The position numbers and the translations under genes are program-made. This document shows, one piece after another, positions 1 to 64,000 of a DNA stretch of 64,000 nt (position 1 is its first letter; every line of letters starts with the position of its first letter). The stretch covers positions 124,001 through 188,000 of the forward strand of contig NZ_CANLGU010000005.1 in NCBI RefSeq assembly GCF_947490405.1. The letters are read 5' to 3'. Source of the stretch: an uncultured Algibacter sp. Lineage in GTDB: Bacteria; Bacteroidota; Bacteroidia; Flavobacteriales; Flavobacteriaceae. The notes under the pieces were generated by a model. That model was not told the DNA's origin. It ran no database searches and saw nothing but the letters and a program-made list of their open reading frames with translations.

Positions 1-1118
1 TAAATAATGGTTGGGGGCAAGCTGATGGCAATCATATGGGTGAGGTTATTTTCTCATTAAATAAAAAGTTTTTTGCCATAAATTTTGATATTAAAAATAA
101 GGACAAAGAAACCCATAAAGTATTTGTTTTTAATGATAATTTTGAGCTTGTTTATGACAAACTAATTACTAAAAATATTAAAGACAGGCTATTTGAATAT
201 AATAGTTTTGAAGTAGATGATGAAGATGGTACGGTATATTTTCTTGGTAAATCCTTTGAAAAAAATTCAAAAAGAATTAAAAAAGGTGGAAAAGTAAATT
301 ACCATTTTGAATTATATAAAGTTAATGCAGAATCTGTTGAAAGCACTAGTTTTAAAACTACTGGAAAATTAATAGAATCTTTACAATTATTAAAAAATGA
401 AGATAGGTTAATTTGTACTGGTTTTTTTGGAAATGATAAAGAACATAAAATCAATGGTGTTTGCATTTATGATTTAAATCCGACTACGCTAGAAATTAAC
501 TATAGTAAATTCAATGATTTTTCAGAAAAATTCTTGAGTGACAAATACGGAGATAAAAGCAGAAAAAAGAAACGAAAAAAGGAAAAAGGAATTGATAATA
601 TAGAATTTAAAGGTGTTTATTTAATGGGCAATAATGACCTTGTAATAAATGCCGAAGAGTTTTTTATGACGACACATACAATGATGAATGCTAATGGAGG
701 TATGAGAACTTATACAGTATATCACTTTAATGATATTATGACTCTGAGGTTAGATGCTAATGGCGACTTAAAATGGGCAAGAAATATTAATAAAGCTCAA
801 ACAGGTTTTACAACTAGTTCTTTTACCACACTACCTGTAAACGAGTCTACTTACTTTTTTATAAACTGCTCAGATAAAATAAAAAAAGTTAGCAAAGACA
901 AAATTTATTTTGGTCAAACATCATCAAAAAAATCTAATCTATATATGATTTCTCTTGATGAAAACGGAAACTATGATTACAAAAAATTAATTGATGATAA
1001 AGAGTCAAAAGTTTATTATAAAGTAAATAATGGTATTCCGAATTTAGATAAGAAAACTGTTTTCTTGTTAGGTGAACGAAAGAAAAATGGAAGAATCATT
1101 AAACTGAAAGTTGATTAA
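1..1118 (+). CDS. Hypothetical protein, 5' end outside window
   Basis: The reading frame is open from the left edge (codons readable from base 3) to a TAA at 1116-1118. The first in-window ATG, at 36, is therefore probably internal and the N-terminus lies outside. The visible ~370 residues are rich in Lys, Asp and Asn, with short beta-rich segments resembling those of large exported flavobacterial proteins of unknown function. A strongly basic Lys/Arg stretch lies near residues 176-186 counted from the ATG. No catalytic motif, membrane segment or sorting domain is seen. A hairpin terminator follows, shared with the convergent antiporter gene. Function unknown. Confidence 0.6.
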   Translation, partial: NNGWGQADGNHMGEVIFSLNKKFFAINFDIKNKDKETHKVFVFNDNFELVYDKLITKNIKDRLFEYNSFEVDDEDGTVYFLGKSFEKNSKRIKKGGKVNYHFELYKVNAESVESTSFKTTGKLIESLQLLKNEDRLICTGFFGNDKEHKINGVCIYDLNPTTLEINYSKFNDFSEKFLSDKYGDKSRKKKRKKEKGIDNIEFKGVYLMGNNDLVINAEEFFMTTHTMMNANGGMRTYTVYHFNDIMTLRLDANGDLKWARNINKAQTGFTTSSFTTLPVNESTYFFINCSDKIKKVSKDKIYFGQTSSKKSNLYMISLDENGNYDYKKLIDDKESKVYYKVNNGIPNLDKKTVFLLGERKKNGRIIKLKVD

Positions 1119-1141
1119 ATTCTTCAAAATCTAAACCATAG

Positions 1142-1179
1142 CCTCCTATTCTTTTTTTTGAATTAGGAGGTTTTTCTTT
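1142..1179. terminator. Bidirectional hairpin terminator
   Basis: A stem of CCTCCTA and TAGGAGG encloses an A/T-rich loop and is followed by a T-rich tract on the plus strand. It lies between two convergent genes and can serve both. Confidence 0.7.
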
Positions 1180-2130
1180 TTAAAGCTTCCCATGAGTAAA
1201 TACCAAAAACATAAACACGCCATAGCCAATTACTAAAAAGAATCCTTTAGCTCTACTAATTTGTAAACGTTTAGGAAGAAAGATTAACGGAATTAGGATT
1301 GCTGAAAAACCAAGCATCCAAAAAATATCGCTTGATAATATTTGCGGTTCTGTAACAGGTATTGGTTTTACTAAAGCCGTTAAACCTAGCACCGACGCAA
1401 TATTAAAAATATTTGAGCCAATTAGGTTTCCTAAGGATATGGCTTTTTCTTGTTTTGCAGCAGCAATAACAGATGCTGCTAGTTCTGGTACACTGGTACC
1501 AATGGCAATTAAAGACACTCCAATTACTGCTTCACTCACGCCAACAGAACGTGCTATCTCTTTAGAGCCATCAACCAACCATTCACTACCAAAATAAAGT
1601 GATGCTGCTCCAATTAATAGCCATAAACCAATTTTAAAGTTTGAAACCGTTGCTAAGGCATCATCAACTTCTTCTGATACCGTGTCCTTTTTTGCACTTC
1701 GAATGAGGTAAACTAAAAATGCTATTAATCCTGTAAATAAAATACCGCCTTCCATGGCTGTTAATACATTATCATTTTTTAAAAAATAATATAATACAAT
1801 GGAAAACACCATCATCACTGGCCAATTGAGTTTATAAAACGATTTATCTACTGCAATAGAGCCAACCATAGCTGTTATACCCAATACTAAACCAATATTA
1901 GCTACATTGGAACCCACCACATTATTAATAGCTATTGCAGGAGAACCCGATAAGGCTGCTTGCAAACTTACCAATAATTCTGGTGCAGAGGTTGCAAAGG
2001 ATACCACCGTCATACCTATGACCATTTTAGATATATCGAACTTGAATGATAACGCTACTGATGAACGCACCAAATACTCACCTCCTACAACTAATAATGC
2101 AAAACCAAGAACAACCCAAAGGATACTCAT
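1180..2130 (-). CDS. Calcium/sodium antiporter, YrbG family
   Basis: Cation/Ca2+ exchanger of the inner membrane, expected to swap Ca2+ against Na+ or H+. The 316 residues form two homologous halves of about five membrane helices each. Each half carries the family alpha-repeats: SAPE near residues 48-51 with GSN at 73-75, and GTSVPE near 211-216 with GSN at 238-240. An acidic cytoplasmic loop near 148-160 joins the halves. Length and motifs fit bacterial YrbG-type exchangers (two Na_Ca_ex domains). It is a single gene, convergent with the upstream hypothetical gene and divergent from the blaI-like gene. Ion specificity is inferred from the family. Confidence 0.9.
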   Translation of the reverse strand: MSILWVVLGFALLVVGGEYLVRSSVALSFKFDISKMVIGMTVVSFATSAPELLVSLQAALSGSPAIAINNVVGSNVANIGLVLGITAMVGSIAVDKSFYKLNWPVMMVFSIVLYYFLKNDNVLTAMEGGILFTGLIAFLVYLIRSAKKDTVSEEVDDALATVSNFKIGLWLLIGAASLYFGSEWLVDGSKEIARSVGVSEAVIGVSLIAIGTSVPELAASVIAAAKQEKAISLGNLIGSNIFNIASVLGLTALVKPIPVTEPQILSSDIFWMLGFSAILIPLIFLPKRLQISRAKGFFLVIGYGVFMFLVFTHGKL

Positions 2131-2168
2131 AAAACTATTTTTCTTGCGAAGATAAATGAAAGTAAAAA

Positions 2169-2191
2169 AGTGAAAAGTGAAAAGTGAAAAG
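2169..2191. repeat. Short tandem repeat, about 3 x 7 bp
   Basis: About three consecutive copies of the heptamer GTGAAAA lie between the divergent antiporter and blaI-like genes. No function is apparent. Such tracts can vary in copy number. Confidence 0.6.
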
Positions 2192-2212
2192 ATTTTTTGA
2201 AAACTTAAAATT

Positions 2213-2246
2213 TAGTTAAATAACTATATATTTAGTTGTGTAACTA
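2213..2246. promoter_or_regulatory. Tandem palindromic operators upstream of the blaI-like gene
   Basis: Two 14-bp palindromes of the same design are present: TAGTTA-AA-TAACTA (2213-2226) and TAGTTG-TG-TAACTA (2233-2246). Their centres are exactly 20 bp apart, about two helical turns. A third half-site (TAGTTA) follows at about 2253. The arrangement fits two dimers of a winged-helix repressor on one DNA face. By position, the BlaI-family protein encoded just downstream is the likely ligand (inference). Confidence 0.55.
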
Positions 2247-2270
2247 TAAAAATAGTTATAAGTTTGTTAT

Positions 2271-2361
2271 GCGTTAGGGATTGTAATGGCTAGCTTTTGG
2301 CGAGGCGAGCATCGAGCCAAAACTAATAATGTAAAGCCCGACCCTTGTGGTAACGCCCAAA
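2271..2361 (+). repeat. Dispersed GCGTTA/TAACGC element, copy a
   Basis: Begins GCGTTAGGGATTG and ends AAGCCCGACCC...GGTAACGCCCAAAT, the hallmarks shared by six copies in this window. The interior is short and holds its own hairpin (TTTTGGC/GCCAAAA arms near 2296-2326). The copy ends only ~13 bp before the blaI-like start codon, so it should be transcribed as part of that leader. Confidence 0.75.
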
Positions 2362-2374
2362 TGATTTTTTAAAC

Positions 2375-2734
2375 ATGGAAAAATTAACTAATAAAGAAGA
2401 AGAGATAATGCATATTTTATGGAAGCTTGAAAAGGCTTTTGTAAAAGATGTTCTTGCAGAAATTAAAGGCGAGAAACCACACTACAACACCTTATCTACT
2501 ATTATTAGAAACTTAGAAGACAAAGGCTATGTGGCTTACAATGCGTACGGTAAAACACACCAGTACTACCCTATTGTAAAGAAAGAAGATTATAGAAAAC
2601 GGTTTATGAATATGGCGATTGATAATTATTTTAATAACTCTTATAAAAGTGTAGTCTCGTTTTTTGCCAAGGAAGAAAAGATAAGTGTTGATGAGTTAAA
2701 GGAGATTATTAAACTAATTGAAAAAGAGAAATAA
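2375..2734 (+). CDS. BlaI/MecI/CopY-family transcriptional regulator
   Basis: A 119-residue winged-helix repressor of the Penicillinase_R family. The N-terminal ~80 residues show the characteristic pattern: LTNKEEEIM helix, the VKDV and YNTLSTIIRNLEDKGYV recognition region, then a wing ending in HQYYPIV. The C-terminal ~40 residues form the dimerisation and cleavage segment. In known systems a partner membrane metallopeptidase triggers removal of the repressor. That partner starts 2 bp after this stop codon, so the pair is an operon. Twin palindromes upstream are the likely autoregulatory operator. No beta-lactamase gene is nearby, so the regulon is unknown. Confidence 0.9.
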   Translation: MEKLTNKEEEIMHILWKLEKAFVKDVLAEIKGEKPHYNTLSTIIRNLEDKGYVAYNAYGKTHQYYPIVKKEDYRKRFMNMAIDNYFNNSYKSVVSFFAKEEKISVDELKEIIKLIEKEK

Positions 2735-2736
2735 CC

Positions 2737-4536
2737 ATGGAATATTTAATTAAGGCGAGTGCAGTTGTGGCTATATTTTATCTATTTTACAAAGTGTTTC
2801 TGCAACGCGATACATTTTTTCAATATAATCGATGTTTTTTGTTAATAGGTTTATTGGTTGCACTCTGTATACCCATGGTTGTAATTCCAATTTACATAGA
2901 ATATACACCCATAGATGTGTCTCATTTAACTTTTAATGAAGTTTCTAATACACCTACAAAAACTGGTCTAGACATTTTTGATTATGTAATGATTGCTTAC
3001 GTTTTAGGTGTTACTTTTTTCTCTATTAGGTTTTTAATACAAATAGCTTCCTTAGCTAAAGTGATTATTAAAAACAAAAAAGACATACGCAATAAATATA
3101 TTTATGTAGAAACCAATGCGGATATTTCTCCGTTTTCATTTTTTAATTGGATTGTTTACAACCCAGAGCAATTCAATAAAACGGAATTAGATCAAATCAT
3201 CTCACACGAAAAAGTACATGCTAAACAATACCATAGTATAGATATTTTACTGACTCATCTTGCGAGTATTGCGCTTTGGTTTAATCCGTTTATATGGCTA
3301 TACAACAATGAGTTAAAACAAAATTTAGAGTTTTTAGCAGATTCTAATACGGTAAACGATACAACATGTAAAAAAAGCTATCAATATACATTGCTTAAAA
3401 CAAGTGTGCCTTCTCATCAATTGGCATTGAGCAATAACTTTTATAATTCATTAATCAAAAAACGAATCGTTATGTTACAAAAATCAAAATCAAAACAAAT
3501 TAATAAGCTTAAATACGCGTTGATTATTCCTTTATTAGTTGTTTTTCTTATGAGTTTTAATACCAAAGACATTTATATTGAAAAGGCTGAACCTATAGTT
3601 GATATGGTTTCTAATACTATTCCTGAATACTTGCAATCTGCTGAAGATAAAATTGTAGAAAAACCTGTAGTTAAAAGTAAATCTAAAACAGAGAAACAAT
3701 CTGTTAATAGCAACAAACTTACTTCAAAAAAAGATATTGAGGCGTTTATTATCACCAAAAAAACTTCTGATTCAGATCTTGATGGTATCATTAAAAAAGC
3801 TAAAAATAAAGGCGTTACTTTAAAATTTAAGAGTGTAAAACGAAATACTGAAGGTGAGATTATATCCATCAAAATTGAAGCCTCCGGAAAAGAATCTAAT
3901 GCAAGTTATCATCTAAATTCTGATGAAACTATTACTCCAATTAAAATAACTTTTAGTGAAAACGGAAAAAACATTTCAATTGGTAATGCAGATGCAAAGA
4001 AGAAGTCTATTACCTATGTGATTAAAGATGGTGATAAAATTCATGAAGTAAAAGGTGCTGGAAATGGAACTGAAAATATTTTTATTACTAATGAAGATTC
4101 CGTTTATGAAATTCAAGGTGATTCAGTACGCTTTATTTCTGGAGATAAAGGGAACAATAAATTCAAAAAGCGTATAAAGCAAGTGGATGTTAGAAAAAAT
4201 AAAGACGATGGAGATACTGTTGAAATCATAGTTAAAAATGAAGGCTTAAGTGAAGAAGAAGATGTTATTACTGTTAAAGGCAATAACTCTGGGGGAAAAT
4301 CTTACAAGGTTAAAGCTATTGGTCAAAACAAAGACAGTAAAAAAATAGTTATTAAATCTGATGATGGAACGGAACCAATCTATATTGTAAATGGAAAAGT
4401 AGTTAAACCTAAAGATTTTAAAACTTTAAATAGTGACGATATTAAAACTGTAAATGTTTTAAAAGGTGAGGCTGCAGTGAAAAAACACGGAGAAAAAGCC
4501 AAAAATGGCGTAGTAGAAATTACAACCAAAGAATAA
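2737..4536 (+). CDS. M56 (BlaR1-like) membrane metallopeptidase with plug-like C-terminus
   Basis: 599 residues. The N-terminal third has membrane helices near 5-20, 33-53 and 83-108, then a zinc peptidase motif HEKVH at 157-161 followed by NLEFLAD near 196-202, the M56 signature. Another helix near 261-277 leads to a ~320-residue exported region rich in Lys and Gly. The last ~60 residues (YIVNGKVV...DDIKTVNVLKGEAA...NGVVEITTK) resemble the plug of TonB-dependent receptors, a fusion known in Bacteroidota M56 proteins. No penicillin-binding sensor domain is seen. The protein should sense an envelope signal and inactivate the BlaI-like repressor encoded immediately upstream. Ligand unknown. Confidence 0.85.
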   Translation: MEYLIKASAVVAIFYLFYKVFLQRDTFFQYNRCFLLIGLLVALCIPMVVIPIYIEYTPIDVSHLTFNEVSNTPTKTGLDIFDYVMIAYVLGVTFFSIRFLIQIASLAKVIIKNKKDIRNKYIYVETNADISPFSFFNWIVYNPEQFNKTELDQIISHEKVHAKQYHSIDILLTHLASIALWFNPFIWLYNNELKQNLEFLADSNTVNDTTCKKSYQYTLLKTSVPSHQLALSNNFYNSLIKKRIVMLQKSKSKQINKLKYALIIPLLVVFLMSFNTKDIYIEKAEPIVDMVSNTIPEYLQSAEDKIVEKPVVKSKSKTEKQSVNSNKLTSKKDIEAFIITKKTSDSDLDGIIKKAKNKGVTLKFKSVKRNTEGEIISIKIEASGKESNASYHLNSDETITPIKITFSENGKNISIGNADAKKKSITYVIKDGDKIHEVKGAGNGTENIFITNEDSVYEIQGDSVRFISGDKGNNKFKKRIKQVDVRKNKDDGDTVEIIVKNEGLSEEEDVITVKGNNSGGKSYKVKAIGQNKDSKKIVIKSDDGTEPIYIVNGKVVKPKDFKTLNSDDIKTVNVLKGEAAVKKHGEKAKNGVVEITTKE

Positions 4537-4572
4537 TGTTTTAGATATTCACTATCACATTTTTATATGTTT

Positions 4573-4604
4573 AAAAGGCACTCTAGATTGAGTGTCTTTT
4601 TTTG
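4573..4604 (+). terminator. Rho-independent terminator of the blaI-M56 operon
   Basis: AAAGGCACTC and GAGTGTCTTT form a 10-bp stem with one mismatch around a short loop, followed by a run of T. It lies 36 bp after the peptidase stop codon. Confidence 0.8.
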
Positions 4605-4927
4605 TTATTATAACTTAATTAAAAGATGAAATATTAAAAAACCAGCTATTTGTAAACAAAATGCCCCTTGAATTTTAAAAACCCGTACAAAAAACCCCTA
4701 TAATTATTACTAATTACAACTAAATAAGTATTAAATAATTACATTTAATAACTTCATTAAAGAGTGTCACATATTAATTGAAACCAATTCTATTTTTATA
4801 CTTACAAATAAGTATTCAAATTCATCGATTTTCATAAAAGTGTTTGGTTAACATATCTGCAAATACATATCTTCAAAAAACATTGATATAAATAACCTTA
4901 TTTACTAACTTTTTAAACCGTAAAAAT

Positions 4928-4987
4928 ATGATAACACTTGCCAAAATTGTAATTGATGTAATACTCTTTATTATTTCAATTATATAA
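4928..4987 (+). CDS. Possible 19-residue hydrophobic peptide
   Basis: A short ORF, MITLAKIVIDVILFIISII, sits alone in a 767-bp gap. It has an A-rich upstream stretch and a perfect 10-bp hairpin with a T tract starting 11 bp after its stop. Nearly every residue is hydrophobic, as in single-span membrane peptides and type I toxins. An ORF this short can arise by chance in AT-rich DNA. The only support is the compact ORF-plus-hairpin layout. Confidence 0.25.
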   Translation: MITLAKIVIDVILFIISII

Positions 4988-4998
4988 TCTCCAAAACA

Positions 4999-5034
4999 GT
5001 AAAACTTAGTCTAGAATAAGTTTTACTATTTTTG
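4999..5034 (+). terminator. Perfect hairpin with T tract
   Basis: GTAAAACTTA (4999-5008) and TAAGTTTTAC (5017-5026) pair perfectly around an 8-nt loop, followed by TATTTTTG. This is a good intrinsic terminator for a small upstream transcript. The trailing TATTTTTG also matches the -7 box TAnnTTTG and may instead, or also, start transcription of the small gene at 5056. Confidence 0.6.
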
Positions 5035-5055
5035 TTCTTCTAACAAAACATTAAA

Positions 5056-5208
5056 GTGAGAAAGCAAGTTTTCAGGTTTTTAGCTAAGGTTAATAAATTC
5101 ATGTTACCAAGTTATTCCAAAAAACAACTGGATTTAGCAAAAGCCACAAAATTACAGATGGCAATTATTGGCTGGAAATGGTATGTGACTCGTAATGCAT
5201 TAGATTGA
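5056..5208 (+). CDS. Small basic protein, 50 aa, GTG start
   Basis: The frame opens with GTG at 5056 after an in-frame TAA at 5041 and closes at TGA 5206-5208. It reads MRKQVFRFLAKVNKF, then MLPSYSKKQLDLAKATKLQM, then AIIGWKWYVTRNALD. The balanced composition, with Lys/Arg-rich, amphipathic and Trp-containing segments, looks like a real protein, and I recall similar ~50-residue flavobacterial proteins with the LPS(Y/F)SKK...DLAKA...AIIGW pattern (from memory, not searched). An internal ATG at 5101 would give a 35-residue form. A TATTTTTG -7-like box ends 22 bp upstream. Function unknown. Confidence 0.6.
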   Translation: MRKQVFRFLAKVNKFMLPSYSKKQLDLAKATKLQMAIIGWKWYVTRNALD

Positions 5209-5303
5209 TAGATGAAAACTAACGTTTTATCTTAATTTTTTTATTTTAGGGTACACATAGATTACTTTTACGGCTATTAATAAGCCCACAAATCTAAACA
5301 CCT

Positions 5304-7121
5304 ATGGTTAAGTATATTTATCCATTAATAGTATTACTAAGTTTTACTATAAATTTACTTTCACAAGAAGCTAGTATAGCTACAAAATTTGCTCAGGACG
5401 GTAACCTATACCTCGATGTAAGTAATTCTGAAGTGATTTCCGAGTTTAAAGAAAACCAAAAATGTATTGTAACTGCATTTTTAGGCAATTATACTTATAA
5501 AGTAAAATATAATAATGCTATTGGTTTTGTTAAAGACCAATATCTATTTGTGAATGAAAAAATGATGGATTTATATTTTGATCATGAAGAAAAGCAAAGA
5601 GAAAAAGCTATAGCTGAGAGGAAGCAAAGACAGGAAAAGATTGAGGCTATTGCTAGAAAAGCGAAAGAAGAACAAGAACGCATTGAACAACGAAAAAGAG
5701 ACTCTATAGCCATGATTGAAGCGGAAGCTAAAAGAAGGTTAGACGAAATAAGAAGAAATGATTCTATAGCAAAAGCCAAAATAGAACAAAAACGTCTTGA
5801 AGCTGAACTAAGAAAAAAGGATTCTATTGCTCATGCCATTAAAGAACAAAATAGACTTTTAGCTGAAAAACGTAAAGTAGATTCTATTGCTAAAGTTAAA
5901 GAAGAAGCCCGAAAGCAATTGCTTATTAAAAGAAGAAACGACTCCATTGCGCTAGTGGAGGCGGAACAAAAACGTTTAGAAGTAGCGCAAAGAAAAAAAG
6001 ACTCTATATCCAAAGTTATTGAAGAACAAAATAGATTGAAGTTCGAAAAACGCAAAACAGACTCAATTAATAAAGCTAATGAGGCACTTAAACTATTAAA
6101 GCAGCGTAACGATTCTATAGCCAAAGTAAAAGCAGAACAAAAGAAAGTAGCAAAAAAACGAGAAAAAGATTCGATTGCTAGAGTTAAACAAGAACAAGAA
6201 AAAGCTCTGGAATTACTAAAAAGGCAAAACGATTCCGTAGCTAATGCAAAAGCAGAGTTTGAAAAAACTATTAAAAGGAGAAAGAAAGATTCTATAGCAA
6301 TAGCTAAAAAAGAAAAGGAAGAGGCTTTAAAACTTTTAAGAAAAAGAAATGACTCTACAGCTAAAGCCAAAAAACTAGAAGAGAAAAGAAAAAACACCTC
6401 CGCCTCCATCGAACAAGCCAGTGAAGCAAGCTTACTTAAGGAAGAAAAAAGAAAATATGATTCCATTATTAAGGCTCAAGAAAAAGAAAGGAAAGAACTT
6501 CTTCAACTTAGAAGAAAAAGCGATTCTATTGCTAGAGTTATTGAAATAGAGCGCCAAGAGCTAATCGCATTAAGAAAAAGGGACTCCATAACTAAACTTA
6601 ATAATAAAAGACAGCAAGCTAATAATTCACAGCAAGACGCTATTTCTAAAGAAGCTCGTGAAAAAGCTAAAAAAGAAGCTGCCCTTATAGAGAGAATGAA
6701 GTTTAGAGATTCATGTCATTATCAAATTAACGATTATGACAAGTTTTATAATGTTACCACTATTAGAACTGAAGCATATACCTTGAGTAACAACTTAACA
6801 GCTGAACTATACAAGCAAAATAGAAAAACAGAGGTATTCTTTAATTATGATGGTGATTTAGGATGTGCGTCCTATTTACCTAACCAAAGATCAAGTGTAA
6901 AAGTTACACTAGAAAACAACATAACTATAGCATTTTATCATTCTTGGGATATTGAATGTGGTCAGTTTTTATTCAAAGCTAGATTATCAAATGCGCAAAT
7001 GAATTCATTAGGAGAATCTCCAATAAAATCCATTTTACTGAGAGGAACAGAAGGATCAAAACAAATAAATTATATTCAATACAAAGAGTTCTTCATAGAC
7101 AAGTTGAAGTGTATTCAGTAA
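5304..7121 (+). CDS. Exported SH3-like protein with long Asp-Ser-Ile repeat coiled coil
   Basis: 605 residues. A signal peptide covers about 1-21. A ~65-residue beta-rich SH3-like domain with a GNYTYKVKYNNAIGFV core follows. Residues ~90 to ~460 are a very charged helical region in which a ~20-residue unit repeats about 15 times. Each unit is anchored on (K/R)xDSIA followed by Glu, Gln, Arg and Lys residues (for example DSIAKAKIEQKRLEAELRKK). A compact C-terminal domain of ~130 residues with two Cys that could pair follows. The DNA shows the matching ~60-bp periodicity. The layout suggests a periplasmic or surface protein with a rigid rod between two globular ends. Function unknown. Convergent with the TolC-like gene 9 bp away. 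Confidence 0.85.
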   Translation: MVKYIYPLIVLLSFTINLLSQEASIATKFAQDGNLYLDVSNSEVISEFKENQKCIVTAFLGNYTYKVKYNNAIGFVKDQYLFVNEKMMDLYFDHEEKQREKAIAERKQRQEKIEAIARKAKEEQERIEQRKRDSIAMIEAEAKRRLDEIRRNDSIAKAKIEQKRLEAELRKKDSIAHAIKEQNRLLAEKRKVDSIAKVKEEARKQLLIKRRNDSIALVEAEQKRLEVAQRKKDSISKVIEEQNRLKFEKRKTDSINKANEALKLLKQRNDSIAKVKAEQKKVAKKREKDSIARVKQEQEKALELLKRQNDSVANAKAEFEKTIKRRKKDSIAIAKKEKEEALKLLRKRNDSTAKAKKLEEKRKNTSASIEQASEASLLKEEKRKYDSIIKAQEKERKELLQLRRKSDSIARVIEIERQELIALRKRDSITKLNNKRQQANNSQQDAISKEAREKAKKEAALIERMKFRDSCHYQINDYDKFYNVTTIRTEAYTLSNNLTAELYKQNRKTEVFFNYDGDLGCASYLPNQRSSVKVTLENNITIAFYHSWDIECGQFLFKARLSNAQMNSLGESPIKSILLRGTEGSKQINYIQYKEFFIDKLKCIQ

Positions 7122-7130
7122 ATAATCTTA

Positions 7131-8555
7131 TTACTCAATCATATTTCCTCTATAAAAATCTAAAACTTTAACGCGTAACAAATACTCGTATTTAGCATTT
7201 TCAAGATTGATTTTTGCATTATCCAAATTGTTCTTACTTGTGACATAATTAAGAAAGTTTGAAACGCCATTATTAAATCTTATTTCGTTTATTCGATAAG
7301 ATTCTTTGTAAGCTTCAACTTGCCTTAATAAACTTTGGTAGCGGTTATAAACAGCTTCCATATCAAAATAAACTTGAGATATCGTATTCTTTATATCAAG
7401 GTTAGTACGTTCTAAATCCAAGATAGATTCCTCCAACCTAATTTTCTCTAAAGCTACATTACTTTTTGCTCTAAAACCATTGAATAATGGTACGTTAAGA
7501 GCAACACCTACAACTGTATTTAAGTTATTATCTAATTGATCTTTGTAACTTATACTTTCAGGAGAAAACGATGTTTGTTCTGTCATTATTTGTAAATCTT
7601 GCCCATTTACAGTAACAAAATCGCCTGTTTCTATAATACTAGTTCCAGATGAGGTAAAAGTTTCAGCAGCACTGGAATAATTAGTATTTATACCTCCGAA
7701 TACTGAAATTTCGGGTGTAAACTGAGACTTAGCTACACTAACACCTTTCTTAGCTGCTTCTATTCGTAGTTCTCTGGCCTTAAAGGTTGCTAAATTTTCT
7801 AATGCCTCATTATAAACCTCATCAGAGGTCAAACTATATTTATCAAACTCTAACATAAGGGTAGCAGCATCAACTTTAACACCTCCTTTTAAATTCAACA
7901 ACCTTGCAAGTGCGATTTTTGCATTGTTAAAATTAGATTCAGAAACCAAAATATTAGTTTCATCATTAGCTATTTGTCCTAAAATGTCAGCATAATCAGC
8001 TGGGTTTCCAGACTCATTTTTGTAAAATCCTTCTTGAATTTTAAGCTGTTCTTTTGTGGTTTCAAACCTAGCTCTATTTAATTCTAAAACAGCCTTGTTA
8101 TTTAATACTTGAAGATAAGCTAACGTTACATTCAATACTAAATCTTGCTTAGCTGCTTCTAACTCGAGTTCAGAAGCTTTTCTATTTAAACGGTTTTGTC
8201 TTGCTGTATTAAGCAATCTAAAACCATTAAAAATTGTAGCATCAATACTTAAACCCATGTTTGAAAAGGTTAATTCCTGGTTTATAAAATCATTAGTAAA
8301 AGGATCAATACTTCTACCATCATTGACACCTAAATTAAAACGACCATTAACACTTGGCAATAAATTTGCTTTAGATTGTTGGTGATTAACTTTAGCAGAA
8401 TTAGCCAGTAAATTAACTGATTTTAAATCCAGATTATTTTCTAAAGCTAGAGTAATGCATTCATCCAAAGTATAGATTTTTTGATTAAAATCTTGACTAT
8501 TCGCTAACCACCCTACTAAAAGAATGAACACTAATAAAAAACGATTATTTTTCAT
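7131..8555 (-). CDS. TolC-family outer membrane efflux protein
   Basis: I place the start at ATG 8555, which gives MKNNRFLLVFILLVGWLANS, a clean signal peptide. An earlier ATG at 8588 would overlap the ATPase gene and spoil the signal. The mature ~455 residues carry two OEP repeats, each beginning with helices such as YTLDECITLALENN and ending in beta-strand/helix segments, the design of the outer-membrane channel of tripartite exporters. It is the last gene of a leftward cluster with adaptor, ATPases and permeases, so it very likely forms the exit duct for that ABC system. Confidence 0.9.
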   Translation of the reverse strand: MKNNRFLLVFILLVGWLANSQDFNQKIYTLDECITLALENNLDLKSVNLLANSAKVNHQQSKANLLPSVNGRFNLGVNDGRSIDPFTNDFINQELTFSNMGLSIDATIFNGFRLLNTARQNRLNRKASELELEAAKQDLVLNVTLAYLQVLNNKAVLELNRARFETTKEQLKIQEGFYKNESGNPADYADILGQIANDETNILVSESNFNNAKIALARLLNLKGGVKVDAATLMLEFDKYSLTSDEVYNEALENLATFKARELRIEAAKKGVSVAKSQFTPEISVFGGINTNYSSAAETFTSSGTSIIETGDFVTVNGQDLQIMTEQTSFSPESISYKDQLDNNLNTVVGVALNVPLFNGFRAKSNVALEKIRLEESILDLERTNLDIKNTISQVYFDMEAVYNRYQSLLRQVEAYKESYRINEIRFNNGVSNFLNYVTSKNNLDNAKINLENAKYEYLLRVKVLDFYRGNMIE

Positions 8556-8571
8556 GATATTTAAGTCAATA

Positions 8572-9243
8572 TTATACGATGCGTCCATCTAATAAATTAA
8601 TAATTCTGGAACCATAAGAAGCGTTTTGTTCTGAGTGTGTAGCCTGAATAATAGTTACACCCTCTTTATTTAATTCAGAAAATAACTCCATGATTTCTGT
8701 ACTTTGTTTTGAGTTTAAATTACCTGTAGGTTCATCAGCTAAAATCAACTTTGGGTTTCCAATTAATGCCCTTGCAATTCCAACCAATTGCTGTTGCCCT
8801 CCACTTAATTGCATTGGGAAAAGATCTTTTTTACCTACAATATTAAATCGGTCTAACATATCAGCAACCAAAGCTTTTCGTTCAGAAGATTTTACATTTT
8901 TATATAAAAGCGGAGTTTCAATATTTTCCCAAACATTAAGTTCATCAATTAAATGATATGCCTGAAATACAAACCCTATATATTCTTTATAGAGCTTTGA
9001 TCTATTTCTTTCTTTCATACTATGAACGGGCTCTCCTAAAAACACATAGCCACCATCAGTAAAATTATCTAGCATCCCAATGCAATTTAATAGTGTAGAT
9101 TTACCTGAACCTGAGGGCCCCATTAAGGAGATAAACTCACCTTCTTTAACTTCCATATCTATACTGTCCAACAAAGCTATTTTGTTACTTCCAGAATTGA
9201 CTTCGCGTGTTGCTTGACTTAATTTTAATATTTTATTTGCCAT
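8572..9243 (-). CDS. ABC transporter ATP-binding protein, MacB/LolD type (second ATPase)
   Basis: 223-residue ATPase subunit. Walker A GPSGSGKST is at 42-50, Q-loop VFQ near 92-94, signature LSGGQ at 146-150, Walker B LILADE at 166-171 and switch His at about 203. The family drives FtsX-like permeases in lipoprotein release or mechanotransmission-type export. It lies between the fourth permease gene and the tolC-like gene and is distinct from the ATPase at the front of the cluster. The signature is followed by QQLVGIARAL where the usual QQRVAIARAL occurs, a mild departure. Confidence 0.92.
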   Translation of the reverse strand: MANKILKLSQATREVNSGSNKIALLDSIDMEVKEGEFISLMGPSGSGKSTLLNCIGMLDNFTDGGYVFLGEPVHSMKERNRSKLYKEYIGFVFQAYHLIDELNVWENIETPLLYKNVKSSERKALVADMLDRFNIVGKKDLFPMQLSGGQQQLVGIARALIGNPKLILADEPTGNLNSKQSTEIMELFSELNKEGVTIIQATHSEQNASYGSRIINLLDGRIV

Positions 9244-9267
9244 TTTGATATTAATAATGTGTATATC

Positions 9268-11694
9268 TTATTCTGTTTTTAAACTTTCTACTGGATTGGT
9301 TATAGCTGTTTTTACCGTTTTTAAACTTATAGATAAAAGCACCAGCAAGAAAACGATGAGAACTGGTAGCAGAAATAACCAGATATGTAAATCAATTTTA
9401 TAAGCAAAATTTTCCAACCAATTTTGTAATAAAAGATAAGTAATAGGTACACTTATAATTACAGAAATCATTACTGTTTTAAGCGAATCTTTTGAGAGTA
9501 ACACTAAAATTGCTGTAGTGCTAGCTCCAACTACTTTTCTAATACCAATCTCTTTTCTTCTTTTAGCTACAGAAAAAGATGCTAACCCCAGTAAGCCTAA
9601 ACACGCTATGAGTATTGAAAAAGCTGTAAGAATCATAAATACATTTTTAAAACGATCTTCTGCTTTAAACTGCTTATCGTATTCCTGATCCATAAAAAAG
9701 TACGAAAATGGTGCTCCTGGATAAATTGTGTTAAATGTTTCTTTTACCTGTTTAAGGTTATCTTTTGGAGAACCTCCTATAAATTGAACAGTTGCCAAAC
9801 TTCTAAATGCATTATTAAATATATGAATTAGAGGTAGCATAGGTGATTTTGGTGATTGCTGGTGGTAATTTTTTACAACACCTTTAATTGTCCACTCGCC
9901 TCCCCAAAATGATAGTTTTTTATTTATCGCATCTTTAGGGTCTGTTATATTCCATTTTTCAAGCGCTTTTTCATTTACAATAACATGGCGCTTTTGTGGT
10001 GTGGTATTTTCTTCAAAATTAGATCCCGCAATCATTTCCACTCCTAGCAAAGGCACGTAATCCTTATCTACAAATGTGAGATAAAAGTTATGATACGCAT
10101 CGGGAGTAGTTCCAGTAATATGAATATCTGCTGTAGTAGATAAAGCTCCTGATGGCTGCCCTGGAACGGTATGCGACAAAGCAACTGCTTTTACGTTTGA
10201 ATTAGCCAATAAGTTTTGTTTGAATGCTGAATAATTTTGCGCTGCATTTTTAGCTGGTGCTTCTACAACAATACTTTGTTTTACATTAACACCTCTATCT
10301 AAATCTCTTAAAAAATCAATTTGTTCATTAACTGTAAAGGTTTGGATTAGTAAAATTGTAGTAATTGCAAATTGAAAAACTACAAGACCTTTACGTAACA
10401 AATTCCCTTTTATGGAATGCGAAAAATTTCCTTTTAGAATGGTTGACGGCTTGAAAGAAGACAATACAAAAGCTGGGTATAATCCAGAAAGTAATCCCCC
10501 AAAAACAATAAAAGATAGAAGTAACAACCAGAAAAACAAATTATTAAAAAGGCTAAAACTTTCTGGCAATCCTGAAAGTCCGATAAACTTAGATTTCACC
10601 ATAGCTACAAGTACTATTGCTAAACCTCCTGCAAGTATATTTAACACTAACGATTCTACTAAAAATTGAATTCTTAGCTGACTTTTAGTAGACCCTAATA
10701 CCTTTTTTACACCTACCTCTTTGGCTCTATCTAATGCCTGAGATGTAGTTAAATTTATATAATTTACAAAGGCACTTACTATGATTAATATCGCAACTGC
10801 AAAAAGAAAATAAACTGAATTAGCGTCTCCATTAGGCTCTGGTTCAAATGTTTTCTTAGAATACAGGTGAATATCTGTTATTTTTTGCCCAACTATAGCT
10901 TCACTTTTTATCTTTTTTTCATCAATCAATCTTTTACTAAAATCATCTAATGAACTTGCAAAATGATTAAAATCTGCTCCATTTGTTAACTGAACATACA
11001 TATAGGAATTGTTATTATTCCAATTATCCTTCTTTTCTCCATGTCGTCTTAACATTTCTGCATCTGTAAGCATGGTAGAATAAGAAATAAGCATATCTAC
11101 TTTAAGATGGGTATTAGAAGGACTATCATGAGTAACCCCAACTATATTATATAAAATATCTCCGTTAGGTCCGGGTGATTTTAAAACTTCTCCAACAACA
11201 TCTGTACGATTAAAGTATTTTAAAGCACTAGATTCAGTAATAACGGCTTCATTAGGTTTCTGAAAAAGGTTTTCTTTAGTGCCGTATAACAACTCATAAT
11301 TAAACATATTAAAGAAATCTGCATCAACAGCATACAAGTTTTTCATTAAAAATTGTTGTTCGCCAACTTGCATTGGCGAATTGGGCTCACCAATATCATA
11401 AACCCGTGTATATTTTTCTACTGCAGGCACTTCAGCTTTTAGTTTGGGACCCACTGCTGGATACATTTCACTGTCTTGAGTAGTTACTGTATTTCCAGTT
11501 AAATAATTTAATGTCAGTCTAACAATTCTATTAGCGTTCTGATGTGTGTTCTCATAACTTCTTTCAAATTGCACATATTGAACTATAAGCAATGTAATTG
11601 CAAAACCCGTTGCTAAACCTACTAGGTTTATAAAGGTGAGTCCCTTATTCCTAAGAAGATTTCTGAAAGCTATTTTGAAATAATTTTTTATCAT
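9268..11694 (-). CDS. FtsX/MacB-type ABC permease (fourth of the tandem set)
   Basis: 808 residues with the double MacB_PCD-FtsX design. An N-terminal helix near 21-42 is followed by a ~240-residue periplasmic domain, three helices near 290-410, a fifth helix near 430-450, a second periplasmic domain, then three helices near 685-800. The start (MIKNYFKIAFRNLL) and the end (NPVESLKTE) are shared with the three neighbouring permeases. The cytoplasmic coupling motifs RAKEVGVKKVLG and RRKEIGIRKVVG are present. It shows the most divergent C-terminal motif of the four. It should work with one of the two ATPases, the adaptor and the TolC-like protein. Substrate unknown. Confidence 0.9.
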   Translation of the reverse strand: MIKNYFKIAFRNLLRNKGLTFINLVGLATGFAITLLIVQYVQFERSYENTHQNANRIVRLTLNYLTGNTVTTQDSEMYPAVGPKLKAEVPAVEKYTRVYDIGEPNSPMQVGEQQFLMKNLYAVDADFFNMFNYELLYGTKENLFQKPNEAVITESSALKYFNRTDVVGEVLKSPGPNGDILYNIVGVTHDSPSNTHLKVDMLISYSTMLTDAEMLRRHGEKKDNWNNNNSYMYVQLTNGADFNHFASSLDDFSKRLIDEKKIKSEAIVGQKITDIHLYSKKTFEPEPNGDANSVYFLFAVAILIIVSAFVNYINLTTSQALDRAKEVGVKKVLGSTKSQLRIQFLVESLVLNILAGGLAIVLVAMVKSKFIGLSGLPESFSLFNNLFFWLLLLSFIVFGGLLSGLYPAFVLSSFKPSTILKGNFSHSIKGNLLRKGLVVFQFAITTILLIQTFTVNEQIDFLRDLDRGVNVKQSIVVEAPAKNAAQNYSAFKQNLLANSNVKAVALSHTVPGQPSGALSTTADIHITGTTPDAYHNFYLTFVDKDYVPLLGVEMIAGSNFEENTTPQKRHVIVNEKALEKWNITDPKDAINKKLSFWGGEWTIKGVVKNYHQQSPKSPMLPLIHIFNNAFRSLATVQFIGGSPKDNLKQVKETFNTIYPGAPFSYFFMDQEYDKQFKAEDRFKNVFMILTAFSILIACLGLLGLASFSVAKRRKEIGIRKVVGASTTAILVLLSKDSLKTVMISVIISVPITYLLLQNWLENFAYKIDLHIWLFLLPVLIVFLLVLLSISLKTVKTAITNPVESLKTE

Positions 11695-11717
11695 AACATT
11701 CCTTTTTTGATTGATGA

Positions 11718-14096
11718 TTACTCTGTTCGTAACGACTTAACTGGATTTGCAACTGCTGCAGTAATAGCTTGAAAACTAACAGTTACTAGAGCAATAATAA
11801 TGGCAGTTGCCCCAGCTAAAGCTATCATCCACCATTCAACATTTATCTTATAAGCAAAATCTTCCAACCAACTTTGCATTGCATACCAAGCAATGGGAGC
11901 GGCAACTATAAAAGATATGCCTACCAATTTTAAAAAGTCTTTTGAGAGCAGATTCACAATGTTTACTACAGAAGCACCTATTATTTTACGAATTCCAATT
12001 TCTTTTTTCCGTTGTACCGTACTGTAAGCGGCTAAACCTAGTAAACCTAGACATGAAATAAATATGGCTAATAACGCGAAGCTCAAAAATAAGTTTCCAA
12101 AGTCTTCTTCTGCTTCATATTGCGCATCAAAAAGCTCATCTAAAAAATAATATTCAAAAGGATCTGCAGGTTTCATAGATTTCCAAACATCTTCTATAGA
12201 ACTTAGCCCTTTGGAGATATTCTGTCCTTGTATTTTTACTGTAACAAGACTTGTACTAGTTGGATCTAAACGCATAGTTAATGGGCTAATATCTTGTTGT
12301 AGTGATCTAAAATTAAAATCCTTAATCACCCCTATAACTTGCCCATTACTTCCCCATTGATCATAACGAGCACCAACAGCATCTTCAGGATTTGAATACC
12401 CAAGTAGTGCTACAGTTTTTTCATTAATAACCATGGCTTTTGAAGAATCGGAAGGAAAATCTCTTGAAAAACCTCTTCCTGCTATAACCTCCATTCCCAG
12501 TTGTTCAATAAAATCTTCGTTAACAAAATACAAGTCCAAATTGGCAACTTGCATATCTCCATTTTGGTTTTCAACTTCAGAATACGCTGCTGGATTACCA
12601 GTTCCTGGTACACTAGAAGTAAGAGCTGTACCTTCTACCTCAGCAATTTGTTCAATTCTATTACGTAGTGCTTCCTGAGAACTCCCAGTTTCAGTTGGAA
12701 TAACCAAAGTGTGTTCTTTATTAAAACCTAAATCTTGATTTCGCATAAAATGCATTTGTTTGTAAATAACAATGGTTCCAATAATTAAGGCAATAGAAAT
12801 GGTAAATTGTACAACCACAAGACTCTTTCTGAGTAAAACACCTTTACTACCTTTAGAAAAGCTCCCTTTTAATACACTAACAGGTTTAAATGCAGAAAGC
12901 ACTATAGCTGGATATATCCCAGCAATAACACCAATTGAAAGTGCTATTACAAAAAGGTAAAACACATTAATGGGTTCGATAAAAATGCCTGTACTAACCG
13001 TTTTACCAGCCAAATCATTAAAGTATGGTAAACTTAAAGAAGCTAAACCGAGTGCTACTAAAAAAGAAAGCAAGCATACAATTATAGATTCTCCAATAAA
13101 TTGAAACGCGAGTTGATTTTTTCCAGCTCCAATAACTTTACGTATGCCCACTTCTCGGGCTCTTTCAACAGAGCGCGCCGTTGAAAGATTAATAAAATTA
13201 ATACTAGCAATTAAGAGTATAAAAATGCCTATTATTGAGAAGATATATACGTTATTAATGTTACCCGTAATATCGCCACCTCTATCTGATGCTAAATACA
13301 CATCGGAAAATGGTTCCAGAAAAAGTGTAACGAACATTTGGAGTTCTCGCATTTGATCTCCATTTTTCTCCTCAAGAAACTCAGGAAATTTAGATTCTAA
13401 TCTTTTAGGATCAGTACCATCTGCAACTAGTATATAGCTATAAGGATTATAATTACTCCAGTGCTCATCTCGATTATCTGGCGGTGCTGTAAAAGTTATC
13501 ATGGACATAATTATATCCGCCTGAATATGGGAATTTTCAGGAATTTTTTCCATAACTCCCATAATTAAACCAGGATCATCATATCCGTCTAAATCCAGTT
13601 GTTTTCCAACTGGATCAACATCACCAAAATATTTCTCTGCAATCTCTTCTGAAATTACTAGGTTATGAGGGTTCTTAAATAACGTTTTCTTTTCACCTTT
13701 GATTAATTTAAAATCGAAAATATCGAGAAATGCAGAATCAACTGCTATAACATTTTCCTCAATATTTTTTTTATCATCCCTTACCACAACCAAATTAAAA
13801 TTCGTGATACGAGTAGCCTTTAATACCTCTGGAAATTCTTTTTCTAAATTAGGTGCAACAGCCCATGCTGCTTTGTTTGCATTTATAGTCTCAGAAGGTG
13901 TTTTTATATCTGCAACTACTCTATAAATTGAGTTTGCTTTACTATGCATTTTATCGTAGCTCAATTCAAAACCTACATACATCAAAACAAGAAACCCAGC
14001 AGTCATTCCTATGGCTAAGCCACTAATATTTAAAGCTGTAAACCCTTTATGTTTTAGTAGGTTTCTAAATGCTATTTTGAAATAATTTTTAATCAT
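11718..14096 (-). CDS. FtsX/MacB-type ABC permease (third of the tandem set)
   Basis: 792 residues with the same double MacB_PCD-FtsX layout: N-terminal MIKNYFKIAFRNLLKHKG before the first helix, two periplasmic domains, and two groups of three helices preceded by REVGIRKVIG and KKEIGIRKIIG coupling motifs. It ends NPVKSLRTE. The 20-25 bp spacers before and after resemble the other permease spacers (the TTTTTTGATTGATGATTA type), which supports an origin by tandem duplication. Likely a membrane subunit of an exporter or mechanotransmission machine. Substrate unknown. Confidence 0.9.
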   Translation of the reverse strand: MIKNYFKIAFRNLLKHKGFTALNISGLAIGMTAGFLVLMYVGFELSYDKMHSKANSIYRVVADIKTPSETINANKAAWAVAPNLEKEFPEVLKATRITNFNLVVVRDDKKNIEENVIAVDSAFLDIFDFKLIKGEKKTLFKNPHNLVISEEIAEKYFGDVDPVGKQLDLDGYDDPGLIMGVMEKIPENSHIQADIIMSMITFTAPPDNRDEHWSNYNPYSYILVADGTDPKRLESKFPEFLEEKNGDQMRELQMFVTLFLEPFSDVYLASDRGGDITGNINNVYIFSIIGIFILLIASINFINLSTARSVERAREVGIRKVIGAGKNQLAFQFIGESIIVCLLSFLVALGLASLSLPYFNDLAGKTVSTGIFIEPINVFYLFVIALSIGVIAGIYPAIVLSAFKPVSVLKGSFSKGSKGVLLRKSLVVVQFTISIALIIGTIVIYKQMHFMRNQDLGFNKEHTLVIPTETGSSQEALRNRIEQIAEVEGTALTSSVPGTGNPAAYSEVENQNGDMQVANLDLYFVNEDFIEQLGMEVIAGRGFSRDFPSDSSKAMVINEKTVALLGYSNPEDAVGARYDQWGSNGQVIGVIKDFNFRSLQQDISPLTMRLDPTSTSLVTVKIQGQNISKGLSSIEDVWKSMKPADPFEYYFLDELFDAQYEAEEDFGNLFLSFALLAIFISCLGLLGLAAYSTVQRKKEIGIRKIIGASVVNIVNLLSKDFLKLVGISFIVAAPIAWYAMQSWLEDFAYKINVEWWMIALAGATAIIIALVTVSFQAITAAVANPVKSLRTE

Positions 14097-14120
14097 GATA
14101 ATTCGTTTTTTGATGGATAA

Positions 14121-16523
14121 TTATTCTGTTCTCAGTGATTTTACAGGATTAGCAATAGCTGCTTTAATTGCCTGAAAACTAACAGTAATAAGTGTAATTA
14201 TTATAGCCCCTAAGCAAGCTATAGCAAAGACATCCCAACCTAATGCTGTTCTATAGGTAAATTTCTGCAACCACTGTCCCATAGCATAATATGCCAATGG
14301 AGATGCTACTAAAATTGATATAACTACCAGAGTAATGAAGTCTTTTGAAAGTAATAACCATAATTGACTTATAGAAGCGCCTAACACCTTTCTAACACCA
14401 ATTTCTTTAGTACGCTGTTCTGCCACAAAAGATGCCAAACCGAACAAACCAAGGCAACTAATAAAAATAGCAAGGATTGTGAAGACTTTAGCTAAACTTG
14501 CTATACGCTCTTCTGCTTTAAACTTTTTCCCATACTCTTCATCAACAAACTGATATTTAAAAGGTATACTCGGAAAATTACGTTTAAATACAGCTTCTAT
14601 CACACTTAGACTTTCACTTACGCTTTTATTAGGATTCAAACGTAAATTATAATAGCTCGCATTTTCATGAGCATCAAAAACATACATGGCTTGCTTTACA
14701 GGATGATAAGCAGATTGCACAATCATATCTTTAATTACACCTATAATTTTTAATGTTGGTGCTGGATCTTCAACATCAGAATCTTTAATAAGCATTCCTA
14801 TAGGGTTTTGCAAACCCATATACTTTACTGCGGTTTCATTTAAAATAACAGCTGTACTATCCGTTGCAAACTCACGTGAAAATCCACGACCTGCAATAAG
14901 TTCTACATCCATGGTTTCTGCAAATTCATAAGATACAGATGTAAATGCTAAATCTTCTTGAAACCCTTCTGGTTTGCCTTCCCAAGTATAACCGCTCCTG
15001 TTGGACCAAACTTGTGTTGCTGGACTACTGGAAGTAGACATATTAATAATGGCGCCAGATTCTAATAATTGGCTCCTAATAAGATCTGCTTTACCTTCAA
15101 ATTCTGGACTCATCACTGGCAATTGAACTAATCCCTCTTTATCGTATCCTATAGGACGGTTTTTACTATATTGAATTTGGCTCATGACTACCATCGTTCC
15201 AATAATCAATGCTACCGAAAAGGTGAATTGCATGACTACTAAAACTTTACGTGGCAACGCTGAATAACGTCCTGCTTTAAATGTACCTTTTAAGACTGTT
15301 ACTGGATTGAAAGACGATAAATATAATGCTGGGTAACTTCCAGAAACTAACGCCGTAAATATTATAAATATTAATGATAGCATCCAGAAATTTGTATTCG
15401 ACCATGGAAAAACAATAGCCTTACTTGCCAAAGTATTAAAGCCATTTAAAAACAATAATACGATACCAATAGCCAAAGCAAATGCGAATGCAACTATTAA
15501 AAATGACTCACTTAAAAATTGAATAATTAATTGGCTACGGTTAGAACCAATAGATTTTCTGATACCGACTTCTGTAGCTCTTTTTTCTGAACGCGCAGTA
15601 CTTAAATTTATAAAATTGATACAAGCTAACAGTAAAACAAAAACACCTATAATACCAAAAAGCCAAACATTTTCAATACGTCCTCCTGTTTGTATACCAT
15701 CTTCAAAATTACTACGTAGGTGCCAATCTTTCATTGGTAATAACATTAGTTGCGGATTAAACTCTTCTATATCTTTACCTGCAACTTTCTTTTTAGCATC
15801 TCTTATAACTTCAGAAACAGCTGCTATAGTTGTATTTTCTTGAACTTGGACAAATAGTTGAAACGAATTATTACCCCACGAATCTTTTGCATTTCTCATC
15901 CAATCATAAGTCTGCATCATCATTTCCCAGTTACCTATATAATATAATTTGTTAAAAGAATTATTTTCTGGAATATCTTCATACACAGCAGTAACCATTA
16001 AGTCTCCCTCATAATTAACAGTAACGGGCTTTCCTATAGGATCTTCATCACCAAATAAATCTTTAGCTAAAGTTTCTGATAACATTATGGAATTAACTTC
16101 TTTTAATGCCTTATGATTGCCTTTAATCATTTTCAAATCCAGTAGAGCTGGCGCTCCTTCTTGCATAAAACTCCCTTCCCTTGAGAGGCTTTTATCCCCA
16201 ACTTGGAGGTACACAGAGTTATTCCAAGAAGACATTACAATATGCTTAAAGTAATCTGCATAATTTTGGCGTAGCTCAAATTCTAAAGGCCTTGGAATTG
16301 CTGATCCTGTTCCAGTTTTCCCGTTGAAAGTCTGACTTTGAATCATTTGGGCAACAGTAGATTTATTTGTAAAATAATCGTTGTGACTTAACTCATCGTT
16401 AATCCAAAGACCTATCATGGTTGCAACTGCCATACCTATAGCTAATCCAGAAATATTAATAAATGAATACACTTTGTTTTTGATAAGATTCCTAAACGCT
16501 ATTTTGAAATAATTTTTAAGCAT
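14121..16523 (-). CDS. FtsX/MacB-type ABC permease (second of the tandem set)
   Basis: 800 residues starting MLKNYFKIAFRNLIKNK, with the two-domain MacB_PCD-FtsX architecture and eight predicted membrane helices. Coupling motifs are RATEVGIRKSIG and RTKEIGVRKVLG. It ends NPVKSLRTE, identical to its two neighbours. The periplasmic domains are rich in aromatic and acidic residues and differ clearly from the paralogues, so the substrates or partners may differ while the membrane core is conserved. Confidence 0.9.
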   Translation of the reverse strand: MLKNYFKIAFRNLIKNKVYSFINISGLAIGMAVATMIGLWINDELSHNDYFTNKSTVAQMIQSQTFNGKTGTGSAIPRPLEFELRQNYADYFKHIVMSSWNNSVYLQVGDKSLSREGSFMQEGAPALLDLKMIKGNHKALKEVNSIMLSETLAKDLFGDEDPIGKPVTVNYEGDLMVTAVYEDIPENNSFNKLYYIGNWEMMMQTYDWMRNAKDSWGNNSFQLFVQVQENTTIAAVSEVIRDAKKKVAGKDIEEFNPQLMLLPMKDWHLRSNFEDGIQTGGRIENVWLFGIIGVFVLLLACINFINLSTARSEKRATEVGIRKSIGSNRSQLIIQFLSESFLIVAFAFALAIGIVLLFLNGFNTLASKAIVFPWSNTNFWMLSLIFIIFTALVSGSYPALYLSSFNPVTVLKGTFKAGRYSALPRKVLVVMQFTFSVALIIGTMVVMSQIQYSKNRPIGYDKEGLVQLPVMSPEFEGKADLIRSQLLESGAIINMSTSSSPATQVWSNRSGYTWEGKPEGFQEDLAFTSVSYEFAETMDVELIAGRGFSREFATDSTAVILNETAVKYMGLQNPIGMLIKDSDVEDPAPTLKIIGVIKDMIVQSAYHPVKQAMYVFDAHENASYYNLRLNPNKSVSESLSVIEAVFKRNFPSIPFKYQFVDEEYGKKFKAEERIASLAKVFTILAIFISCLGLFGLASFVAEQRTKEIGVRKVLGASISQLWLLLSKDFITLVVISILVASPLAYYAMGQWLQKFTYRTALGWDVFAIACLGAIIITLITVSFQAIKAAIANPVKSLRTE

Positions 16524-16565
16524 GATTTCTAAAGAATTACTGTTCGTTTTTTGATTGATGATTAA

Positions 16566-18995
16566 TTATTCTGTTCTTAATGATTTTACAGGATTCGCTA
16601 TGGCGGCTTTAATCGCTTGAAAACTTACAGTTAAAAGCGTTATAATCAAAGCAACAAACCCAGCCAAAAAGAAGACCCATAAACTTATATCTATACGATA
16701 GGTAAAATCCTGTAACCAATTTTGCATTGTAAAATAAGCTAAGGGTACTGCAATAACAAAAGCTATACCTACAAGTAAGACAAAATCTTTAGTCAATAAT
16801 TTAACCACCGTTTGCACACTAGCTCCAAGTACTTTACGAATACCTATCTCTTTTCTTTTTTGTTCGGCTACATAAGACACTAAACCAAAAAGACCTAAAC
16901 AGCTTATTATTATAGCTAGCATAGTAAACAGAATAGATATTTTACTAAGTCGTTGCTCTTCTACATAAAGTTTTTCAACTTCTTTATCGACGAAAGTATA
17001 CACAAATGGGATGTTAGGATTCGTGATTTTCCATTTGGCTGCTAGGTTAACAAGCAAGGATTTAAAATCATTTGAATTCGTACGCAAAATCATCCAGTTA
17101 GGCTGTGATTCGTTAAAAAGAATAAGTGGTTCTATTACAGATTTAAGAGAAGCAAAGTGATAATCATCAGAAACTCCTACAATTTCAAAATCTTGTCTTC
17201 TACCTTCATAAGTTTGGGATATAATCGAACCTATAGCACTATCAAGCTTTATATTAAAAACGTCTATCGTTGTTTTATTTACAACAACCTGAGTACTATC
17301 TTGAGCACGCAATTCTCTTCCTGCTAGTAATTTTATACCTGTGGTTTTAAAATAATCAGGTGTTATTGAATTATACATCACCTTTGTTTGTATCGTTGGA
17401 TCTGCACTAGGTAAATGCAATCCAACATCACCACGAATAAGTTGTGACGGATAATAATCACTACCAGCAATGGCAGCTACACCTCCAACAGACTTCATCT
17501 CCGTCATTATAGCACCATAGCGTTGTGAAACTACATCTGTGCCTAACCGAATGGCAAGTAGTTGTTCTTTATCAAACCCCATGTCCTTCTGCTGAGTATA
17601 TTTAAGCTGTTGTATAACGATAATTACAGAAGAAATCAATCCAATAGACACAACAAACTGGAACACTACCAAAGACTTACGTAACATGGCATGACCAGAC
17701 TTTGCACTAACTACACCTTTAAGCACTTTTACAGGTTTTATTGAAGAAAGTATTAAAGCTGGATAAACACCTGCTATTATTCCTGTGAGAAAACCTATTG
17801 CGGAAATGAGTAAAAGAATTTTATAATCTAGGAAATCAACAAAAGTAAGATCACCTTGAGTAAGCTCATTTAAAAAAGGAGAAACTAAAATGGCAATTGG
17901 AATACTAATTAGTGTAGCAATTAAAGAGAGTAAAACGGATTCACACAAAAACTGATTGATTAGTGAATTTTTACTAGCACCTACAACCTTTCTCACGCCT
18001 ATCTCCTTAGCTCGATTTTTTGCACGTGCTGTACTCAGGTTAACAAAATTAACACAAGCTACGAGTAAAATAAGTCCTGCTAGAAACAATAACACATATA
18101 AATTCTGAATATCTGAAACAGGGTCTATTTGACTTTCAATGCCTTTAGAAAATAAATGAATATCCTTAACAGGCTGAAGCAAAAGTGTTTTATCAAATCC
18201 AGACCTCTTTAAATCCTTTGCACCACGAGTCTGAAGAAATTCAGGTAGTTTTCCTTCTAATTCCGAAGCATTAACTCCAGATGTTAATTTCACATAACTA
18301 TAAACAAAATTTTGATTGGCATAATTCTGATTTTCTCTTACAAATTGTCCGACACCTGGGGTAAACATAGTCATCACATAATTGGGATTAAGATGTGATT
18401 TACCGCTTTGTTCATTGAAAACACCTTTTACTATTAGATTAAGCGCATCATCACCATCACCCATAATAACTTCTTTACCATACGCTTTTTCTGTGCCAAA
18501 CAGTTTCTTTGCTAATTTTGATGAAAGCACTACAGTATTTGGAGCATTCAATGCACTCGAAGGATTACCTTCTGAAAAAGAATATTTAAAAAATTCAAAA
18601 AATGTAGAATCGGCAACATATCCTCGGGGTTCATAGTACCCTTCTGTACTACCTTCTGCTCTTAATAAAGCATTGTCGCCTTCTCCAAAATAAACAATAC
18701 GACAGGCATCTTCTACTTCTGGAAAATCCTCCTTCATGGCAAAGACAATAGGTGGCCCTGAAGCCGCCCAAGTAGAATTAATACTAGTATTACCTATACT
18801 TTTAATATTTGATCTTACACGATACAAAGATTGCGCGTCGTCGTGATGTGTATCATATCCAAACTGAGCAAAAACATAAACAAGAATACTTATACAACAT
18901 ACAGTTCCAACAGTAAGTCCTAATAAATTAATACTAGTTTGAAGCCTATTTTTCTTAAGGCTTCGCCACGCTATTTTGAAATAATTTCTAAGCAT
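16566..18995 (-). CDS. FtsX/MacB-type ABC permease (first of the tandem set)
   Basis: 809 residues starting MLRNYFKIAWRSLKKNR. A first helix near 22-44 is followed by two periplasmic domains, with helical groups behind the RAKEIGVRKVVG and KRKEIGIRKVLG motifs and the shared C-terminus NPVKSLRTE. It is separated from the upstream ATPase gene by a 123-bp gap holding an imperfect hairpin, unlike the ~25-40 bp spacers between the permeases. This could reduce or uncouple permease expression relative to the adaptor and ATPase (inference). Confidence 0.9.
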   Translation of the reverse strand: MLRNYFKIAWRSLKKNRLQTSINLLGLTVGTVCCISILVYVFAQFGYDTHHDDAQSLYRVRSNIKSIGNTSINSTWAASGPPIVFAMKEDFPEVEDACRIVYFGEGDNALLRAEGSTEGYYEPRGYVADSTFFEFFKYSFSEGNPSSALNAPNTVVLSSKLAKKLFGTEKAYGKEVIMGDGDDALNLIVKGVFNEQSGKSHLNPNYVMTMFTPGVGQFVRENQNYANQNFVYSYVKLTSGVNASELEGKLPEFLQTRGAKDLKRSGFDKTLLLQPVKDIHLFSKGIESQIDPVSDIQNLYVLLFLAGLILLVACVNFVNLSTARAKNRAKEIGVRKVVGASKNSLINQFLCESVLLSLIATLISIPIAILVSPFLNELTQGDLTFVDFLDYKILLLISAIGFLTGIIAGVYPALILSSIKPVKVLKGVVSAKSGHAMLRKSLVVFQFVVSIGLISSVIIVIQQLKYTQQKDMGFDKEQLLAIRLGTDVVSQRYGAIMTEMKSVGGVAAIAGSDYYPSQLIRGDVGLHLPSADPTIQTKVMYNSITPDYFKTTGIKLLAGRELRAQDSTQVVVNKTTIDVFNIKLDSAIGSIISQTYEGRRQDFEIVGVSDDYHFASLKSVIEPLILFNESQPNWMILRTNSNDFKSLLVNLAAKWKITNPNIPFVYTFVDKEVEKLYVEEQRLSKISILFTMLAIIISCLGLFGLVSYVAEQKRKEIGIRKVLGASVQTVVKLLTKDFVLLVGIAFVIAVPLAYFTMQNWLQDFTYRIDISLWVFFLAGFVALIITLLTVSFQAIKAAIANPVKSLRTE

Positions 18996-19039
18996 AATTC
19001 TTTGTGTTACTGTTCGTTATTTTATTGATTTGACTTCAA

Positions 19040-19087
19040 CACTTCAGTATAAATATTTGATTAGTTGATTGATTTTATACTAAAGTG
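19040..19087. promoter_or_regulatory. Imperfect hairpin between ATPase and first permease
   Basis: CACTTCAGTATAAA (19040-19053) and TTTATACTAAAGTG (19074-19087) are complementary with one mismatch and enclose a 20-nt loop. There is no T tract, so it looks like an mRNA processing or stabilising hairpin rather than a terminator. Confidence 0.45.
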
Positions 19088-19118
19088 CTTTCCACCTGAT
19101 TGATTGATGAAAGTCGAT

Positions 19119-19805
19119 TTAAGCCAAAATGTTTTCTGTTACTTTTTGACCATCTAACATTCTTATAATACGATGACTATATTTTGCATCATGTTCACTG
19201 TGTGTAACCATAATTATAGTAGTCCCAGCTTCATTTAAATCGATAAGCAAATCCATAACCTCATTACCATTGGTACTATCTAAGTTTCCTGTTGGCTCAT
19301 CTGCTAAGATTAGTTTTGGATTATTTACAACCGCTCTTGCTACAGCTACACGTTGTTGCTGACCACCAGATAATTGCTGTGGAAAATGATTTCTTCGATG
19401 CATAATTTGCATCTTTTCTAAAACAGCCTCAACTTGTTTTTTACGTTCTGCTGGTTTTACGCCAGTATAGATTAATGGTAACTCTACGTTTTCAAAAACG
19501 GTAAGTTCATCTATAAGATTAAAACTTTGAAACACAAAACCTATGTTATGTTTTCGCAGTTCAGAACGTTTACGCTCATTATAACCAGCGACTTCAGTTC
19601 CATTAAATATAAAACTGCCTCCATCTGGATCATCCAATAACCCAAGAATGTTTAATAAAGTAGATTTTCCGCAACCTGAAGGTCCCATGATGGCAACAAA
19701 CTCACCTTGTTTTACATCAAAAGACAATTTGTTTAAAGCAATAGTTTGCACTTCTTCTGTTCGGTAAAACTTCTCTAAATCCGTAATCTGTATCATTGTA
19801 TTCAT
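19119..19805 (-). CDS. ABC transporter ATP-binding protein, MacB/LolD type (first ATPase)
   Basis: 228 residues. Walker A GPSGCGKST is at 41-49, Q-loop FVFQS near 91-95, a canonical LSGGQQQRVAVARA signature near 143-156, Walker B LILADEPTGNLDS and the switch His in VTHSEHD. It is the energiser for FtsX-like permeases and sits 16 bp after the adaptor gene, the standard adaptor-ATPase-permease order of MacAB-type systems. Of the two ATPases in the cluster this one has the more canonical signature. Confidence 0.93.
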   Translation of the reverse strand: MNTMIQITDLEKFYRTEEVQTIALNKLSFDVKQGEFVAIMGPSGCGKSTLLNILGLLDDPDGGSFIFNGTEVAGYNERKRSELRKHNIGFVFQSFNLIDELTVFENVELPLIYTGVKPAERKKQVEAVLEKMQIMHRRNHFPQQLSGGQQQRVAVARAVVNNPKLILADEPTGNLDSTNGNEVMDLLIDLNEAGTTIIMVTHSEHDAKYSHRIIRMLDGQKVTENILA

Positions 19806-19821
19806 TTTTATTGATTGTATT

Positions 19822-21072
19822 TTATTTTATAATTAACTCTTCTACATCTCCAAAGGAATCATAGCTTGATGTTACTACTTTATCGCCAGGATTCAATCCC
19901 TCTATAACCTCATAATATTCTGTGTTCTGACTTCCTAATCTTATATTAACTTTATAGGCTGTATCACCATCTTCACTTATTTTAAATATCCAGTTTCCTC
20001 CAGTTTTTTGAAAGAAGCCGCCTTTGGCTACTAATAAAGCTTGTTTTTCTGCACTTAGTGCTACACGAATCTGCAAGTTTTGCCCTCTCCTAATACCTTC
20101 GGGAACATCGCCTTCAAACTTCATATCTACTTGAAAACGGCCATTGGTTACTTGAGTAAAAACTTTTTTAATAACTAAAGTGTAGGCTTTATTATTAAAA
20201 GTGAATGTTCCTGTTTGTCCATTATAAATTCTTGAAATATAATGTTCATCTATATCTACTCTAACTTTATAACCGCTGGTAACATCTACTTGCCCCAATC
20301 GTGTTCCTTTGGTTATAGATTGACCAATTTCAGCATCTAAAGATGTTAATTGACCATCAATGGGTGCACGTACAACTAAGTCGCCTACTTTTTTTCGCAT
20401 AAGCTCCAAGGCACTCTGCGTTCTGGCATAAGAATCTCTTGCTTGATTAATCTCAAGTTTTGATGATAATGAATCTTCAGAAAGTACTTGTTTAGCTAAT
20501 CGCATACGTTCTTTTTGATACTCATAGTTGTTTTTAGAAGATTCAAAATCTTGTCTTCCAATTGCATCTTTTTCATACAAGCGTTTGTTTAAATTATAAA
20601 TGCGCTCTGCTTCAATAAGACCATTCTCAACGTCCGTAAATTGGTTTTGTCTATTTATTGTGTTCTGACGTGCAGCATTCTGAGAAATTTGCATTTGCGT
20701 TAGTAAGTTATATACTGAAGTTTCTTGATTAATAAGACTTAATTCTAAATCTGTATTAGATAATCTCAAAATTGGTTCACCTTTTTTTAACATCGCACCA
20801 TCTTCAACAAACTTTTCTTCTACACGCCCTCCTTCTAATGCGTCTAAATAAATTGTGGTTATTGGCAAAACAATACCATTAACTGGAATATTTTCTTGAA
20901 AAACATCTTTAGATACGGTATTAATAGAAATCCTTTCTTTATCCACATTCAATTTTGCGCCACCAGAGGTTTTGATAAACACATAAATGATTAATGCTAT
21001 GATAGCTAATACACCTCCGATGAGTATTAGTTTTTGTTTAGAGAATTTTTTCTTTTGAATTGGTACGTCCAT
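19822..21072 (-). CDS. HlyD/RND-type periplasmic adaptor subunit
   Basis: I place the start at ATG 21072 (MDVPIQKKKFSKQK), which puts a short basic cytoplasmic stretch before a single helix (IGGVLAIIALIIYVFI). An earlier ATG at 21117 adds 15 unlikely residues. Family parts follow in order: lipoyl half-motif, long coiled-coil hairpin (about 100-210), second lipoyl segment VVRAPIDGQL, beta-barrel and membrane-proximal domain ending GDKVVTSSYDSFG. The protein should bridge the ABC permeases and the TolC-like channel. It is the first gene of the cluster, behind a candidate sigma-54 promoter. Confidence 0.92.
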   Translation of the reverse strand: MDVPIQKKKFSKQKLILIGGVLAIIALIIYVFIKTSGGAKLNVDKERISINTVSKDVFQENIPVNGIVLPITTIYLDALEGGRVEEKFVEDGAMLKKGEPILRLSNTDLELSLINQETSVYNLLTQMQISQNAARQNTINRQNQFTDVENGLIEAERIYNLNKRLYEKDAIGRQDFESSKNNYEYQKERMRLAKQVLSEDSLSSKLEINQARDSYARTQSALELMRKKVGDLVVRAPIDGQLTSLDAEIGQSITKGTRLGQVDVTSGYKVRVDIDEHYISRIYNGQTGTFTFNNKAYTLVIKKVFTQVTNGRFQVDMKFEGDVPEGIRRGQNLQIRVALSAEKQALLVAKGGFFQKTGGNWIFKISEDGDTAYKVNIRLGSQNTEYYEVIEGLNPGDKVVTSSYDSFGDVEELIIK

Positions 21073-21100
21073 TTGTATATTGTTTTGACACTTATACCAT

Positions 21101-21116
21101 AGTGAAGATAATGCCA
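21101..21116 (-). promoter_or_regulatory. Candidate sigma-54 promoter of the ABC cluster
   Basis: Read on the minus strand, TGGCAT-TATCT-TCACT fits the -24 element TGGCAC well and the -12 element TTGC only partly, at the correct spacing. It lies ~29 bp before the adaptor ATG. The divergent neighbour encodes a sigma-54 activator, which raises the prior. Confidence 0.4.
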
Positions 21117-21168
21117 CAAATACAAACAGTTTAAAATCAATTAGTTATATTTTTGTTTAGAAATAAAA

Positions 21169-21207
21169 GTGTCCGATTTTGATACACTTTATGTTCGAAA
21201 CTGTACA
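21169..21207. promoter_or_regulatory. Paired candidate enhancer sites for the NtrC-like regulator
   Basis: Two related imperfect palindromes lie in the divergent intergenic region: TGTCCGATTTTGATACA (21170-21186) and TGTTCGAAACTGTACA (21192-21207). Both have the frame TGTnCGA...ACA. They lie 55-105 bp from the candidate -24/-12 element, the usual place for NtrC-type upstream activating sites. Confidence 0.5.
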
Positions 21208-21369
21208 CTTTTAATCACCAATATATTTTTGATTTGAGAGTCTTTTTAAGCTGAATATAAAATCGTAATATTGTAATACTACCACATAGAGTAAGTTTAA
21301 ATGATTATTTCAAAAAAACAGGCACCTATGAGGTAAACTTTCTATTAATTTAATCTCGATTATCGAGTA

Positions 21370-22722
21370 ATGGTTTTAAAAAACGCTACAATATTAATAA
21401 TAGATGATGATGCAGATGTATTAACGGCACTCCGATTACTTCTCAAACCTTTAGTTAAAGATGTTCAAACTGAAAAAAACCCAAGTAATATTACTGCGCA
21501 AATAGAACGTGCTCATTATGATATTATCATACTAGACATGAACTTTAATGGGTTAGTAAACACTGGTAATGAAGGTATTTTTTGGTTAAATAAAATTAGA
21601 AAACAAAAACCTGAAACTGCTGTAATTTTAATGACGGCATATGCTGATATTGATTTAGCGATTAGAGGTTTAAAAGAAGGCGCATCTGACTTTCTTATGA
21701 AACCCTGGAAGAACGAAAAAATTATTGAAACGATTACAACTATTCTTAGTAACAAAAAATCTATATCTTCAAAAAAGAAAAGCCTCAATTCTGATAGTGT
21801 TGAAATTATTGGTGAGAGTAGTGTTATGGAAGATGTATTTCTAAAACTCAAAAAAGTTGCTCCAACTGATGCTAATGTTCTTGTTTTAGGAGAAAACGGC
21901 ACAGGTAAAGATTTAATAGCTCGTGCACTTCATGAAAACTCTAATAGAAGAAACAAACCTTTTGTTAAAGTAGATGTTGGCGCTTTAACCTCAACACTTT
22001 TTGAAAGCGAATTGTTTGGGTACAAAAAAGGTGCTTTTACTGATGCTCGAGAAGATAGAAAAGGACGCTTTGAAGCTGCTAATGGTGGTACATTATTTTT
22101 AGACGAAATAGGAAACATCAGCCTAGGGCAACAAGTTAGATTATTAACTGTTCTTCAAAATAGGCAAGTAACACCATTAGGTTCAAACCAATCTATACCA
22201 ATCGATATCAGGTTAATTTGTGCCACTAACATTGATCCTAAAACCTTGGCAAATGAGAATAAATTTAGGAAAGATTTAATATACAGAATAAACACCGTAG
22301 ATATTACTGTACCTCCATTAAGAGAACGTGGTACAGATATTACAGCTCTATCACATCACTTTGTTTCACTTTATACAGAAAAATATAATAAAAATGCTTT
22401 TTCTTTTGATTCTGGTTTTATTTCAAAACTAAAAAAGCATCCTTTTCCAGGTAATGTAAGAGAGCTACAATATGTTTTAGAACGCGCAGTGATTATGACA
22501 GATGGTAACGTTTTAAAATCAGAAGATTTAGTCTTTTCTTCTATAGAACACGCCACCACAAATAAAACCATAGAAAATACAAGTTTAAATTTAGACGATA
22601 TTGAAAAGAATGCTATCCTAACTGTATTGGAAAAGAACAAAGGAAACGTTTCAAAATCTGCCAAAGAACTTGGTATTACTAGAGCTGCTTTATACAGAAG
22701 ACTAGATAAGTATGAACTATAA
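21370..22722 (+). CDS. Sigma-54-dependent response regulator (NtrC family)
   Basis: 450 residues in three domains. The receiver has phospho-acceptor Asp56 in IIILDMNF, the Thr of LMTA and the Lys of LMKPW. The AAA+ sigma-54 activation domain has Walker A GENGTGKD at 174-181, Walker B TLFLDEIGN near 241-249 and an R-finger region in FRKDLIYRINTV. A Fis-type HTH covers about 413-448. The sigma-54 contact loop reads GAFTDA (221-226) rather than GAFTGA. A perfect palindrome CTCGAT-T-ATCGAG (21355-21367) lies directly before the ATG. The gene overlaps the histidine kinase gene by 11 bp and diverges from the ABC cluster, its likely target. Confidence 0.93.
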   Translation: MVLKNATILIIDDDADVLTALRLLLKPLVKDVQTEKNPSNITAQIERAHYDIIILDMNFNGLVNTGNEGIFWLNKIRKQKPETAVILMTAYADIDLAIRGLKEGASDFLMKPWKNEKIIETITTILSNKKSISSKKKSLNSDSVEIIGESSVMEDVFLKLKKVAPTDANVLVLGENGTGKDLIARALHENSNRRNKPFVKVDVGALTSTLFESELFGYKKGAFTDAREDRKGRFEAANGGTLFLDEIGNISLGQQVRLLTVLQNRQVTPLGSNQSIPIDIRLICATNIDPKTLANENKFRKDLIYRINTVDITVPPLRERGTDITALSHHFVSLYTEKYNKNAFSFDSGFISKLKKHPFPGNVRELQYVLERAVIMTDGNVLKSEDLVFSSIEHATTNKTIENTSLNLDDIEKNAILTVLEKNKGNVSKSAKELGITRAALYRRLDKYEL

Positions 22723-24055
22723 GACATACATCTTCAGTTTATTCTTCAGAATACTGCTTCTTGTTAGTATTATATTGGCTTTAGGCTATTCTATATACAA
22801 ATCTCATGTAGCATATATTGTAGTATCTAGTATTGGTTTAATATATATACTAGTTAACACTTATAGCTTTGTAAAACGAAGATTTGTGGCAATGGATGAT
22901 TTTTTTGAAGCTGTAAAGTATCGCGATTTCTCAAGGTGGTTCCCAGAAGACAGAGGTCCAAAAGACATTCGTTTTTTATATAAAGGTTTTAATGAAATAA
23001 ACCGAACAATTAAAGAGATTAATTCTCAAAATCAAGCGCAATATGTTTATCTACAAAAGATTTTAGAAATGGTAGATATTGGTATTATTGCTTTTAATTT
23101 AGAAACTGGCATAGTTTTATGGAGCAACGACTCTTTTGGAGAAATTTTAGACATGCCATCTTTCAAGAATATTGGATTTGTAGAAAAGAGAAAGCCAGAA
23201 TTATTCAACACCATCTTTGAGACTTATCATAGAGAACCAAATTCAATATCTATTGCTTTACAAAATGAAAGTATTAAAATACTAATTTCTGATACTGTTT
23301 TTCAAGTGGATGAAGATGCTTTCAAACTTATTGTTATTCAAGATATAGATAACACTCTAAATAAAAACGAGTCAGAATCTTGGAAAAAACTATTGAGTGT
23401 TATGACTCACGAAATAATGAATTCTATCGCGCCTATTTCCTCATTAGCAGACACGTTACAAAAGAACTTACAATTAGCTATAGAAGCACCTAAAAAAACA
23501 CCTTTAGAGCTAGAAGATTTAAACTCAGGTATAAAAACTATTAAGAAAAGAAGTGAAGGACTTTTAAAATTTGCTAAAACATATCGCAGTTTAAGCAAAG
23601 TAACTAAATTGAATTTGCAACGGGTAAAAATTTCAGAATTGTTTAATAATATTCAATTACTCATGGCGCCATCTATCAAAGCCAAAAATATTGATATTCA
23701 ATTTAACATTTCTAGTCCAAAGCTTCAACTAGATATAGATACTCACCTTATTGAACAAGTACTTATAAACCTAATATTAAATGCAGTTGATGCTTGTAAA
23801 AATAAAGATGATGCACAAATTAAGGTTTTAGCATCTCAAAACCCAAACAGAGACATCATTATCAAAGTATACGATAATGGTTCTGGTATTCCATCGGATA
23901 TTTTAGAGAATATCTTTGTACCATTCTTTACTAGTAAAGCTACTGGTAGCGGTATTGGGTTAAGTCTTTGTAAACAAATTATGTTGCTGCACAAAGGCCG
24001 AATATTGGTAAAAAGTGTTGAGGGAGAAGGCACCGCTTTTAGTTTGGTGTTTTAA
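22712..24055 (+). CDS. Sensor histidine kinase, NtrB-like
   Basis: 447 residues. Two membrane helices near 10-27 and 33-52 leave almost no periplasmic loop, so it probably senses within the membrane or cytoplasm. A linker and PAS-like region (about 110-215) follows, then a dimerisation helix with the phospho-acceptor His233 in MTHEIMNSIAP. The ATPase domain has the N box NLILNAVDAC, G1 DNGSGIP and G2 GSGIGLSL. It is translationally coupled to the regulator gene. Lack of a large sensor domain resembles envelope-stress kinases that detect perturbation near the membrane. The signal is unknown. Confidence 0.92.
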   Translation: MNYKTYIFSLFFRILLLVSIILALGYSIYKSHVAYIVVSSIGLIYILVNTYSFVKRRFVAMDDFFEAVKYRDFSRWFPEDRGPKDIRFLYKGFNEINRTIKEINSQNQAQYVYLQKILEMVDIGIIAFNLETGIVLWSNDSFGEILDMPSFKNIGFVEKRKPELFNTIFETYHREPNSISIALQNESIKILISDTVFQVDEDAFKLIVIQDIDNTLNKNESESWKKLLSVMTHEIMNSIAPISSLADTLQKNLQLAIEAPKKTPLELEDLNSGIKTIKKRSEGLLKFAKTYRSLSKVTKLNLQRVKISELFNNIQLLMAPSIKAKNIDIQFNISSPKLQLDIDTHLIEQVLINLILNAVDACKNKDDAQIKVLASQNPNRDIIIKVYDNGSGIPSDILENIFVPFFTSKATGSGIGLSLCKQIMLLHKGRILVKSVEGEGTAFSLVF

Positions 24056-24208
24056 ACTTTTTTAAAATCTTGATAGAATTACACCTAAACAGCGCACCAC
24101 TTTGAAAACAAAAACTCCAGCTTATAAATTCAAGGAATATGGAATAGTACATTTAAAGGTAGCTTTATTATTTGAAGGATTGTATATCCTGATAAAGCTC
24201 CGCTTTGA

Positions 24209-24270
24209 AAAAAGAAAAGGAGAAAAATAATCTCTGAGCAAGCTCAAACTATTTTTCTCCTTTTCTTTTT
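24209..24270. terminator. Long perfect hairpin (21-bp stem), bidirectional terminator
   Basis: Arms 24209-24229 and 24250-24270 are perfectly complementary over 21 bp, with A-rich and T-rich outer ends. The 20-nt loop contains a smaller TGAGC-AA-GCTCA stem. It lies between the kinase gene and the oppositely oriented tRNA-Arg and can terminate both. Just upstream, AGCTTTAT/ATAAAGCT arms (about 24162-24198) form a further stem. Confidence 0.75.
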
Positions 24271-24275
24271 ATTCG

Positions 24276-24349
24276 TGACCATGGCAGGATTCAAACCTGC
24301 AACCTCTTGAGCCGTAATCAAGTGCGCTATTCAGTTGCGCCACATGGCC
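24276..24349 (-). tRNA. tRNA-Arg (anticodon ACG)
   Basis: 74 nt on the minus strand. The acceptor arms GGCCATG/CATGGTC contain one G-U pair, the T arm is GCAGG-TTTGAAT-CCTGC, and the anticodon stem CTTGA/TCAAG encloses the loop TTACGGC, with ACG at positions 34-36. The discriminator base is A and CCA is not encoded. Confidence 0.93.
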
Positions 24350-24363
24350 TTTTTTCGTGGGTG

Positions 24364-24396
24364 CAAATATACATTTTTTATTAAAACTCCACCAAA
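24364..24396 (-). promoter_or_regulatory. Promoter of tRNA-Arg
   Basis: On the minus strand a -33 TTTG (24393-24396) and a -7 box TATATTTG (24364-24371) are separated by 21 bp, a good match to the Bacteroidota housekeeping promoter. The -7 box lies ~15 bp before the tRNA 5' end. Confidence 0.7.
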
Positions 24397-24433
24397 CAAT
24401 TTCTTTCAATTTTTTAAATTCTTACTTTTGAAT

Positions 24434-25063
24434 ATGGCTCACACACTCCTACAAGAAAAATTCAATAAAAACCTCGATAATTCGCTGATAAAAGAAATAG
24501 AAACCATTGGCAAATTAGTTACGTACAAAAAAAACGATATCATCATAGATATCAATCAAACCCTAAAACACATCCCACTTTTATTAAGTGGAAACATTAA
24601 AATTCTCCGTGAAGATCAAGACGGTAACGAACTTCTCATCTATTTCCTAGAAGCTGGTGAAACCTGTACCATGTCGCTCACTTGCTGTATGGGCACCTCA
24701 AAAAGTAAAATAAGAGCAGTAGCCGAAAAAGACTCAACACTCATCATGATACCTGTGCAAAATATGCAAAAATGGTTTCACGAGAACGCTAGTTGGCGCA
24801 ACTTCATACTAGAAAGTTATCAAACGCGTTTTGACGAAATGCTCGAAGCCATAGATAACCTCGCTTTCATAAAAATGGACGAAAGGTTAATTAAATATCT
24901 CATTAACAAAACCAAACTTCACAGCTCAAAAACCATCATTGTAAAACACCAAGATATCGCTGAAGACCTCCATACATCGCGCGTGGTTATCTCCAGACTC
25001 CTAAAACAATTAGAAAATCAAAACAAAATCAAACTCAGCAGAAACAAAATAGAAGTGCTTTAA
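24434..25063 (+). CDS. Crp/Fnr-family transcriptional regulator
   Basis: I choose ATG 24434 (MAHTLLQEKFNKNLD). A longer frame from 24335 would run through the tRNA. The 209 residues form a cyclic-nucleotide-binding-like beta-roll (about 20-130) and an HTH of the Crp type, with recognition helix HTSRVVISRLLKQLE. The sensory domain contains a Cys cluster (CTMSLTCCM) that could react with sulfide, persulfide or oxidants. The following genes form a sulfur-handling module, and two of its promoters share a palindrome GTAA-N6-TTAC, a plausible target of this protein. Confidence 0.88.
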   Translation: MAHTLLQEKFNKNLDNSLIKEIETIGKLVTYKKNDIIIDINQTLKHIPLLLSGNIKILREDQDGNELLIYFLEAGETCTMSLTCCMGTSKSKIRAVAEKDSTLIMIPVQNMQKWFHENASWRNFILESYQTRFDEMLEAIDNLAFIKMDERLIKYLINKTKLHSSKTIIVKHQDIAEDLHTSRVVISRLLKQLENQNKIKLSRNKIEVL

Positions 25064-25067
25064 ATAA

Positions 25068-25158
25068 TTTGGGCGCTACCACAAGGGTCGGGCTTTTCGT
25101 TACAAGTCCTCGCTCCTCCTTCGTCGGGCTGTGGGCTTTCCACTGCAATCCCTAGCGC
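25068..25158 (-). repeat. Dispersed GCGTTA/TAACGC element, copy b
   Basis: Reverse orientation. It starts GGGCGCTACC and ends CCTAGCGC. Compared with the usual GGCGTTA/TAACGC ends, both partners of one pair have changed (T to C and A to G), so complementarity is kept. The interior is of the subtype shared with copies c and f (GAGGACTTGTAACG, GGAAAGCCCACAG read in reverse). Confidence 0.75.
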
Positions 25159-25210
25159 AACTACTCATTAATGTTTATTCTAATTTCATTACCTTTTACA
25201 AACTTGTTAA

Positions 25211-25254
25211 GTAACATTTATTACAATACAAATTAAACCTTCAATATAAATTCG
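25211..25254 (+). promoter_or_regulatory. Promoter with GTAA-N6-TTAC operator, upstream of the first YeeE gene
   Basis: The palindrome GTAACATTTATTAC (25211-25224) is followed 22 bp later by TAAATTCG (25247-25254), a near match to the -7 box TAnnTTTG. The operator centre falls about 42 bp before the expected transcription start, the class II position for Crp/Fnr activators. The same operator and spacing recur upstream of the persulfide dioxygenase gene. Confidence 0.6.
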
Positions 25255-25271
25255 CACTAAATTTTACAATT

Positions 25272-25829
25272 ATGGAATACATTTTAAATCCATGGCCTTG
25301 GTACATATCTGGTCCATTAATAGCCTTAGTCATGGCGCTCCTACTCTACTTTGGAAAAACATTTGGCATGTCATCAAACCTAAGAACCATGTGTACTATG
25401 GTGGGTGCAGGTAAATTTGCTGACTTCTTTAATTTTAGATGGAAAGACCATGTTTGGAATCTAATCGTGGTTCTAGGAGCCATTATTGGTGGGTTTATAG
25501 CGGTACAATTACTATCAAACAATTCCGTAACAAACTTAAACCCAACAACTGTAACAGAACTTCAAAATATGGGGTTCAATAATCCAGGACAAACACTTGT
25601 TCCCAATGAAATGTATAGCTTAGAAATTCTTGCATCACCAAAAGCACTAATACTATTAGTTGTTGGTGGCTTACTGGTTGGTTTCGGTACACGTTATGCT
25701 GGTGGTTGTACATCGGGGCATGCCATTACAGGGCTAAGTAGCTTACAAAAACCATCCTTAATAGCTGTTATTGGTTTTTTTATTGGAGGATTGATTATGA
25801 CTAATTTTATTTTACCCCTAATTTTTTAA
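25272..25829 (+). CDS. YeeE/YedE-family sulfur transporter subunit
   Basis: 185-residue inner-membrane protein with four to five helices and the Sulf_transp motif GTRYAGGCTSGHAI near 138-151. The conserved Cys of this motif handles thiosulfate or polysulfide in the family. It represents one half of a full YeeE. The second half is the next gene, 4 bp downstream, so the two probably assemble as a split transporter. First gene of the sulfur operon, behind the Crp/Fnr-type operator. Confidence 0.88.
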   Translation: MEYILNPWPWYISGPLIALVMALLLYFGKTFGMSSNLRTMCTMVGAGKFADFFNFRWKDHVWNLIVVLGAIIGGFIAVQLLSNNSVTNLNPTTVTELQNMGFNNPGQTLVPNEMYSLEILASPKALILLVVGGLLVGFGTRYAGGCTSGHAITGLSSLQKPSLIAVIGFFIGGLIMTNFILPLIF

Positions 25830-25833
25830 GTAT

Positions 25834-26247
25834 ATGAAAGTTTTAAAATTTCTTATAGTTGGTATATTTTTCGGTATCGTTTTAGTGAAATCTGAAGCAG
25901 TTTCTTGGTATCGTATTTATGAAATGTTTAGATTTCAGTCTTTCCATATGTATGGTATTATAGGAACTGCTATTGCATCAGGAATCATCTTTTTACAAAT
26001 TTCAAAAAAAGGGTATATAAAAAGTATAAAAGGTACAAATATTGTCGTTCCAAAGAAAGAAAATGGATTAATTAGATACATCCTTGGAGGTACTATTTTT
26101 GGTTTAGGATGGGCACTTATTGGCGCCTGTCCAGGACCAATGTATATTCTTCTAGGTACAGGCGTTTGGAGCATGCTTATCGTTATTGCTGCAGCTATTT
26201 TAGGAACATTCATTTATGGGCTCCTTAAAAGCAAACTGCCACACTAA
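25834..26247 (+). CDS. YeeE/YedE-family protein, second half (DUF6691-like)
   Basis: 137 residues, four membrane helices. The Cys-containing motif LGWALIGACPGPMYILLGTG near 100-119 matches the other half-motif of YeeE-type thiosulfate transporters. It pairs with the preceding gene and abuts the next gene with no spacer (TAA directly followed by ATG). Expected to carry thiosulfate or a related sulfane-sulfur compound across the inner membrane. Confidence 0.85.
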   Translation: MKVLKFLIVGIFFGIVLVKSEAVSWYRIYEMFRFQSFHMYGIIGTAIASGIIFLQISKKGYIKSIKGTNIVVPKKENGLIRYILGGTIFGLGWALIGACPGPMYILLGTGVWSMLIVIAAAILGTFIYGLLKSKLPH

Positions 26248-27039
26248 ATGGATTCAATTCAGGTATTAGGATATATTGGTGCGTTAATAGTTGGTTTAGT
26301 TTTAGGCCTTATAGGTGGTGGTGGGTCTATTCTAACAGTACCGCTTTTGGTGTATCTTTTAGGATACAATCCGGTAATAGCAACCGCATATTCTTTGTTT
26401 GTTGTAGGTACATCTTCTATGGTAGGTACTTATCAAAAACACAAAAAGGGTTTAGTCGACTTTAAAACAGGATTAGCCTTTTCATTTCCATCATTTCTAG
26501 CTGTGTATTTATCACGTCGTTATTTAGTTCCAGGAATTCCAGAAACACTCTTAAGTATTGGGGGTTTTAGCTTAACAAAAGGTATGGGTATCATGATTTT
26601 CTTTGCAATTATTATGATACTTGCTTCTTACTCTATGATAAAAAACAGAAAAGAAAACCTTGAAACTATTGGAAGTCAACCATACTATAAAACATTTATT
26701 CAAGGTTTAGCAATTGGTACAATAACTGGAATTATTGGAGCTGGCGGTGGTTTTTTGTACGTACCTGCTTTGGTATTATGGGCTAATATTCCCATGAAAA
26801 AAGCGGTTGGTACCTCATTAATCATAGTTACTATTAACTCGTTAATAGGGTTCATTGGAGATGTTCAAACCTTGGATATTCAATGGACTTTCCTTTTAAT
26901 TTTTACTGGCATTTCCATTTTGGGTATTATACTCGGTGTGTTTCTATCTAAATTTATAAGTGGAAAAAAACTTAAAAAAAGCTTTGGATACTTTGTTTTA
27001 ATAATGGCTACTTACATTATTTACAAAGAGTTAAAATAG
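26248..27039 (+). CDS. TauE/SafE-family sulfite exporter
   Basis: 263 residues, about eight helices in two repeats, each with a Gly-rich start (LIGGGGSILTVPLLVYLLGYNP near 22-43 and IIGAGGGFLYVPALVLWANIP near 165-185), typical of TauE/SafE (DUF81) anion exporters. In this setting it probably exports sulfite made by the downstream persulfide dioxygenase. Directly adjacent to the second YeeE gene, so co-transcribed and perhaps translationally coupled. Confidence 0.88.
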   Translation: MDSIQVLGYIGALIVGLVLGLIGGGGSILTVPLLVYLLGYNPVIATAYSLFVVGTSSMVGTYQKHKKGLVDFKTGLAFSFPSFLAVYLSRRYLVPGIPETLLSIGGFSLTKGMGIMIFFAIIMILASYSMIKNRKENLETIGSQPYYKTFIQGLAIGTITGIIGAGGGFLYVPALVLWANIPMKKAVGTSLIIVTINSLIGFIGDVQTLDIQWTFLLIFTGISILGIILGVFLSKFISGKKLKKSFGYFVLIMATYIIYKELK

Positions 27040-27047
27040 TTTTAAAA

Positions 27048-27091
27048 GTAATATAAGTTACAAACCAAGATACCGATGTTTTGTAATTTTG
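27048..27091 (+). promoter_or_regulatory. Promoter with GTAA-N6-TTAC operator, upstream of the persulfide dioxygenase gene
   Basis: The palindrome GTAATATAAGTTAC (27048-27061) is followed after exactly 22 bp by TAATTTTG (27084-27091), a perfect TAnnTTTG -7 box. The geometry is identical to the promoter at 25211-25254, which suggests a shared activator, most simply the Crp/Fnr protein encoded at 24434. Confidence 0.65.
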
Positions 27092-27111
27092 ATTGAATAT
27101 GTAATTAAAGA

Positions 27112-27131
27112 GATTCCCTGCTTCGAGGGAA
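27112..27131. repeat. Short palindrome of the GATTCC...GGAAT family
   Basis: GATTCCCTGCTTCGAGGGAAT-like palindrome in the leader of the dioxygenase gene, related to the larger palindromes at 55251 and 55303. It lies between the -7 box and the ATG and should be transcribed. Confidence 0.55.
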
Positions 27132-27147
27132 TAACAAAAATAAAATT

Positions 27148-28560
27148 ATGCGAATAGAACAAATATATACTGGATGTTTAGCTCAAGGCGCTTATTACAT
27201 TGAATCCAATGGTGAAGTTGCCATAATCGATCCATTACGTGAAACCCAACAATATGTTGACAAAGCAACTAAAGAAAATGCAAAAATTAAATATATTTTT
27301 GAAACACATTTTCATGCAGATTTTGTTTCTGGCCATATTGATTTAGCAAAAAAAACAGGAGCTACAATTGTTTTTGGTCCTGGAGCTAAAACTGAATATA
27401 ACATGCACGAAGCTAAAGATAATGAAGAATTTAAATTAGGTAATCTAACCATAAAGGTATTACATACTCCTGGTCATACTCTAGAATCCTCAACATTTTT
27501 ATTATTAGATAAAAATGGAAAAGAGCACGCTATTTTTTCTGGCGACACTTTATTTTTAGGTGACGTGGGAAGACCTGATTTGGCAATAAAATCTGATTTA
27601 ACTAAAGAGGATTTGGCAAGTATGTTGTTTGATTCACTTCGTAACAAAATCATGACACTTCCTGATGATGTTATTGTATATCCAGCACACGGGGCAGGTT
27701 CTGCCTGTGGTAAAAATTTAAGTAAAGAAACGATTGGTGTTTTAGGTGAACAAAAGAAAACAAACTATGCATTGAGAGCAGATATGACCAAAGAAGAGTT
27801 TGTTAAGGAAGTTTTAAATGGTATTGCTCCCCCTCCGCAATACTTTGCAAAAAATGCGATGATGAATAAAGTGGGTTATGATGCTTTTGAAGCGGTACTT
27901 AAAAAAGGAGATACACCGCTTAGTCCAGAAGACTTTGAAACTGTAGCAAATAATGAAGACGCTCTGGTTTTAGATGTTCGTACACAAAAAGAATTTGTTG
28001 AGGGGCATATTCCAAACTCAATTTTTATTGGTATTAATGGTGGTTTTGCACCTTGGGTTGGCGCTTTAATAACCGACTTAAAACAACCTATTTTATTAGT
28101 AACACCTGAAGGGCGAGAAGAAGAAACCGTTACGCGTTTATCTCGTGTTGGCTATGATAATACACTAGGCTACTTAAAGGGTGGTTTAGATGCGTGGAAA
28201 GACGCTGGAAAAGATATTGAAACTATTATATCGATTTCTGCTGAAGATTTTTCTAGTGATTACAAAAATAAAAGTGTTAAAGTACTTGATGTTAGAAAAG
28301 ATGGTGAATACCAATCTGAACATTTGGAAGGTAACCATGTACAACACTTTGCTCTAGATTATATTAATGATAACATGAATACCATTGATAAAGGCACTAC
28401 GTATTATGTGCATTGTGCTGGTGGTTATCGCTCTGTTATTGCTGCTTCTATACTTAAAGCACGGGGTTTTAATAAGTTAATAGATATTGCAGGTGGCTTT
28501 GGTGCTATTAAAAAAACAGATTTACCAACTACTGATTTTGTTTGTCCATCAACTTTATAA
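27148..28560 (+). CDS. Persulfide dioxygenase-rhodanese fusion (CstB-like)
   Basis: 470 residues. The N-terminal metallo-beta-lactamase domain (about 1-240) has THFHADFVSGH with His54, His56, Asp58 and His63, then HTPGHT and SGDTLFLGDVGRPDL, the ETHE1-type persulfide dioxygenase pattern. A first rhodanese domain (about 262-355) has no active-site Cys (VTPEGREEE occupies the loop). A second (about 370-465) has a catalytic loop CAGGYRS with Cys423. This three-part order matches CstB, which turns persulfides plus sulfite into thiosulfate. It has its own promoter with the operator shared with the transporter genes. Confidence 0.92.
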   Translation: MRIEQIYTGCLAQGAYYIESNGEVAIIDPLRETQQYVDKATKENAKIKYIFETHFHADFVSGHIDLAKKTGATIVFGPGAKTEYNMHEAKDNEEFKLGNLTIKVLHTPGHTLESSTFLLLDKNGKEHAIFSGDTLFLGDVGRPDLAIKSDLTKEDLASMLFDSLRNKIMTLPDDVIVYPAHGAGSACGKNLSKETIGVLGEQKKTNYALRADMTKEEFVKEVLNGIAPPPQYFAKNAMMNKVGYDAFEAVLKKGDTPLSPEDFETVANNEDALVLDVRTQKEFVEGHIPNSIFIGINGGFAPWVGALITDLKQPILLVTPEGREEETVTRLSRVGYDNTLGYLKGGLDAWKDAGKDIETIISISAEDFSSDYKNKSVKVLDVRKDGEYQSEHLEGNHVQHFALDYINDNMNTIDKGTTYYVHCAGGYRSVIAASILKARGFNKLIDIAGGFGAIKKTDLPTTDFVCPSTL

Positions 28561-28584
28561 ATAACAATAAAAACTATATACATT

Positions 28585-28803
28585 ATGAAAAAAAACATGG
28601 GATCTTTAGACAAAGGGATTAGAATAACTGTTGCTATTGCAATAGCATTATTATACTATTTTAATGTTATTTCTGGCACATTAGCATATGTATTAATGGC
28701 AGTGGCTATTATTTTTCTACTAACAAGTTTTATTAATTTTTGCCCTTTGTACACCATTTTAGGAATTAATTCATGTAAAATAAAAAATGCAAACAAGTCT
28801 TAA
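28585..28803 (+). CDS. DUF2892 (YgaP-like) small membrane protein
   Basis: 72 residues with two hydrophobic helices separated by a short turn, and a C-terminal part LTSFINFCPLYTILGINSC typical of DUF2892. This domain occurs fused to rhodaneses (YgaP) or near sulfur genes. The two Cys near its membrane exit could accept sulfane sulfur (inference). It follows the dioxygenase gene by 24 bp and overlaps the next gene by 17 bp. Confidence 0.82.
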   Translation: MKKNMGSLDKGIRITVAIAIALLYYFNVISGTLAYVLMAVAIIFLLTSFINFCPLYTILGINSCKIKNANKS

Positions 28804-29056
28804 AATACAAAATTTGAAATGTGGTGGATGCTCTAACACCATCATGAAAAAATTATCTGATATTAAAGACCTAAATGAATTAGAAGTGAGTCTTGACAAT
28901 GATACCGTTTCATTTTATTACGAAAACGAAAAAACACTAGCAGAAGTAAAAGAACTACTAAATAGTATAGGGTATCCTATTGCAGGTGATAAAAATGCAT
29001 TAACCACAAAAGCAAAATCTTTTGTGAGTTGTGCTATTGGAAGACTAAATAATTAA
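28787..29056 (+). CDS. Heavy-metal-associated (HMA) domain protein
   Basis: 89 residues with one ferredoxin-like HMA fold. The motif LKCGGCSNTI near 10-19 carries the CxxC of metal or persulfide binding, and the segment LLNSIGYPI is typical of the domain end. A further Cys lies near the C-terminus (FVSCAIG). It starts inside the DUF2892 gene, so the two are co-translated. In this operon it may be a copper chaperone or a sulfur-transfer protein. The last 4 bp overlap the convergent clpS. Confidence 0.82.
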   Translation: MQTSLKIQNLKCGGCSNTIMKKLSDIKDLNELEVSLDNDTVSFYYENEKTLAEVKELLNSIGYPIAGDKNALTTKAKSFVSCAIGRLNN

Positions 29057-29328
29057 ATAATTTCGGCACTTAAACCTGCTTCTAAAAGGATAGAGCAACG
29101 TGGTTTTAAATCATCATACAAACCTGTTTTTACAGTACATTTTCCTTTGTAGTGAACTAGAATAGCGCATTGCTCTGCTTGTTCTGCTGTATGCTCGCAG
29201 GCATGAATTAGCGTTTCAATAACGTGATCAAACGTATTAACATCGTCATTATGTAATACAATTTCATTTTGAGTAACTGTTGCTTCTTTTAGCAATAATT
29301 CCTCTGAAGTTTTTTCTTTTGTACTCAT
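29053..29328 (-). CDS. clpS: ATP-dependent Clp protease adaptor ClpS
   Basis: 91 residues. The core VLHNDDVNTFDHVIETL, the central helix ACEHTAEQAEQCAILVH and the strand GKCTVKTG are the ClpS signature: the HNDD segment binds N-terminal destabilising residues and delivers N-degron substrates to ClpAP. An ~18-residue flexible N-terminal extension precedes the core. It is followed by nothing on its strand. Upstream, prmA ends 30 bp away and the two are probably co-transcribed. Confidence 0.92.
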   Translation of the reverse strand: MSTKEKTSEELLLKEATVTQNEIVLHNDDVNTFDHVIETLIHACEHTAEQAEQCAILVHYKGKCTVKTGLYDDLKPRCSILLEAGLSAEII

Positions 29329-29358
29329 AGCTAATAATCTTGGGGATTAATTATAGTA

Positions 29359-30195
29359 CTAATTTAAAAATTTTAACGATACCCAATTGTTTCTTTGTAA
29401 TTTTTCTGCAAATTTTAACAAATGCTTTTCACACTCAGATTGTATCATAGGTATATCTTCAGCATAAAATCCACTTAAAAATAACATCCCATTTTTATTT
29501 AAACAGGATATATAAGTTCCCATATCTTGCATTAAAATATTACGGTTTATGTTGGCAATAATTATATCATATTTGTTTTCACCTAAAACAGATGCATCGC
29601 CTTCTATAACGGTAATGTGTTTACAATTATTTCGTTCTACATTTTCAAGACTATTTAGGTAACACCAGTTATCATAGTCTATAGCATCAATAGGTTTTGC
29701 TCCTTTGAGTTCTGCAAGAATTGCTAAAACTCCAGTACCGCAACCCATATCAAGGACCGATTTATCTTTAAAATCGTTTTTTAGAATATGCTGAATCATC
29801 ATGTGTGTAGTTTCATGATGCCCCGTGCCAAAACTCATTTTAGGTTCTATAACAATATCGTATTGAGTATTGAAAGATTCGTGAAATGGAGCACGAACTG
29901 CACAAACCTCATCAACTACTATGGGGTTAAAATTCTTTTCCCACTCTGCATTCCAGTTGGTTTGCTCAATCTCCTCAAACGTAAAAGATATTTCAAACTC
30001 ATCTGAAATTAATATTTGAATATCCTCTAAAATATCTTCCTTCCAGTCTTCTTTTTGGATATATGCAGTAACACCTTCTTCAGTTTCTACGAAACTTTCA
30101 AAACCTGCATAACCTAATTCGGCAATAAGAATTTCTACGGCTGGTTGTAGAGGTTGTACTTTGAAGTAATACCCTATATAGATAGTATTGGACAT
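29359..30195 (-). CDS. prmA: Ribosomal protein L11 methyltransferase
   Basis: 278 residues. The N-terminal substrate-recognition domain (about 1-100) is followed by a class I methyltransferase fold with SAM motif VLDMGCGTGVLAILA near 145-158. The preceding FGTGHHETT is characteristic of PrmA, and the motif ANINRNIL is near 214-221. It methylates L11. Lies between tpiA and clpS in the same direction, with a dispersed repeat in the gap to tpiA. Confidence 0.93.
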   Translation of the reverse strand: MSNTIYIGYYFKVQPLQPAVEILIAELGYAGFESFVETEEGVTAYIQKEDWKEDILEDIQILISDEFEISFTFEEIEQTNWNAEWEKNFNPIVVDEVCAVRAPFHESFNTQYDIVIEPKMSFGTGHHETTHMMIQHILKNDFKDKSVLDMGCGTGVLAILAELKGAKPIDAIDYDNWCYLNSLENVERNNCKHITVIEGDASVLGENKYDIIIANINRNILMQDMGTYISCLNKNGMLFLSGFYAEDIPMIQSECEKHLLKFAEKLQRNNWVSLKFLN

Positions 30196-30225
30196 GGTAC
30201 GCGTATTATGTTTGCGGGTTTGCCC

Positions 30226-30322
30226 GCGTTAGCGATTGCAGTGGAAAGCCCACAGTGAGGAACGAACGAGGACTTGTAACGTAAAGCGCGACCCCGACTT
30301 TTCATCGGGGTAACGCCCAAAT
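30226..30322 (+). repeat. Dispersed GCGTTA/TAACGC element, copy c
   Basis: Starts GCGTTAGCGATTGCAGTGGAAAGCC and ends GGGGTAACGCCCAAAT (positions 30306-30322). The interior matches copies b and f (CCCACAG, GAGGACTTGTAACG), and a small CCCCGA-type hairpin sits near the 3' end. A further hairpin GCGGG-TTTG-CCCGC lies immediately 5'. The element separates tpiA from prmA. Confidence 0.75.
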
Positions 30323-30332
30323 TTTTATTTAT

Positions 30333-31082
30333 TTAAAATGCGTTTACAATAGCAAAGAAATCTTCTGCTTTCAATGAAGCGCCTCCAATTAAGCCACCGT
30401 CAACATCTGGTTTAGAGAAAATCTCTTCGGCATTGGCAGGTTTTACACTTCCACCGTAAAGAATAGACACGGTTTCTGCGATATCGTTTCCGTATTTATC
30501 AGCCAAAGTTTTTCTAATAAATGCATGCATGTCTTGAGCTTGCTCTGGACTTGCTGTTTCGCCAGTACCAATAGCCCAAACAGGCTCGTAAGCCAATACG
30601 ATGTTTTGGAAAGCCGCAGCACCCAAGTGGAATAAAGCATTTTTGATTTGATTGCCTACAATGGTTTCTTCGTTTCCTGCTTTTCTATCGGCTAATTCTT
30701 CACCAAAACAGAAAATAACACGCATCCCTTTTGCAAGTGCCGCATCAACTTTTTTTGCTAATAACTCATCGGTTTCATTGAAATACTCACGACGCTCACT
30801 ATGCCCAAGAATAACCGTGTTTACTCCTATGCTTTTTAACATACTTGCACTAACTTCTCCTGTATATGCTCCATTTTCAGCAAAATGCATGTTTTGTGCA
30901 ATAACTTCAATACTAGATTGCTTTAACGCATTGTTTGCTGCCCATAAGTTAGTTGATGTAGGCGCAATCATAACTTCTGCATCGGTAGTTTTAGCTTGGT
31001 TTTTTAAAGCCGTAATTAGTGATTCAGTTTGTGCTAAATCGTTATTCATCTTCCAGTTTCCGGCTACAATTTGTTTTCTCAT
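30333..31082 (-). CDS. tpiA: Triose-phosphate isomerase
   Basis: 249 residues, the normal TIM length. Catalytic residues are visible in order: Asn/Lys of GNWKMN (8-13), His of ILGHSERR near 94, and Glu of AYEPVWAIGTG near 165. The phosphate-gripping segments YGGSVKP and GGLIGGASL are present. Interconverts dihydroxyacetone phosphate and glyceraldehyde 3-phosphate in glycolysis and gluconeogenesis. Preceded by the TlpA-like gene 37 bp away on the same strand. Confidence 0.96.
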   Translation of the reverse strand: MRKQIVAGNWKMNNDLAQTESLITALKNQAKTTDAEVMIAPTSTNLWAANNALKQSSIEVIAQNMHFAENGAYTGEVSASMLKSIGVNTVILGHSERREYFNETDELLAKKVDAALAKGMRVIFCFGEELADRKAGNEETIVGNQIKNALFHLGAAAFQNIVLAYEPVWAIGTGETASPEQAQDMHAFIRKTLADKYGNDIAETVSILYGGSVKPANAEEIFSKPDVDGGLIGGASLKAEDFFAIVNAF

Positions 31083-31119
31083 TTTTGTTACCCTAATAGC
31101 TAAGGGATTTTATTAGTTA

Positions 31120-31605
31120 TTATAAATTTTGTTTTATGTTACTATCATCAGCTTTAATAGCCTTAAATAATTTAATGGTTCCATTTTTATTAACTACCAT
31201 GTACCTTGGTATCCAATCTAAATCTACAAATTCCCCAAAAGGACCATTCCAACCAGATGCCATAAAGTAATGTTCGCCTTGAACTTTATATTTTTTTATT
31301 CCTCGTTTCCAAGCGCCTTGAGTTTTATCTAGTGATAGAAAAACATAGGCTGCTTCTGGATAATTCTTTTGTAAAACTTTTACCTTAGGCATGCCTTTAA
31401 TACAATCACCACACCATGATGCCCAAATATCTATAACTAAAGTCTCTTTTTCTTGATTATCTAGTATACTTTGAAATGTAATAGAGTTACCTTCTAAATC
31501 TATAAAAGTATCGTTTAGAGCTTCTTCTGAAAATTGAGTTGGTACTTGGGAGTTACAGCTAGTAATGGTTATAAGTAGAGCTAGGAGATAATATATTTTT
31601 TTCAT
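31120..31605 (-). CDS. TlpA-like thioredoxin-fold lipoprotein
   Basis: 161 residues. The N-terminal signal MKKIYYLLALLITITSC ends in a lipobox with Cys17, so the protein should be a lipid-anchored envelope protein. A redoxin domain with WASWCGDC (Cys65-Cys68) follows, with downstream segments VFLSLDK and DLDWIPRYMVVNKNG (cis-Pro region) typical of TlpA/ResA. Likely a periplasmic disulfide reductase. The partner is unknown. The neighbouring DoxX-like protein often accompanies such proteins in Bacteroidota. Confidence 0.87.
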   Translation of the reverse strand: MKKIYYLLALLITITSCNSQVPTQFSEEALNDTFIDLEGNSITFQSILDNQEKETLVIDIWASWCGDCIKGMPKVKVLQKNYPEAAYVFLSLDKTQGAWKRGIKKYKVQGEHYFMASGWNGPFGEFVDLDWIPRYMVVNKNGTIKLFKAIKADDSNIKQNL

Positions 31606-31640
31606 TCTATATTCTGTTGAATTCTTATTCCCAAATCAAA

Positions 31641-32717
31641 CTATTCTAACTTGACCTTTGGGTCTAACCAAACATAAATTAAGTCTACAAAAATATTGAT
31701 AATTATGAACATTACCGCGATAATTAACACCGAACCCATAATTACTGGCAAATCTAGAGTATTTAGAGCGTTTACTATTTCTTTTCCTAGTCCGTTCCAC
31801 CCAAAAATATACTCTACAAATACCGCTCCTGCCAACATCGAAGCAAACCAACCTGAAATAGCCGTTACAACAGGGTTTAATGCGTTTTTAACTGCGTGTT
31901 TTTTGATGATTTGAAATTCGCTTAAGCCTTTAGCTCTGGCAGTACGTATATAATCTTGATTAAAAACTTCTAGTAATGAATTACGCATTAATTGAATAAC
32001 CACTGCTAAGGGGCGAATTCCTAAAACTATAGCTGGTAATATTAAATTCTTCCATTTAATATGCATGGCTTCTCCAAAATCATCAAGTTCATAAAGGCTG
32101 CCTGTCATTTCTAAATTGGTGTATTCATGCAAGATGTAACCAAAAAACCAAGCAAATAAAATGGCACTAAAAAATGATGGAATACTCATGCCAAATGTAC
32201 TTAGAACTTGAATGGTTTTATCGAGCCACTTATCTTTGTAAAGTGCAGAAACAATGCCTAAAAGAATACCTAAAACCATAGCAATTACAATAGCTGAAAC
32301 TGCCAAAACAAATGTATTGGGTAAGGTTTCAGCAAGCACCTCACTAACGCGTTTTCCTTGTTTAGCAAACGATTCTCTTAAATAAGGTTTTTTAATTACT
32401 GTTGTGGTATTCCCTAGAGATAACAATTTGGTTGCACTATACTTCCCTGGTTTTAAAAATGTATAATCTTCTGAGTTTTGTGAATGAAACGAAATTGGAG
32501 ATAAATCATTTAAATAGTACAAATACTGTGTAGAAATAGGTTTATCAAATCCGTATTTTTTTTTGACAATAGCTAATTGTTCACTATCCTCATTTTGTCC
32601 CATCATCATTTGGGCAGGATCTCCTGGAAGCACACTAAATAAAAAGAAAATAACCGTTACTACCCCAAATAATGTGAGTAGTGCGTAGAAGGTTTTATTT
32701 AGGAAGTAGTTTATCAG
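31641..32717 (-). CDS. OppB/DppB-like ABC permease, apparent CTG start
   Basis: BPD_transp_1 permease of the peptide/nickel type, with the coupling loop region RTARAKGLSEFQIIKKHAVKNAL and six helices. The first ATG/GTG/TTG in frame is GTG 32633, which would remove the first helix. Codons upstream of it still encode a good N-terminus (INYFLNKTFYALLTLFGVV) that runs into an in-frame TAA at 32721-32723. The start must be CTG 32717 or ATA 32714, unless the start codon has mutated. From CTG the protein has 358 residues. The segment after the first helix carries the flavobacterial insert LSPISFHSQNSEDY. No ATPase or binding protein is nearby. Confidence 0.8.
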   Translation of the reverse strand: MINYFLNKTFYALLTLFGVVTVIFFLFSVLPGDPAQMMMGQNEDSEQLAIVKKKYGFDKPISTQYLYYLNDLSPISFHSQNSEDYTFLKPGKYSATKLLSLGNTTTVIKKPYLRESFAKQGKRVSEVLAETLPNTFVLAVSAIVIAMVLGILLGIVSALYKDKWLDKTIQVLSTFGMSIPSFFSAILFAWFFGYILHEYTNLEMTGSLYELDDFGEAMHIKWKNLILPAIVLGIRPLAVVIQLMRNSLLEVFNQDYIRTARAKGLSEFQIIKKHAVKNALNPVVTAISGWFASMLAGAVFVEYIFGWNGLGKEIVNALNTLDLPVIMGSVLIIAVMFIIINIFVDLIYVWLDPKVKLE

Positions 32718-32735
32718 TGGTTAGTGGTTAGAAAA

Positions 32736-34046
32736 TTATTCATCTTTAAGTTTAACCTCAATGACTGAAGTATAAAATGTACTGTTTTGAGTATTTAGCT
32801 CTTTTAATTGAATTGAATCTTTTATAACATTAACACTCTCAATTTTGGCAGACTCAATCATTTCAACGTCCTCTTTTGTTGAAATTTCTCCATTAATGAA
32901 ATACGCTATAATTTCTTCCGCCTTCTTTGGCTCAGGTTTTCTTTCAACTTTTGGTAATTTCAAATCTTCAATATCATTCCAATGCACTTTTTGCTTCACG
33001 GTAGCTTTATCTAACTCAATAATTCCTGGGTTTGACCGCACTACAGTTTTAAGAGCTTTTTCATCACACAAATACCACTCTAAGTCTAAATTATAAGCTT
33101 CATTTATACGCTTTTTAGCATCTGCTCCAGAAGCTGTTAAACCTATAATTTGATAGTTGTTTTTTCTAGCTGTATCTTGTAATGCTTTTAATTTTAGTGC
33201 ACCATCTCTTTCAATTTTCTCTAAGCTATAAGATACTACTACAACTAAATTGTCTTGTTCTAAAAAGTGTGTTGTTAAGTCTTCATTGTCACTTTCAATC
33301 GAAAAATCTACTACAGGAGGTGTATAACCTTCTTGTATCACTTTGGTTTCAACTCCAATAAAATCGCCTTCCACTGATGGGTAAGAGCCACTTGTTTTAA
33401 AAACCTTTTCCTCTCCATTAACATTAAATTTCCAACTGTATTCTTGAATGGGCTTGGGAGCATCCTCTGGAACAGTCATTCCCTCTTGAATATTCTTTCC
33501 AATAGCATAAGCTCTAAAATCTATAGTTGGTAGATGCATCAATACATGATATCCAAACCATAAACTCACAATAAACCCAAGTAATGCTAATACCGTTGTT
33601 GGTAATTTTCCAAAAACAGGTTTAATATGTTTTACTCCAAAGAATAAAATTAATATCAACACTAATAGTGCAACATCTTTCCAAAAAGTTTCCCAAGGTT
33701 TTAATTTTATAAAATCACCAAAACAACCACAATCTTTCACCTTTTCAAAATAAGCTGCATAAAAGGTTAAAAACGTAAAGAATACTATCATTAATAATAA
33801 ACTCCAAACCGTAAATTTAGGTTTATACCCAATGAGTAAAAACACCCCAAGAACCACTTCAAAAACAACAACAAAAACTGAAATCAGTAAAGCATAAGGT
33901 TCTAAAAAAGGAATATTTAACACATCTGGACTAAAGTATTCTTGCAGTTTATACGAAAAACCCAGAGGGTCATTCAATTTTATAAACCCTGAGAAGATAA
34001 AAAGTAACCCTACTAACCCTCTTGAAATATTAACTAATGTTTTCAT
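32736..34046 (-). CDS. DoxX-like (BT_3928-type) membrane protein
   Basis: 436 residues. The N-terminal ~170 residues form a DoxX-like domain with helices near 8-24, 52-74, 80-100 and 122-142, and a CGCFGDF motif near 106-112 that may be redox active. A short periplasmic linker and a thioredoxin-like C-terminal domain without CxxC follow. This fusion is widespread in Bacteroidota and usually lies near tpiA, folP and DUF1599 genes, as here. Possible role in envelope redox or respiration-linked electron supply (inference). Confidence 0.85.
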   Translation of the reverse strand: MKTLVNISRGLVGLLFIFSGFIKLNDPLGFSYKLQEYFSPDVLNIPFLEPYALLISVFVVVFEVVLGVFLLIGYKPKFTVWSLLLMIVFFTFLTFYAAYFEKVKDCGCFGDFIKLKPWETFWKDVALLVLILILFFGVKHIKPVFGKLPTTVLALLGFIVSLWFGYHVLMHLPTIDFRAYAIGKNIQEGMTVPEDAPKPIQEYSWKFNVNGEEKVFKTSGSYPSVEGDFIGVETKVIQEGYTPPVVDFSIESDNEDLTTHFLEQDNLVVVVSYSLEKIERDGALKLKALQDTARKNNYQIIGLTASGADAKKRINEAYNLDLEWYLCDEKALKTVVRSNPGIIELDKATVKQKVHWNDIEDLKLPKVERKPEPKKAEEIIAYFINGEISTKEDVEMIESAKIESVNVIKDSIQLKELNTQNSTFYTSVIEVKLKDE

Positions 34047-34062
34047 TTTTGATTTATTATTC

Positions 34063-34092
34063 AGACCTTTCGACTGCGCTCAAGGTGACATT
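34063..34092. repeat. Short TTTCGACTGCGCTCAAGG palindromic repeat
   Basis: Sequence of the CTTTCGACTGCGCTCAAGGTGACA type, a short dispersed repeat that I recall as very common between genes of Flavobacteriaceae. A sister in opposite orientation lies inside the gene at 63574. Confidence 0.6.
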
Positions 34093-34097
34093 CAAAT

Positions 34098-34637
34098 TTA
34101 CTTTTCCGATAAGTGAATCATAGCGAAAATTGCATAATTTATCATATCTTGATAATTTGCATCAATACCCTCGCTTACCAATGTTTTACCTTGATTATCT
34201 TCAATTTGTTTTACTCGAAGTAACTTTTGTAAAATTAAATCAGTTAAACTGCTTACTCTCATATCTCGCCATGCTTCACCATAATCATGGTTTTTATCTT
34301 GCATAAGCTGTTTGGTAATCGCAACTTTTTCTTCGTATAAGTTGGTAGCCTCCTCAGTAGACATATCTGGTTGCTCAACAACACCTTTTTCTAACTGAAC
34401 TAAAGCCATAATACAGTAATTAATAATACCAATAAACTCACTTTCTTGACCTTCATCAACCTTCTGAACAGCATTTTGTTGCAAACCTCTGATACGCTGT
34501 GCTTTTATAAAAATTTGATCTGTTAATGATGGTAATCTTAAAATTCGCCATGCACTTCCGTAATCACTCATTTTCTTAATAAATAAACTTTTACAGGTAT
34601 CTATTACCGCATCGTATTGTTTTGAAGTATCTTGCAT
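34098..34637 (-). CDS. DUF1599 protein
   Basis: 179 residues with two tandem copies of the ~60-residue DUF1599 unit. Each unit has KxxDYG followed by WRxxRxxSLTD and a QRI/KLLRVKQIE helix (KMSDYGSAWRILRLPSLTDQ near 18-37, KNHDYGEAWRDMRVSSLTDL near 116-135). The family is proposed to act in nucleotide modification, but no reaction is established. The tandem doubling and D-Y-G/W-R conservation suggest a fold with two related sites. Confidence 0.87.
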   Translation of the reverse strand: MQDTSKQYDAVIDTCKSLFIKKMSDYGSAWRILRLPSLTDQIFIKAQRIRGLQQNAVQKVDEGQESEFIGIINYCIMALVQLEKGVVEQPDMSTEEATNLYEEKVAITKQLMQDKNHDYGEAWRDMRVSSLTDLILQKLLRVKQIEDNQGKTLVSEGIDANYQDMINYAIFAMIHLSEK

Positions 34638-34676
34638 CTATAAATTCTATTTTGCGTAAATTTCGCATAAATAATT

Positions 34677-34714
34677 AAAACCTTCAAGGTTTATGGTTTA
34701 AAGTTTTAAACCAT
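34677..34714. promoter_or_regulatory. Adjacent palindromes between divergent DUF1599 and folP genes
   Basis: AAACCTT-C-AAGGTTT (34678-34692) is followed at once by ATGGTTTAAA-GT-TTTAAACCAT (34693-34714). Both lie in the shared ~100-bp promoter region of two divergent genes. They could be operators, or remnants of dispersed palindromes. Confidence 0.45.
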
Positions 34715-34741
34715 GTACCAACACCTTACAAAACAGTATAA

Positions 34742-35566
34742 ATGACTATTAATTGCAAAGGCAAACTTATAGATTTATCATCGCCAAAAGTCATGGGTAT
34801 ATTAAACATCACCCCAGACTCTTTTTATGATGGTGGCACTCACAAAAACGAGAAAGCAATTTTAAATCATGTGGAGCAAATGCTTAATGAAGGTGTTACT
34901 TTTATTGATGTAGGCGCCTACAGCTCTAGACCAAATGCCGACCATGTTAGTGAAGATGAAGAATTAAAACGCATCATTCCTATTGTTAATTTAATTCTAA
35001 AAACGTTCCCTAAAACTTTACTTTCTATTGACACCTTTAGAAGTGAAGTTGCTAAACAATGTATTGAAGCAGGAGCTTGCTTAATTAATGATATCTCTGC
35101 AGGTTTATTGGATAAAAACATGTTACAGACTATTGCTCAATTACGCGTACCTTACATTATGATGCATATGAAAGGTACGCCACAAACGATGCAAACCTTA
35201 ACGGATTATGATGATTTAGTTAAAGATATTTTATTTTATTTTTCTGAAAGAATTGAAGCCGCAAGAACTTTAGGAATTATAGATATCATTATAGATCCTG
35301 GTTTTGGTTTTGCAAAAACTTTAAAACAGAATTTTGAATTGCTAAACAAGTTAGAATTATTCAAAATTATTGAAAAACCGCTACTCGCAGGTGTTTCCAG
35401 AAAATCTATGATTTATAAAACTTTAGAGTCTTCAGCTCAAGAAGCACTCAACGGAACATCCGTTTTAAATACCATAGCGCTACAAAAAGGCGCTTCTATT
35501 TTAAGAGTTCATGATGTAAAAGAAGCTATGGAATGCATCAAACTTATTGAATCACTGAACTCTTAA
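34742..35566 (+). CDS. folP: Dihydropteroate synthase
   Basis: 274 residues with the full DHPS barrel motifs: VMGILNITPDSFYDGG near 18-33, DVGAYSSRP near 58-66, SIDTFRSEVA, LINDISAG, MMHMKGTPQTM, IIDPGFGFAKTLKQN near 181-195 and GVSRKSMI near 216-223. Joins p-aminobenzoate to dihydropterin pyrophosphate in folate synthesis. Divergent from the DUF1599 gene and followed by a lipoprotein gene and cdaA on the same strand. Confidence 0.96.
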   Translation: MTINCKGKLIDLSSPKVMGILNITPDSFYDGGTHKNEKAILNHVEQMLNEGVTFIDVGAYSSRPNADHVSEDEELKRIIPIVNLILKTFPKTLLSIDTFRSEVAKQCIEAGACLINDISAGLLDKNMLQTIAQLRVPYIMMHMKGTPQTMQTLTDYDDLVKDILFYFSERIEAARTLGIIDIIIDPGFGFAKTLKQNFELLNKLELFKIIEKPLLAGVSRKSMIYKTLESSAQEALNGTSVLNTIALQKGASILRVHDVKEAMECIKLIESLNS

Positions 35567-35587
35567 ATTGTTTATTCGTCACTGATT

Positions 35588-36271
35588 ATGAAAAAATTAC
35601 TCTTACTTTTTATTATGGTTTTTATTTTTTCTTGCGGAAATGAAAAAGTACTACAATTACCAGAAATTGATTATTCTGGAATTACTGAAATCAAAGATGT
35701 TTCACACGCGTATTTATTCTATGACGAAACACAACCTAATCATATTGACCTAAATAGAAAAAATCTAATAAGCACTACCAATTGGCTCATTAATGTAGAT
35801 AAACGTTTAACGTTAAAACAAGCCATTCCTAAAATTAAATTCCTTCAAGACAAAAAGTCTAATTCCAGTCATAAAAATAAAAATGCTAAAAACTATTTTA
35901 CATGTCATGATCTAAATAATAATAATTTAGGGTTTTTGGAGTTTACTAATGTGGTTTATCAAAATGAATCCTTGAATGATTATTCTGGTGTGCTTTCAAA
36001 CCTTGAAGATACTACCAATTCTACAGCCATAGCCTTTGAGAAAAATAACACTATTGTTATAGCAAGTACTGTCCTAAAATCCATAATTACTGAAACCTCA
36101 AAAGACAGCTTATCATTTTACTTAAAAAAGTGCGACACAATTAATGGCATTATCTTCTTGAATTTTAATGAAGATTTATCTTTTCAAAGTTATATTGACT
36201 TCAAGTACGTTACGAACAAAACAGATTTAAAACACGCCAAAATATCAAACAAAGAATTTATATTTAATTAG
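35588..36271 (+). CDS. Lipoprotein of unknown function
   Basis: 227 residues. A signal MKKLLLLFIMVFIFSC with lipobox Cys16 predicts an outer-membrane or periplasmic lipoprotein. The mature region is mixed alpha/beta without motifs I recognise. It lies between folP and cdaA with 21- and 34-bp gaps, so it is likely co-transcribed with them. Confidence 0.75.
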   Translation: MKKLLLLFIMVFIFSCGNEKVLQLPEIDYSGITEIKDVSHAYLFYDETQPNHIDLNRKNLISTTNWLINVDKRLTLKQAIPKIKFLQDKKSNSSHKNKNAKNYFTCHDLNNNNLGFLEFTNVVYQNESLNDYSGVLSNLEDTTNSTAIAFEKNNTIVIASTVLKSIITETSKDSLSFYLKKCDTINGIIFLNFNEDLSFQSYIDFKYVTNKTDLKHAKISNKEFIFN

Positions 36272-36305
36272 TCTTATTTTATTAAATTTACCAAAACCCA
36301 CCACT

Positions 36306-37091
36306 TTGGATATTTTTAAAGACCTTTTAAAATTTACCGTAGTCGATATTATTGATGTTATATTAGTAGCACTACTACTCTACTATATTTACCGACTCAT
36401 TAAAGGCACCGTTGCTATCAATATTTTTATTGGAATTATAATCATTTACGGTGCATGGATGCTTACCGATTTTTTAAACATGGAACTTCTAACCAGTATA
36501 TTTGGTGGTTTTATGAAAGTAGGTATTATAGCTTTAATTGTAGTGTTTCAACCTGAAATAAGAAAGTTTTTACTTATGGTTGGCTCTACAAATTTTGGAG
36601 GGCGTAAAAAGTTTTTTCAGCAAATTAATTTCTTAAAAACTGAGCAAACCAGTGAAACCGATGTTGACGCTATAATTTCTGCTTGTTCTAAAATGTCTGT
36701 TTCAAGAACTGGTGCTTTAATTGTTTTTGAGCGTAATAACAATTTAGACTTCTTATCATCCTCTGGAGATGAAATGAATATTAAAGTTACTCAACCCATC
36801 ATAGAAAGTATTTTTTTTAAAAATAGTCCGCTGCATGATGGTGCTATTATTGTTAGTAATAATGTGGTTAAAGCAACACGTGTTATTCTTCCTGTTAATA
36901 ACGAAAAACACATTCCTCAACGTTTTGGTTTACGCCATAGAGCCGCTATAGGCGTTACGGAGAAAACCGATGCCTTAGCCTTAGTTGTTAGTGAAGAAAC
37001 AGGGCATATTTCTTATTTTAAAGATGGTGAGTTTGTGGTATTTGAAGACTCTAATGAATTAAATAGTATGATTAAAACCGATTTAGCTTAA
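36306..37091 (+). CDS. cdaA: Diadenylate cyclase CdaA, TTG start
   Basis: 261 residues from TTG 36306 (reads MDIFKDLLKFTVVDI), chosen because it restores the conserved amphipathic start before the first helix. Three N-terminal helices (about 15-85) are followed by the DAC domain with DGA at 178-180 (SPLHDGAIIV) and RHR at 210-212 (GLRHRAAIG), the catalytic motifs that condense two ATP into c-di-AMP. No CdaR gene is adjacent, as usual outside Firmicutes. The stop overlaps the start of the next gene by one base. Confidence 0.92.
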   Translation: MDIFKDLLKFTVVDIIDVILVALLLYYIYRLIKGTVAINIFIGIIIIYGAWMLTDFLNMELLTSIFGGFMKVGIIALIVVFQPEIRKFLLMVGSTNFGGRKKFFQQINFLKTEQTSETDVDAIISACSKMSVSRTGALIVFERNNNLDFLSSSGDEMNIKVTQPIIESIFFKNSPLHDGAIIVSNNVVKATRVILPVNNEKHIPQRFGLRHRAAIGVTEKTDALALVVSEETGHISYFKDGEFVVFEDSNELNSMIKTDLA

Positions 37092-37879
37092 TGACTTGCA
37101 GAAACTGTAACAACACTTTAAGAACAGATTTTAGCTATTGTCCAGATTGTGGTTCCAAGATCATTAGAAACAGGTTAACACCTAAAAGCTTGATATTTGA
37201 TGTTATAGAGCGTTATTTTAACCTAGATAACACCTTTTTAAAAACACTTTGGCATATGATTGTTAAGCCTGAAAGTGTTTGTGGTGGTTATATATCTGGT
37301 ATTCGTAAAAAATATTTAAATCCAGTTAGTATGCTGGCTATTTCGTTAACGCTTTCTGGATTCGTTATCTTTTTAACCAAAAAGTTGGCTTGGAGTTCAA
37401 TTGACTTTTCAAAAATAAGTTATGCGCAAACAAGTTCTGGAGGTGCAGGCACTGAAAAAATCATGTCTGCAACTATGGAATATGGCTCAATACTTTTTTT
37501 ATTTTACATTCCTGTTTTAGCCTTTGCTAGTTTTCTTTTTTTCAACAAAAAGCAATACAATTTCGCAGAGCATACGGTTACCGCTATATATGCTTTAACC
37601 AGTTTTGGTATTATAGGCTCCCTCTATGCCATTCCCACATTATTTGTAAGTCCGCAGTTTTATTTTGAAACAGCACTTTTATACTCCTTTATCATGGTAC
37701 TATTTTGTATTTATGTGGCTTATAAAAATTCAAAAAACAGCTTAAAATCCTTATTTTGGAGGATACCAATGTTTTTATTCATCTTTTTAATTGGATATAT
37801 GGGGGTTTCCATACTAACCTTTGCAGCCTTATTTATCACTGGAGAAATATCTGTTCAAGATTTTATGCCAACTAAATAA
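37091..37879 (+). CDS. DUF3667 zinc-ribbon membrane protein
   Basis: 262 residues. An N-terminal zinc ribbon (CRNC near 3-6, CPDC near 17-20) is followed by the DUF3667 motif GGYISGIRKKYLNPVSML near 66-83 and five or so membrane helices. It overlaps the cdaA stop codon by one base (TAATG), indicating coupled translation. Function unknown. Coupling to cdaA makes a link with c-di-AMP signalling worth noting, but this is inference. Confidence 0.87.
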   Translation: MTCRNCNNTLRTDFSYCPDCGSKIIRNRLTPKSLIFDVIERYFNLDNTFLKTLWHMIVKPESVCGGYISGIRKKYLNPVSMLAISLTLSGFVIFLTKKLAWSSIDFSKISYAQTSSGGAGTEKIMSATMEYGSILFLFYIPVLAFASFLFFNKKQYNFAEHTVTAIYALTSFGIIGSLYAIPTLFVSPQFYFETALLYSFIMVLFCIYVAYKNSKNSLKSLFWRIPMFLFIFLIGYMGVSILTFAALFITGEISVQDFMPTK

Positions 37880-37883
37880 AAAA

Positions 37884-39656
37884 CTAAGCCACCTCGGCCT
37901 CTTGTAAAAACTGAACTTCATAGAGGTTCTTATAGTAACCATCTTTCTTTTTAAGAAGCTCTGTATGAGTACCTTGCTCTACAATTTTACCAGCATCCAT
38001 AACGATAATTTTGTCTGCTTTTTTCACTGTAGCTAAACGGTGCGCTATAACTATAGATGTTCTGCCTTTCGTGATTTTATCTGTAGCATTTTGAATCAAT
38101 TGTTCTGAATACGAATCCACAGAAGATGTAGCTTCATCCAATACCAAAATACTAGGGTTTGTTACGTAAGCACGTAAAAACGAAATCAGTTGACGCTGGC
38201 CAGAAGATAACATCACACCACGCTCTTTTACGTTGTAATGATAACCATCAGGAAGCGTCATAATAAAATCATGAATCCCAATATCTTTAGCAGCTTGATA
38301 CACTTCGTCTTCAGTAATCTTTGGATGGTTTAAAGTAATATTATTTAAGATCGTATCTGCAAACAAAAACACATCTTGTAAAACAACAGCAATTTGCGTT
38401 CTTAAGGAAGCTAAAGTCACATCCTTTATATCAATCCCATCCACAGAAATCACACCATCTTTAATTTCATAAAACCGATTTAATAAGTTTATTATCGTAG
38501 ATTTTCCAGCACCCGTAGCACCAACAATAGCAACCGTTTCGCCTTGTGTTACATCAAAAGAAATCCCTTTAAGCACTTCCTCATCTTCCACATAACTAAA
38601 ATGCACATCATCAAACTTTATACTTCCTTTAAACGATTCAGCATTATAAGTGCCTTTATCATCAATTTGAGACGTCGTATCAATCACTTTAAACACACGT
38701 GTAGCTGCAACCATTCCCATTTGTAGGGTATTAAATTTATCAGCAATTTGTCGTAATGGTCTAAAGAGCATCGGCATAAACATTACAAACGCAATTAAAT
38801 CACCTTGAGTTACAGAGCTATTTGCAAGTATAATATTTAAACCACCATACCAAGTTACCAAACCTATACAAATTGATGAAACCAAATCTGGCAACGGAAA
38901 AAATATAGAGTTATACCAAACCGTTTTAACCCAGCCTTTTTTATGGCGTTCATTAATGGCTTTAAAATTATCTAATTCAATAGTTTCTCTGGTAAACAAT
39001 TGTAATATTTTCATACCCGTTAAGCGCTCTTGCACAAACGAATTTAAATTTGAAACCTCCGTTCTAACTTCCTCAAAAGCCTTTTTCATATACTTCTGAA
39101 AAAGACGTGTGGCGTAAAGTAAAATGGGTAACATAATTAAAACAATAAGGCTCAACTTCAAATTTAAATATAGCATAACCCCAAAAACCACAGTCATAGC
39201 TAATAAATCTTTAAAAATCATAAAAAGCCCTTGTCCAAAAATATCAGCAATACGCTCCATATCTGTCACAGCGCGTGTTATAAGTATCCCAACCGAAGAG
39301 TTATCATAGTACTTCATTTTAAATTTAAGTAAATGATCAAAGAGTTTTACACGTACATCCATTACCAAGTTTTGCCCCAACCAAGCCGCGTAATAAACAA
39401 AAAGCAACTGGAAAACCGTTTGAAAAATTAAAACACCAAGCATCAACATAATGTAAAACAAAAAGTCTTTAGCATCATAAGCTTCTATACTATCATCAAT
39501 AGCATATTTTGTAATATAAGGTGTTGCTGCACTAAAAACAGCTAATAAAACCACCAATAAAATCAATCCAAAGAAAACACCTTTATAAGGGGTAATGTAT
39601 TCAAACAAGCGCTTAAAAAGTTTAAAATCAAAAATATTTTCTTTCGGTTTACTCAT
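37884..39656 (-). CDS. MsbA-like ABC exporter (fused permease-ATPase)
   Basis: 590 residues. Six membrane helices of the type I exporter fold (about 20-330) are fused to an ATPase with Walker A GATGAGKST near 380, signature LSSGQRQL, Walker B ILVLDEATSSVD and switch His in VIAHRLATV. The signature reads LSSGQ instead of LSGGQ, seen in many Bacteroidota homologues. A half-transporter that should homodimerise, exporting a lipid or drug-like substrate. It directly abuts the truA stop codon and is probably co-transcribed. Confidence 0.92.
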   Translation of the reverse strand: MSKPKENIFDFKLFKRLFEYITPYKGVFFGLILLVVLLAVFSAATPYITKYAIDDSIEAYDAKDFLFYIMLMLGVLIFQTVFQLLFVYYAAWLGQNLVMDVRVKLFDHLLKFKMKYYDNSSVGILITRAVTDMERIADIFGQGLFMIFKDLLAMTVVFGVMLYLNLKLSLIVLIMLPILLYATRLFQKYMKKAFEEVRTEVSNLNSFVQERLTGMKILQLFTRETIELDNFKAINERHKKGWVKTVWYNSIFFPLPDLVSSICIGLVTWYGGLNIILANSSVTQGDLIAFVMFMPMLFRPLRQIADKFNTLQMGMVAATRVFKVIDTTSQIDDKGTYNAESFKGSIKFDDVHFSYVEDEEVLKGISFDVTQGETVAIVGATGAGKSTIINLLNRFYEIKDGVISVDGIDIKDVTLASLRTQIAVVLQDVFLFADTILNNITLNHPKITEDEVYQAAKDIGIHDFIMTLPDGYHYNVKERGVMLSSGQRQLISFLRAYVTNPSILVLDEATSSVDSYSEQLIQNATDKITKGRTSIVIAHRLATVKKADKIIVMDAGKIVEQGTHTELLKKKDGYYKNLYEVQFLQEAEVA

Positions 39657-40400
39657 CTATAATATTATATCTTCAGGATATTCAATTTGTGTTAAATACA
39701 AGCCATGTGCCGGAACAGAAAACCCAGCTTCACTCCTGCTTTTAGATTGTATAACGGTATGCAAATCATCAACGTCCATTTTACCTAAACCAATATTCAC
39801 CATGGTTCCCACAATAGCTCTAACCATGTTCCTTAAAAACCGATTTGCTTTAATGGTAAAATGCAACTCATCACCCTCTAAAACCCATGCTGCATGCATA
39901 ATATCACAATAATACGTTTTTACATCGGTTTGCGACTTAGAAAAACATTGAAAATCTTTATACTCAAATAAAATTTTGCAAGCCGCATTCATCCTATCTA
40001 CATCCAATACTTGTCGTATCGCATAAGTATTATCATAAGTAAACACATTTTTCTTCAAAGCTACGCGATACAAATATGTTCTACTTACAGCATCAAAACG
40101 TGCATGCGCATCAGATTTTACTTTGTAAATTTTGGTAATTGAAATATCTTGAGGTAAAAACGAATTCAGTTTAAAAACAAGCTGGTTTACATCAAAAGTA
40201 GCATCCGTATCAAAATGCGCTATCAGTTCCGTAGCATGCACACCGGCATCGGTACGTCCTGCACCAACCACAGCAAGTGTTTCGCTTAATAAAGTAGATA
40301 AAGCCTGCTCTAAAACCTCCTGAACTGTTATGGCATTGGGCTGAATCTGCCAACCATGATACGCTTTACCATTATAAGAAATTGCTATAAAATATCTCAA
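39657..40400 (-). CDS. truA: tRNA pseudouridine synthase A
   Basis: 247 residues. The catalytic Asp lies in GAGRTDAGVHA near 46-56, with the upstream YNGKAYHGWQIQP and downstream FLRNMVRAIVG motifs of TruA. It makes pseudouridine at positions 38-40 of the tRNA anticodon arm. The normal length is kept. Forms a two-gene unit with the ABC exporter that begins at its stop codon. Confidence 0.95.
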   Translation of the reverse strand: MRYFIAISYNGKAYHGWQIQPNAITVQEVLEQALSTLLSETLAVVGAGRTDAGVHATELIAHFDTDATFDVNQLVFKLNSFLPQDISITKIYKVKSDAHARFDAVSRTYLYRVALKKNVFTYDNTYAIRQVLDVDRMNAACKILFEYKDFQCFSKSQTDVKTYYCDIMHAAWVLEGDELHFTIKANRFLRNMVRAIVGTMVNIGLGKMDVDDLHTVIQSKSRSEAGFSVPAHGLYLTQIEYPEDIIL

Positions 40401-40500
40401 CCCGTTTCACTGCTTTTATAAAACACAAAGATAGCGAGATTTATGGGTCTTAAGAAACCTGCAATCTTAATTAAATATTAAAAATAAATTTTATGTTTTT

Positions 40501-40658
40501 GGCGTTACCACATGGGTCGGGCTTTCACTACTCAATCTTTTTAAAGCGTCATCGCCTAGAAAGAAAAACTGTAGAAATCTATAAAATTTTATCCCCAATC
40601 AAAATACAGTTTCAAAGCTTTAAAAAGGATTTCAAACATGCAGTTCAATCCCTAACGC
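40501..40658 (-). repeat. Dispersed GCGTTA/TAACGC element, copy d (expanded)
   Basis: Reverse orientation: GGCGTTACCACATGGGTCGGGCTTTC at the left end, CCCTAACGCGGG at the right. The interior is long and carries internal inverted repeats (ATCTTTTTAAAGC and GCTTTAAAAAGGAT), like the expanded copy e. An open frame that crosses this repeat is not a gene. Confidence 0.7.
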
Positions 40659-40716
40659 GGGTATATTTGTTTATTTTGTTTTTTAAAAAGAAATTGACTT
40701 TTCTTGGGAAGGTTCG

Positions 40717-40850
40717 TTTACCGTGCTTGTGTATGGTTAGTTACGTGTTTAAGCACATAATTTAGTAAATAAAAATCGAATAGAAAATCTGCGAGAATTT
40801 TCGTAAGTAAGCTATAACTAAGCAATTAATTATACACGGTGTTGGCAGTA
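40717..40850. repeat. Element with inverted-repeat ends beside the RloAB genes
   Basis: Left end ACCGTGCTTGTGTATGGTTAGTTA. Right end TAACTAAGC...TATACACGGTGTTGGC (40815-40846). The ends are imperfect inverted repeats (ACCGTG..TGTAT...TTAGTTA against its complement). I recall similar elements next to accessory genes in Flavobacteriaceae, but cannot check copy number here. It ends 5 bp before the 3' end of the rloB-like gene. Confidence 0.5.
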
Positions 40851-40854
40851 GGCT

Positions 40855-41499
40855 TTATTTTTCAAGTCCATCCTTTACTGATTTCGTTTCAAAAATAGAA
40901 TGCATTTGACAAGTTCCGCTTTCGGGATTATTGAAATCAAAATCATTTACTCTATTTGAATTATCTATGGCTACATCTAAATGTGGCTTTAATTTCTTGT
41001 AGATGTCATTATTTTGTTTAGTAAAATATTTTTGAGTTTTTTCATAATCAGGTAAATGCTTTTTCAATTGCTTAATAGCATTCTCACAATTATTGAAAAA
41101 TTTTCCAGTTCTTTCAAAATGAAGTAAAATCCAAAATTCTACACAAGGATTATTAATTATAACCTCTACATTTTTGTGCTTAGAAGAGATTTTTTGAGTG
41201 TATTCTTTTAGAAACTGTATAGGGGTTTTATCTCCTTTTTTAGTTTCTCTACTTTCTTTTATCAAAACATCAAAATCTATTATCCAAAAAACTTTGTCAT
41301 ATTCCTTAGAAGACTCAATTACCTTTTTATACTGGTCTTTAAGTTTTTTCTTTTGAGGAATTTCAGGTATTAAATCCACTCTTAAAGAGCGTTCATTTCT
41401 TTTTAGCATTTGAATATACCAAAATTCACATTCGCCTTCAACTATAAAAGCATATCTAGGTTTTCTTTTGGGTGTATTTCTTTTAGTTCTCATTCTCAA
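40855..41499 (-). CDS. RloB-family protein, probable nuclease/toxin of an AbiL-like system
   Basis: 214 residues. The N-terminal YAFIVEGECEFWY (Glu21, Glu23, Glu25) and the later FWIIDFDV (Asp75, Asp77) resemble the acidic motifs of TOPRIM-type nucleases and are conserved in RloB. NNPCVEFWILLHFE near 120-133 is the other hallmark. In restriction-linked and AbiL loci RloB is paired with an AAA ATPase, exactly as here. The start lies inside the ATPase gene (17-bp overlap), so translation is coupled. Probable effector of an abortive-infection defence (inference from family and pairing). Confidence 0.82.
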   Translation of the reverse strand: MRMRTKRNTPKRKPRYAFIVEGECEFWYIQMLKRNERSLRVDLIPEIPQKKKLKDQYKKVIESSKEYDKVFWIIDFDVLIKESRETKKGDKTPIQFLKEYTQKISSKHKNVEVIINNPCVEFWILLHFERTGKFFNNCENAIKQLKKHLPDYEKTQKYFTKQNNDIYKKLKPHLDVAIDNSNRVNDFDFNNPESGTCQMHSIFETKSVKDGLEK

Positions 41500-42778
41500 A
41501 ATTCAAGTAATAATCTCCAAGATTTGGTGTTCCACCTAGTTTTCCAGCTTTGTAAGCATTTAATATATTAGTTGTATCTCTTACAATTGAACTATCGAAA
41601 TCTGATAATGAATATAATTGAGTAGAGCAGGATTCATTTTTATCTGTAAACCAAATTATATCATTCCTAAATAAATCTTTATTGTTTAAAATTTCTCTAT
41701 TATGGGTTGTTGCTATGATTTGTGAGTTTTTAGAATTGACTAAAAAAGATAAAAGGAAATGTATGTATAAATCAGGATGTAATGAATCCTCTAATTCATC
41801 AATCGGAAAAGCTATACTAGAATTTACCAATAAACTCAATAACCCTGCAAAACCATAATATCTTTGAGTTCCTTGAGATTCTAAATTAAAAGGAAGTGAA
41901 TATTTTTTACCATCAATAGTGTGCTCAAGCTCCAATTTTTTAAGTGGATTAGATTTAATTTTTTCAATCATATCTTCTGGAAGCTCTAGTGCTTCAAACA
42001 CTCTTAACATTTTATCATCCAATTCCTTCTTTTCGTCATTTATTAGAATGTCAGAAATATTAAAATCAGCTTTTTTAAGTATATGAACTAAAGCATCTTT
42101 ATTTAATTTTGATTTTTCTATTTGAGAAGTAATGTACCCATCAAGTTCTGTTTTAGTTTGAACTAAAGGCCTAAGGTATTCGGTGAACCAATCAGTGACT
42201 TCTTTTAGATGAAAAAGTTCAATATTTGTTTTCATAAAACCACCTAAAACAGTATTGTTCCAAAGGGTATTTGCTTCAAGGTTTTTTTCAAATGTTTTAT
42301 CTTTCTTTATTTTACTGCCGAAAGTAATTTCAGTGAATTGTTTATTTATGTCAGTTGTTCTTTTGAAAACACTAGCTTTATTTGGGTCATAAAATTTTAA
42401 TTCCTCACTTATTACAGCTTTTTCACAGTATTCAACTACATATGAATATCTAACTTTATTTTGAATAAAGTCGATTGAGAAAGTAGTACTATTATTTAAT
42501 GTGCTTTCATCAAAAAGAAATGGGTTAAAATCTAAAGTATCAGTTTTCTTTTTTTGTGGTTCTAAAACCAAATCTCTAAAGTAATCTAATGCTTTTAAAA
42601 CTGTAGTTTTACCTGAAGCATTTGCTCCATAAATTAAAGCAAGTTTTAAAAGTCTAATGTCATTTTCTGAGTGGATTATATAGTAATCTTCTAAATCATT
42701 CGATTTAGTTGCCTCAAAAGAAAGAGTTTGTTTTTCTTTAATAGAGCCGAAATTCTCTACACTAAAATTAATTATCAT
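41483..42778 (-). CDS. RloA-like AAA ATPase (AAA15/AAA21), AbiL-like defence
   Basis: 431 residues, SMC/OLD-like ABC-type ATPase. The start MIINFSVENFGSIKEKQTLSF is the typical beta-hairpin of this family. Walker A GANASGKT is at 51-58, a signature-like SQGTQRYYG near 290-298, Walker B with FPIDELEDSLHPD near 316-328 and a switch motif IATTHNREIL. The insert between carries helical lid sequence. Together with RloB it forms a two-gene ATPase-effector module related to AbiL and distantly to OLD/PARIS systems. Likely senses phage infection and activates the effector. Confidence 0.85.
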   Translation of the reverse strand: MIINFSVENFGSIKEKQTLSFEATKSNDLEDYYIIHSENDIRLLKLALIYGANASGKTTVLKALDYFRDLVLEPQKKKTDTLDFNPFLFDESTLNNSTTFSIDFIQNKVRYSYVVEYCEKAVISEELKFYDPNKASVFKRTTDINKQFTEITFGSKIKKDKTFEKNLEANTLWNNTVLGGFMKTNIELFHLKEVTDWFTEYLRPLVQTKTELDGYITSQIEKSKLNKDALVHILKKADFNISDILINDEKKELDDKMLRVFEALELPEDMIEKIKSNPLKKLELEHTIDGKKYSLPFNLESQGTQRYYGFAGLLSLLVNSSIAFPIDELEDSLHPDLYIHFLLSFLVNSKNSQIIATTHNREILNNKDLFRNDIIWFTDKNESCSTQLYSLSDFDSSIVRDTTNILNAYKAGKLGGTPNLGDYYLNFENEN

Positions 42779-42795
42779 AATTTTTTAGTCTAAAA

Positions 42796-42817
42796 TTGTA
42801 AGTTGTTTACAAAAATA
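42796..42817 (-). promoter_or_regulatory. rloA promoter with overlapping palindrome
   Basis: On the minus strand TATTTTTG (42810-42817) is a good -7 box 32 bp before the ATG. The palindrome TTGTAA-N5-TTACAA (42796-42812) overlaps it and could be an operator that silences the system. Confidence 0.45.
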
Positions 42818-42898
42818 GAACAAAAAAACATATTAAGCTAATTTCATAATGGGTTTCCTCAGCTTACTGCCAATGCTTCGCGGATATGAAATCGTTTT

Positions 42899-42924
42899 AA
42901 TACTGAAACAAGTTCAGCACAGGT
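42899..42924. repeat. CTGAA-N5-TTCAG short palindrome, first copy
   Basis: Part of TACTGAAACAAGTTCAGCACAGGTG, a short palindrome of a type I recall as common between flavobacterial genes. A sister copy lies at 43049-43071, directly at the start of the phosphodiesterase gene. Confidence 0.5.
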
Positions 42925-43071
42925 GTTTTATATCCAACGGTAAACGAAGGTAGCTGAAAATTTTTACAAATTCAAGTTAATAATCTCCATTCCCAACACA
43001 TTAAATGAATTATCAATAACTTTACAATCTTAAATGTATAATGTAGAGATACTGAACTAAATTCAGCACAA

Positions 43072-43587
43072 GTGACCAAAATCCTCCTGCTTTCAGATAC
43101 ACATAGTTATATAGACAACGACATTTTAAAGTACGTAAAACAAGCTGATGAAGTATGGCATGCTGGCGATATTGGCAGTTTAAAAGTTACTGACGCTATA
43201 AAAGCATTAAAAACTTTACGTGGTGTTTATGGTAATATTGATGATGCCAAGGTGCGTGTAGAATTCCCAGAGCATAACCGGTTTATGTGTGAGGATGTTG
43301 ATGTTTGGATAACCCATATTGGTGGTTATCCGCCAAAATACAATATGCGTGTTGCTGAAACGATAAAACAAAATCCACCACGACTTTTTATTTGCGGACA
43401 TTCGCATATTTTAAAAGTGATGCCAGATAAAAAGTTAAACCTCATCCACATGAATCCTGGGGCAGTTGGTAAACATGGGTTCCATAAAACCAGAACCATG
43501 CTCCGTTTTACGATTGATGGCAAAAAAATTGATAATCTTGAGGTTATTGAGTTTCCTGTAAGGCATCCGAAGGGAAGCCCCTCCTAA
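43072..43587 (+). CDS. YfcE/MJ0936-type metallophosphoesterase, GTG start
   Basis: 171 residues from GTG 43072 (M-T-K-ILLLSDTHSYID). Motifs in order: DTH near 9-11, GDIG near 32-35, GNID near 53-56, CGHSH near 104-108 and NPGAVG near 123-128, the binuclear metal site of small phosphodiesterases acting on phosphodiester substrates. The start codon sits at the end of a CTGAA...TTCAG palindrome (43049-43071), and the frame upstream is open to a TAA at 43039, so the 5' region has been shaped by that repeat. Confidence 0.88.
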   Translation: MTKILLLSDTHSYIDNDILKYVKQADEVWHAGDIGSLKVTDAIKALKTLRGVYGNIDDAKVRVEFPEHNRFMCEDVDVWITHIGGYPPKYNMRVAETIKQNPPRLFICGHSHILKVMPDKKLNLIHMNPGAVGKHGFHKTRTMLRFTIDGKKIDNLEVIEFPVRHPKGSPS

Positions 43588-43593
43588 ATCCTC

Positions 43594-43831
43594 CCCAAAT
43601 AGGGAGGACTTGCTTACTGTTTCGGTATATTATTTTCTAAAACAATTCTTTTAAAATTTTATGGATCTGAGTGTTCCCTTCTTGGAAAGGGTTAGGGATG
43701 GGTTAATTTCCATGGCTCGCATAGGCTTATTACTAAAAAAAAGTCTGAAAAGAAAGCAATCATTCAACCTCAAAACATGCAATATTTTATCCTACACAGT
43801 TTGCCTCCTTTGGAGGGATTAAGGGTGGCTT
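43594..43831. repeat. Cluster of short degenerate CCTCC/GGAGG repeats
   Basis: Three segments (about 43594-43621, 43676-43707 and 43801-43831) carry CCTCCC...GGGAGG, TTCCCTTC...GAAAGGGTTAGGGATGGG and CCTCCTTTGGAGGGATTAAGGG. They look like eroded members of short palindromic intergenic repeats. They fill most of the 303-bp gap between the phosphodiesterase and the FKBP gene. Nothing else is visible there. Confidence 0.45.
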
Positions 43832-43847
43832 TTTACTTTATTAGTTG

Positions 43848-43855
43848 TAAATTTG
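43848..43855 (+). promoter_or_regulatory. -7 box of the FKBP gene
   Basis: TAAATTTG matches TAnnTTTG exactly and lies 35 bp before ATG 43891. No clear -33 element. Confidence 0.5.
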
Positions 43856-43890
43856 CAGACTTATTTAAAAAACAGAAAATAGTATTAGTT

Positions 43891-44319
43891 ATGAGTCAAG
43901 TAAAAGAGAATGATACAGTAAAAGTACACTACACAGGAAAATTAAGCAACGGGCAAGTTTTTGATAGTTCGCTTGAAAGAGAACCATTAGAGGTTACGCT
44001 TGGGCAAGGTGCACTTATCCCTGGTTTTGAAAAAGGTATTCTTGCTATGGAGGTTAACGAGAAGAAAACCATAAATATTCCGGTTGCTGAGGCTTATGGC
44101 GAGGTACAAAAAGAATTGTTTTACGATGTGAAGAAAGAACAACTTCCGCCAGAAATGACTCCTGAGGTTGGTATGGGACTTGCATCTAAGGGTGAAGATG
44201 GTAGAGAAGTACAGTTTAGAGTTGCTGAAGTTAAAGAAGACTATATTGTTGTGGATGCTAACCACCCATTAGCTGGACATGATTTAACTTTTGAGTTAGA
44301 GCTTGTTGAGATTAAATAA
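43891..44319 (+). CDS. FKBP-type peptidyl-prolyl isomerase, SlyD-like
   Basis: 142 residues from ATG 43891 (MSQVKENDTVKVHYTGKL). An earlier frame start at 43777 lies in repeat DNA and is rejected. The FKBP domain (GQVFDSS, LIPGFEKGILAMEV, ELELVEI) is split by an insert-in-flap chaperone domain of ~60 residues with VKKEQLPPEM, the SlyD/FKBP two-domain design. It lacks a His-rich metal-binding tail. Cytosolic folding helper. Confidence 0.93.
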   Translation: MSQVKENDTVKVHYTGKLSNGQVFDSSLEREPLEVTLGQGALIPGFEKGILAMEVNEKKTINIPVAEAYGEVQKELFYDVKKEQLPPEMTPEVGMGLASKGEDGREVQFRVAEVKEDYIVVDANHPLAGHDLTFELELVEIK

Positions 44320-44341
44320 TATTTAAGTTTTATACATATTT

Positions 44342-44375
44342 AAAAAAGTCTGAAATGTATTTCAGACTTTTTTTG
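44342..44375 (+). terminator. Rho-independent terminator after the FKBP gene
   Basis: AAAAAGTCTGAAAT and ATTTCAGACTTTTT form a near-perfect 14-bp stem with a short loop followed by T residues. Confidence 0.85.
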
Positions 44376-44390
44376 TTGCCTTTATCTGTG

Positions 44391-44414
44391 AGTTTCTGCC
44401 TTAGCAGGAATGAT
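44391..44414. repeat. Short CTGC...GCAGGAATGA palindrome
   Basis: AGTTTCTGCCTTAGCAGGAATGA is an eroded relative of the palindromes at 55251 and 55303. Confidence 0.45.
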
Positions 44415-44450
44415 AGAACATTGGTTAAGCTATAACCTTGGCAGACACCT

Positions 44451-44602
44451 GCGTTAGGGATTGTAGTGGCATCCTTTTTTAAATTAACTAGCAAAAAACT
44501 AGCTTTTAAATAAATAGTAAACAGATAGCAACGTTGCTCATTCCTCGCTATGACGCTTAAAAAAGATATAACGGAAAGCCCGACCCTTTAGGGTAACGCC
44601 CA
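44451..44602 (+). repeat. Dispersed GCGTTA/TAACGC element, copy e (expanded)
   Basis: Starts GCGTTAGGGATTGTAGTGGCATCC and ends AACGGAAAGCCCGACCC...GGGTAACGCCC (44571-44602). The interior includes GGCATCCTTTTTT and AAAAAAGATATAACGG arms, the second interior subtype, with an additional ACTAGC/GCTAGT-like hairpin. It lies between the FKBP terminator and the DUF4293 gene. Confidence 0.75.
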
Positions 44603-44610
44603 TAAAATAA

Positions 44611-44641
44611 AAAAACCCAAAGCTTTCGCTCTGGGTTTTAC
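44611..44641 (-). terminator. Terminator of the DUF4293 gene
   Basis: AAAACCCAAAGC and GCTCTGGGTTTT pair with one mismatch around a small loop. Read leftwards it ends in a T tract. It sits 29 bp past the stop of the minus-strand gene. Confidence 0.65.
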
Positions 44642-44669
44642 GCACTAATACTACTAAGATATAAGGTTT

Positions 44670-45080
44670 TTAACGTAACCTATCAACAGATTTTACAAGA
44701 TCTTCATCCTTCTTGATGGCCTTATTGGCTAATGCCAATAACACGATAGAAACAATAGGGAGAAGCATCCCAATACCTTTCTCTGAAACCGCCGTTTCTC
44801 CAGATACATTTAGTGATTGATACACGAAAAATCCTAATAAAATAAAGTTTAATATGATGTTAAGTCGACCCAATACAAATTGAGACTTCCTATTTTTGTA
44901 CATAAAAATGGCTACTATCGACAAGATTGCTGAACCCAAGAAAAAACCTAAATACAATAACTCATCTTTTGCATATACACTTATACCAGCATCTGTAATC
45001 CATAAATGGCATACAAATATAAGACCAGCAGATACTCCTGCTGCTAATAATAGGTATATGGTTTGAATACGTTGTAGCAT
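44670..45080 (-). CDS. DUF4293 membrane protein
   Basis: 136 residues with four membrane helices (about 7-27, 41-60, 72-89 and 105-122) and a charged C-terminal tail. It begins MLQRIQTIYLLLAA, the DUF4293 signature. The gene commonly lies divergent from rho in Flavobacteriia, as here. Function unknown. A TATTTTTG -7 box lies at 45101-45108 on the minus strand, 21 bp upstream of the ATG. Confidence 0.88.
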   Translation of the reverse strand: MLQRIQTIYLLLAAGVSAGLIFVCHLWITDAGISVYAKDELLYLGFFLGSAILSIVAIFMYKNRKSQFVLGRLNIILNFILLGFFVYQSLNVSGETAVSEKGIGMLLPIVSIVLLALANKAIKKDEDLVKSVDRLR

Positions 45081-45100
45081 ACTTTTTTTAAACTAGACCG

Positions 45101-45108
45101 CAAAAATA
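45101..45108 (-). promoter_or_regulatory. -7 box of the DUF4293 gene
   Basis: TATTTTTG on the minus strand, a perfect TAnnTTTG. The intergenic region is shared with rho, whose leader contains AACCGC/GCGGTT (about 45168-45187). Confidence 0.55.
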
Positions 45109-45262
45109 ATAGATTTAACGGTAAAAAATAAAATAAAGTTGTATTATTGCAGTAATAATTCACAAGAACCGCATTTACAAGCGGTTAATTCTTCAAGATT
45201 AAAAATTATATTTCTGAATTACTTAAAATAGTATTCTACATAAAATACCCAATTAAACATCA

Positions 45263-46891
45263 ATGTTTGAAATTTCACAATTAAAAGAGAAGAAACTCAC
45301 TGATTTACAGGAGATTGCAAAAAAATTGAGCGTCCCAAAGTACCGTTCATTAAAAAAATTAGATTTAGTTTACCAAATACTAGATCAACAAGCAGCCGAC
45401 CCAAAAGCGGTTAAAGCTGTTGTAGCTCCTGCCGATGCTGCAGAAGCTAAAACAGAAGAGGCTAAACCTGCTCCAACTGCAAGAAAACCAAGACAACGTG
45501 TACAAAAACCTGCTAAAAATGATAGTAGTAAGGATAGTAAGGATACGTCGGCTTTGGATAAACAAGTTGAAAGTGCTCCAAAAAACGAAGCACCTAAACC
45601 GCAGCAAAAGGAGGAGAAGAAACCGGTACATAAACCAAATCCAAGACCACAAAACGACAACCAGCATAAGTCTAACCAAAGACATAATAAGAACCAACAC
45701 AGAAACCAGAAAAATGGTAATGTGGATAAGGGCAATAAAGATAACAGAAATCGTTACCGCGAACCTGATTATGAGTTTGATGCCATTATTGAAAGTGAAG
45801 GTGTTTTAGACATTATGCAGGATGGTTACGGATTTTTACGTTCATCTGACTATAATTATTTATCGTCTCCTGATGATATTTATGTATCCCAATCACAAAT
45901 AAGATTATTTGGCTTAAAAACTGGAGATACGGTTTTAGGCCATGTACGACCTCCAAAAGAAGGTGAAAAATATTTCCCTTTAATTAAGGTAAGTAAAATT
46001 AATGGGCAAAGCCCAAATGTGGTTAGAGACCGTGTGTCTTTTGAGCATTTAACACCATTATTTCCACAAGAAAAATTCAATTTAGCAGAACGCCAAAGTA
46101 CTATTTCTACTAGAATTATGGACTTATTCTCGCCAATTGGAAAAGGGCAACGTGGTATGATTGTATCACAACCAAAAACAGGTAAAACCATGTTACTAAA
46201 GGATGTGGCAAATGCTATAGCTGCGAATCATCCCGAAGTTTATCAAATGATTTTATTAATAGATGAACGTCCAGAAGAGGTTACAGATATGCAACGTAAT
46301 GTTCGTGGAGAAGTAATAGCTTCTACTTTTGATAAAGAAGCCCATGAGCATGTAAGAATAGCAAATATAGTTCTTGAAAAAGCAAAACGTTTGGTAGAAT
46401 GTGGTCATGATGTAGTAATTCTGTTAGATTCTATTACACGTTTAGCAAGAGCATACAATACAGTACAACCTGCCTCTGGTAAAATATTAAGTGGTGGTGT
46501 AGATGCCAATGCATTACACAAACCAAAACGTTTCTTTGGTGCTGCTCGTAACATAGAGAATGGAGGTTCGCTTACCATTATTGCTACAGCGCTTACCGAA
46601 ACAGGATCTAAAATGGACGAAGTTATTTTTGAAGAGTTTAAAGGAACTGGTAACATGGAGCTACAATTGGATAGAAAAATATCTAATCGTAGAATTTTCC
46701 CTGCAATCGATTTAACATCTTCAAGTACACGTCGTGATGATATTCTATTAGATGATAATACTATTCAACGTATGTGGGTAATGCGTAAATACCTTGCAGA
46801 TATGAACCCTGTTGAAGCTATGGAATTTATTAATGATCGTTTCAAACAAACCAGAAACAACGAAGAATTTTTAATATCTATGAATGGATAA
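45263..46891 (+). CDS. rho: Transcription termination factor Rho, with long basic insert
   Basis: 542 residues. The N-terminal Rho_N helices (about 1-45: [19 protein letters not shown]) are followed by a ~110-residue low-complexity insert rich in Lys, Ala, Gln and Asn (about 50-165) that is absent from E. coli Rho. Next come the OSB domain ([18 protein letters not shown]) and the RecA-like motor with SQPKTGKT at 302-309, Walker [16 protein letters not shown] and the Q/R-loop regions GGVDANAL and [11 protein letters not shown]. Such disordered inserts are known in Bacteroidota Rho. A terminator hairpin follows. The leader hairpin and long 5' region suggest autoregulation. Confidence 0.96.
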
Positions 46892-46932
46892 ATATTCCAT
46901 TCCCGTGTAGACGGCAAACTAAATATAATCAG

Positions 46933-46966
46933 AAAAAGCCTTAGCATACGTTGTTAAGGCTTTTTT
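46933..46966 (+). terminator. Rho-gene intrinsic terminator
   Basis: AAAAAGCCTTA and TAAGGCTTTTT pair perfectly over 11 bp, loop of 11 nt, followed by T residues. Confidence 0.85.
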
Positions 46967-46979
46967 ATTTTTAAAATTT

Positions 46980-47073
46980 GGGCGTTACCGCAAGGGTCGG
47001 GCTATTCGTTACAAGTCCTCACTTCTGCGCTAGGGCGCAAAAGCTGTGGGCTTTCCTCTACTATCCCTAACGC
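46980..47073 (-). repeat. Dispersed GCGTTA/TAACGC element, copy f
   Basis: Reverse orientation: GGGCGTTACCGCAAGGGTCGGGCT at the left, ATCCCTAACGC at the right. The interior is of the b/c subtype (CGTTACAAGTCCTCACT, GCTGTGGGCTTTCC) and holds a TGCGC...GCGCA hairpin. It follows the rho terminator, and is the only notable content of the gap apart from the next hairpin. Confidence 0.75.
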
Positions 47074-47138
47074 GAGTGCGTTACTTAAATAAAACTTACT
47101 AACATAAACTTAATATGTAAAGAATCTATTTATTTAAT

Positions 47139-47173
47139 AATAAAAGCTCTAACAAATTGTTAGAGCTTTTATT
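47139..47173 (-). terminator. Long near-perfect palindrome, terminator of the 47204 gene
   Basis: The arms 47139-47155 and 47157-47173 are complementary over 17 bp with a single central base (stem ~15 bp, 5-nt loop in practice). It lies 30 bp past the stop of the minus-strand hypothetical gene and, read leftwards, ends in A/T-rich sequence. Confidence 0.75.
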
Positions 47174-47203
47174 ATATATTAAGGATATATTTATTTGTTA
47201 AAA

Positions 47204-47566
47204 TTAATAATTATTTAAAGCATCTCTGTACTCTTTTAAATCAGCAATATTAGATTTATTATTAATGTTACGAATCAACGAAATTAAGTATTTAAGACTA
47301 TCTACAGGTAAAGCATCTTCATTAGCATCAACCGTTCCTTCTTCATCTATAGCTTCATCATCAGGTATAGGAATATAAAACGAATTATTAGCCTCAATAT
47401 GCTCATAGGTTAACCTAAGTACTTTTACTACTAAAGGAATTTGAGCTTCTAAAGCATAAGTTCTTAGTTCCTTTATGTCATCAATTAATTTGTCTGTATT
47501 GATACCATTCTTATCTAGATCCGTAAGAATCTTATCAATTAATTTTAAAGCTTTTTTATTTTCCAA
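47204..47566 (-). CDS. Conserved hypothetical helical protein
   Basis: 120 residues, almost entirely helical by composition, with an acidic segment (PDDEAIDEEGTVDANED, about 68-84) between an N-terminal helical pair and a C-terminal helical tail. I recognise no domain. No signal peptide. Lies alone between the 47139 terminator and rpsT on the same strand. Confidence 0.65.
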   Translation of the reverse strand: MENKKALKLIDKILTDLDKNGINTDKLIDDIKELRTYALEAQIPLVVKVLRLTYEHIEANNSFYIPIPDDEAIDEEGTVDANEDALPVDSLKYLISLIRNINNKSNIADLKEYRDALNNY

Positions 47567-47651
47567 GAGGGTAATATTATAAGGTTATTATGATTTTACA
47601 AATTTAAATTTTTAAAATTCTTTTTACACTATATCTACCTTAAAAAAAATC

Positions 47652-47684
47652 ATAAAAAAAGCTTCTCAGAAATGAGAAGCTTTA
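47652..47684 (-). terminator. rpsT terminator
   Basis: AAAGCTTCTCA and TGAGAAGCTTT pair perfectly around a GAAA tetraloop. The minus-strand transcript then runs into a U tract. Confidence 0.85.
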
Positions 47685-47706
47685 ACTTTTGTATGCTTTA
47701 TTTTTT

Positions 47707-47958
47707 TTAAAGTGCAGCTATATGTTGTGCTAGACCAGATTTAAGGTTAGCAGCTTTGTTAGCATGAATAACATTTTTCTTTGCTAATTTATCTAACATA
47801 GAAACTACAGTAGGAAACATTTTTTCCGCTTCTTTCTTATCAGTTAACTCTTTCAATTTTTTAATTGCGTTACGAGTAGTCTTGTGCTGATACTTGTTAA
47901 TCAAGCGTTTTGATTCGTTACTTCTGATTCTTTTTAATGCTGACTTATGATTTGCCAT
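47707..47958 (-). CDS. rpsT: 30S ribosomal protein S20
   Basis: 83 residues, the normal length for S20. Very basic three-helix protein beginning [18 protein letters not shown], with [29 protein letters not shown] at its end. Binds 16S rRNA during small-subunit assembly. tRNA-Glu lies 27 bp upstream on the same strand. Confidence 0.96.
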
Positions 47959-47985
47959 GTTGTTTTTTTCTTAATTTTTTAATTG

Positions 47986-48057
47986 TAGCCCGTAGGGGAA
48001 TCGAACCCCTCTTACCAGGATGAAAACCTGGCGTCCTAGCCGATAGACGAACGGGCC
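47986..48057 (-). tRNA. tRNA-Glu (anticodon TTC)
   Basis: 72 nt on the minus strand. The acceptor stem GGCCCGT pairs with ACGGGCT (one G-U at the end), the anticodon stem is CCAGG/CCTGG with loop TTTTCAT (TTC at 34-36), the T arm is GGGG-TTCGATT-CCCC, and the discriminator is A. CCA is not encoded. Confidence 0.95.
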
Positions 48058-48075
48058 ATTAGTTTTTTGAGTGTG

Positions 48076-48105
48076 CAAATATAAATATTAAATCTATACT
48101 TACAA
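48076..48105 (-). promoter_or_regulatory. Promoter of tRNA-Glu
   Basis: TTG (48103-48105), 19-bp spacer, TATATTTG (48076-48083) on the minus strand. The -7 box and its flank TATATTTGCAC are identical to those of tRNA-Arg. Confidence 0.7.
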
Positions 48106-48229
48106 TAATCTTTCAAATAACATACAATGTTTCCATTGCGGATGCAAAAATACAACTATTTTTAAATGTTGCAAGAGGTAAATAATCTTTTTTTAAAAAA
48201 AAATATTTTAGCCTCATTTTCAGTCTATT

Positions 48230-49708
48230 CTAATAGGCTTTTGCAAATAATACTCTGCGTTTTGAAGGCTTTCCTGAATATACACAAACACCATCCTCTT
48301 CTTTACCTTCCAAAGGAATACATCTAATTGTGGCTTTTGTTAATTCTTTAATCTTGTCTTCAGTTTCATTAGTACCATCCCAATGTGCTGAAATAAAACC
48401 TGTTTTGGTTTCTAATACCGTTTTAAATTCATCAAACGTATTTACTTCAGTAGTATGCTCACTTCTAAAAACTAGAGCCTTTTTAAATAAACTTGTTTGA
48501 ATTTCTTCTAACAAATCCTCTACAACAACACTAACTCTATCTAAAATCACCGTTTGCTTACTTAAGGTATCTCTTCTAGCAACTTCAACAGTTTCATTTT
48601 CTAAATCTTTCGGCCCTATAGCTATTCGTAATGGAACACCTTGTAACTCATGTTGCGCAAATTTTGCACCTGGTCTTAGCGTATCACGTTTATCAAATTT
48701 AACAGAAATATTTCTATCTCTTAAATCTCCAATAATATCCTCAGCTACCTTACTAATGGCCTCAAATTGCTCATCATTTTTATAAATTGGCACAATAACC
48801 ACTTGATATGGTGCTAAATTAGGAGGTAACACCAAACCTTGATCGTCACTATGCGTCATAATCAAAGCTCCCATCAATCGTGTAGACACGCCCCAAGAAG
48901 TTGCCCAAACATAATCTTGCTTCCCTTCTTTATTAGCAAACTTAACATCAAAAGCTTTAGCAAAGTTTTGTCCTAAAAAGTGAGAGGTTCCTGCCTGTAA
49001 CGCTTTTCCATCTTGCATTAAAGCTTCTATACAATAAGTCTCATCTGCACCTGCAAAACGCTCACTTTCCGTTTTCAATCCTTGTATTACAGGAATAGCC
49101 ATGAATTTTTCCACGAAAGTGGCGTACACATTATTCATTAATGCTGCTTCATCAAGCGCTTCTTTTTTAGTGGCATGAGCAGTATGGCCTTCTTGCCATA
49201 AAAACTCAGCAGTTCTTAAAAACAAACGGGTACGCATTTCCCAACGTACTACATTAGCCCATTGGTTAATTAATAATGGTAAATCTCTGTAAGATTGAAT
49301 CCAACCTCTATAGGTATTCCATATAATAGCTTCACTAGTTGGTCTTACCACTAGTTCCTCCTCTAGTTTAGCTTCAGGGTCTACACGAAGTTTACCTGGT
49401 TTATCAGGGTCGTTTTGTAACCTATAATGTGTTACAACTGCACATTCTTTTGCAAAACCTTCCGCATTTTTTTCTTCAGCTTCAAACAAACTTTTCGGAA
49501 CAAAAAGAGGAAAATATGCGTTTTGATGTCCAGTTTCTTTAAACATTTTATCTAATTCAGCCTGCATTTTCTCCCAAATAGCATAACCATAGGGTTTGAT
49601 TACCATACATCCTCTAACTGCTGAATTCTCTGCTAAGTCAGCCTTAACAACTAATTCGTTATACCATTTTGAATAATCTTCTGCTCTACTAGTAAGTTTT
49701 TTGCTCAT
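48230..49708 (-). CDS. proS: Prolyl-tRNA synthetase, short (archaeal-type) form
   Basis: 492 residues from ATG 49708 ([20 protein letters not shown]). An ATG six codons earlier is less likely because it overlaps the expected leader. Class II motifs are visible: [10 protein letters not shown] and [17 protein letters not shown] (motif 2 region), [45 protein letters not shown] and a final anticodon-binding domain with [16 protein letters not shown]. It lacks the bacterial editing insert and ends with the zinc-like/C-terminal extension RRVLFAKAY. Attaches Pro to tRNA-Pro. Divergent from the lipoprotein gene at 49807. Confidence 0.95.
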
Positions 49709-49760
49709 ATCTTTTTTTTGGCACAAATATTGTGACTATTGTAAATAAAAAATAGTTCAG

Positions 49761-49778
49761 CAAAACTAACTATTTTTG
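49761..49778. promoter_or_regulatory. Back-to-back -7 boxes for proS and the Trp-rich lipoprotein
   Basis: On the minus strand TAGTTTTG (49761-49768), with a TTG 17 bp before it, fits a proS promoter. On the plus strand TATTTTTG (49771-49778) lies 28 bp before ATG 49807. Confidence 0.5.
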
Positions 49779-49806
49779 TTATGTTCAACAATAAAATTAT
49801 AGAGAT

Positions 49807-51015
49807 ATGCAATTTAACAACTACCTAAAAAGAAAAGTGCCATTTGTAGCCCTACTTGGTTTACTATTTGGCTTAGTTTCCTGTGGCTCTTACCAATACG
49901 TTGGTGTAGACAATGATGGAATTTATGGTGATGCGCCTGTACAGGTTCAAAATACAAATACAGGTACAGTTGTTGAAGTGCCAAACGAAAATAACAGTAA
50001 CTTTTATAAAGACTATTTCAGAACAAAATCAATAGAGTCTGAAAATGTTTATACAGGTGATGAAATTTTTACGGATATAGATTCTTATGAAGGTCCAAAT
50101 TATGTTGAGAATGACACCCTACAAAATAACTATCAAGGCTATGCTGGTTGGGGTCAAGATAGCAACAGTGTTACCATTAACTATATAGACAACGGTTGGA
50201 ACAACTGGGGTTGGAATGCTGGTTGGGGCGGTGGCTTCGGCTGGGGTTGGAACAACTGGGGCTGGAATAACTGGGGTTGGAACCGATGGAATAGATGGAA
50301 CAATTGGGGTTGGAATGCTGGTTGGGGCGGTGGCTTTGGCTGGGGATTTAATGACCCATTTTGGTGTCCACCATTTTACGGTAATGCATGGGCTTTTAAT
50401 AGAGGTTTCAACAACAGAGGTTTTTACAATAGCAGAAGTCGTTTTAACAACAGAGGTCTGTCTTATAGTGCAAGCAGAAGAAATAGCTATGCATCAAATA
50501 ACTCAAGAAGAGGCGTTAGCAACAACAATAATTTGAATAGACGTAGCAGTAATAGCTTGAACAGACGTAGCTCTGTAAATTCTCAAAACAGCGACAGTAG
50601 AACAATATCAAAATATAATACAAATAGAAGAGGCAGCATAAATAGGAACGCTACTTCTACTACAACAAATAGAAGAACTTACAACCCTAATGGCACACGT
50701 ACATCTTCTGGTGTTACAAGACGCTCTACGGTAACAAGAGGTTCTACAGTAGCAAGAACGCCGTCTACAAATTCAACTGCTAGAAATTCATCTTCAACAG
50801 CAAGAAGGAGTTCAAGTACAGTTTATAGACAACCTACAAGGAATAACTCATCTAGTTCTAATAGTTACAGAAGATCTTCATCTTCAAATAACAGAAGTTA
50901 TACCCCAAGTAGATCAAGCAGCAGTTCTAGGTCTAGCAGTGCTTCAAGATCTTCTAGTAGCAGCAGAAGTTCAGGAAGTTCAAGATCATCTTCTGGTGGT
51001 GGAAGAAGACGTTAA
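49807..51015 (+). CDS. Trp/Gly/Asn-rich lipoprotein with Ser/Arg-rich tail
   Basis: 402 residues. A lipoprotein signal ends LFGLVSC (Cys26). A ~95-residue acidic-leaning region follows. Residues ~135-180 are a striking low-complexity block built from WNNWGWN, GWGGGFGWG and WNRWNRW units, itself partly duplicated. The remaining ~210 residues are a Ser-Arg-Asn-rich, strongly basic tail with NRRGS and RSSS runs. The repeats are visible as near-duplicate DNA blocks (about 50201-50256 and 50297-50348). It could be a sticky surface or periplasmic protein that binds polyanions or carbohydrates through Trp, but no function is known. Confidence 0.82.
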   Translation: MQFNNYLKRKVPFVALLGLLFGLVSCGSYQYVGVDNDGIYGDAPVQVQNTNTGTVVEVPNENNSNFYKDYFRTKSIESENVYTGDEIFTDIDSYEGPNYVENDTLQNNYQGYAGWGQDSNSVTINYIDNGWNNWGWNAGWGGGFGWGWNNWGWNNWGWNRWNRWNNWGWNAGWGGGFGWGFNDPFWCPPFYGNAWAFNRGFNNRGFYNSRSRFNNRGLSYSASRRNSYASNNSRRGVSNNNNLNRRSSNSLNRRSSVNSQNSDSRTISKYNTNRRGSINRNATSTTTNRRTYNPNGTRTSSGVTRRSTVTRGSTVARTPSTNSTARNSSSTARRSSSTVYRQPTRNNSSSSNSYRRSSSSNNRSYTPSRSSSSSRSSSASRSSSSSRSSGSSRSSSGGGRRR

Positions 51016-51048
51016 TCTCATCATTCATTAAAAATTAAAAATCTACAT

Positions 51049-52554
51049 ATGAAAAAGTTAAATATACTATTCATAGGTTTACTATCTATGTCTACAATTT
51101 ACGCTCAAGACATTAGTGATGCATTAAGATACTCGCAAAACGAAATTCAAGGAACAGCTCGTTTTAGAGCCTTAAGTGGAGCCTTTGGAGCTCTGGGTGG
51201 TGATATGAGTGCTGTTAGTGCAAATCCTGCTGGTTCTGCGGTTTTTAGTCAAAGTCACGCCTCTTTCACAGGTTCTAATGTTGATCTAGAAAATAACACA
51301 GGTTATTTTAATGGGTTAACTACAAATAGCACATCAAATTTTGATATCAATCAAGGTGGAGCTGCTTTTGTTTTTGCAAATAGAAATACGAATTCTCCAT
51401 GGAGAAAATTTACTTTAGGTATAGCATATGACAGAACAAATAACTACGATGATGTTTGGAATGCTATAGGTACTAATACTAATAGTCAATCCATAGATTT
51501 ATATTTCTTAAACTACGCTGATGGTGTTCCGTTAGGGGATATATCACGTTTAGACGGTGAGTTTGTTGAAGAAGGATATCAAAGAGTTGGAAATGATTTT
51601 GGCTTTGCTGATCAACAAGCATATCTTGGATTCCAAGCATTTATACTCGAGCCAGACAATATTGATGATGACAACAATACAACGTATTTCTCAAACTTAG
51701 CAGATGGAAATTTTGATCATGACTATCTATATACAAGCACTGGTTACAATGGAAAAATTTCATTCAATCTAGCCGCACAATACGATGATAATTTATACAT
51801 AGGAATTAATTTAAATTCTCACTTTATAGACTATCAACGTACAACGTCTTTACAAGAAGATAATTCAAATGGTGGATTAATAGAATTTATCGATTTTGAC
51901 AACACACTTTCAACAACAGGCAATGGCTTTTCTTTTCAACTTGGTGGCATTATGAAATTATCACCAGAGCTAAGAGCTGGTATTACATACGACTCTCCTA
52001 TTTGGTATTCTATTGAAGAGGAAACAACACAATTTATAGACACTAATGAAGCTGATGCTGATTTGGATTTTATTGGAGGTGTAGTAAATATTTACCCTAG
52101 ATATAGATTACAAACTCCAGCAAAGATTACAGGAAGTTTGGCTTATGTGTTTGCTAAAAAAGGTTTAATCAGTTTTGATTATTCTAAAAAAAATTATGGT
52201 AATACTAAATTTAATCCAGAAGGCGATTTCTCTGATTTAAATGCTGCTATAAGTGATGTATTAACAGATGCTTCAACATACCGATTAGGTGCTGAATACA
52301 AACACAAACAGTTCAGTTTTAGAGGCGGTTACCGTTTTGAAGAAAGCCCATATACTGATGGAGTAACTGTTGGAGATTTAACAGGTCATTCTCTTGGTTT
52401 AGGTTATAATTTTGGTAATACTAGGCTAGATGTTACTTATGATAAATGGAAACGTACTGATGAAACCCCTTTATATAATGTTGGCCTTATTGACACTGCT
52501 ACTATAGACAGACAAAACTCAAACATCACGTTGTCGTTGAGTTTTAATATTTAA
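51049..52554 (+). CDS. OmpP1/FadL-type outer membrane beta-barrel protein
   Basis: 501 residues. A signal peptide MKKLNILFIGLLSMSTIYAQ precedes the N-terminal hatch motif ARFRALSGAFGALGGDMSAVSANPAGSAV characteristic of FadL/TodX family porins, which import hydrophobic compounds through a lateral opening. The rest is rich in amphipathic beta-strands and ends in a Phe-Asn-Ile terminus. It begins 33 bp after the Trp-rich lipoprotein gene and is probably co-transcribed. A strong terminator follows. Confidence 0.88.
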   Translation: MKKLNILFIGLLSMSTIYAQDISDALRYSQNEIQGTARFRALSGAFGALGGDMSAVSANPAGSAVFSQSHASFTGSNVDLENNTGYFNGLTTNSTSNFDINQGGAAFVFANRNTNSPWRKFTLGIAYDRTNNYDDVWNAIGTNTNSQSIDLYFLNYADGVPLGDISRLDGEFVEEGYQRVGNDFGFADQQAYLGFQAFILEPDNIDDDNNTTYFSNLADGNFDHDYLYTSTGYNGKISFNLAAQYDDNLYIGINLNSHFIDYQRTTSLQEDNSNGGLIEFIDFDNTLSTTGNGFSFQLGGIMKLSPELRAGITYDSPIWYSIEEETTQFIDTNEADADLDFIGGVVNIYPRYRLQTPAKITGSLAYVFAKKGLISFDYSKKNYGNTKFNPEGDFSDLNAAISDVLTDASTYRLGAEYKHKQFSFRGGYRFEESPYTDGVTVGDLTGHSLGLGYNFGNTRLDVTYDKWKRTDETPLYNVGLIDTATIDRQNSNITLSLSFNI

Positions 52555-52571
52555 GAATAATTAGAAAATAT

Positions 52572-52607
52572 AAAAAAAGCTTGAACTTAAAGTTCAAGCT
52601 TTTTTTG
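52572..52607 (+). terminator. Strong terminator after the FadL-type gene
   Basis: AAAAAGCTTGAACTT and AAGTTCAAGCTTTTT pair perfectly, followed by a T run. Confidence 0.88.
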
Positions 52608-52694
52608 TTTAATCTGTAATTATACGTTGGGTTTATAGACTAAGTATAACTATTAATTATTTATTAACTTCAAGCATAAGAAAAGTGAAATGCT

Positions 52695-52702
52695 TATCTT
52701 TG
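52695..52702 (+). promoter_or_regulatory. -7 box of folE
   Basis: TATCTTTG matches TAnnTTTG and lies 25 bp before the folE ATG. Confidence 0.5.
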
Positions 52703-52727
52703 CCAATTAAATTTTTACTTATAAATC

Positions 52728-53405
52728 ATGGCTTTTGATAGCAACATAGAAGATTTTGACGCATTAGGAAACGAGCACATTGGTACTTCTGAAAATACAC
52801 CAATGCGTAGTGATGCTTTTAAACTAACTCATGAGGAAAAGATAGACATCATTAAAGATGATGTTCGCCATATCATGGAAACCCTGGGTTTAGATTTAAC
52901 AGACGATAGCTTAAACGGAACCCCTAACCGTGTAGCCAAAATGTTTGTTAATGAAATTTTTGGCGGTTTAGATCCTGATAAAAAACCAAGTGCCTCTACA
53001 TTTGATAATAAATATAAGTACGGAGAGATGCTTGTTGAAAAAAACATTACAGTATACTCAACCTGTGAGCATCACCTTTTGCCTATTGTTGGACGCGCTC
53101 ATATAGCATACATTTCTAATGGAACTGTTGTAGGTTTATCCAAAATGAATCGTATTGTCGATTATTTTGCAAAGCGACCACAAGTACAAGAACGCTTAAC
53201 CATCCAAGTCGTTAGAGAACTTCAAGAGGTTTTAGGAACAAAAGATGTGGCTTGTGTTATTGATGCAAAACACCTTTGTGTAAACTCCAGAGGTATAAGA
53301 GATATTGAGAGTAGCACAGTAACTTCAGAGTTTGGAGGAAAATTTAAAGATATGGCTACACGCCGCGAGTTTCTTGATTACATTAAATTAGATACTAAGT
53401 TTTAA
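52728..53405 (+). CDS. folE: GTP cyclohydrolase I
   Basis: 225 residues. Family motifs: GTPNRVAKMFVNEIFGGL near 65-82, zinc/active-site CEHHLLP near 109-115 with the second Cys in CVNSRGI, and KMNRIVDYFAKRPQVQERLT near 142-161. Catalyses the first step of tetrahydrofolate and pterin synthesis, linking to folP elsewhere in the window. A short acidic N-terminal extension of ~30 residues is typical of this group. Preceded by its own -7 box. Confidence 0.96.
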   Translation: MAFDSNIEDFDALGNEHIGTSENTPMRSDAFKLTHEEKIDIIKDDVRHIMETLGLDLTDDSLNGTPNRVAKMFVNEIFGGLDPDKKPSASTFDNKYKYGEMLVEKNITVYSTCEHHLLPIVGRAHIAYISNGTVVGLSKMNRIVDYFAKRPQVQERLTIQVVRELQEVLGTKDVACVIDAKHLCVNSRGIRDIESSTVTSEFGGKFKDMATRREFLDYIKLDTKF

Positions 53406-53603
53406 AACAATTGTTAGTCGTTTGTTGTTAAGTCGCTAAGTTGAGTAGAAATAACCAATTAGGTAATTTAATGAGAAACTACTTAGCCATAGAACATGAG
53501 TTTGATGTTTATTTGTGTAAGACAAAGAGTCGAATCAAACAATCAAGTTTTTAACTAAACGACAAACAACTTAACCTTAAAACACACATATTTATTCTTT
53601 TAA

Positions 53604-53711
53604 AAAGAATTGGGATTTATTTCAGAAGAAAACTATAAAAATATTAGATTTGAACTTGAATCTATAACGAATAAGATTAATTCATTACGAAATCATTTTC
53701 TAAAGTCCTAA
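53604..53711 (+). pseudogene. Remnant of a four-helix-bundle (23S rRNA IVS) protein gene
   Basis: The frame KELGFISEENYKNI...RFELESITNKINSLRN..FLKS matches the C-terminal ~35 residues of the small four-helix-bundle proteins widespread in Bacteroidota. A TAA at 53601 closes the frame just upstream and no start exists, so only the tail remains. The rest of the 319-bp gap between folE and cysS may hold further eroded parts (a weak EFDVYL-like stretch near 53490-53530). Confidence 0.55.
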
Positions 53712-53724
53712 CGACTTAACAGCT

Positions 53725-55206
53725 ATGCAACTCTACAAAGAACAACAAATAAAAATATACAATTCTCTTACTGGAAAAAAAGAAACATTTAAACCTATAA
53801 ATGAAGGACATATAGGCATGTATGTTTGTGGTCCTACAGTTTATAGTAACGTTCATTTAGGTAATGTAAGAACCTTTATGTCTTTTGATATGGTATTTCG
53901 TTATTTGAAACATTTAGGCTATAAAGTGCGTTATGTTAGAAATATTACAGATGCTGGACATTTAGAAAATGACGCGGATGCTGGAGAAGATAAAATCACA
54001 AAAAAAGCACGTTTAGAACAAATTGAACCTATGGAAGTGGTTCAACGTTACACTGTTGATTTTCACAATATTTTAAATACACTTAATTTTCTACCACCTA
54101 GTATAGAACCTACAGCAACCGGTCATATTATTGAACAAATAGAATTAATAAGTAAGATTATTGAAAATGGATTTGCTTATGAAGTTAATGGCTCTGTTTA
54201 TTTTGATGTACACAAGTTTAATAAAACCAATGATTACGGAAAATTAAGCAAACGTAAACTTGAAGATTTAATTCACAACACCCGTGAATTGGACGGACAA
54301 AGCGATAAAAAGAATCCTCAAGATTTTGCGTTATGGAAAAAAGCCGAACCCCAACACATTATGCGTTGGCCCTCTCCTTGGAGTGATGGTTTCCCTGGTT
54401 GGCATTTAGAATGTACAGCCATGAGCACAAAATATTTAGGAGAACAGTTTGATATTCATGGTGGAGGTATGGATTTAAAATTTCCACATCACGAATGTGA
54501 AATTGCTCAAAATGAGGCAGCCATTGGAAAATCTCCAGTAAATTATTGGATGCATGCCAATATGTTAGAGTTAAACGGACAACGGATGTCTAAAACCACT
54601 GGTAATACAATAAATCCAAACGAACTACTATCTGGAGACAACGATAAAATGAGTAAAGCTTACTCCCCTAGCGTTATTCGTTTTTTTATGGCACAGTCTT
54701 CTTATAGAAGTGTTTTAGATTTAACCGATGATGGCTTATTAGCAAGCGAAAAAGGATTTTACAGATTGATGGATGCTATTAATCTTATGAATAGTTTAAA
54801 AGCATCTTCTTCATCTTCAATTGATATTCTAGCATGGAAACAGAAATGTTATGATGCTATGAATGACGATTTTAATTCACCAATATTAATAGCGCATTTA
54901 TTTGAAGCTGCGAAATATATCAATCAAGTTAAAGAGGGGTCTGAGACTTTGTCTTCTAACGATTTAAATCTATTTAAAAACACCATTAACAATTTTGTCT
55001 ACGACATTTTAGGTCTTAAAAATATTGTTAAAACAGATTCTGGAACAGATAAACTTTCTGGTGCTGTGGATGTTTTAATAAGATTAAGACAAGACGCAAG
55101 AGCAAATAAAGATTTTGCCTTGTCTGATAAAATCAGAGATGAACTTGCTGAAGTTGGTATTCAACTTAAAGATGGTAAAGACGGGACTACGTTTTCTGTG
55201 AATTAG
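53725..55206 (+). CDS. cysS: Cysteinyl-tRNA synthetase
   Basis: 493 residues. Class I motifs: [16 protein letters not shown] near 30-45 (HIGH variant HLGN), zinc ligands in WHLECTAMS and HHECE, and KMSKS-like RMSKTTGN near 288-295. The SKRKLEDL insert and C-terminal helical DALR-type domain are present. Charges tRNA-Cys and is the normal length. A short gap with palindromes follows before yidD. Confidence 0.96.
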
Positions 55207-55250
55207 TTTGGTTGTTCTTCTTGTGAAAGTCATTTATTATTAAGTGTTTT

Positions 55251-55327
55251 GTCATTCCGCACTTGATGCGGAATCCATTATAAACTAGAATTATATTAAT
55301 AAGATTCCTGCTTTCGCAGGAATGACA
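55251..55327. repeat. Two short palindromes between cysS and yidD
   Basis: GTCATTCCGCACTTGATGCGGAATCC (55251-55276) and GATTCCTGCTTTCGCAGGAATGACA (55303-55327) are two imperfect palindromes of the same family in opposite orientation, separated by ~26 bp. The second contains the ATG at 55322 that precedes yidD in frame, so that ATG is part of the repeat and not a real start. Confidence 0.65.
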
Positions 55328-55333
55328 AGCCTT

Positions 55334-55573
55334 ATGTTAAAAAAACTACTCATAGCACCATTTTTATTTTTGATTAAAGTGTATCAAACCTTGATATCAC
55401 CCTTAACACCAGCTACTTGTAGATACAATCCAACTTGTTCTCATTACTCCAAAGAAGCTTTAAAAAAACATGGTTTATTTAAAGGTGGTTGGTTGGCTGT
55501 GAAACGTATTTTTAGTTGCCACCCTTGGGGAGGTTCAGGTTATGCCCCAGTACCAGATAAGGATGACAACTAA
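55334..55573 (+). CDS. yidD: Membrane protein insertion efficiency factor YidD
   Basis: 79 residues from ATG 55334 ([18 protein letters not shown]). The ATG at 55322 lies in a repeat and is rejected. An N-terminal amphipathic helix and the conserved [19 protein letters not shown] and [15 protein letters not shown] motifs define the family. The protein sits at the inner membrane and assists YidC-dependent insertion. The normal length is kept. Confidence 0.92.
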
Positions 55574-55764
55574 AAAATGCCATCGCGCAAGCTCGTATGT
55601 TCGTTAGAAATGTACACCTTACATTTTATTAATACCCTATTGTCTTAAAAGGTTCCGATTACTACCCAACAACTTTAAAACTTATTAATAAATTCTATTT
55701 TAATTTATGAAAGAAATTTATTATTAAATTCGTAAGTTTACTTTCTAACCCAATCATTTTTAAA

Positions 55765-57096
55765 ATGAAACCTACTTTTAAATCCCCCCTTCTTCTTGTA
55801 TTATTTTTTATTTCTTGCTCAAATGAAGACCATACTACAGAACCTGAAAATAAGGAATCAACTGAAGAATTTGTGATTTTTTCCAACGAAGATTATCCTG
55901 AGATTCCAAAAGAAGAAATCTTAATATCAAATCAAAGGTTTTTAGGTGGTACAAATGCTAGTGATTCTAATGACGGATCGCAAAATGCACCATGGGCAAG
56001 TTTTAATAAAGCACTACAAGAACTATGTGCATCTAAAACTTGGTACTGTTTAAATATAGCATCAGATATAGCGGTTAACGATTTTATTGACACTAAATTC
56101 TATGGTGGTGGTCCTGGAACTCCTTCTCAATATGTTTATATACGAAGTTTACCTTCACTATCTATACCAGTCACCATAACTTTAAACGCAAGAGTAGAAA
56201 TAGATGGACAACAAAACTGGTTATGGTATGGTTTTAACATGAAAGGTTCTGAAGGCATTAATTTAGGTCAAGATTTAAGAACAAATCACCACACTATTAG
56301 AAATATTAGTGGTGTAATGACTGGAGAGGGTGGAGATAACCACGGCTTTTTTCAAGCTCTTAACAGTAATGCTGACTATTTTGGTGTATTTAATTGTGAT
56401 TTCAAGGGACCAGGAATAGATGGTGTTCATGGAAATACATCTAATATCATTGCTTTTGGAATTTCGCATATGCGGATAGAAAATAATATTTTCACAAACG
56501 CTCCTAGGCCTTTCTATTTCAAACATTCCAATAAAGCAGAACGAGGAGCTGCAGATATACATTTTAAAAATAATTTTCAGCAAGAAACATCCATAGGTGA
56601 ATCGTGTTTTTTTGCAGGAAGAGCACAAGGAGGGATTTTTGAAATTTCAAATAATATTTTCGCAAGTAATGTTAAGATATCTAACGGTGGGGGTTCTGAA
56701 CAACCAGAAGGGCATTTTATCTCACACAACACCTTTTTATCAAACTTAATCTTAGATAAAGGCAATGACCCTGTAATTAATGCTACTTTAGAGAATAACA
56801 TCATTATTGGAGATTTAGAATTACTTAGATATAGTAACCATATAAATACCAATGTTTCTGACTATGAATTAATAGGAGGACGGATTTATTACCAATATAA
56901 TGACTACACATTATCGCAATGGCAAACAAATGCTGTTCCAAATGGTCAAGATAAAAATTCTATTAGCGGTATAGCTGTATTTAATGGAGACCATACTCCT
57001 ATAGATTATAAACTAACAAGTAATTCTTTGGGTAAAAACTCAGCAAGTGATGGCGGAGATATAGGTGCTTTTGTAGACTTTGTTGGCACTAAATAA
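55765..57096 (+). CDS. Secreted right-handed beta-helix lipoprotein
   Basis: 443 residues. A lipoprotein signal ends LVLFFISC (Cys18). After a linker rich in Glu, segments SNDGSQNAPWASFNKALQ and many short strand-turn units (for example NHHTIRNISG, RIENNIFTN, FEISNNIFAS, HNTFLSNL, LENNIIIG) fit a right-handed parallel beta-helix like polysaccharide lyases and related hydrolases. No catalytic triad can be named from sequence alone. Probably an extracellular carbohydrate-binding or -degrading enzyme. Confidence 0.78.
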   Translation: MKPTFKSPLLLVLFFISCSNEDHTTEPENKESTEEFVIFSNEDYPEIPKEEILISNQRFLGGTNASDSNDGSQNAPWASFNKALQELCASKTWYCLNIASDIAVNDFIDTKFYGGGPGTPSQYVYIRSLPSLSIPVTITLNARVEIDGQQNWLWYGFNMKGSEGINLGQDLRTNHHTIRNISGVMTGEGGDNHGFFQALNSNADYFGVFNCDFKGPGIDGVHGNTSNIIAFGISHMRIENNIFTNAPRPFYFKHSNKAERGAADIHFKNNFQQETSIGESCFFAGRAQGGIFEISNNIFASNVKISNGGGSEQPEGHFISHNTFLSNLILDKGNDPVINATLENNIIIGDLELLRYSNHINTNVSDYELIGGRIYYQYNDYTLSQWQTNAVPNGQDKNSISGIAVFNGDHTPIDYKLTSNSLGKNSASDGGDIGAFVDFVGTK

Positions 57097-57193
57097 AGAC
57101 GTTTGATTCTATAGATTAATGCACAATCAAAAAAAATCATAAAAAATTTAGAAACAATAAAATATGATGTCTGTCTTGGTCCATATAAAAAAA

Positions 57194-58657
57194 CTAGGAT
57201 TTAACAGGAATAGCCTTTAAAATCTCCAAAACAAATTTCCAATATTTTTGAACCGATGAAATTTGAGCACGTTCATCGGGAGAGTGCGCCCCTTTAATAT
57301 TTGGCCCAAAACTTATCATGTCCATTTCTGGATAATTTTGCCCAAGAATACCACATTCTAATCCAGCATGACAAGCAGCTACATGCGGTTTTTCTCCGTT
57401 TAAATCTTCGTATAGTTGTGTCATCACTTTTAAAATAGCTGAATCCATATTGGGTGTCCACCCTGGATAATCTCCAGAACATTCAACCTCACAACCTGTT
57501 AATTCAAAAGTAGCACGAAGGGTGTTTGCTAAATCTAATTTTGAGCTTTCAACCGAAGAGCGTGTTAAACATCCTATTTTAATATGACCATCTTTAACAA
57601 TAACTCTGGCAATATTATTTGAAGTTTCAACTAATTCTGGAATATCTGCACTCATTCTATACACGCCATTTAAGGCAGCATATATAGCTCTTGTAAGTCC
57701 TTCTTGAACCCCTAAATCCATAATTTTTTTTGGTGTATCAGTTTTAGAAATGTTAATTTCTAAATCGGGCTCCATGGTTTTAAACTCTTTTTTGATAGTT
57801 GTAGAAATTAATGCCATTTCTAATAAAAAAGCATCTTCGTGAATGGCATCTATGGCTACAATGGCATTGCTTTCTCTTGGAATGGCATTTCGTAAACTTC
57901 CACCATCAATTTCTGAAATACGCAACCCAAAGTTTTCAAAACCATCAAACAATACTCGATTCATGATTTTATTCGCGTTTCCTAAACCTTCATGAATTTG
58001 CATTCCTGAATGTCCGCCTTGTAATCCTTTAATTTCTATTTTATAGCCAATTTTAAATTCAGGTGTTTCCTCTTCTTCATAGGTTCTTGTTGCTGTAACA
58101 TCTATTCCTCCAGCGCAACCTACTCCTATTTCATCATCTTCTTCAGTATCTAAATTAAGTAAAATACCACCAGAAAGTAATCCACCTTTTAATCCCATAG
58201 CTCCCGTCATACCTGTTTCTTCATCGATAGTAAACAACCCTTCAATTGCTGGGTGTGGAATATCTGTACTTTCTAAAACAGCCATGATTGTTGCAACGCC
58301 TAAACCGTTATCTGCTCCTAAAGTTGTGCCTTTTGCTTTTACCCAATCGCCTTCAATAACCATTTCTATACCTTGAGTGTCAAAATCGAAAACAGTATCG
58401 TTGTTTTTTTGATGAACCATATCTAAATGGGACTGCATAACCACAGTTGTTCTGTTTTCCATTCCAGCTGTTGCTGGTTTTTTGATGATAACATTCCCGA
58501 CCTCATCTTCTATGGTTTCTAAACCTAAACTTTTACCAAAATCTTTCATGAAAGCTATGACGCGTTCTTCCTTTTTTGATGGACGTGGTACTGCGTTTAA
58601 ATCAGCAAATTTATTCCACAATGCTTTGGGTTCTAACTGTCTTATTTCTGTACTCAT
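57194..58657 (-). CDS. pepD: Aminoacyl-histidine dipeptidase (M20C)
   Basis: 487 residues. Metal-site motifs in order: QSHLDMVHQ near 77-85, GTTLGADNGLGVA near 110-122 (Asp115), the DEETGMTGA region near 144-152 (Glu) and a later LNLDTEEDDE and HAGLECGILG. Splits dipeptides such as Xaa-His. Length and motif order match PepD. A divergent 16-bp palindrome lies upstream. Confidence 0.93.
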   Translation of the reverse strand: MSTEIRQLEPKALWNKFADLNAVPRPSKKEERVIAFMKDFGKSLGLETIEDEVGNVIIKKPATAGMENRTTVVMQSHLDMVHQKNNDTVFDFDTQGIEMVIEGDWVKAKGTTLGADNGLGVATIMAVLESTDIPHPAIEGLFTIDEETGMTGAMGLKGGLLSGGILLNLDTEEDDEIGVGCAGGIDVTATRTYEEEETPEFKIGYKIEIKGLQGGHSGMQIHEGLGNANKIMNRVLFDGFENFGLRISEIDGGSLRNAIPRESNAIVAIDAIHEDAFLLEMALISTTIKKEFKTMEPDLEINISKTDTPKKIMDLGVQEGLTRAIYAALNGVYRMSADIPELVETSNNIARVIVKDGHIKIGCLTRSSVESSKLDLANTLRATFELTGCEVECSGDYPGWTPNMDSAILKVMTQLYEDLNGEKPHVAACHAGLECGILGQNYPEMDMISFGPNIKGAHSPDERAQISSVQKYWKFVLEILKAIPVKS

Positions 58658-58688
58658 GGTTTAGAGAATGTTTTAAACAAAGATAGAA

Positions 58689-58721
58689 AGACCATTCAGG
58701 TTTTAAAAACCTGAATGGTCT
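58689..58721. repeat. Perfect 16-bp palindrome upstream of pepD
   Basis: AGACCATTCAGGTTTT and AAAACCTGAATGGTCT are exact complements separated by a single A. No T tract in the pepD direction, so it is more likely a dispersed palindrome or an operator in the divergent promoter than a terminator. Confidence 0.55.
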
Positions 58722-58755
58722 AAAATATAACAATTGCAAATAGACACGGAATTTG

Positions 58756-58925
58756 GCAGCTACTCCTGATTGAAACGGCATCCTTTATGCGAACCAAATA
58801 GTATACCCTAAATGAACCTGCAAAAGCATAAACTTAATGAAACTTTGAAACAAGTTTGTGATTGCTTCGCATAAAGATACAGTGGAAAGCAGGAAGAAAC
58901 TTAAGTAGATAAACCCAAGTGTTAG
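58756..58925. repeat. Variant GGCATCC...GGAAAGC repeat with TTTATGCGA arms
   Basis: GAAACGGCATCCTTTATGCGA (58771-58793) and TTCGCATAAAGATACAGTGGAAAGCAGG (58866-58892) share the interior signature of copy e, with TTTATGCGAA/TTCGCATAAA inverted repeats. The GCGTTA/TAACGC ends are not clear (GTTAGGG is present at 58920), so it is a related but distinct or eroded copy. It fills most of the gap between pepD and the DUF3810 gene. Confidence 0.5.
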
Positions 58926-58951
58926 GGTTCAAATTTTTATTATTTTTGAGC

Positions 58952-60019
58952 ATGATGAAAGAGAAAAAAACGATTATAGCGTTATCGTTAATTCCACAAG
59001 TTTTATTGGTGAAACTATTATCGCACTTTCCTGAGTTTGTGGAGTGCTATTATAGCAATGGTTTGTACCCAATAATTTCGAAGATTTTTAGATTTACTTT
59101 AGGATGGATGCCCTTTTCTTTTGGGGATTTAATATACACCGCCGTAAGTGTTTATGCGTTAAGATGGTTATACAAAAACAGAAGACGATGCCGTAAAGAC
59201 ACAAGACGTTGGCTGGTGGATATTGCTGCAGCTATTGCCATATTCTACGGAGTTTTTCATTTGTTTTGGGGCTTAAATTACTACCGTTTACCGCTGCATA
59301 GAAGTTTGAATTTATCACATGATTATACAACGGAACAATTAGTTAAAGTGACCGAATCTTTGATTAATAAATCGAATGCTTTACATTTTGAAATCACAAA
59401 AAATGATACTATTAAAGTTGATGTTCCTTTGAGCAAAGGTGAAATTTTTAAAATGGTGCCTGCAGGCTATGAGAACTTAAAAAATACGTTTCCGCACTTA
59501 GAATATTACCCAAAAAGTTTAAAGAAATCGATATATAGTTATCCTTTAACTTATATGGGATTTAGTGGGTATTTAAATCCTTTTACCAATGAAGCACAGG
59601 TAGATGGGTTGATTCCTGTCTATAAATTCCCCACTACTTCCTCTCATGAAGTAGCGCATCAGTTAGGATATGCCGCAGAAAATGAAGCCAATTTTATAGG
59701 CTTTATGGCTACCACAAGCCACGATAACATCTATTTTAAATATACGGGGTACACGTTTGCGTTGCGTTTTTTCCTTAATGAAATTTATAGACGGGATGCT
59801 GATTTATATGAAACCATTATCCCAAATGTGAATACTGGTATTTTAAAAAACTATAAAGAGATTCGAGATTTTTGGGATGCCCATGAAAATCCTGTTGAAC
59901 CATTTTTTAAATTGTTTTATGGTAATTTTTTAAAAGCCAATAACCAAAGTAAGGGCATGCAAAGCTATAATTATGTGGTAGCTTTATTGGTTAACTATTT
60001 GGAAAAACACCCTTTGTAA
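58952..60019 (+). CDS. DUF3810 membrane metallopeptidase-like protein
   Basis: I start at ATG 58952 (MMKEKKTIIALSLIPQ), three bases before a second ATG. The earlier GTG 58919 lies in repeat DNA. 355 residues with two or three N-terminal helices (about 5-25, 45-67 and 78-98) and a zincin motif HEVAH at 232-236, followed by a downstream Glu in NEANFIGF. This is the DUF3810 pattern. A TATTTTTG -7 box (58941-58948) is very close to the ATG. Ends exactly where the convergent lipoprotein gene ends. Confidence 0.85.
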   Translation: MMKEKKTIIALSLIPQVLLVKLLSHFPEFVECYYSNGLYPIISKIFRFTLGWMPFSFGDLIYTAVSVYALRWLYKNRRRCRKDTRRWLVDIAAAIAIFYGVFHLFWGLNYYRLPLHRSLNLSHDYTTEQLVKVTESLINKSNALHFEITKNDTIKVDVPLSKGEIFKMVPAGYENLKNTFPHLEYYPKSLKKSIYSYPLTYMGFSGYLNPFTNEAQVDGLIPVYKFPTTSSHEVAHQLGYAAENEANFIGFMATTSHDNIYFKYTGYTFALRFFLNEIYRRDADLYETIIPNVNTGILKNYKEIRDFWDAHENPVEPFFKLFYGNFLKANNQSKGMQSYNYVVALLVNYLEKHPL

Positions 60020-60808
60020 TTATTCTATAATTGTTGCTCCTGCTGGTGCTTCAAAAATACTTGAGTTTGGTTTTTCTGTTGAAATTTTAATATCTGTAAA
60101 TTCTAAATCGTTACGTTTAGATACTGGTAAATTATTCTCTACTTTAAACCAAGTTAGCGTTTTTGGTAGTCTTAAACCTTCTAGGGTTTGCCAATCACTA
60201 TATTTTATAAAATGCCATTCTTTACTTTTTTCTTTTGAAAAATAGGTTACTGTATAACCTAACCATGCCATTTTGTTGGTTTCAGAATCGTAATATAAAA
60301 TGTATTCATCTTCTGGGGATTCACCTACGCCACTTTCATAAGAAATCTTAATTCCTGGATATGATTTCCCTTCAAATTCTAATGCTGCTACATCTTCATA
60401 TATTATTCCATCATCTGCTAAAATAAATGGCATTGCATAGAAATAGAACATCAAATTATAATAGAATTTTGCATTGCCTTTATACGTTGCTGTATCTTTA
60501 TTTTTTAGCCAAACGGTTTCACCATCAAAACCAATAGTGTGATTTGGCATCTCAATCAGAGATTTTCTATTTTTTAAGTTGGTGGTTGTAATCTCATCGC
60601 CATTTGGTTTTTTCATGGTGAACTCTAGAGATTTCATGGTATTCCATTTATCTAAACTCCCGTGAGCATCAAATACTTTTGTAATGTTTTCTGGGTAGAT
60701 ACTAGTAGTTACATCAAGTGTTTCTTCTGAATAATCAACTTTTGGTGCTGTTTTATTTTTACAAGCTAATATTGAGATTGCTAGAACTATGAGGAGTGAT
60801 TTTTTCAT
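60020..60808 (-). CDS. DUF6503-like lipoprotein
   Basis: 262 residues. A signal MKKSLLIVLAISILAC with Cys16 predicts a lipid-anchored envelope protein. The mature part is beta-rich and reads like the DUF6503/LolA-like beta-sheet proteins (IGFDGETVWLKNKDT, GVGESPEDEYILYYD, MAWLGYTVTYFSK). The last bases abut the stop of the DUF3810 gene without overlap. Function unknown, perhaps lipid carriage or sensing. Confidence 0.75.
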   Translation of the reverse strand: MKKSLLIVLAISILACKNKTAPKVDYSEETLDVTTSIYPENITKVFDAHGSLDKWNTMKSLEFTMKKPNGDEITTTNLKNRKSLIEMPNHTIGFDGETVWLKNKDTATYKGNAKFYYNLMFYFYAMPFILADDGIIYEDVAALEFEGKSYPGIKISYESGVGESPEDEYILYYDSETNKMAWLGYTVTYFSKEKSKEWHFIKYSDWQTLEGLRLPKTLTWFKVENNLPVSKRNDLEFTDIKISTEKPNSSIFEAPAGATIIE

Positions 60809-60866
60809 TTTTTAAGTTTTCTTTAGTTTACTTCTTTGACGAAGTTAGTAGAATATAATTACAACA

Positions 60867-60902
60867 AAAAAACCTCAGATATTATCTGAAGCTTTTAATT
60901 TA
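60867..60902 (-). terminator. Terminator of the T9SS protein gene
   Basis: GCTTCAGATA and TATCTGAGG pair on the minus strand around a short turn, then a run of T. Lies just past the stop of the large minus-strand gene. Confidence 0.7.
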
Positions 60903-60915
60903 ATTATATAAGTAC

Positions 60916-63534
60916 TTATTTAACAATAAGCTTTTTTGTGGTTTTTGAAGTACCATCATCAACTTTTAAAAAGTACATGCCCTTTGTTAATTGAGATACA
61001 TCAATTTTTAATGATGCATCTTCAACTTCATTAGTTTTATCAAAAACACGTTTTCCCTGAATATCATAAATATTTATTTTAATTGTTTTATTGATGCCTT
61101 TACCAAAATTTAACTCAATAAAACTACGTGTTGGATTTGGATATATAGAGAAAACAGAACTATTAATTTCTGTATTTGAAAGTGTTGTAGTAAATTCAGT
61201 TTCAAACGTATTAGTTATTACAGCTGGATTAAAATCAAAATAAATTTCAGCAGTGTTTGGTATAATATCTCCAACGCTATAACCTGCTAATGGTTTTATT
61301 TTGTAGTGTAGATAACCATGGCTATTGGGTTCGTCCATATCTTCACTTGGTAAGTAGATATCATCAAATTGCCAGTTTAATTGATTATTAGTTCTTGTAA
61401 ATACATTTGCATGACTAGAACTGAGCATTTGGATGGTTGATTTATCTAATCTAGAATCTAAAGTATTATCAATAGAAACATTAATAGCATCAGCTGTTCC
61501 AACGTTTTGGAATCTAATTGTATAATATAGATAATCTTCTGAACCAAAACTACTATGAAGAATTTCTGGTCCGTGAGATTCTAATATATCATTGGGATCG
61601 TAGGAGCCGATGACTACTTCGGATAAAATTGAGGTGTTGTTTTCCAAATAATTGTCATTGTCTTGAGTAACATAAGCCGAGGTATTTGTAACAATAGTTC
61701 CAAGTTCTATATCTGTCGGACTTGTCATAAAAATTTGAATATACTCTGTATCTCCAGGGCTCAAATTCACAAAATCTAAATTAAATCCATTTATATTTTG
61801 AAGAAACGAATAATTCAAATTATCACTCTCTGCTCTAACGAACGTTAGTTGCGAATCTGCTACGAATTCTATTGTTCCAGAAGAAATATGCGTAGTGCCC
61901 AAATTTTGTAAAACAAGGTAGTTCTGATGCTCAAAACCCGGCCTTGGTGCAGCAAAATCATTTATAAGATAAACACTTAAATCTTCACAATCTTCAATTT
62001 CCACAATTGGAAAGTCAATCTCATAAGTACTGCTCGGTGAAACACTAATATTATCGAAAACACTTATGGGATTGTTAAAACAATTTAATGATTCTTCATT
62101 AAGCTCATAGCTAATCTTAAAAATATCCGTTTCTTTATCGGCTACTATTATAGCTTGTCCATTAGAGGATACAATTTCAGTAATTATACCATCATTATTT
62201 TTTTCATAACTAAAGGTTCCTCTAGAATAATATAACTCATCAACATCAAAACTTCCATTCATATTGCTATCCAAAAATGCTGACAACTCGATAAGCCCAA
62301 CATCACTTGAACAATTAACATTAATATCTATTGGTATATAGGTTTCAGGATTTCTATTACAGGTATTTAAAATTGAATAAAATTCAAGAGTAATCTTGTT
62401 TCCTGTAGACTGGAACGCAAGCCCTTTTAATGTATTAACGCGATTAGTAGAGGTTGGTGTTCCATTTCCATTATACAACTCCGTTCCGTCAGAATCCCTG
62501 ACCACTATATAACCTGAATTAGAGCCAAAAGTATCAATCGTACCATCTACAATTTCAAACGTTAAAGGTGAACCTCCAGTATTAATAAAGGTATAGCTTC
62601 TATCATCCGAGGTTTGACAAAAATTCAAGTTAAATGTTTCCCCACATTCTACCTCGCATGATGCGTTAAAATTGAAAAACAAACTTGTATAGTTGTAACA
62701 ACCAGATTGGTTGTCATCAACTCTAACAAAAATTTCTTTTGTGCCAAAAGTAAATTCAAAGGTACTGGGGTTCTCGATTGGATTAGTTTTACCAAGCATA
62801 TCGAGAAAATCATTGTAATAAGAAAACGTAAGACCTTCGGTATTTTCAACTAGTTGGGGCACGTAGGCTGTTAAATCATAAGCACCAACTTCGGTGGGGC
62901 AGTAAAATTGTGTTGGCAGATCATTAATTATAGGTGGTTCTATGTTATTTACACTAATTTCCAATTCCTTTATTGTTGCACAATTACTTCCAGATTTCAT
63001 ATAGATAGTTTCTGGGTTAGAAGTGTTTTCATAAATTAAAGGAATAGCATTACGCCCTCTTGAGGCATCTTCCATTGTTGGAAAAAAAGAAACATAATGA
63101 CCTGTTTCTTGTCTGATTTTGTTACGGATTGATCCCAAATAAAAGGTGGCAATACCATCAGAATTTGCCTCGCATATTTCGTAGACTTCATTTTCAAAAA
63201 CAGGAAATGACTGGACTTCAAGATAAATTATAGCAGTCTCAACGCAATTTCCTTGATCTAAACGAGCAAACACCCTATCACGATAAGGAGTTATATTCGA
63301 AAAACTGGACGGCAAAGGATTAATTCCTTGGTTGGCATCGGAGAAGGTTCTATGCAATGAATCTGGAGAGTAAAAATTGATGTCATTTATAGAAAAAACC
63401 GTTATTCCATCAGCGATATCATCGTCGCACTTAATTACTTCTTGGTCAAAAATAGTAGGGAATTCGCATTGAGCAGCGATTTTCTCAACATTAAAAAGAA
63501 TAAATATAAAAAAGAAAAGAAAAGTCTGTCTCAT
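60916..63534 (-). CDS. Large secreted protein with T9SS type A sorting domain
   Basis: 872 residues. A signal peptide MRQTFLFFFIFILFNVEKIAAQ is followed by ~550 residues of beta-rich, Ig-like and Asn/Asp-rich sequence without a known catalytic motif. Next is a conserved region of about 150 residues (GSYDPNDILESHG, LYYTIRFQNVGTADA, IPNTAEIYFDFNPAV) resembling the DUF7619-type domain. The C-terminal ~75 residues (VFSIYPNPTRSFIELNF...KGMYFLKVDDG...KKLIVK) are the type A sorting signal of the type IX secretion system. Likely a surface adhesin or gliding-associated protein of the cell envelope. Divergent from the methyltransferase gene. Confidence 0.88.
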   Translation of the reverse strand: MRQTFLFFFIFILFNVEKIAAQCEFPTIFDQEVIKCDDDIADGITVFSINDINFYSPDSLHRTFSDANQGINPLPSSFSNITPYRDRVFARLDQGNCVETAIIYLEVQSFPVFENEVYEICEANSDGIATFYLGSIRNKIRQETGHYVSFFPTMEDASRGRNAIPLIYENTSNPETIYMKSGSNCATIKELEISVNNIEPPIINDLPTQFYCPTEVGAYDLTAYVPQLVENTEGLTFSYYNDFLDMLGKTNPIENPSTFEFTFGTKEIFVRVDDNQSGCYNYTSLFFNFNASCEVECGETFNLNFCQTSDDRSYTFINTGGSPLTFEIVDGTIDTFGSNSGYIVVRDSDGTELYNGNGTPTSTNRVNTLKGLAFQSTGNKITLEFYSILNTCNRNPETYIPIDINVNCSSDVGLIELSAFLDSNMNGSFDVDELYYSRGTFSYEKNNDGIITEIVSSNGQAIIVADKETDIFKISYELNEESLNCFNNPISVFDNISVSPSSTYEIDFPIVEIEDCEDLSVYLINDFAAPRPGFEHQNYLVLQNLGTTHISSGTIEFVADSQLTFVRAESDNLNYSFLQNINGFNLDFVNLSPGDTEYIQIFMTSPTDIELGTIVTNTSAYVTQDNDNYLENNTSILSEVVIGSYDPNDILESHGPEILHSSFGSEDYLYYTIRFQNVGTADAINVSIDNTLDSRLDKSTIQMLSSSHANVFTRTNNQLNWQFDDIYLPSEDMDEPNSHGYLHYKIKPLAGYSVGDIIPNTAEIYFDFNPAVITNTFETEFTTTLSNTEINSSVFSIYPNPTRSFIELNFGKGINKTIKINIYDIQGKRVFDKTNEVEDASLKIDVSQLTKGMYFLKVDDGTSKTTKKLIVK

Positions 63535-63543
63535 AGTTTATAG

Positions 63544-63551
63544 TAAATTTG
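63544..63551 (+). promoter_or_regulatory. -7 box of the final methyltransferase gene
   Basis: TAAATTTG matches TAnnTTTG and lies 22 bp before TTG 63574. Confidence 0.5.
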
Positions 63552-63573
63552 CACAAACAAACCTAGTAAATAA

Positions 63574-64000
63574 TTGACTACAAAAACAATTTTAAGTACA
63601 CAAAACTCATTTATTCGTCAACTTGTTCAGTTAAAAGATAAGTCGCGCGAACGCAAAAAAACAGGCTTTTTTTTAATTGAAGGTATGCGCGAAATTACTC
63701 TTGCTATTAAGGGTGGATACGAGTTAGAAACCATTTTATTTTATCCAGATTTGTTTTCATTGGAACAACTAAACGATCTAACTTCGAATGTCATGTTGAG
63801 CGCAGTCGAAACCCAATTAAACTGTATTGAAGTTTCAAAAGAAGTTTATCAAAAATTAGCTTACCGCGATACTACTGAAGGTGTTTTAGCAGTTGGAAAA
63901 TCAAAGACAAATAGTTTAAGTGATTTGAGTTTTGAAACGAAAAACCCATTAATTCTAATCGCTGAAGCTCCAGAAAAACCTGGAAATATTGGTGCTATTT
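63574..64000 (+). CDS. SpoU-family RNA 2'-O-methyltransferase, TTG start, 3' end outside window
   Basis: The frame starts at TTG 63574, directly after an in-frame TAA at 63571, and runs past the right edge (142 codons visible). The N-terminal substrate-binding domain (about 10-100: TQNSFIRQLVQLKDKSRERKK.., TGFFLIEGMREITLAI) precedes the start of the SpoU domain, with LILIAEAPEKPGNIGAI, a characteristic motif of the TrmH group. A short dispersed palindrome lies in frame at about 63784-63813 and is translated as SNVMLSAVETQ. Confidence 0.85.
   Translation, partial: MTTKTILSTQNSFIRQLVQLKDKSRERKKTGFFLIEGMREITLAIKGGYELETILFYPDLFSLEQLNDLTSNVMLSAVETQLNCIEVSKEVYQKLAYRDTTEGVLAVGKSKTNSLSDLSFETKNPLILIAEAPEKPGNIGAI
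63784..63813. repeat. TGTTGAGCGCAGTCGAAA palindromic repeat inside a gene
   Basis: TCGAATGTCATGTTGAGCGCAGTCGAAAC resembles the intergenic repeat at 34063-34092 in opposite orientation. Here it is inside the methyltransferase frame and keeps it open. Confidence 0.55.

Follow-up and report, generated by a model that had tools for sequence, protein, structure and literature searches.

Several described transport systems resemble, in one respect or another, the gene cluster considered here. In MacB, a half-size permease and its ATPase form one fused protein, DarBCD has one permease, and YbbAP, to our knowledge, has neither an adaptor nor a TolC of its own. Integron-like and other cassette arrays carry variable modules between conserved flanks. 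YbbAP of Escherichia coli is described as a type VII ABC transporter whose fused double permease, YbbP, has 10 transmembrane (TM) helices and forms a pseudo-dimer in a 2:1:1 YbbAP-TesA complex (PMC12646458), and MacB is reported to function as a homodimer (PMC5985334). Permeases annotated as acidobacterial duplicated orphan permease (ADOP) are recorded in 28 and 33 copies in two Dyadobacter genomes (PMC11573002).

The present locus was examined in a 64-kb stretch of DNA from an uncultured Algibacter sp., called the window below. Eight ORFs, from TolC to the adaptor, lie throughout on the minus strand in the gene order adaptor, ATPase a, four ~800-aa double FtsX permeases (P4 to P1), ATPase b and TolC. 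ORF and Pfam analyses thus confirm the inventory given in a preliminary description of this DNA, which listed an adaptor, an ATPase, four distinct double permeases, a second ATPase and TolC. For the adaptor we prefer the ATG start at 21072 over a GTG at 21117. The genes are as follows.

7131..8588, minus strand: TolC-family outer membrane channel, the distal gene (Pfam OEP, 1.1e-57)
8572..9243, minus strand: ATPase b, capping the array at its distal end (Pfam ABC_tran)
9268..11694, minus strand: permease P1, group g10 (MacB_PCD and two FtsX; nearest tree row 88%, in another genome)
11718..14096, minus strand: permease P2, group g5 (Pfam, structure model; nearest tree row 82%, best among 346 permeases 92%)
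14121..16523, minus strand: permease P3, group g1, which is the most common of the groups (Pfam, tree; nearest relative 88%)
16566..18995, minus strand: permease P4, group g7 (Pfam, tree; closest permease 63% identical, encoded by genome G112 in an array with the other chassis type)
19119..19805, minus strand: ATPase a, catalytic motifs conserved (Pfam ABC_tran; DarD/MacB/LolD class; motif alignment)
19822..21072, minus strand: periplasmic adaptor, MFP (Pfam HlyD_3; RND_mfp above cut-off)
21370..22722, plus strand: NtrC-type sigma54-activating response regulator, divergent from the array (ORF, Pfam)
22712..24055, plus strand: sensor histidine kinase (ORF, Pfam)

Each of P1 to P4 carries MacB_PCD plus two FtsX stretches. 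A structure model of P2 has, by our reading, 8 TM helices, two periplasmic domains and two coupling helices; its top fold match is YbbP (9ge6; Z 24.4, 654 aligned, rmsd 9.0), and the folds of MacB and LolCDE are matched as well. Pfam and the P2 model thus reveal the FtsX-type TM core, with a large periplasmic domain between TM1 and TM2, of type VII (MacB-like) transporters, and the adaptor and TolC genes of a tripartite system stand in the same cluster. The locus resembles MacAB-TolC in its tripartite exporter gene set and its MacB_PCD and FtsX domains. However, the MacB homodimer is built of a half-size permease from one permease gene, whereas several double permeases and separate ATPase genes are found here, and fused double permeases, YbbP for example, provide a fairer reference than MacB does. 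Like YbbAP, its best fold match, the array has a separate ATPase and a permease that joins two MacB-like halves and has two periplasmic domains; it differs in its 8 TM helices by the P2 model, against 10 in YbbP, in the presence of adaptor and TolC genes and in its 1-12 permeases, and YbbP has TesA as a partner. Only P4 was listed by the YbbP family model NF041854, at 24 bits against a cut-off of 999.

Two further families are close in kind. DarBCD of the darobactin cluster (NF038008, NF038010 and NF038007), as presented in PMC7616364, likewise combines a double permease, an adaptor and a separate ATPase of the same classes, but all array proteins score below the curated cut-offs (DarB 127-160 versus 700 bits, DarC 182 versus 450, DarD 239 and 296 versus 375). 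P1 to P4 each match the ADOP model TIGR03434 over full length, at 244, 280, 276 and 320 bits versus a cut-off of 622, and that family is 'orphan' by name whereas the array has ATPases, an adaptor and a channel. A defence system was considered and set aside, as PADLOC models gave ATPase-type matches for the two ATPases only and none for the adaptor, P1, P2 or P4.

We consider it likely that the locus encodes a tripartite exporter of type VII (MacB/YbbP-like) in which the chassis is fixed and the permeases can be exchanged. Around this core we infer export, its substrates and a route of recombination, and the three parts are predicted to form one exporting complex in which ATPase b presumably has a role. 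Each permease, as a fused pseudo-dimer, would use its conserved coupling helices to dock ATPase subunits and would work with the same adaptor and TolC, and thus each gene would add one pump having its own periplasmic substrate domain. The most likely job would be the export of toxic or hydrophobic compounds out of the periplasm or inner membrane. In marine flavobacteria, a variable row of permeases may allow a single pump to cope with a changing range of substances; the earlier suggestion of different substrates passing through one channel is in keeping with this, four distinct permeases standing beside one adaptor and one channel.

Two other functions were weighed. The array might instead export the cell's own products, as is thought for DarBCD with darobactin. 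Aside from ADOP, the best NCBIfam models are indeed DarB for the permeases, DarC for the adaptor and DarD for the ATPases, but their scores all fall below cut-off and Pfam found no RiPP-type modifying enzyme in ten nearby ORFs, which makes this function unlikely. We assign a similarly small chance to envelope maintenance, in which lipids or hydrophobic compounds would be extracted from the inner membrane together with secreted hydrolases, as in YbbAP-TesA. The closest fold is that of YbbP, and in some arrays of other genomes esterase, S41 peptidase, serine beta-lactamase-fold or DUF2807 genes lie between permeases or before ATPase b. However, no such cargo gene is present inside the Algibacter array, and its adaptor and TolC genes indicate export out of the cell. 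In 30 arrays, long gaps are filled either by a similar ORF of 247-256 aa ahead of ATPase b (DUF2807 in both of the two copies tested) or by other cargo, and we therefore rejected the notion that these gaps are broken permeases.

The exporter reading with a fixed chassis draws on a survey of 66 arrays with 346 permeases. The kinase, regulator, adaptor and ATPase a are conserved, ATPase b is present in 64 of the 66 arrays and a TolC gene in 63, directly after ATPase b in 60 of the 64 arrays that have it. All 80 named loci show an identical layout of divergent regulator and kinase, and ten aligned adaptor orthologues are 72-90% identical. In each of the 43 genomes searched, ATPase b has a single match (E<=1e-80), and the distance from the adaptor downstream to this match is 10.6-34 kb. 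Walker A, signature, Walker B and H-loop are found in both ATPases, placing them in the MacB/LolD/FtsE class, and ATPase b deviates in the D-loop. Motif alignment gives NLNS plus LSGGQQQLVGIARAL for ATPase b and NLDS plus LSGGQQQRVAVARAV as the ATPase a counterpart, with NLNS in 7/7 ATPase b sequences, the Algibacter copy included.

Between these genes, arrays contain 1-12 permeases from 59 groups, in variable order. The same permease string was seen in 0/11 genome pairs whose adaptor genes are >=90% identical at the DNA level and in 1/17 pairs at 0.85-0.90, these 28 pairs being non-independent. Grouping thresholds of 45-70% leave 0 or 1 of the 28 pairs matching and P1 to P4 in four groups; at 40%, P1 to P4 form three groups and 2/28 pairs match. 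Comparison of the sequences shows that permeases vary in number, kind and order even among close species while the chassis stays. In close genomes, 55 of 69 similarity breaks lie no more than 30 nt from the start or stop of a permease gene (random 4.0%) and 63 no more than 60 nt (random 6.8%), and these alignments give good support to whole permease genes as the units of turnover, bounded by their starts and stops. The array resembles integron-like arrays in having variable modules flanked by conserved parts, and differs in that its borders are shared coding DNA plus spacers.

It is rather improbable that lineage-specific losses from large, vertically inherited ancestral arrays explain all of this variation. 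Order is partly common to Winogradskyella and relatives (g1-g4-g3-g2 in many Winogradskyella), and thus loss from larger ancestral arrays accounts for some of it; permease-group overlap also drops with adaptor divergence (Jaccard means 0.60, 0.66, 0.39, 0.32, 0.19 and 0.10, close to far). However, losses alone fit poorly with differences in the same slot of close pairs (g6/g17 in G336/G350, g11/g35 in G325/G329) or with an allele that differs between alike ends, as in g1 of G336/G350 (ends 0.97/0.97, interior 0.74, adaptor 0.94). They also fit poorly with identical permease groups preceded by two adaptor types, ~39% identical to each other, and with g2 of G345/G347, whose interior is 0.97 identical versus 0.86 for the adaptor.

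The preliminary description also raised the prospect of heteromers, in which different permeases would join in one complex. The genes are co-located with short spacers, and coupling regions are conserved (within-array identity is 47-61% in coupling-helix regions and both gene ends, 20-32% in periplasmic regions and 25-58% in other TM parts). Such mixing is nevertheless unneeded, since the two transmembrane halves come from one and the same gene, P2 being modelled as a complete pseudo-dimer like YbbP in the YbbAP-TesA complex described in PMC12646458, and some arrays (G293 and G212) have just one permease. We regard heteromers as very unlikely.

Tandem duplication in place with later divergence in the lineage, the origin first proposed for P1 to P4, would account for adjoining genes of one family with like ends and spacers, and a group is present twice in 6/66 arrays at a 55% threshold and in 53/66 at 40%, but it is most improbable because P1 to P4 fall in four separate starred clades of an 86-row tree and 343 of the 346 permeases have their nearest relative outside their own array. 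The remaining three have it within the array, at 38-42%, and P1 to P4 are 29-37% identical to one another. The Algibacter label requires 4 changes on the tree, the maximum for 4 rows, so that the phylogeny proposed earlier as a check points to independent origins. Duplication may still be the very old origin of the permease family. Relative to nearest relatives, dN/dS is 0.04-0.13 for P1 to P3 and 0.15-0.21 for P4, with dS near saturation.

The gene ends had been offered as further support for duplication. NPVKSLRTE ends three of the four permeases, whereas P1 ends in NPVESLKTE; the supposedly common N-terminus is MIKNYFKIAFRNL in P1 and P2, MLKNYFKIAFRNL in P3 and MLRNYFKIAWRSL in P4. The spacers between permeases (23, 24 and 42 nt) are alike as described, with common CATCAA(TCAA)AAA(C/G)GAA-type DNA. 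However, arrays of other genomes also show like spacers and ends, and therefore these features alone are no proof of duplication here. The longest exact DNA common to two permeases begins at codon 1-2 and measures 18-22 nt in all 6 pairs, versus 12-16 nt in a control >60 nt from gene ends. A 20-mer search of the genome located this junction DNA as follows.

11669..11688, minus strand: junction 20-mer AAAAATTATTTCAAAATAGC, start of P1
14071..14090, minus strand: the 20-mer at the start of P2
16498..16517, minus strand: the 20-mer at the start of P3
18970..18989, minus strand: the 20-mer with 1 mismatch, start of P4

At <=2 mismatches, P1 to P4 are the sole sites of the start 20-mer in the 3.69-Mb genome, and 133 of the 346 permeases across arrays have it. 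Likeness of gene ends at the DNA level is family-wide. Homogenisation of ends was measured as synonymous identity against an amino-acid-corrected expectation, with matched cross-genome controls. Cross-group observed/expected ratios were 1.27 within arrays versus 1.24 across genomes for gene starts and 1.15-1.19 versus 1.10-1.15 for gene ends, and the first 60 nt had equal mean identity in both settings. Given this very small effect, we make no claim of recent homogenisation inside arrays, and the gene ends may be kept alike for translation. Among permease pairs with interior identity held at 0.72-0.80, identity of the last 60 nt falls from close to far chassis (0.845, n=23; 0.800, 340; 0.770, 703; 0.728, 91), as does that of the first 36 nt (0.864, 0.779, 0.759, 0.737). 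For pairs with interiors 0.65-0.72 identical, no chassis trend is seen in the first 36 nt (0.699, 0.678, 0.714, 0.716, close to far), a comparison to which start-codon calls add noise.

With these caveats in mind, we tentatively propose a hot-swappable pump with which flavobacteria would renew their repertoire for export or resistance. Whole permease genes would be exchanged within and between species through ends kept alike for that purpose, and a combinatorial array of 1-12 out of at least 59 types would result, serving a fixed adaptor-ATPase-TolC chassis under one stress switch. Homologous recombination in the DNA common to permease ends and spacers would let incoming genes insert themselves or take the place of resident ones. 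Full-text literature searches, some on neighbouring topics, yielded no description of such arrays among the matches listed. If correct, the proposal would describe a natural modular efflux system with a conserved chassis and variable, exchangeable substrate-handling subunits, and the specificity of MacB/YbbP-type pumps would become directly testable in a native array. It could also help to account for the high copy number of permeases of this kind in Bacteroidota. The adaptor and ATPase b provide markers for finding and sorting arrays.

Candidate elements for the switch lie upstream of the adaptor.

21099..21116, minus strand: sigma54-type promoter-like box TGGCATTATCTTCACTAT (pattern match, 0 mismatches, 0 in shuffles)
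21169..21187, minus strand: inverted-repeat enhancer-like site GTGTATCAAAATCGGACAC (sole match of a data-derived pattern in 3.69 Mb)
21191..21208, minus strand: second, degenerate copy of the enhancer-like site (by-eye reading)

The box pattern was drawn from the Algibacter and orthologous regions, and thus its significance test is partly circular. TGGCAY is kept upstream of the adaptor in orthologous regions, and the enhancer-like site together with TGGCAY precedes the adaptor in 57/66 arrays and in 0 mononucleotide shuffles. The -12 part of the box is degenerate and departs from the canonical GC, and RpoN is encoded in the genome. A generic sigma54 consensus with a standard -12 element occurs at chance level in the 64-kb window (7 found versus 6.2 expected). 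Sigma70-type promoters number 59 (shuffled mean 69.8) and terminator-like sites 5 (shuffled mean 8.1), with 0/5 in array spacers. We read the array as being under one putative sigma54-type switch, whereby the kinase would sense envelope stress and the pumps would be turned on together from the promoter ahead of the adaptor. A tRNA-borne island was rejected, since tRNA genes of any kind are found in just 8 of the 80 named loci. In the Algibacter locus, a tRNA-Arg flanks the kinase gene.

The preliminary description of this region listed a tripartite ABC gene cluster with an adaptor, two ATPases, four FtsX permeases and TolC, and our ORF and Pfam assignments bear this out. Read in the direction of transcription, the minus strand carries the adaptor, ATPase a, P4, P3, P2, P1, ATPase b and TolC. 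Divergent from the adaptor are genes for a response regulator of the NtrC type and for a histidine kinase.

19822-21072, minus strand, adaptor (ORF and Pfam)
16566-18995, minus strand, permease P4
14121-16523, minus strand, permease P3
11718-14096, minus strand, permease P2
9268-11694, minus strand, permease P1

Each permease is about 800 amino acids long and carries MacB_PCD and two FtsX stretches, and the six pairs share 29-37% identity by BLAST. The 3.69-Mb genome, assigned to the Flavobacteriaceae from its best named relatives, encodes one more double permease, which is unlinked and has its own TolC, adaptor and ATPase.

P2 used as a query matched 104 of 299 genomes of the family at E ≤ 1e-20 (the window's own included). 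An adaptor alignment found 261 loci, the best 80 of which make up the named loci. From these sources we assembled 66 arrays with the same chassis type as the window, each taken from ATPase a as far as ATPase b or TolC: 43 via named loci, 13 complete within their locus, nine from family genomes, and the window. Left out were 24 of the 80 named loci, including L048, L089 and L092, whose contigs equal in length those of the included G201, G146 and G175. Array statistics describe genomes selected by the window's adaptor type, close genome pairs are non-independent, and start codons were set mechanically, which shifted some gene-end comparisons.

Across these arrays there are 346 complete permeases (between 1 and 12 per array), which single linkage at 55% identity sorts into 59 groups; the group numbering depends on this threshold, and the main results are stable at 45-70% and less so at 40%. 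Tandem duplication had been proposed for the four permeases, a proposal that the comparisons contradict. P4, P3, P2 and P1 belong to four different groups (g7, g1, g5 and g10) and to four separate starred clades of an 86-row tree (quick method, one model), wherein the rows of highest identity all come from other genomes (P1 88%, P2 82%, P3 87%, P4 63%); that of P4 is a permease of G112, whose array has the second chassis type described below. Only 3 of the 346 permeases find their top match within their own array, at 38-42% identity. Among 915 within-array pairs in the 66 arrays, the median identity is 32% and the maximum 80.5%, with 11 pairs at 50% or more. Judged by these sequences, the window's four permeases most probably did not arise by duplication in place.

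Array alignments indicate that permease turnover proceeds by whole genes. An identical permease string occurs in none of 11 genome pairs with adaptor genes at least 90% identical, and in 1 of 17 pairs at 85-90%. The usual difference is one module, such as g6 versus g17, g11 versus g35, or loss or gain of a single gene. Breakpoints, defined in 28 close pairs as the ends of high-identity stretches (at least 250 nt and 84%), fall no more than 30 nt from the start or stop of a permease gene in 55 of 69 cases (4.0% at random) and no more than 60 nt away in 63 of 69 (6.8% at random). Eight array differences were also inspected in 30-base bins. The g1 genes of G336 and G350, whose adaptors are 94% identical, match at 97% at both ends and 74% in the interior; here an allele was apparently replaced inside its ends. 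For interior identities of 0.72-0.80, both gene ends track chassis closeness (closest class, n=23 pairs). At 0.65-0.72 a weak trend is seen for the 3' end (0.789, 0.787, 0.764, 0.721) and none for the 5' end. We consider an exchangeable permease set on a fixed chassis to be the probable explanation, held slightly less firmly because of this missing 5' trend.

The chassis is, as far as gene content and order indicate, fixed around a variable permease middle. All 80 named loci have one layout, in which kinase and regulator are followed by adaptor and ATPase a. ATPase b was matched (E ≤ 1e-80) once per genome in 43 of 43 genomes searched; it lies 10.6-34 kb downstream of the adaptor, in the same orientation, and has an internal stop in G331. 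In a wider sample of the order (393 genomes), 20 have it at E ≤ 1e-90, the window's own included, and all 20 belong to the window's family. A second chassis type comprises TolC, adaptor, ATPase and permeases, its adaptor sharing about 39% identity with that of the window. Nine of its genomes carry ATPase b on the array's contig (71-76% identity). The sole match in two others with two permeases (G010 and G020) is ATPase-a-like (50-54%), and the genome search found no ATPase b in the lineage-A one-permease genomes G293 and G212. At least eight permease groups are common to both adaptor types (g1, g3, g5, g6, g7, g9, g10 and g12, in the numbering of a separate, earlier grouping).

A P2-like match was present in a single one, G008, of nine further genomes of the genus. 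Its array has three permeases, with one group in common with the window. The window's adaptor is 73% identical to that of G008 and up to 91% identical to those of other genera, a pattern suggesting mobility of the whole cluster. Within the genus, the cluster is patchy (the window's genome and one of nine others).

The gene joints resemble one another in DNA. Permease-permease spacers have a median length of 29 nt (n=279). Among spacers of at most 300 nt, TCATCAATCAA is present in 34 of 259 between permeases, in 29 of 62 between ATPase a and a permease, and in 5 of 86 before ATPase b or TolC; counts for AAACGAAC are 38, 31 and 2, respectively, and shuffled means for both are 0 to 0.4. Within arrays, 202 of 373 spacer pairs have an 8-mer in common (shuffled 36); for pairs from different arrays the figure is 10267 of 23717 (shuffled 2559). 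Over the first ten codons, permeases belonging to different groups show synonymous identity at 1.27 times expectation, with TTC at phenylalanine 6 in 109 of 182 (17% overall) and ATA at isoleucine 8 in 236 of 333 (30% overall). In the window's genome, a 20-mer at the gene starts (up to two mismatches) is found nowhere but at the four permeases. Across arrays, 133 of 346 permeases carry it, these belonging to 27 of the 59 groups, and 39 of 66 arrays have it in at least two groups. The likeness runs through the whole family and is scarcely stronger inside an array than across genomes, which weighs against the exchange reading, so that a translational role for the shared gene-start DNA is possible. 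ATCA tetranucleotide runs of variable length also precede permeases (for example, in ATPase a-permease spacers of G325, G329 and G334) and are possible slippage sites.

A structure model of P2 (pLDDT 84, pTM 0.76) displays eight TM helices as read from the model (seven segments by hydropathy alone), a pair of periplasmic domains and a pair of coupling helices, and on this prediction P2 corresponds to a MacB dimer fused into one chain. Its best fold match is YbbP (Z 24.4, 654 residues, rmsd 9.0, 13% identity). Within arrays, identity is 47-61% in the coupling regions and at the ends, against 20-32% in periplasmic regions, as though parts fitting shared partners are kept and parts that may meet substrate vary. 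Given this pattern, the simplest reading is that each permease would form one pump on the shared chassis. ATPase b retains Walker A, signature, Walker B and H-loop in a motif alignment, and its D-loop reads NLNS in seven of seven sequences.

Upstream of the adaptor lie an inverted-repeat site that occurs once in the genome, a second, degenerate copy, and a sigma54-type promoter-like box (TGGCATTATCTTCACTAT), the patterns of site and box being derived from the window's and orthologous regions themselves. The site together with TGGCAY lies ahead of the adaptor in 57 of 66 arrays; the combination also precedes 30 of the 346 permeases, mostly those of g2 (25 of 42), and was absent from mononucleotide shuffles. 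Where it lies ahead of g2, the g2 permease, ATPase b and TolC would form a second transcript under the same regulator. The window's genome has an RpoN gene. For COG0577, this permease class, the accessible part of a published regulon study reports sigma54 enrichment in Bacteroidia, gamma-Proteobacteria and Opitutia, Flavobacteriia not being among the groups named there (PMC12316311). Examples of g2 permeases with a second enhancer-like site and TGGCAY upstream are found in G334, G325, G342 and G345.

Several neighbouring features were also recorded. A tRNA-Arg (24275-24349) lies directly past the kinase gene, and the adjoining 24335-28560 encodes a Crp-like regulator, a sulphur-transport protein, TauE and a rhodanese/metallo-beta-lactamase protein (Pfam), possibly with a role in sulphide or thiosulphate handling and probably unrelated to the array. 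A 605-amino-acid protein at 5304-7121 contains long charged RKxDSIAxA-type repeat runs and has no Pfam match. In 30 of 66 arrays, the window's not among them, similar ORFs of 247-256 amino acids separate the last permease from ATPase b (for example, L128:9815-10558 and L142:2483-3253); both sequences put through Pfam are DUF2807 (PF10988). Some arrays carry hydrolase-like cargo among the permeases or adjoining ATPase a, including an esterase with PA14, DUF1028, a serine beta-lactamase-fold protein and an S41 peptidase (L046:14579-16117, L014:8727-10265, L014:15775-16554, L127:8259-9458 and L127:14597-15856), which recalls the hydrolase partner of YbbAP-TesA.
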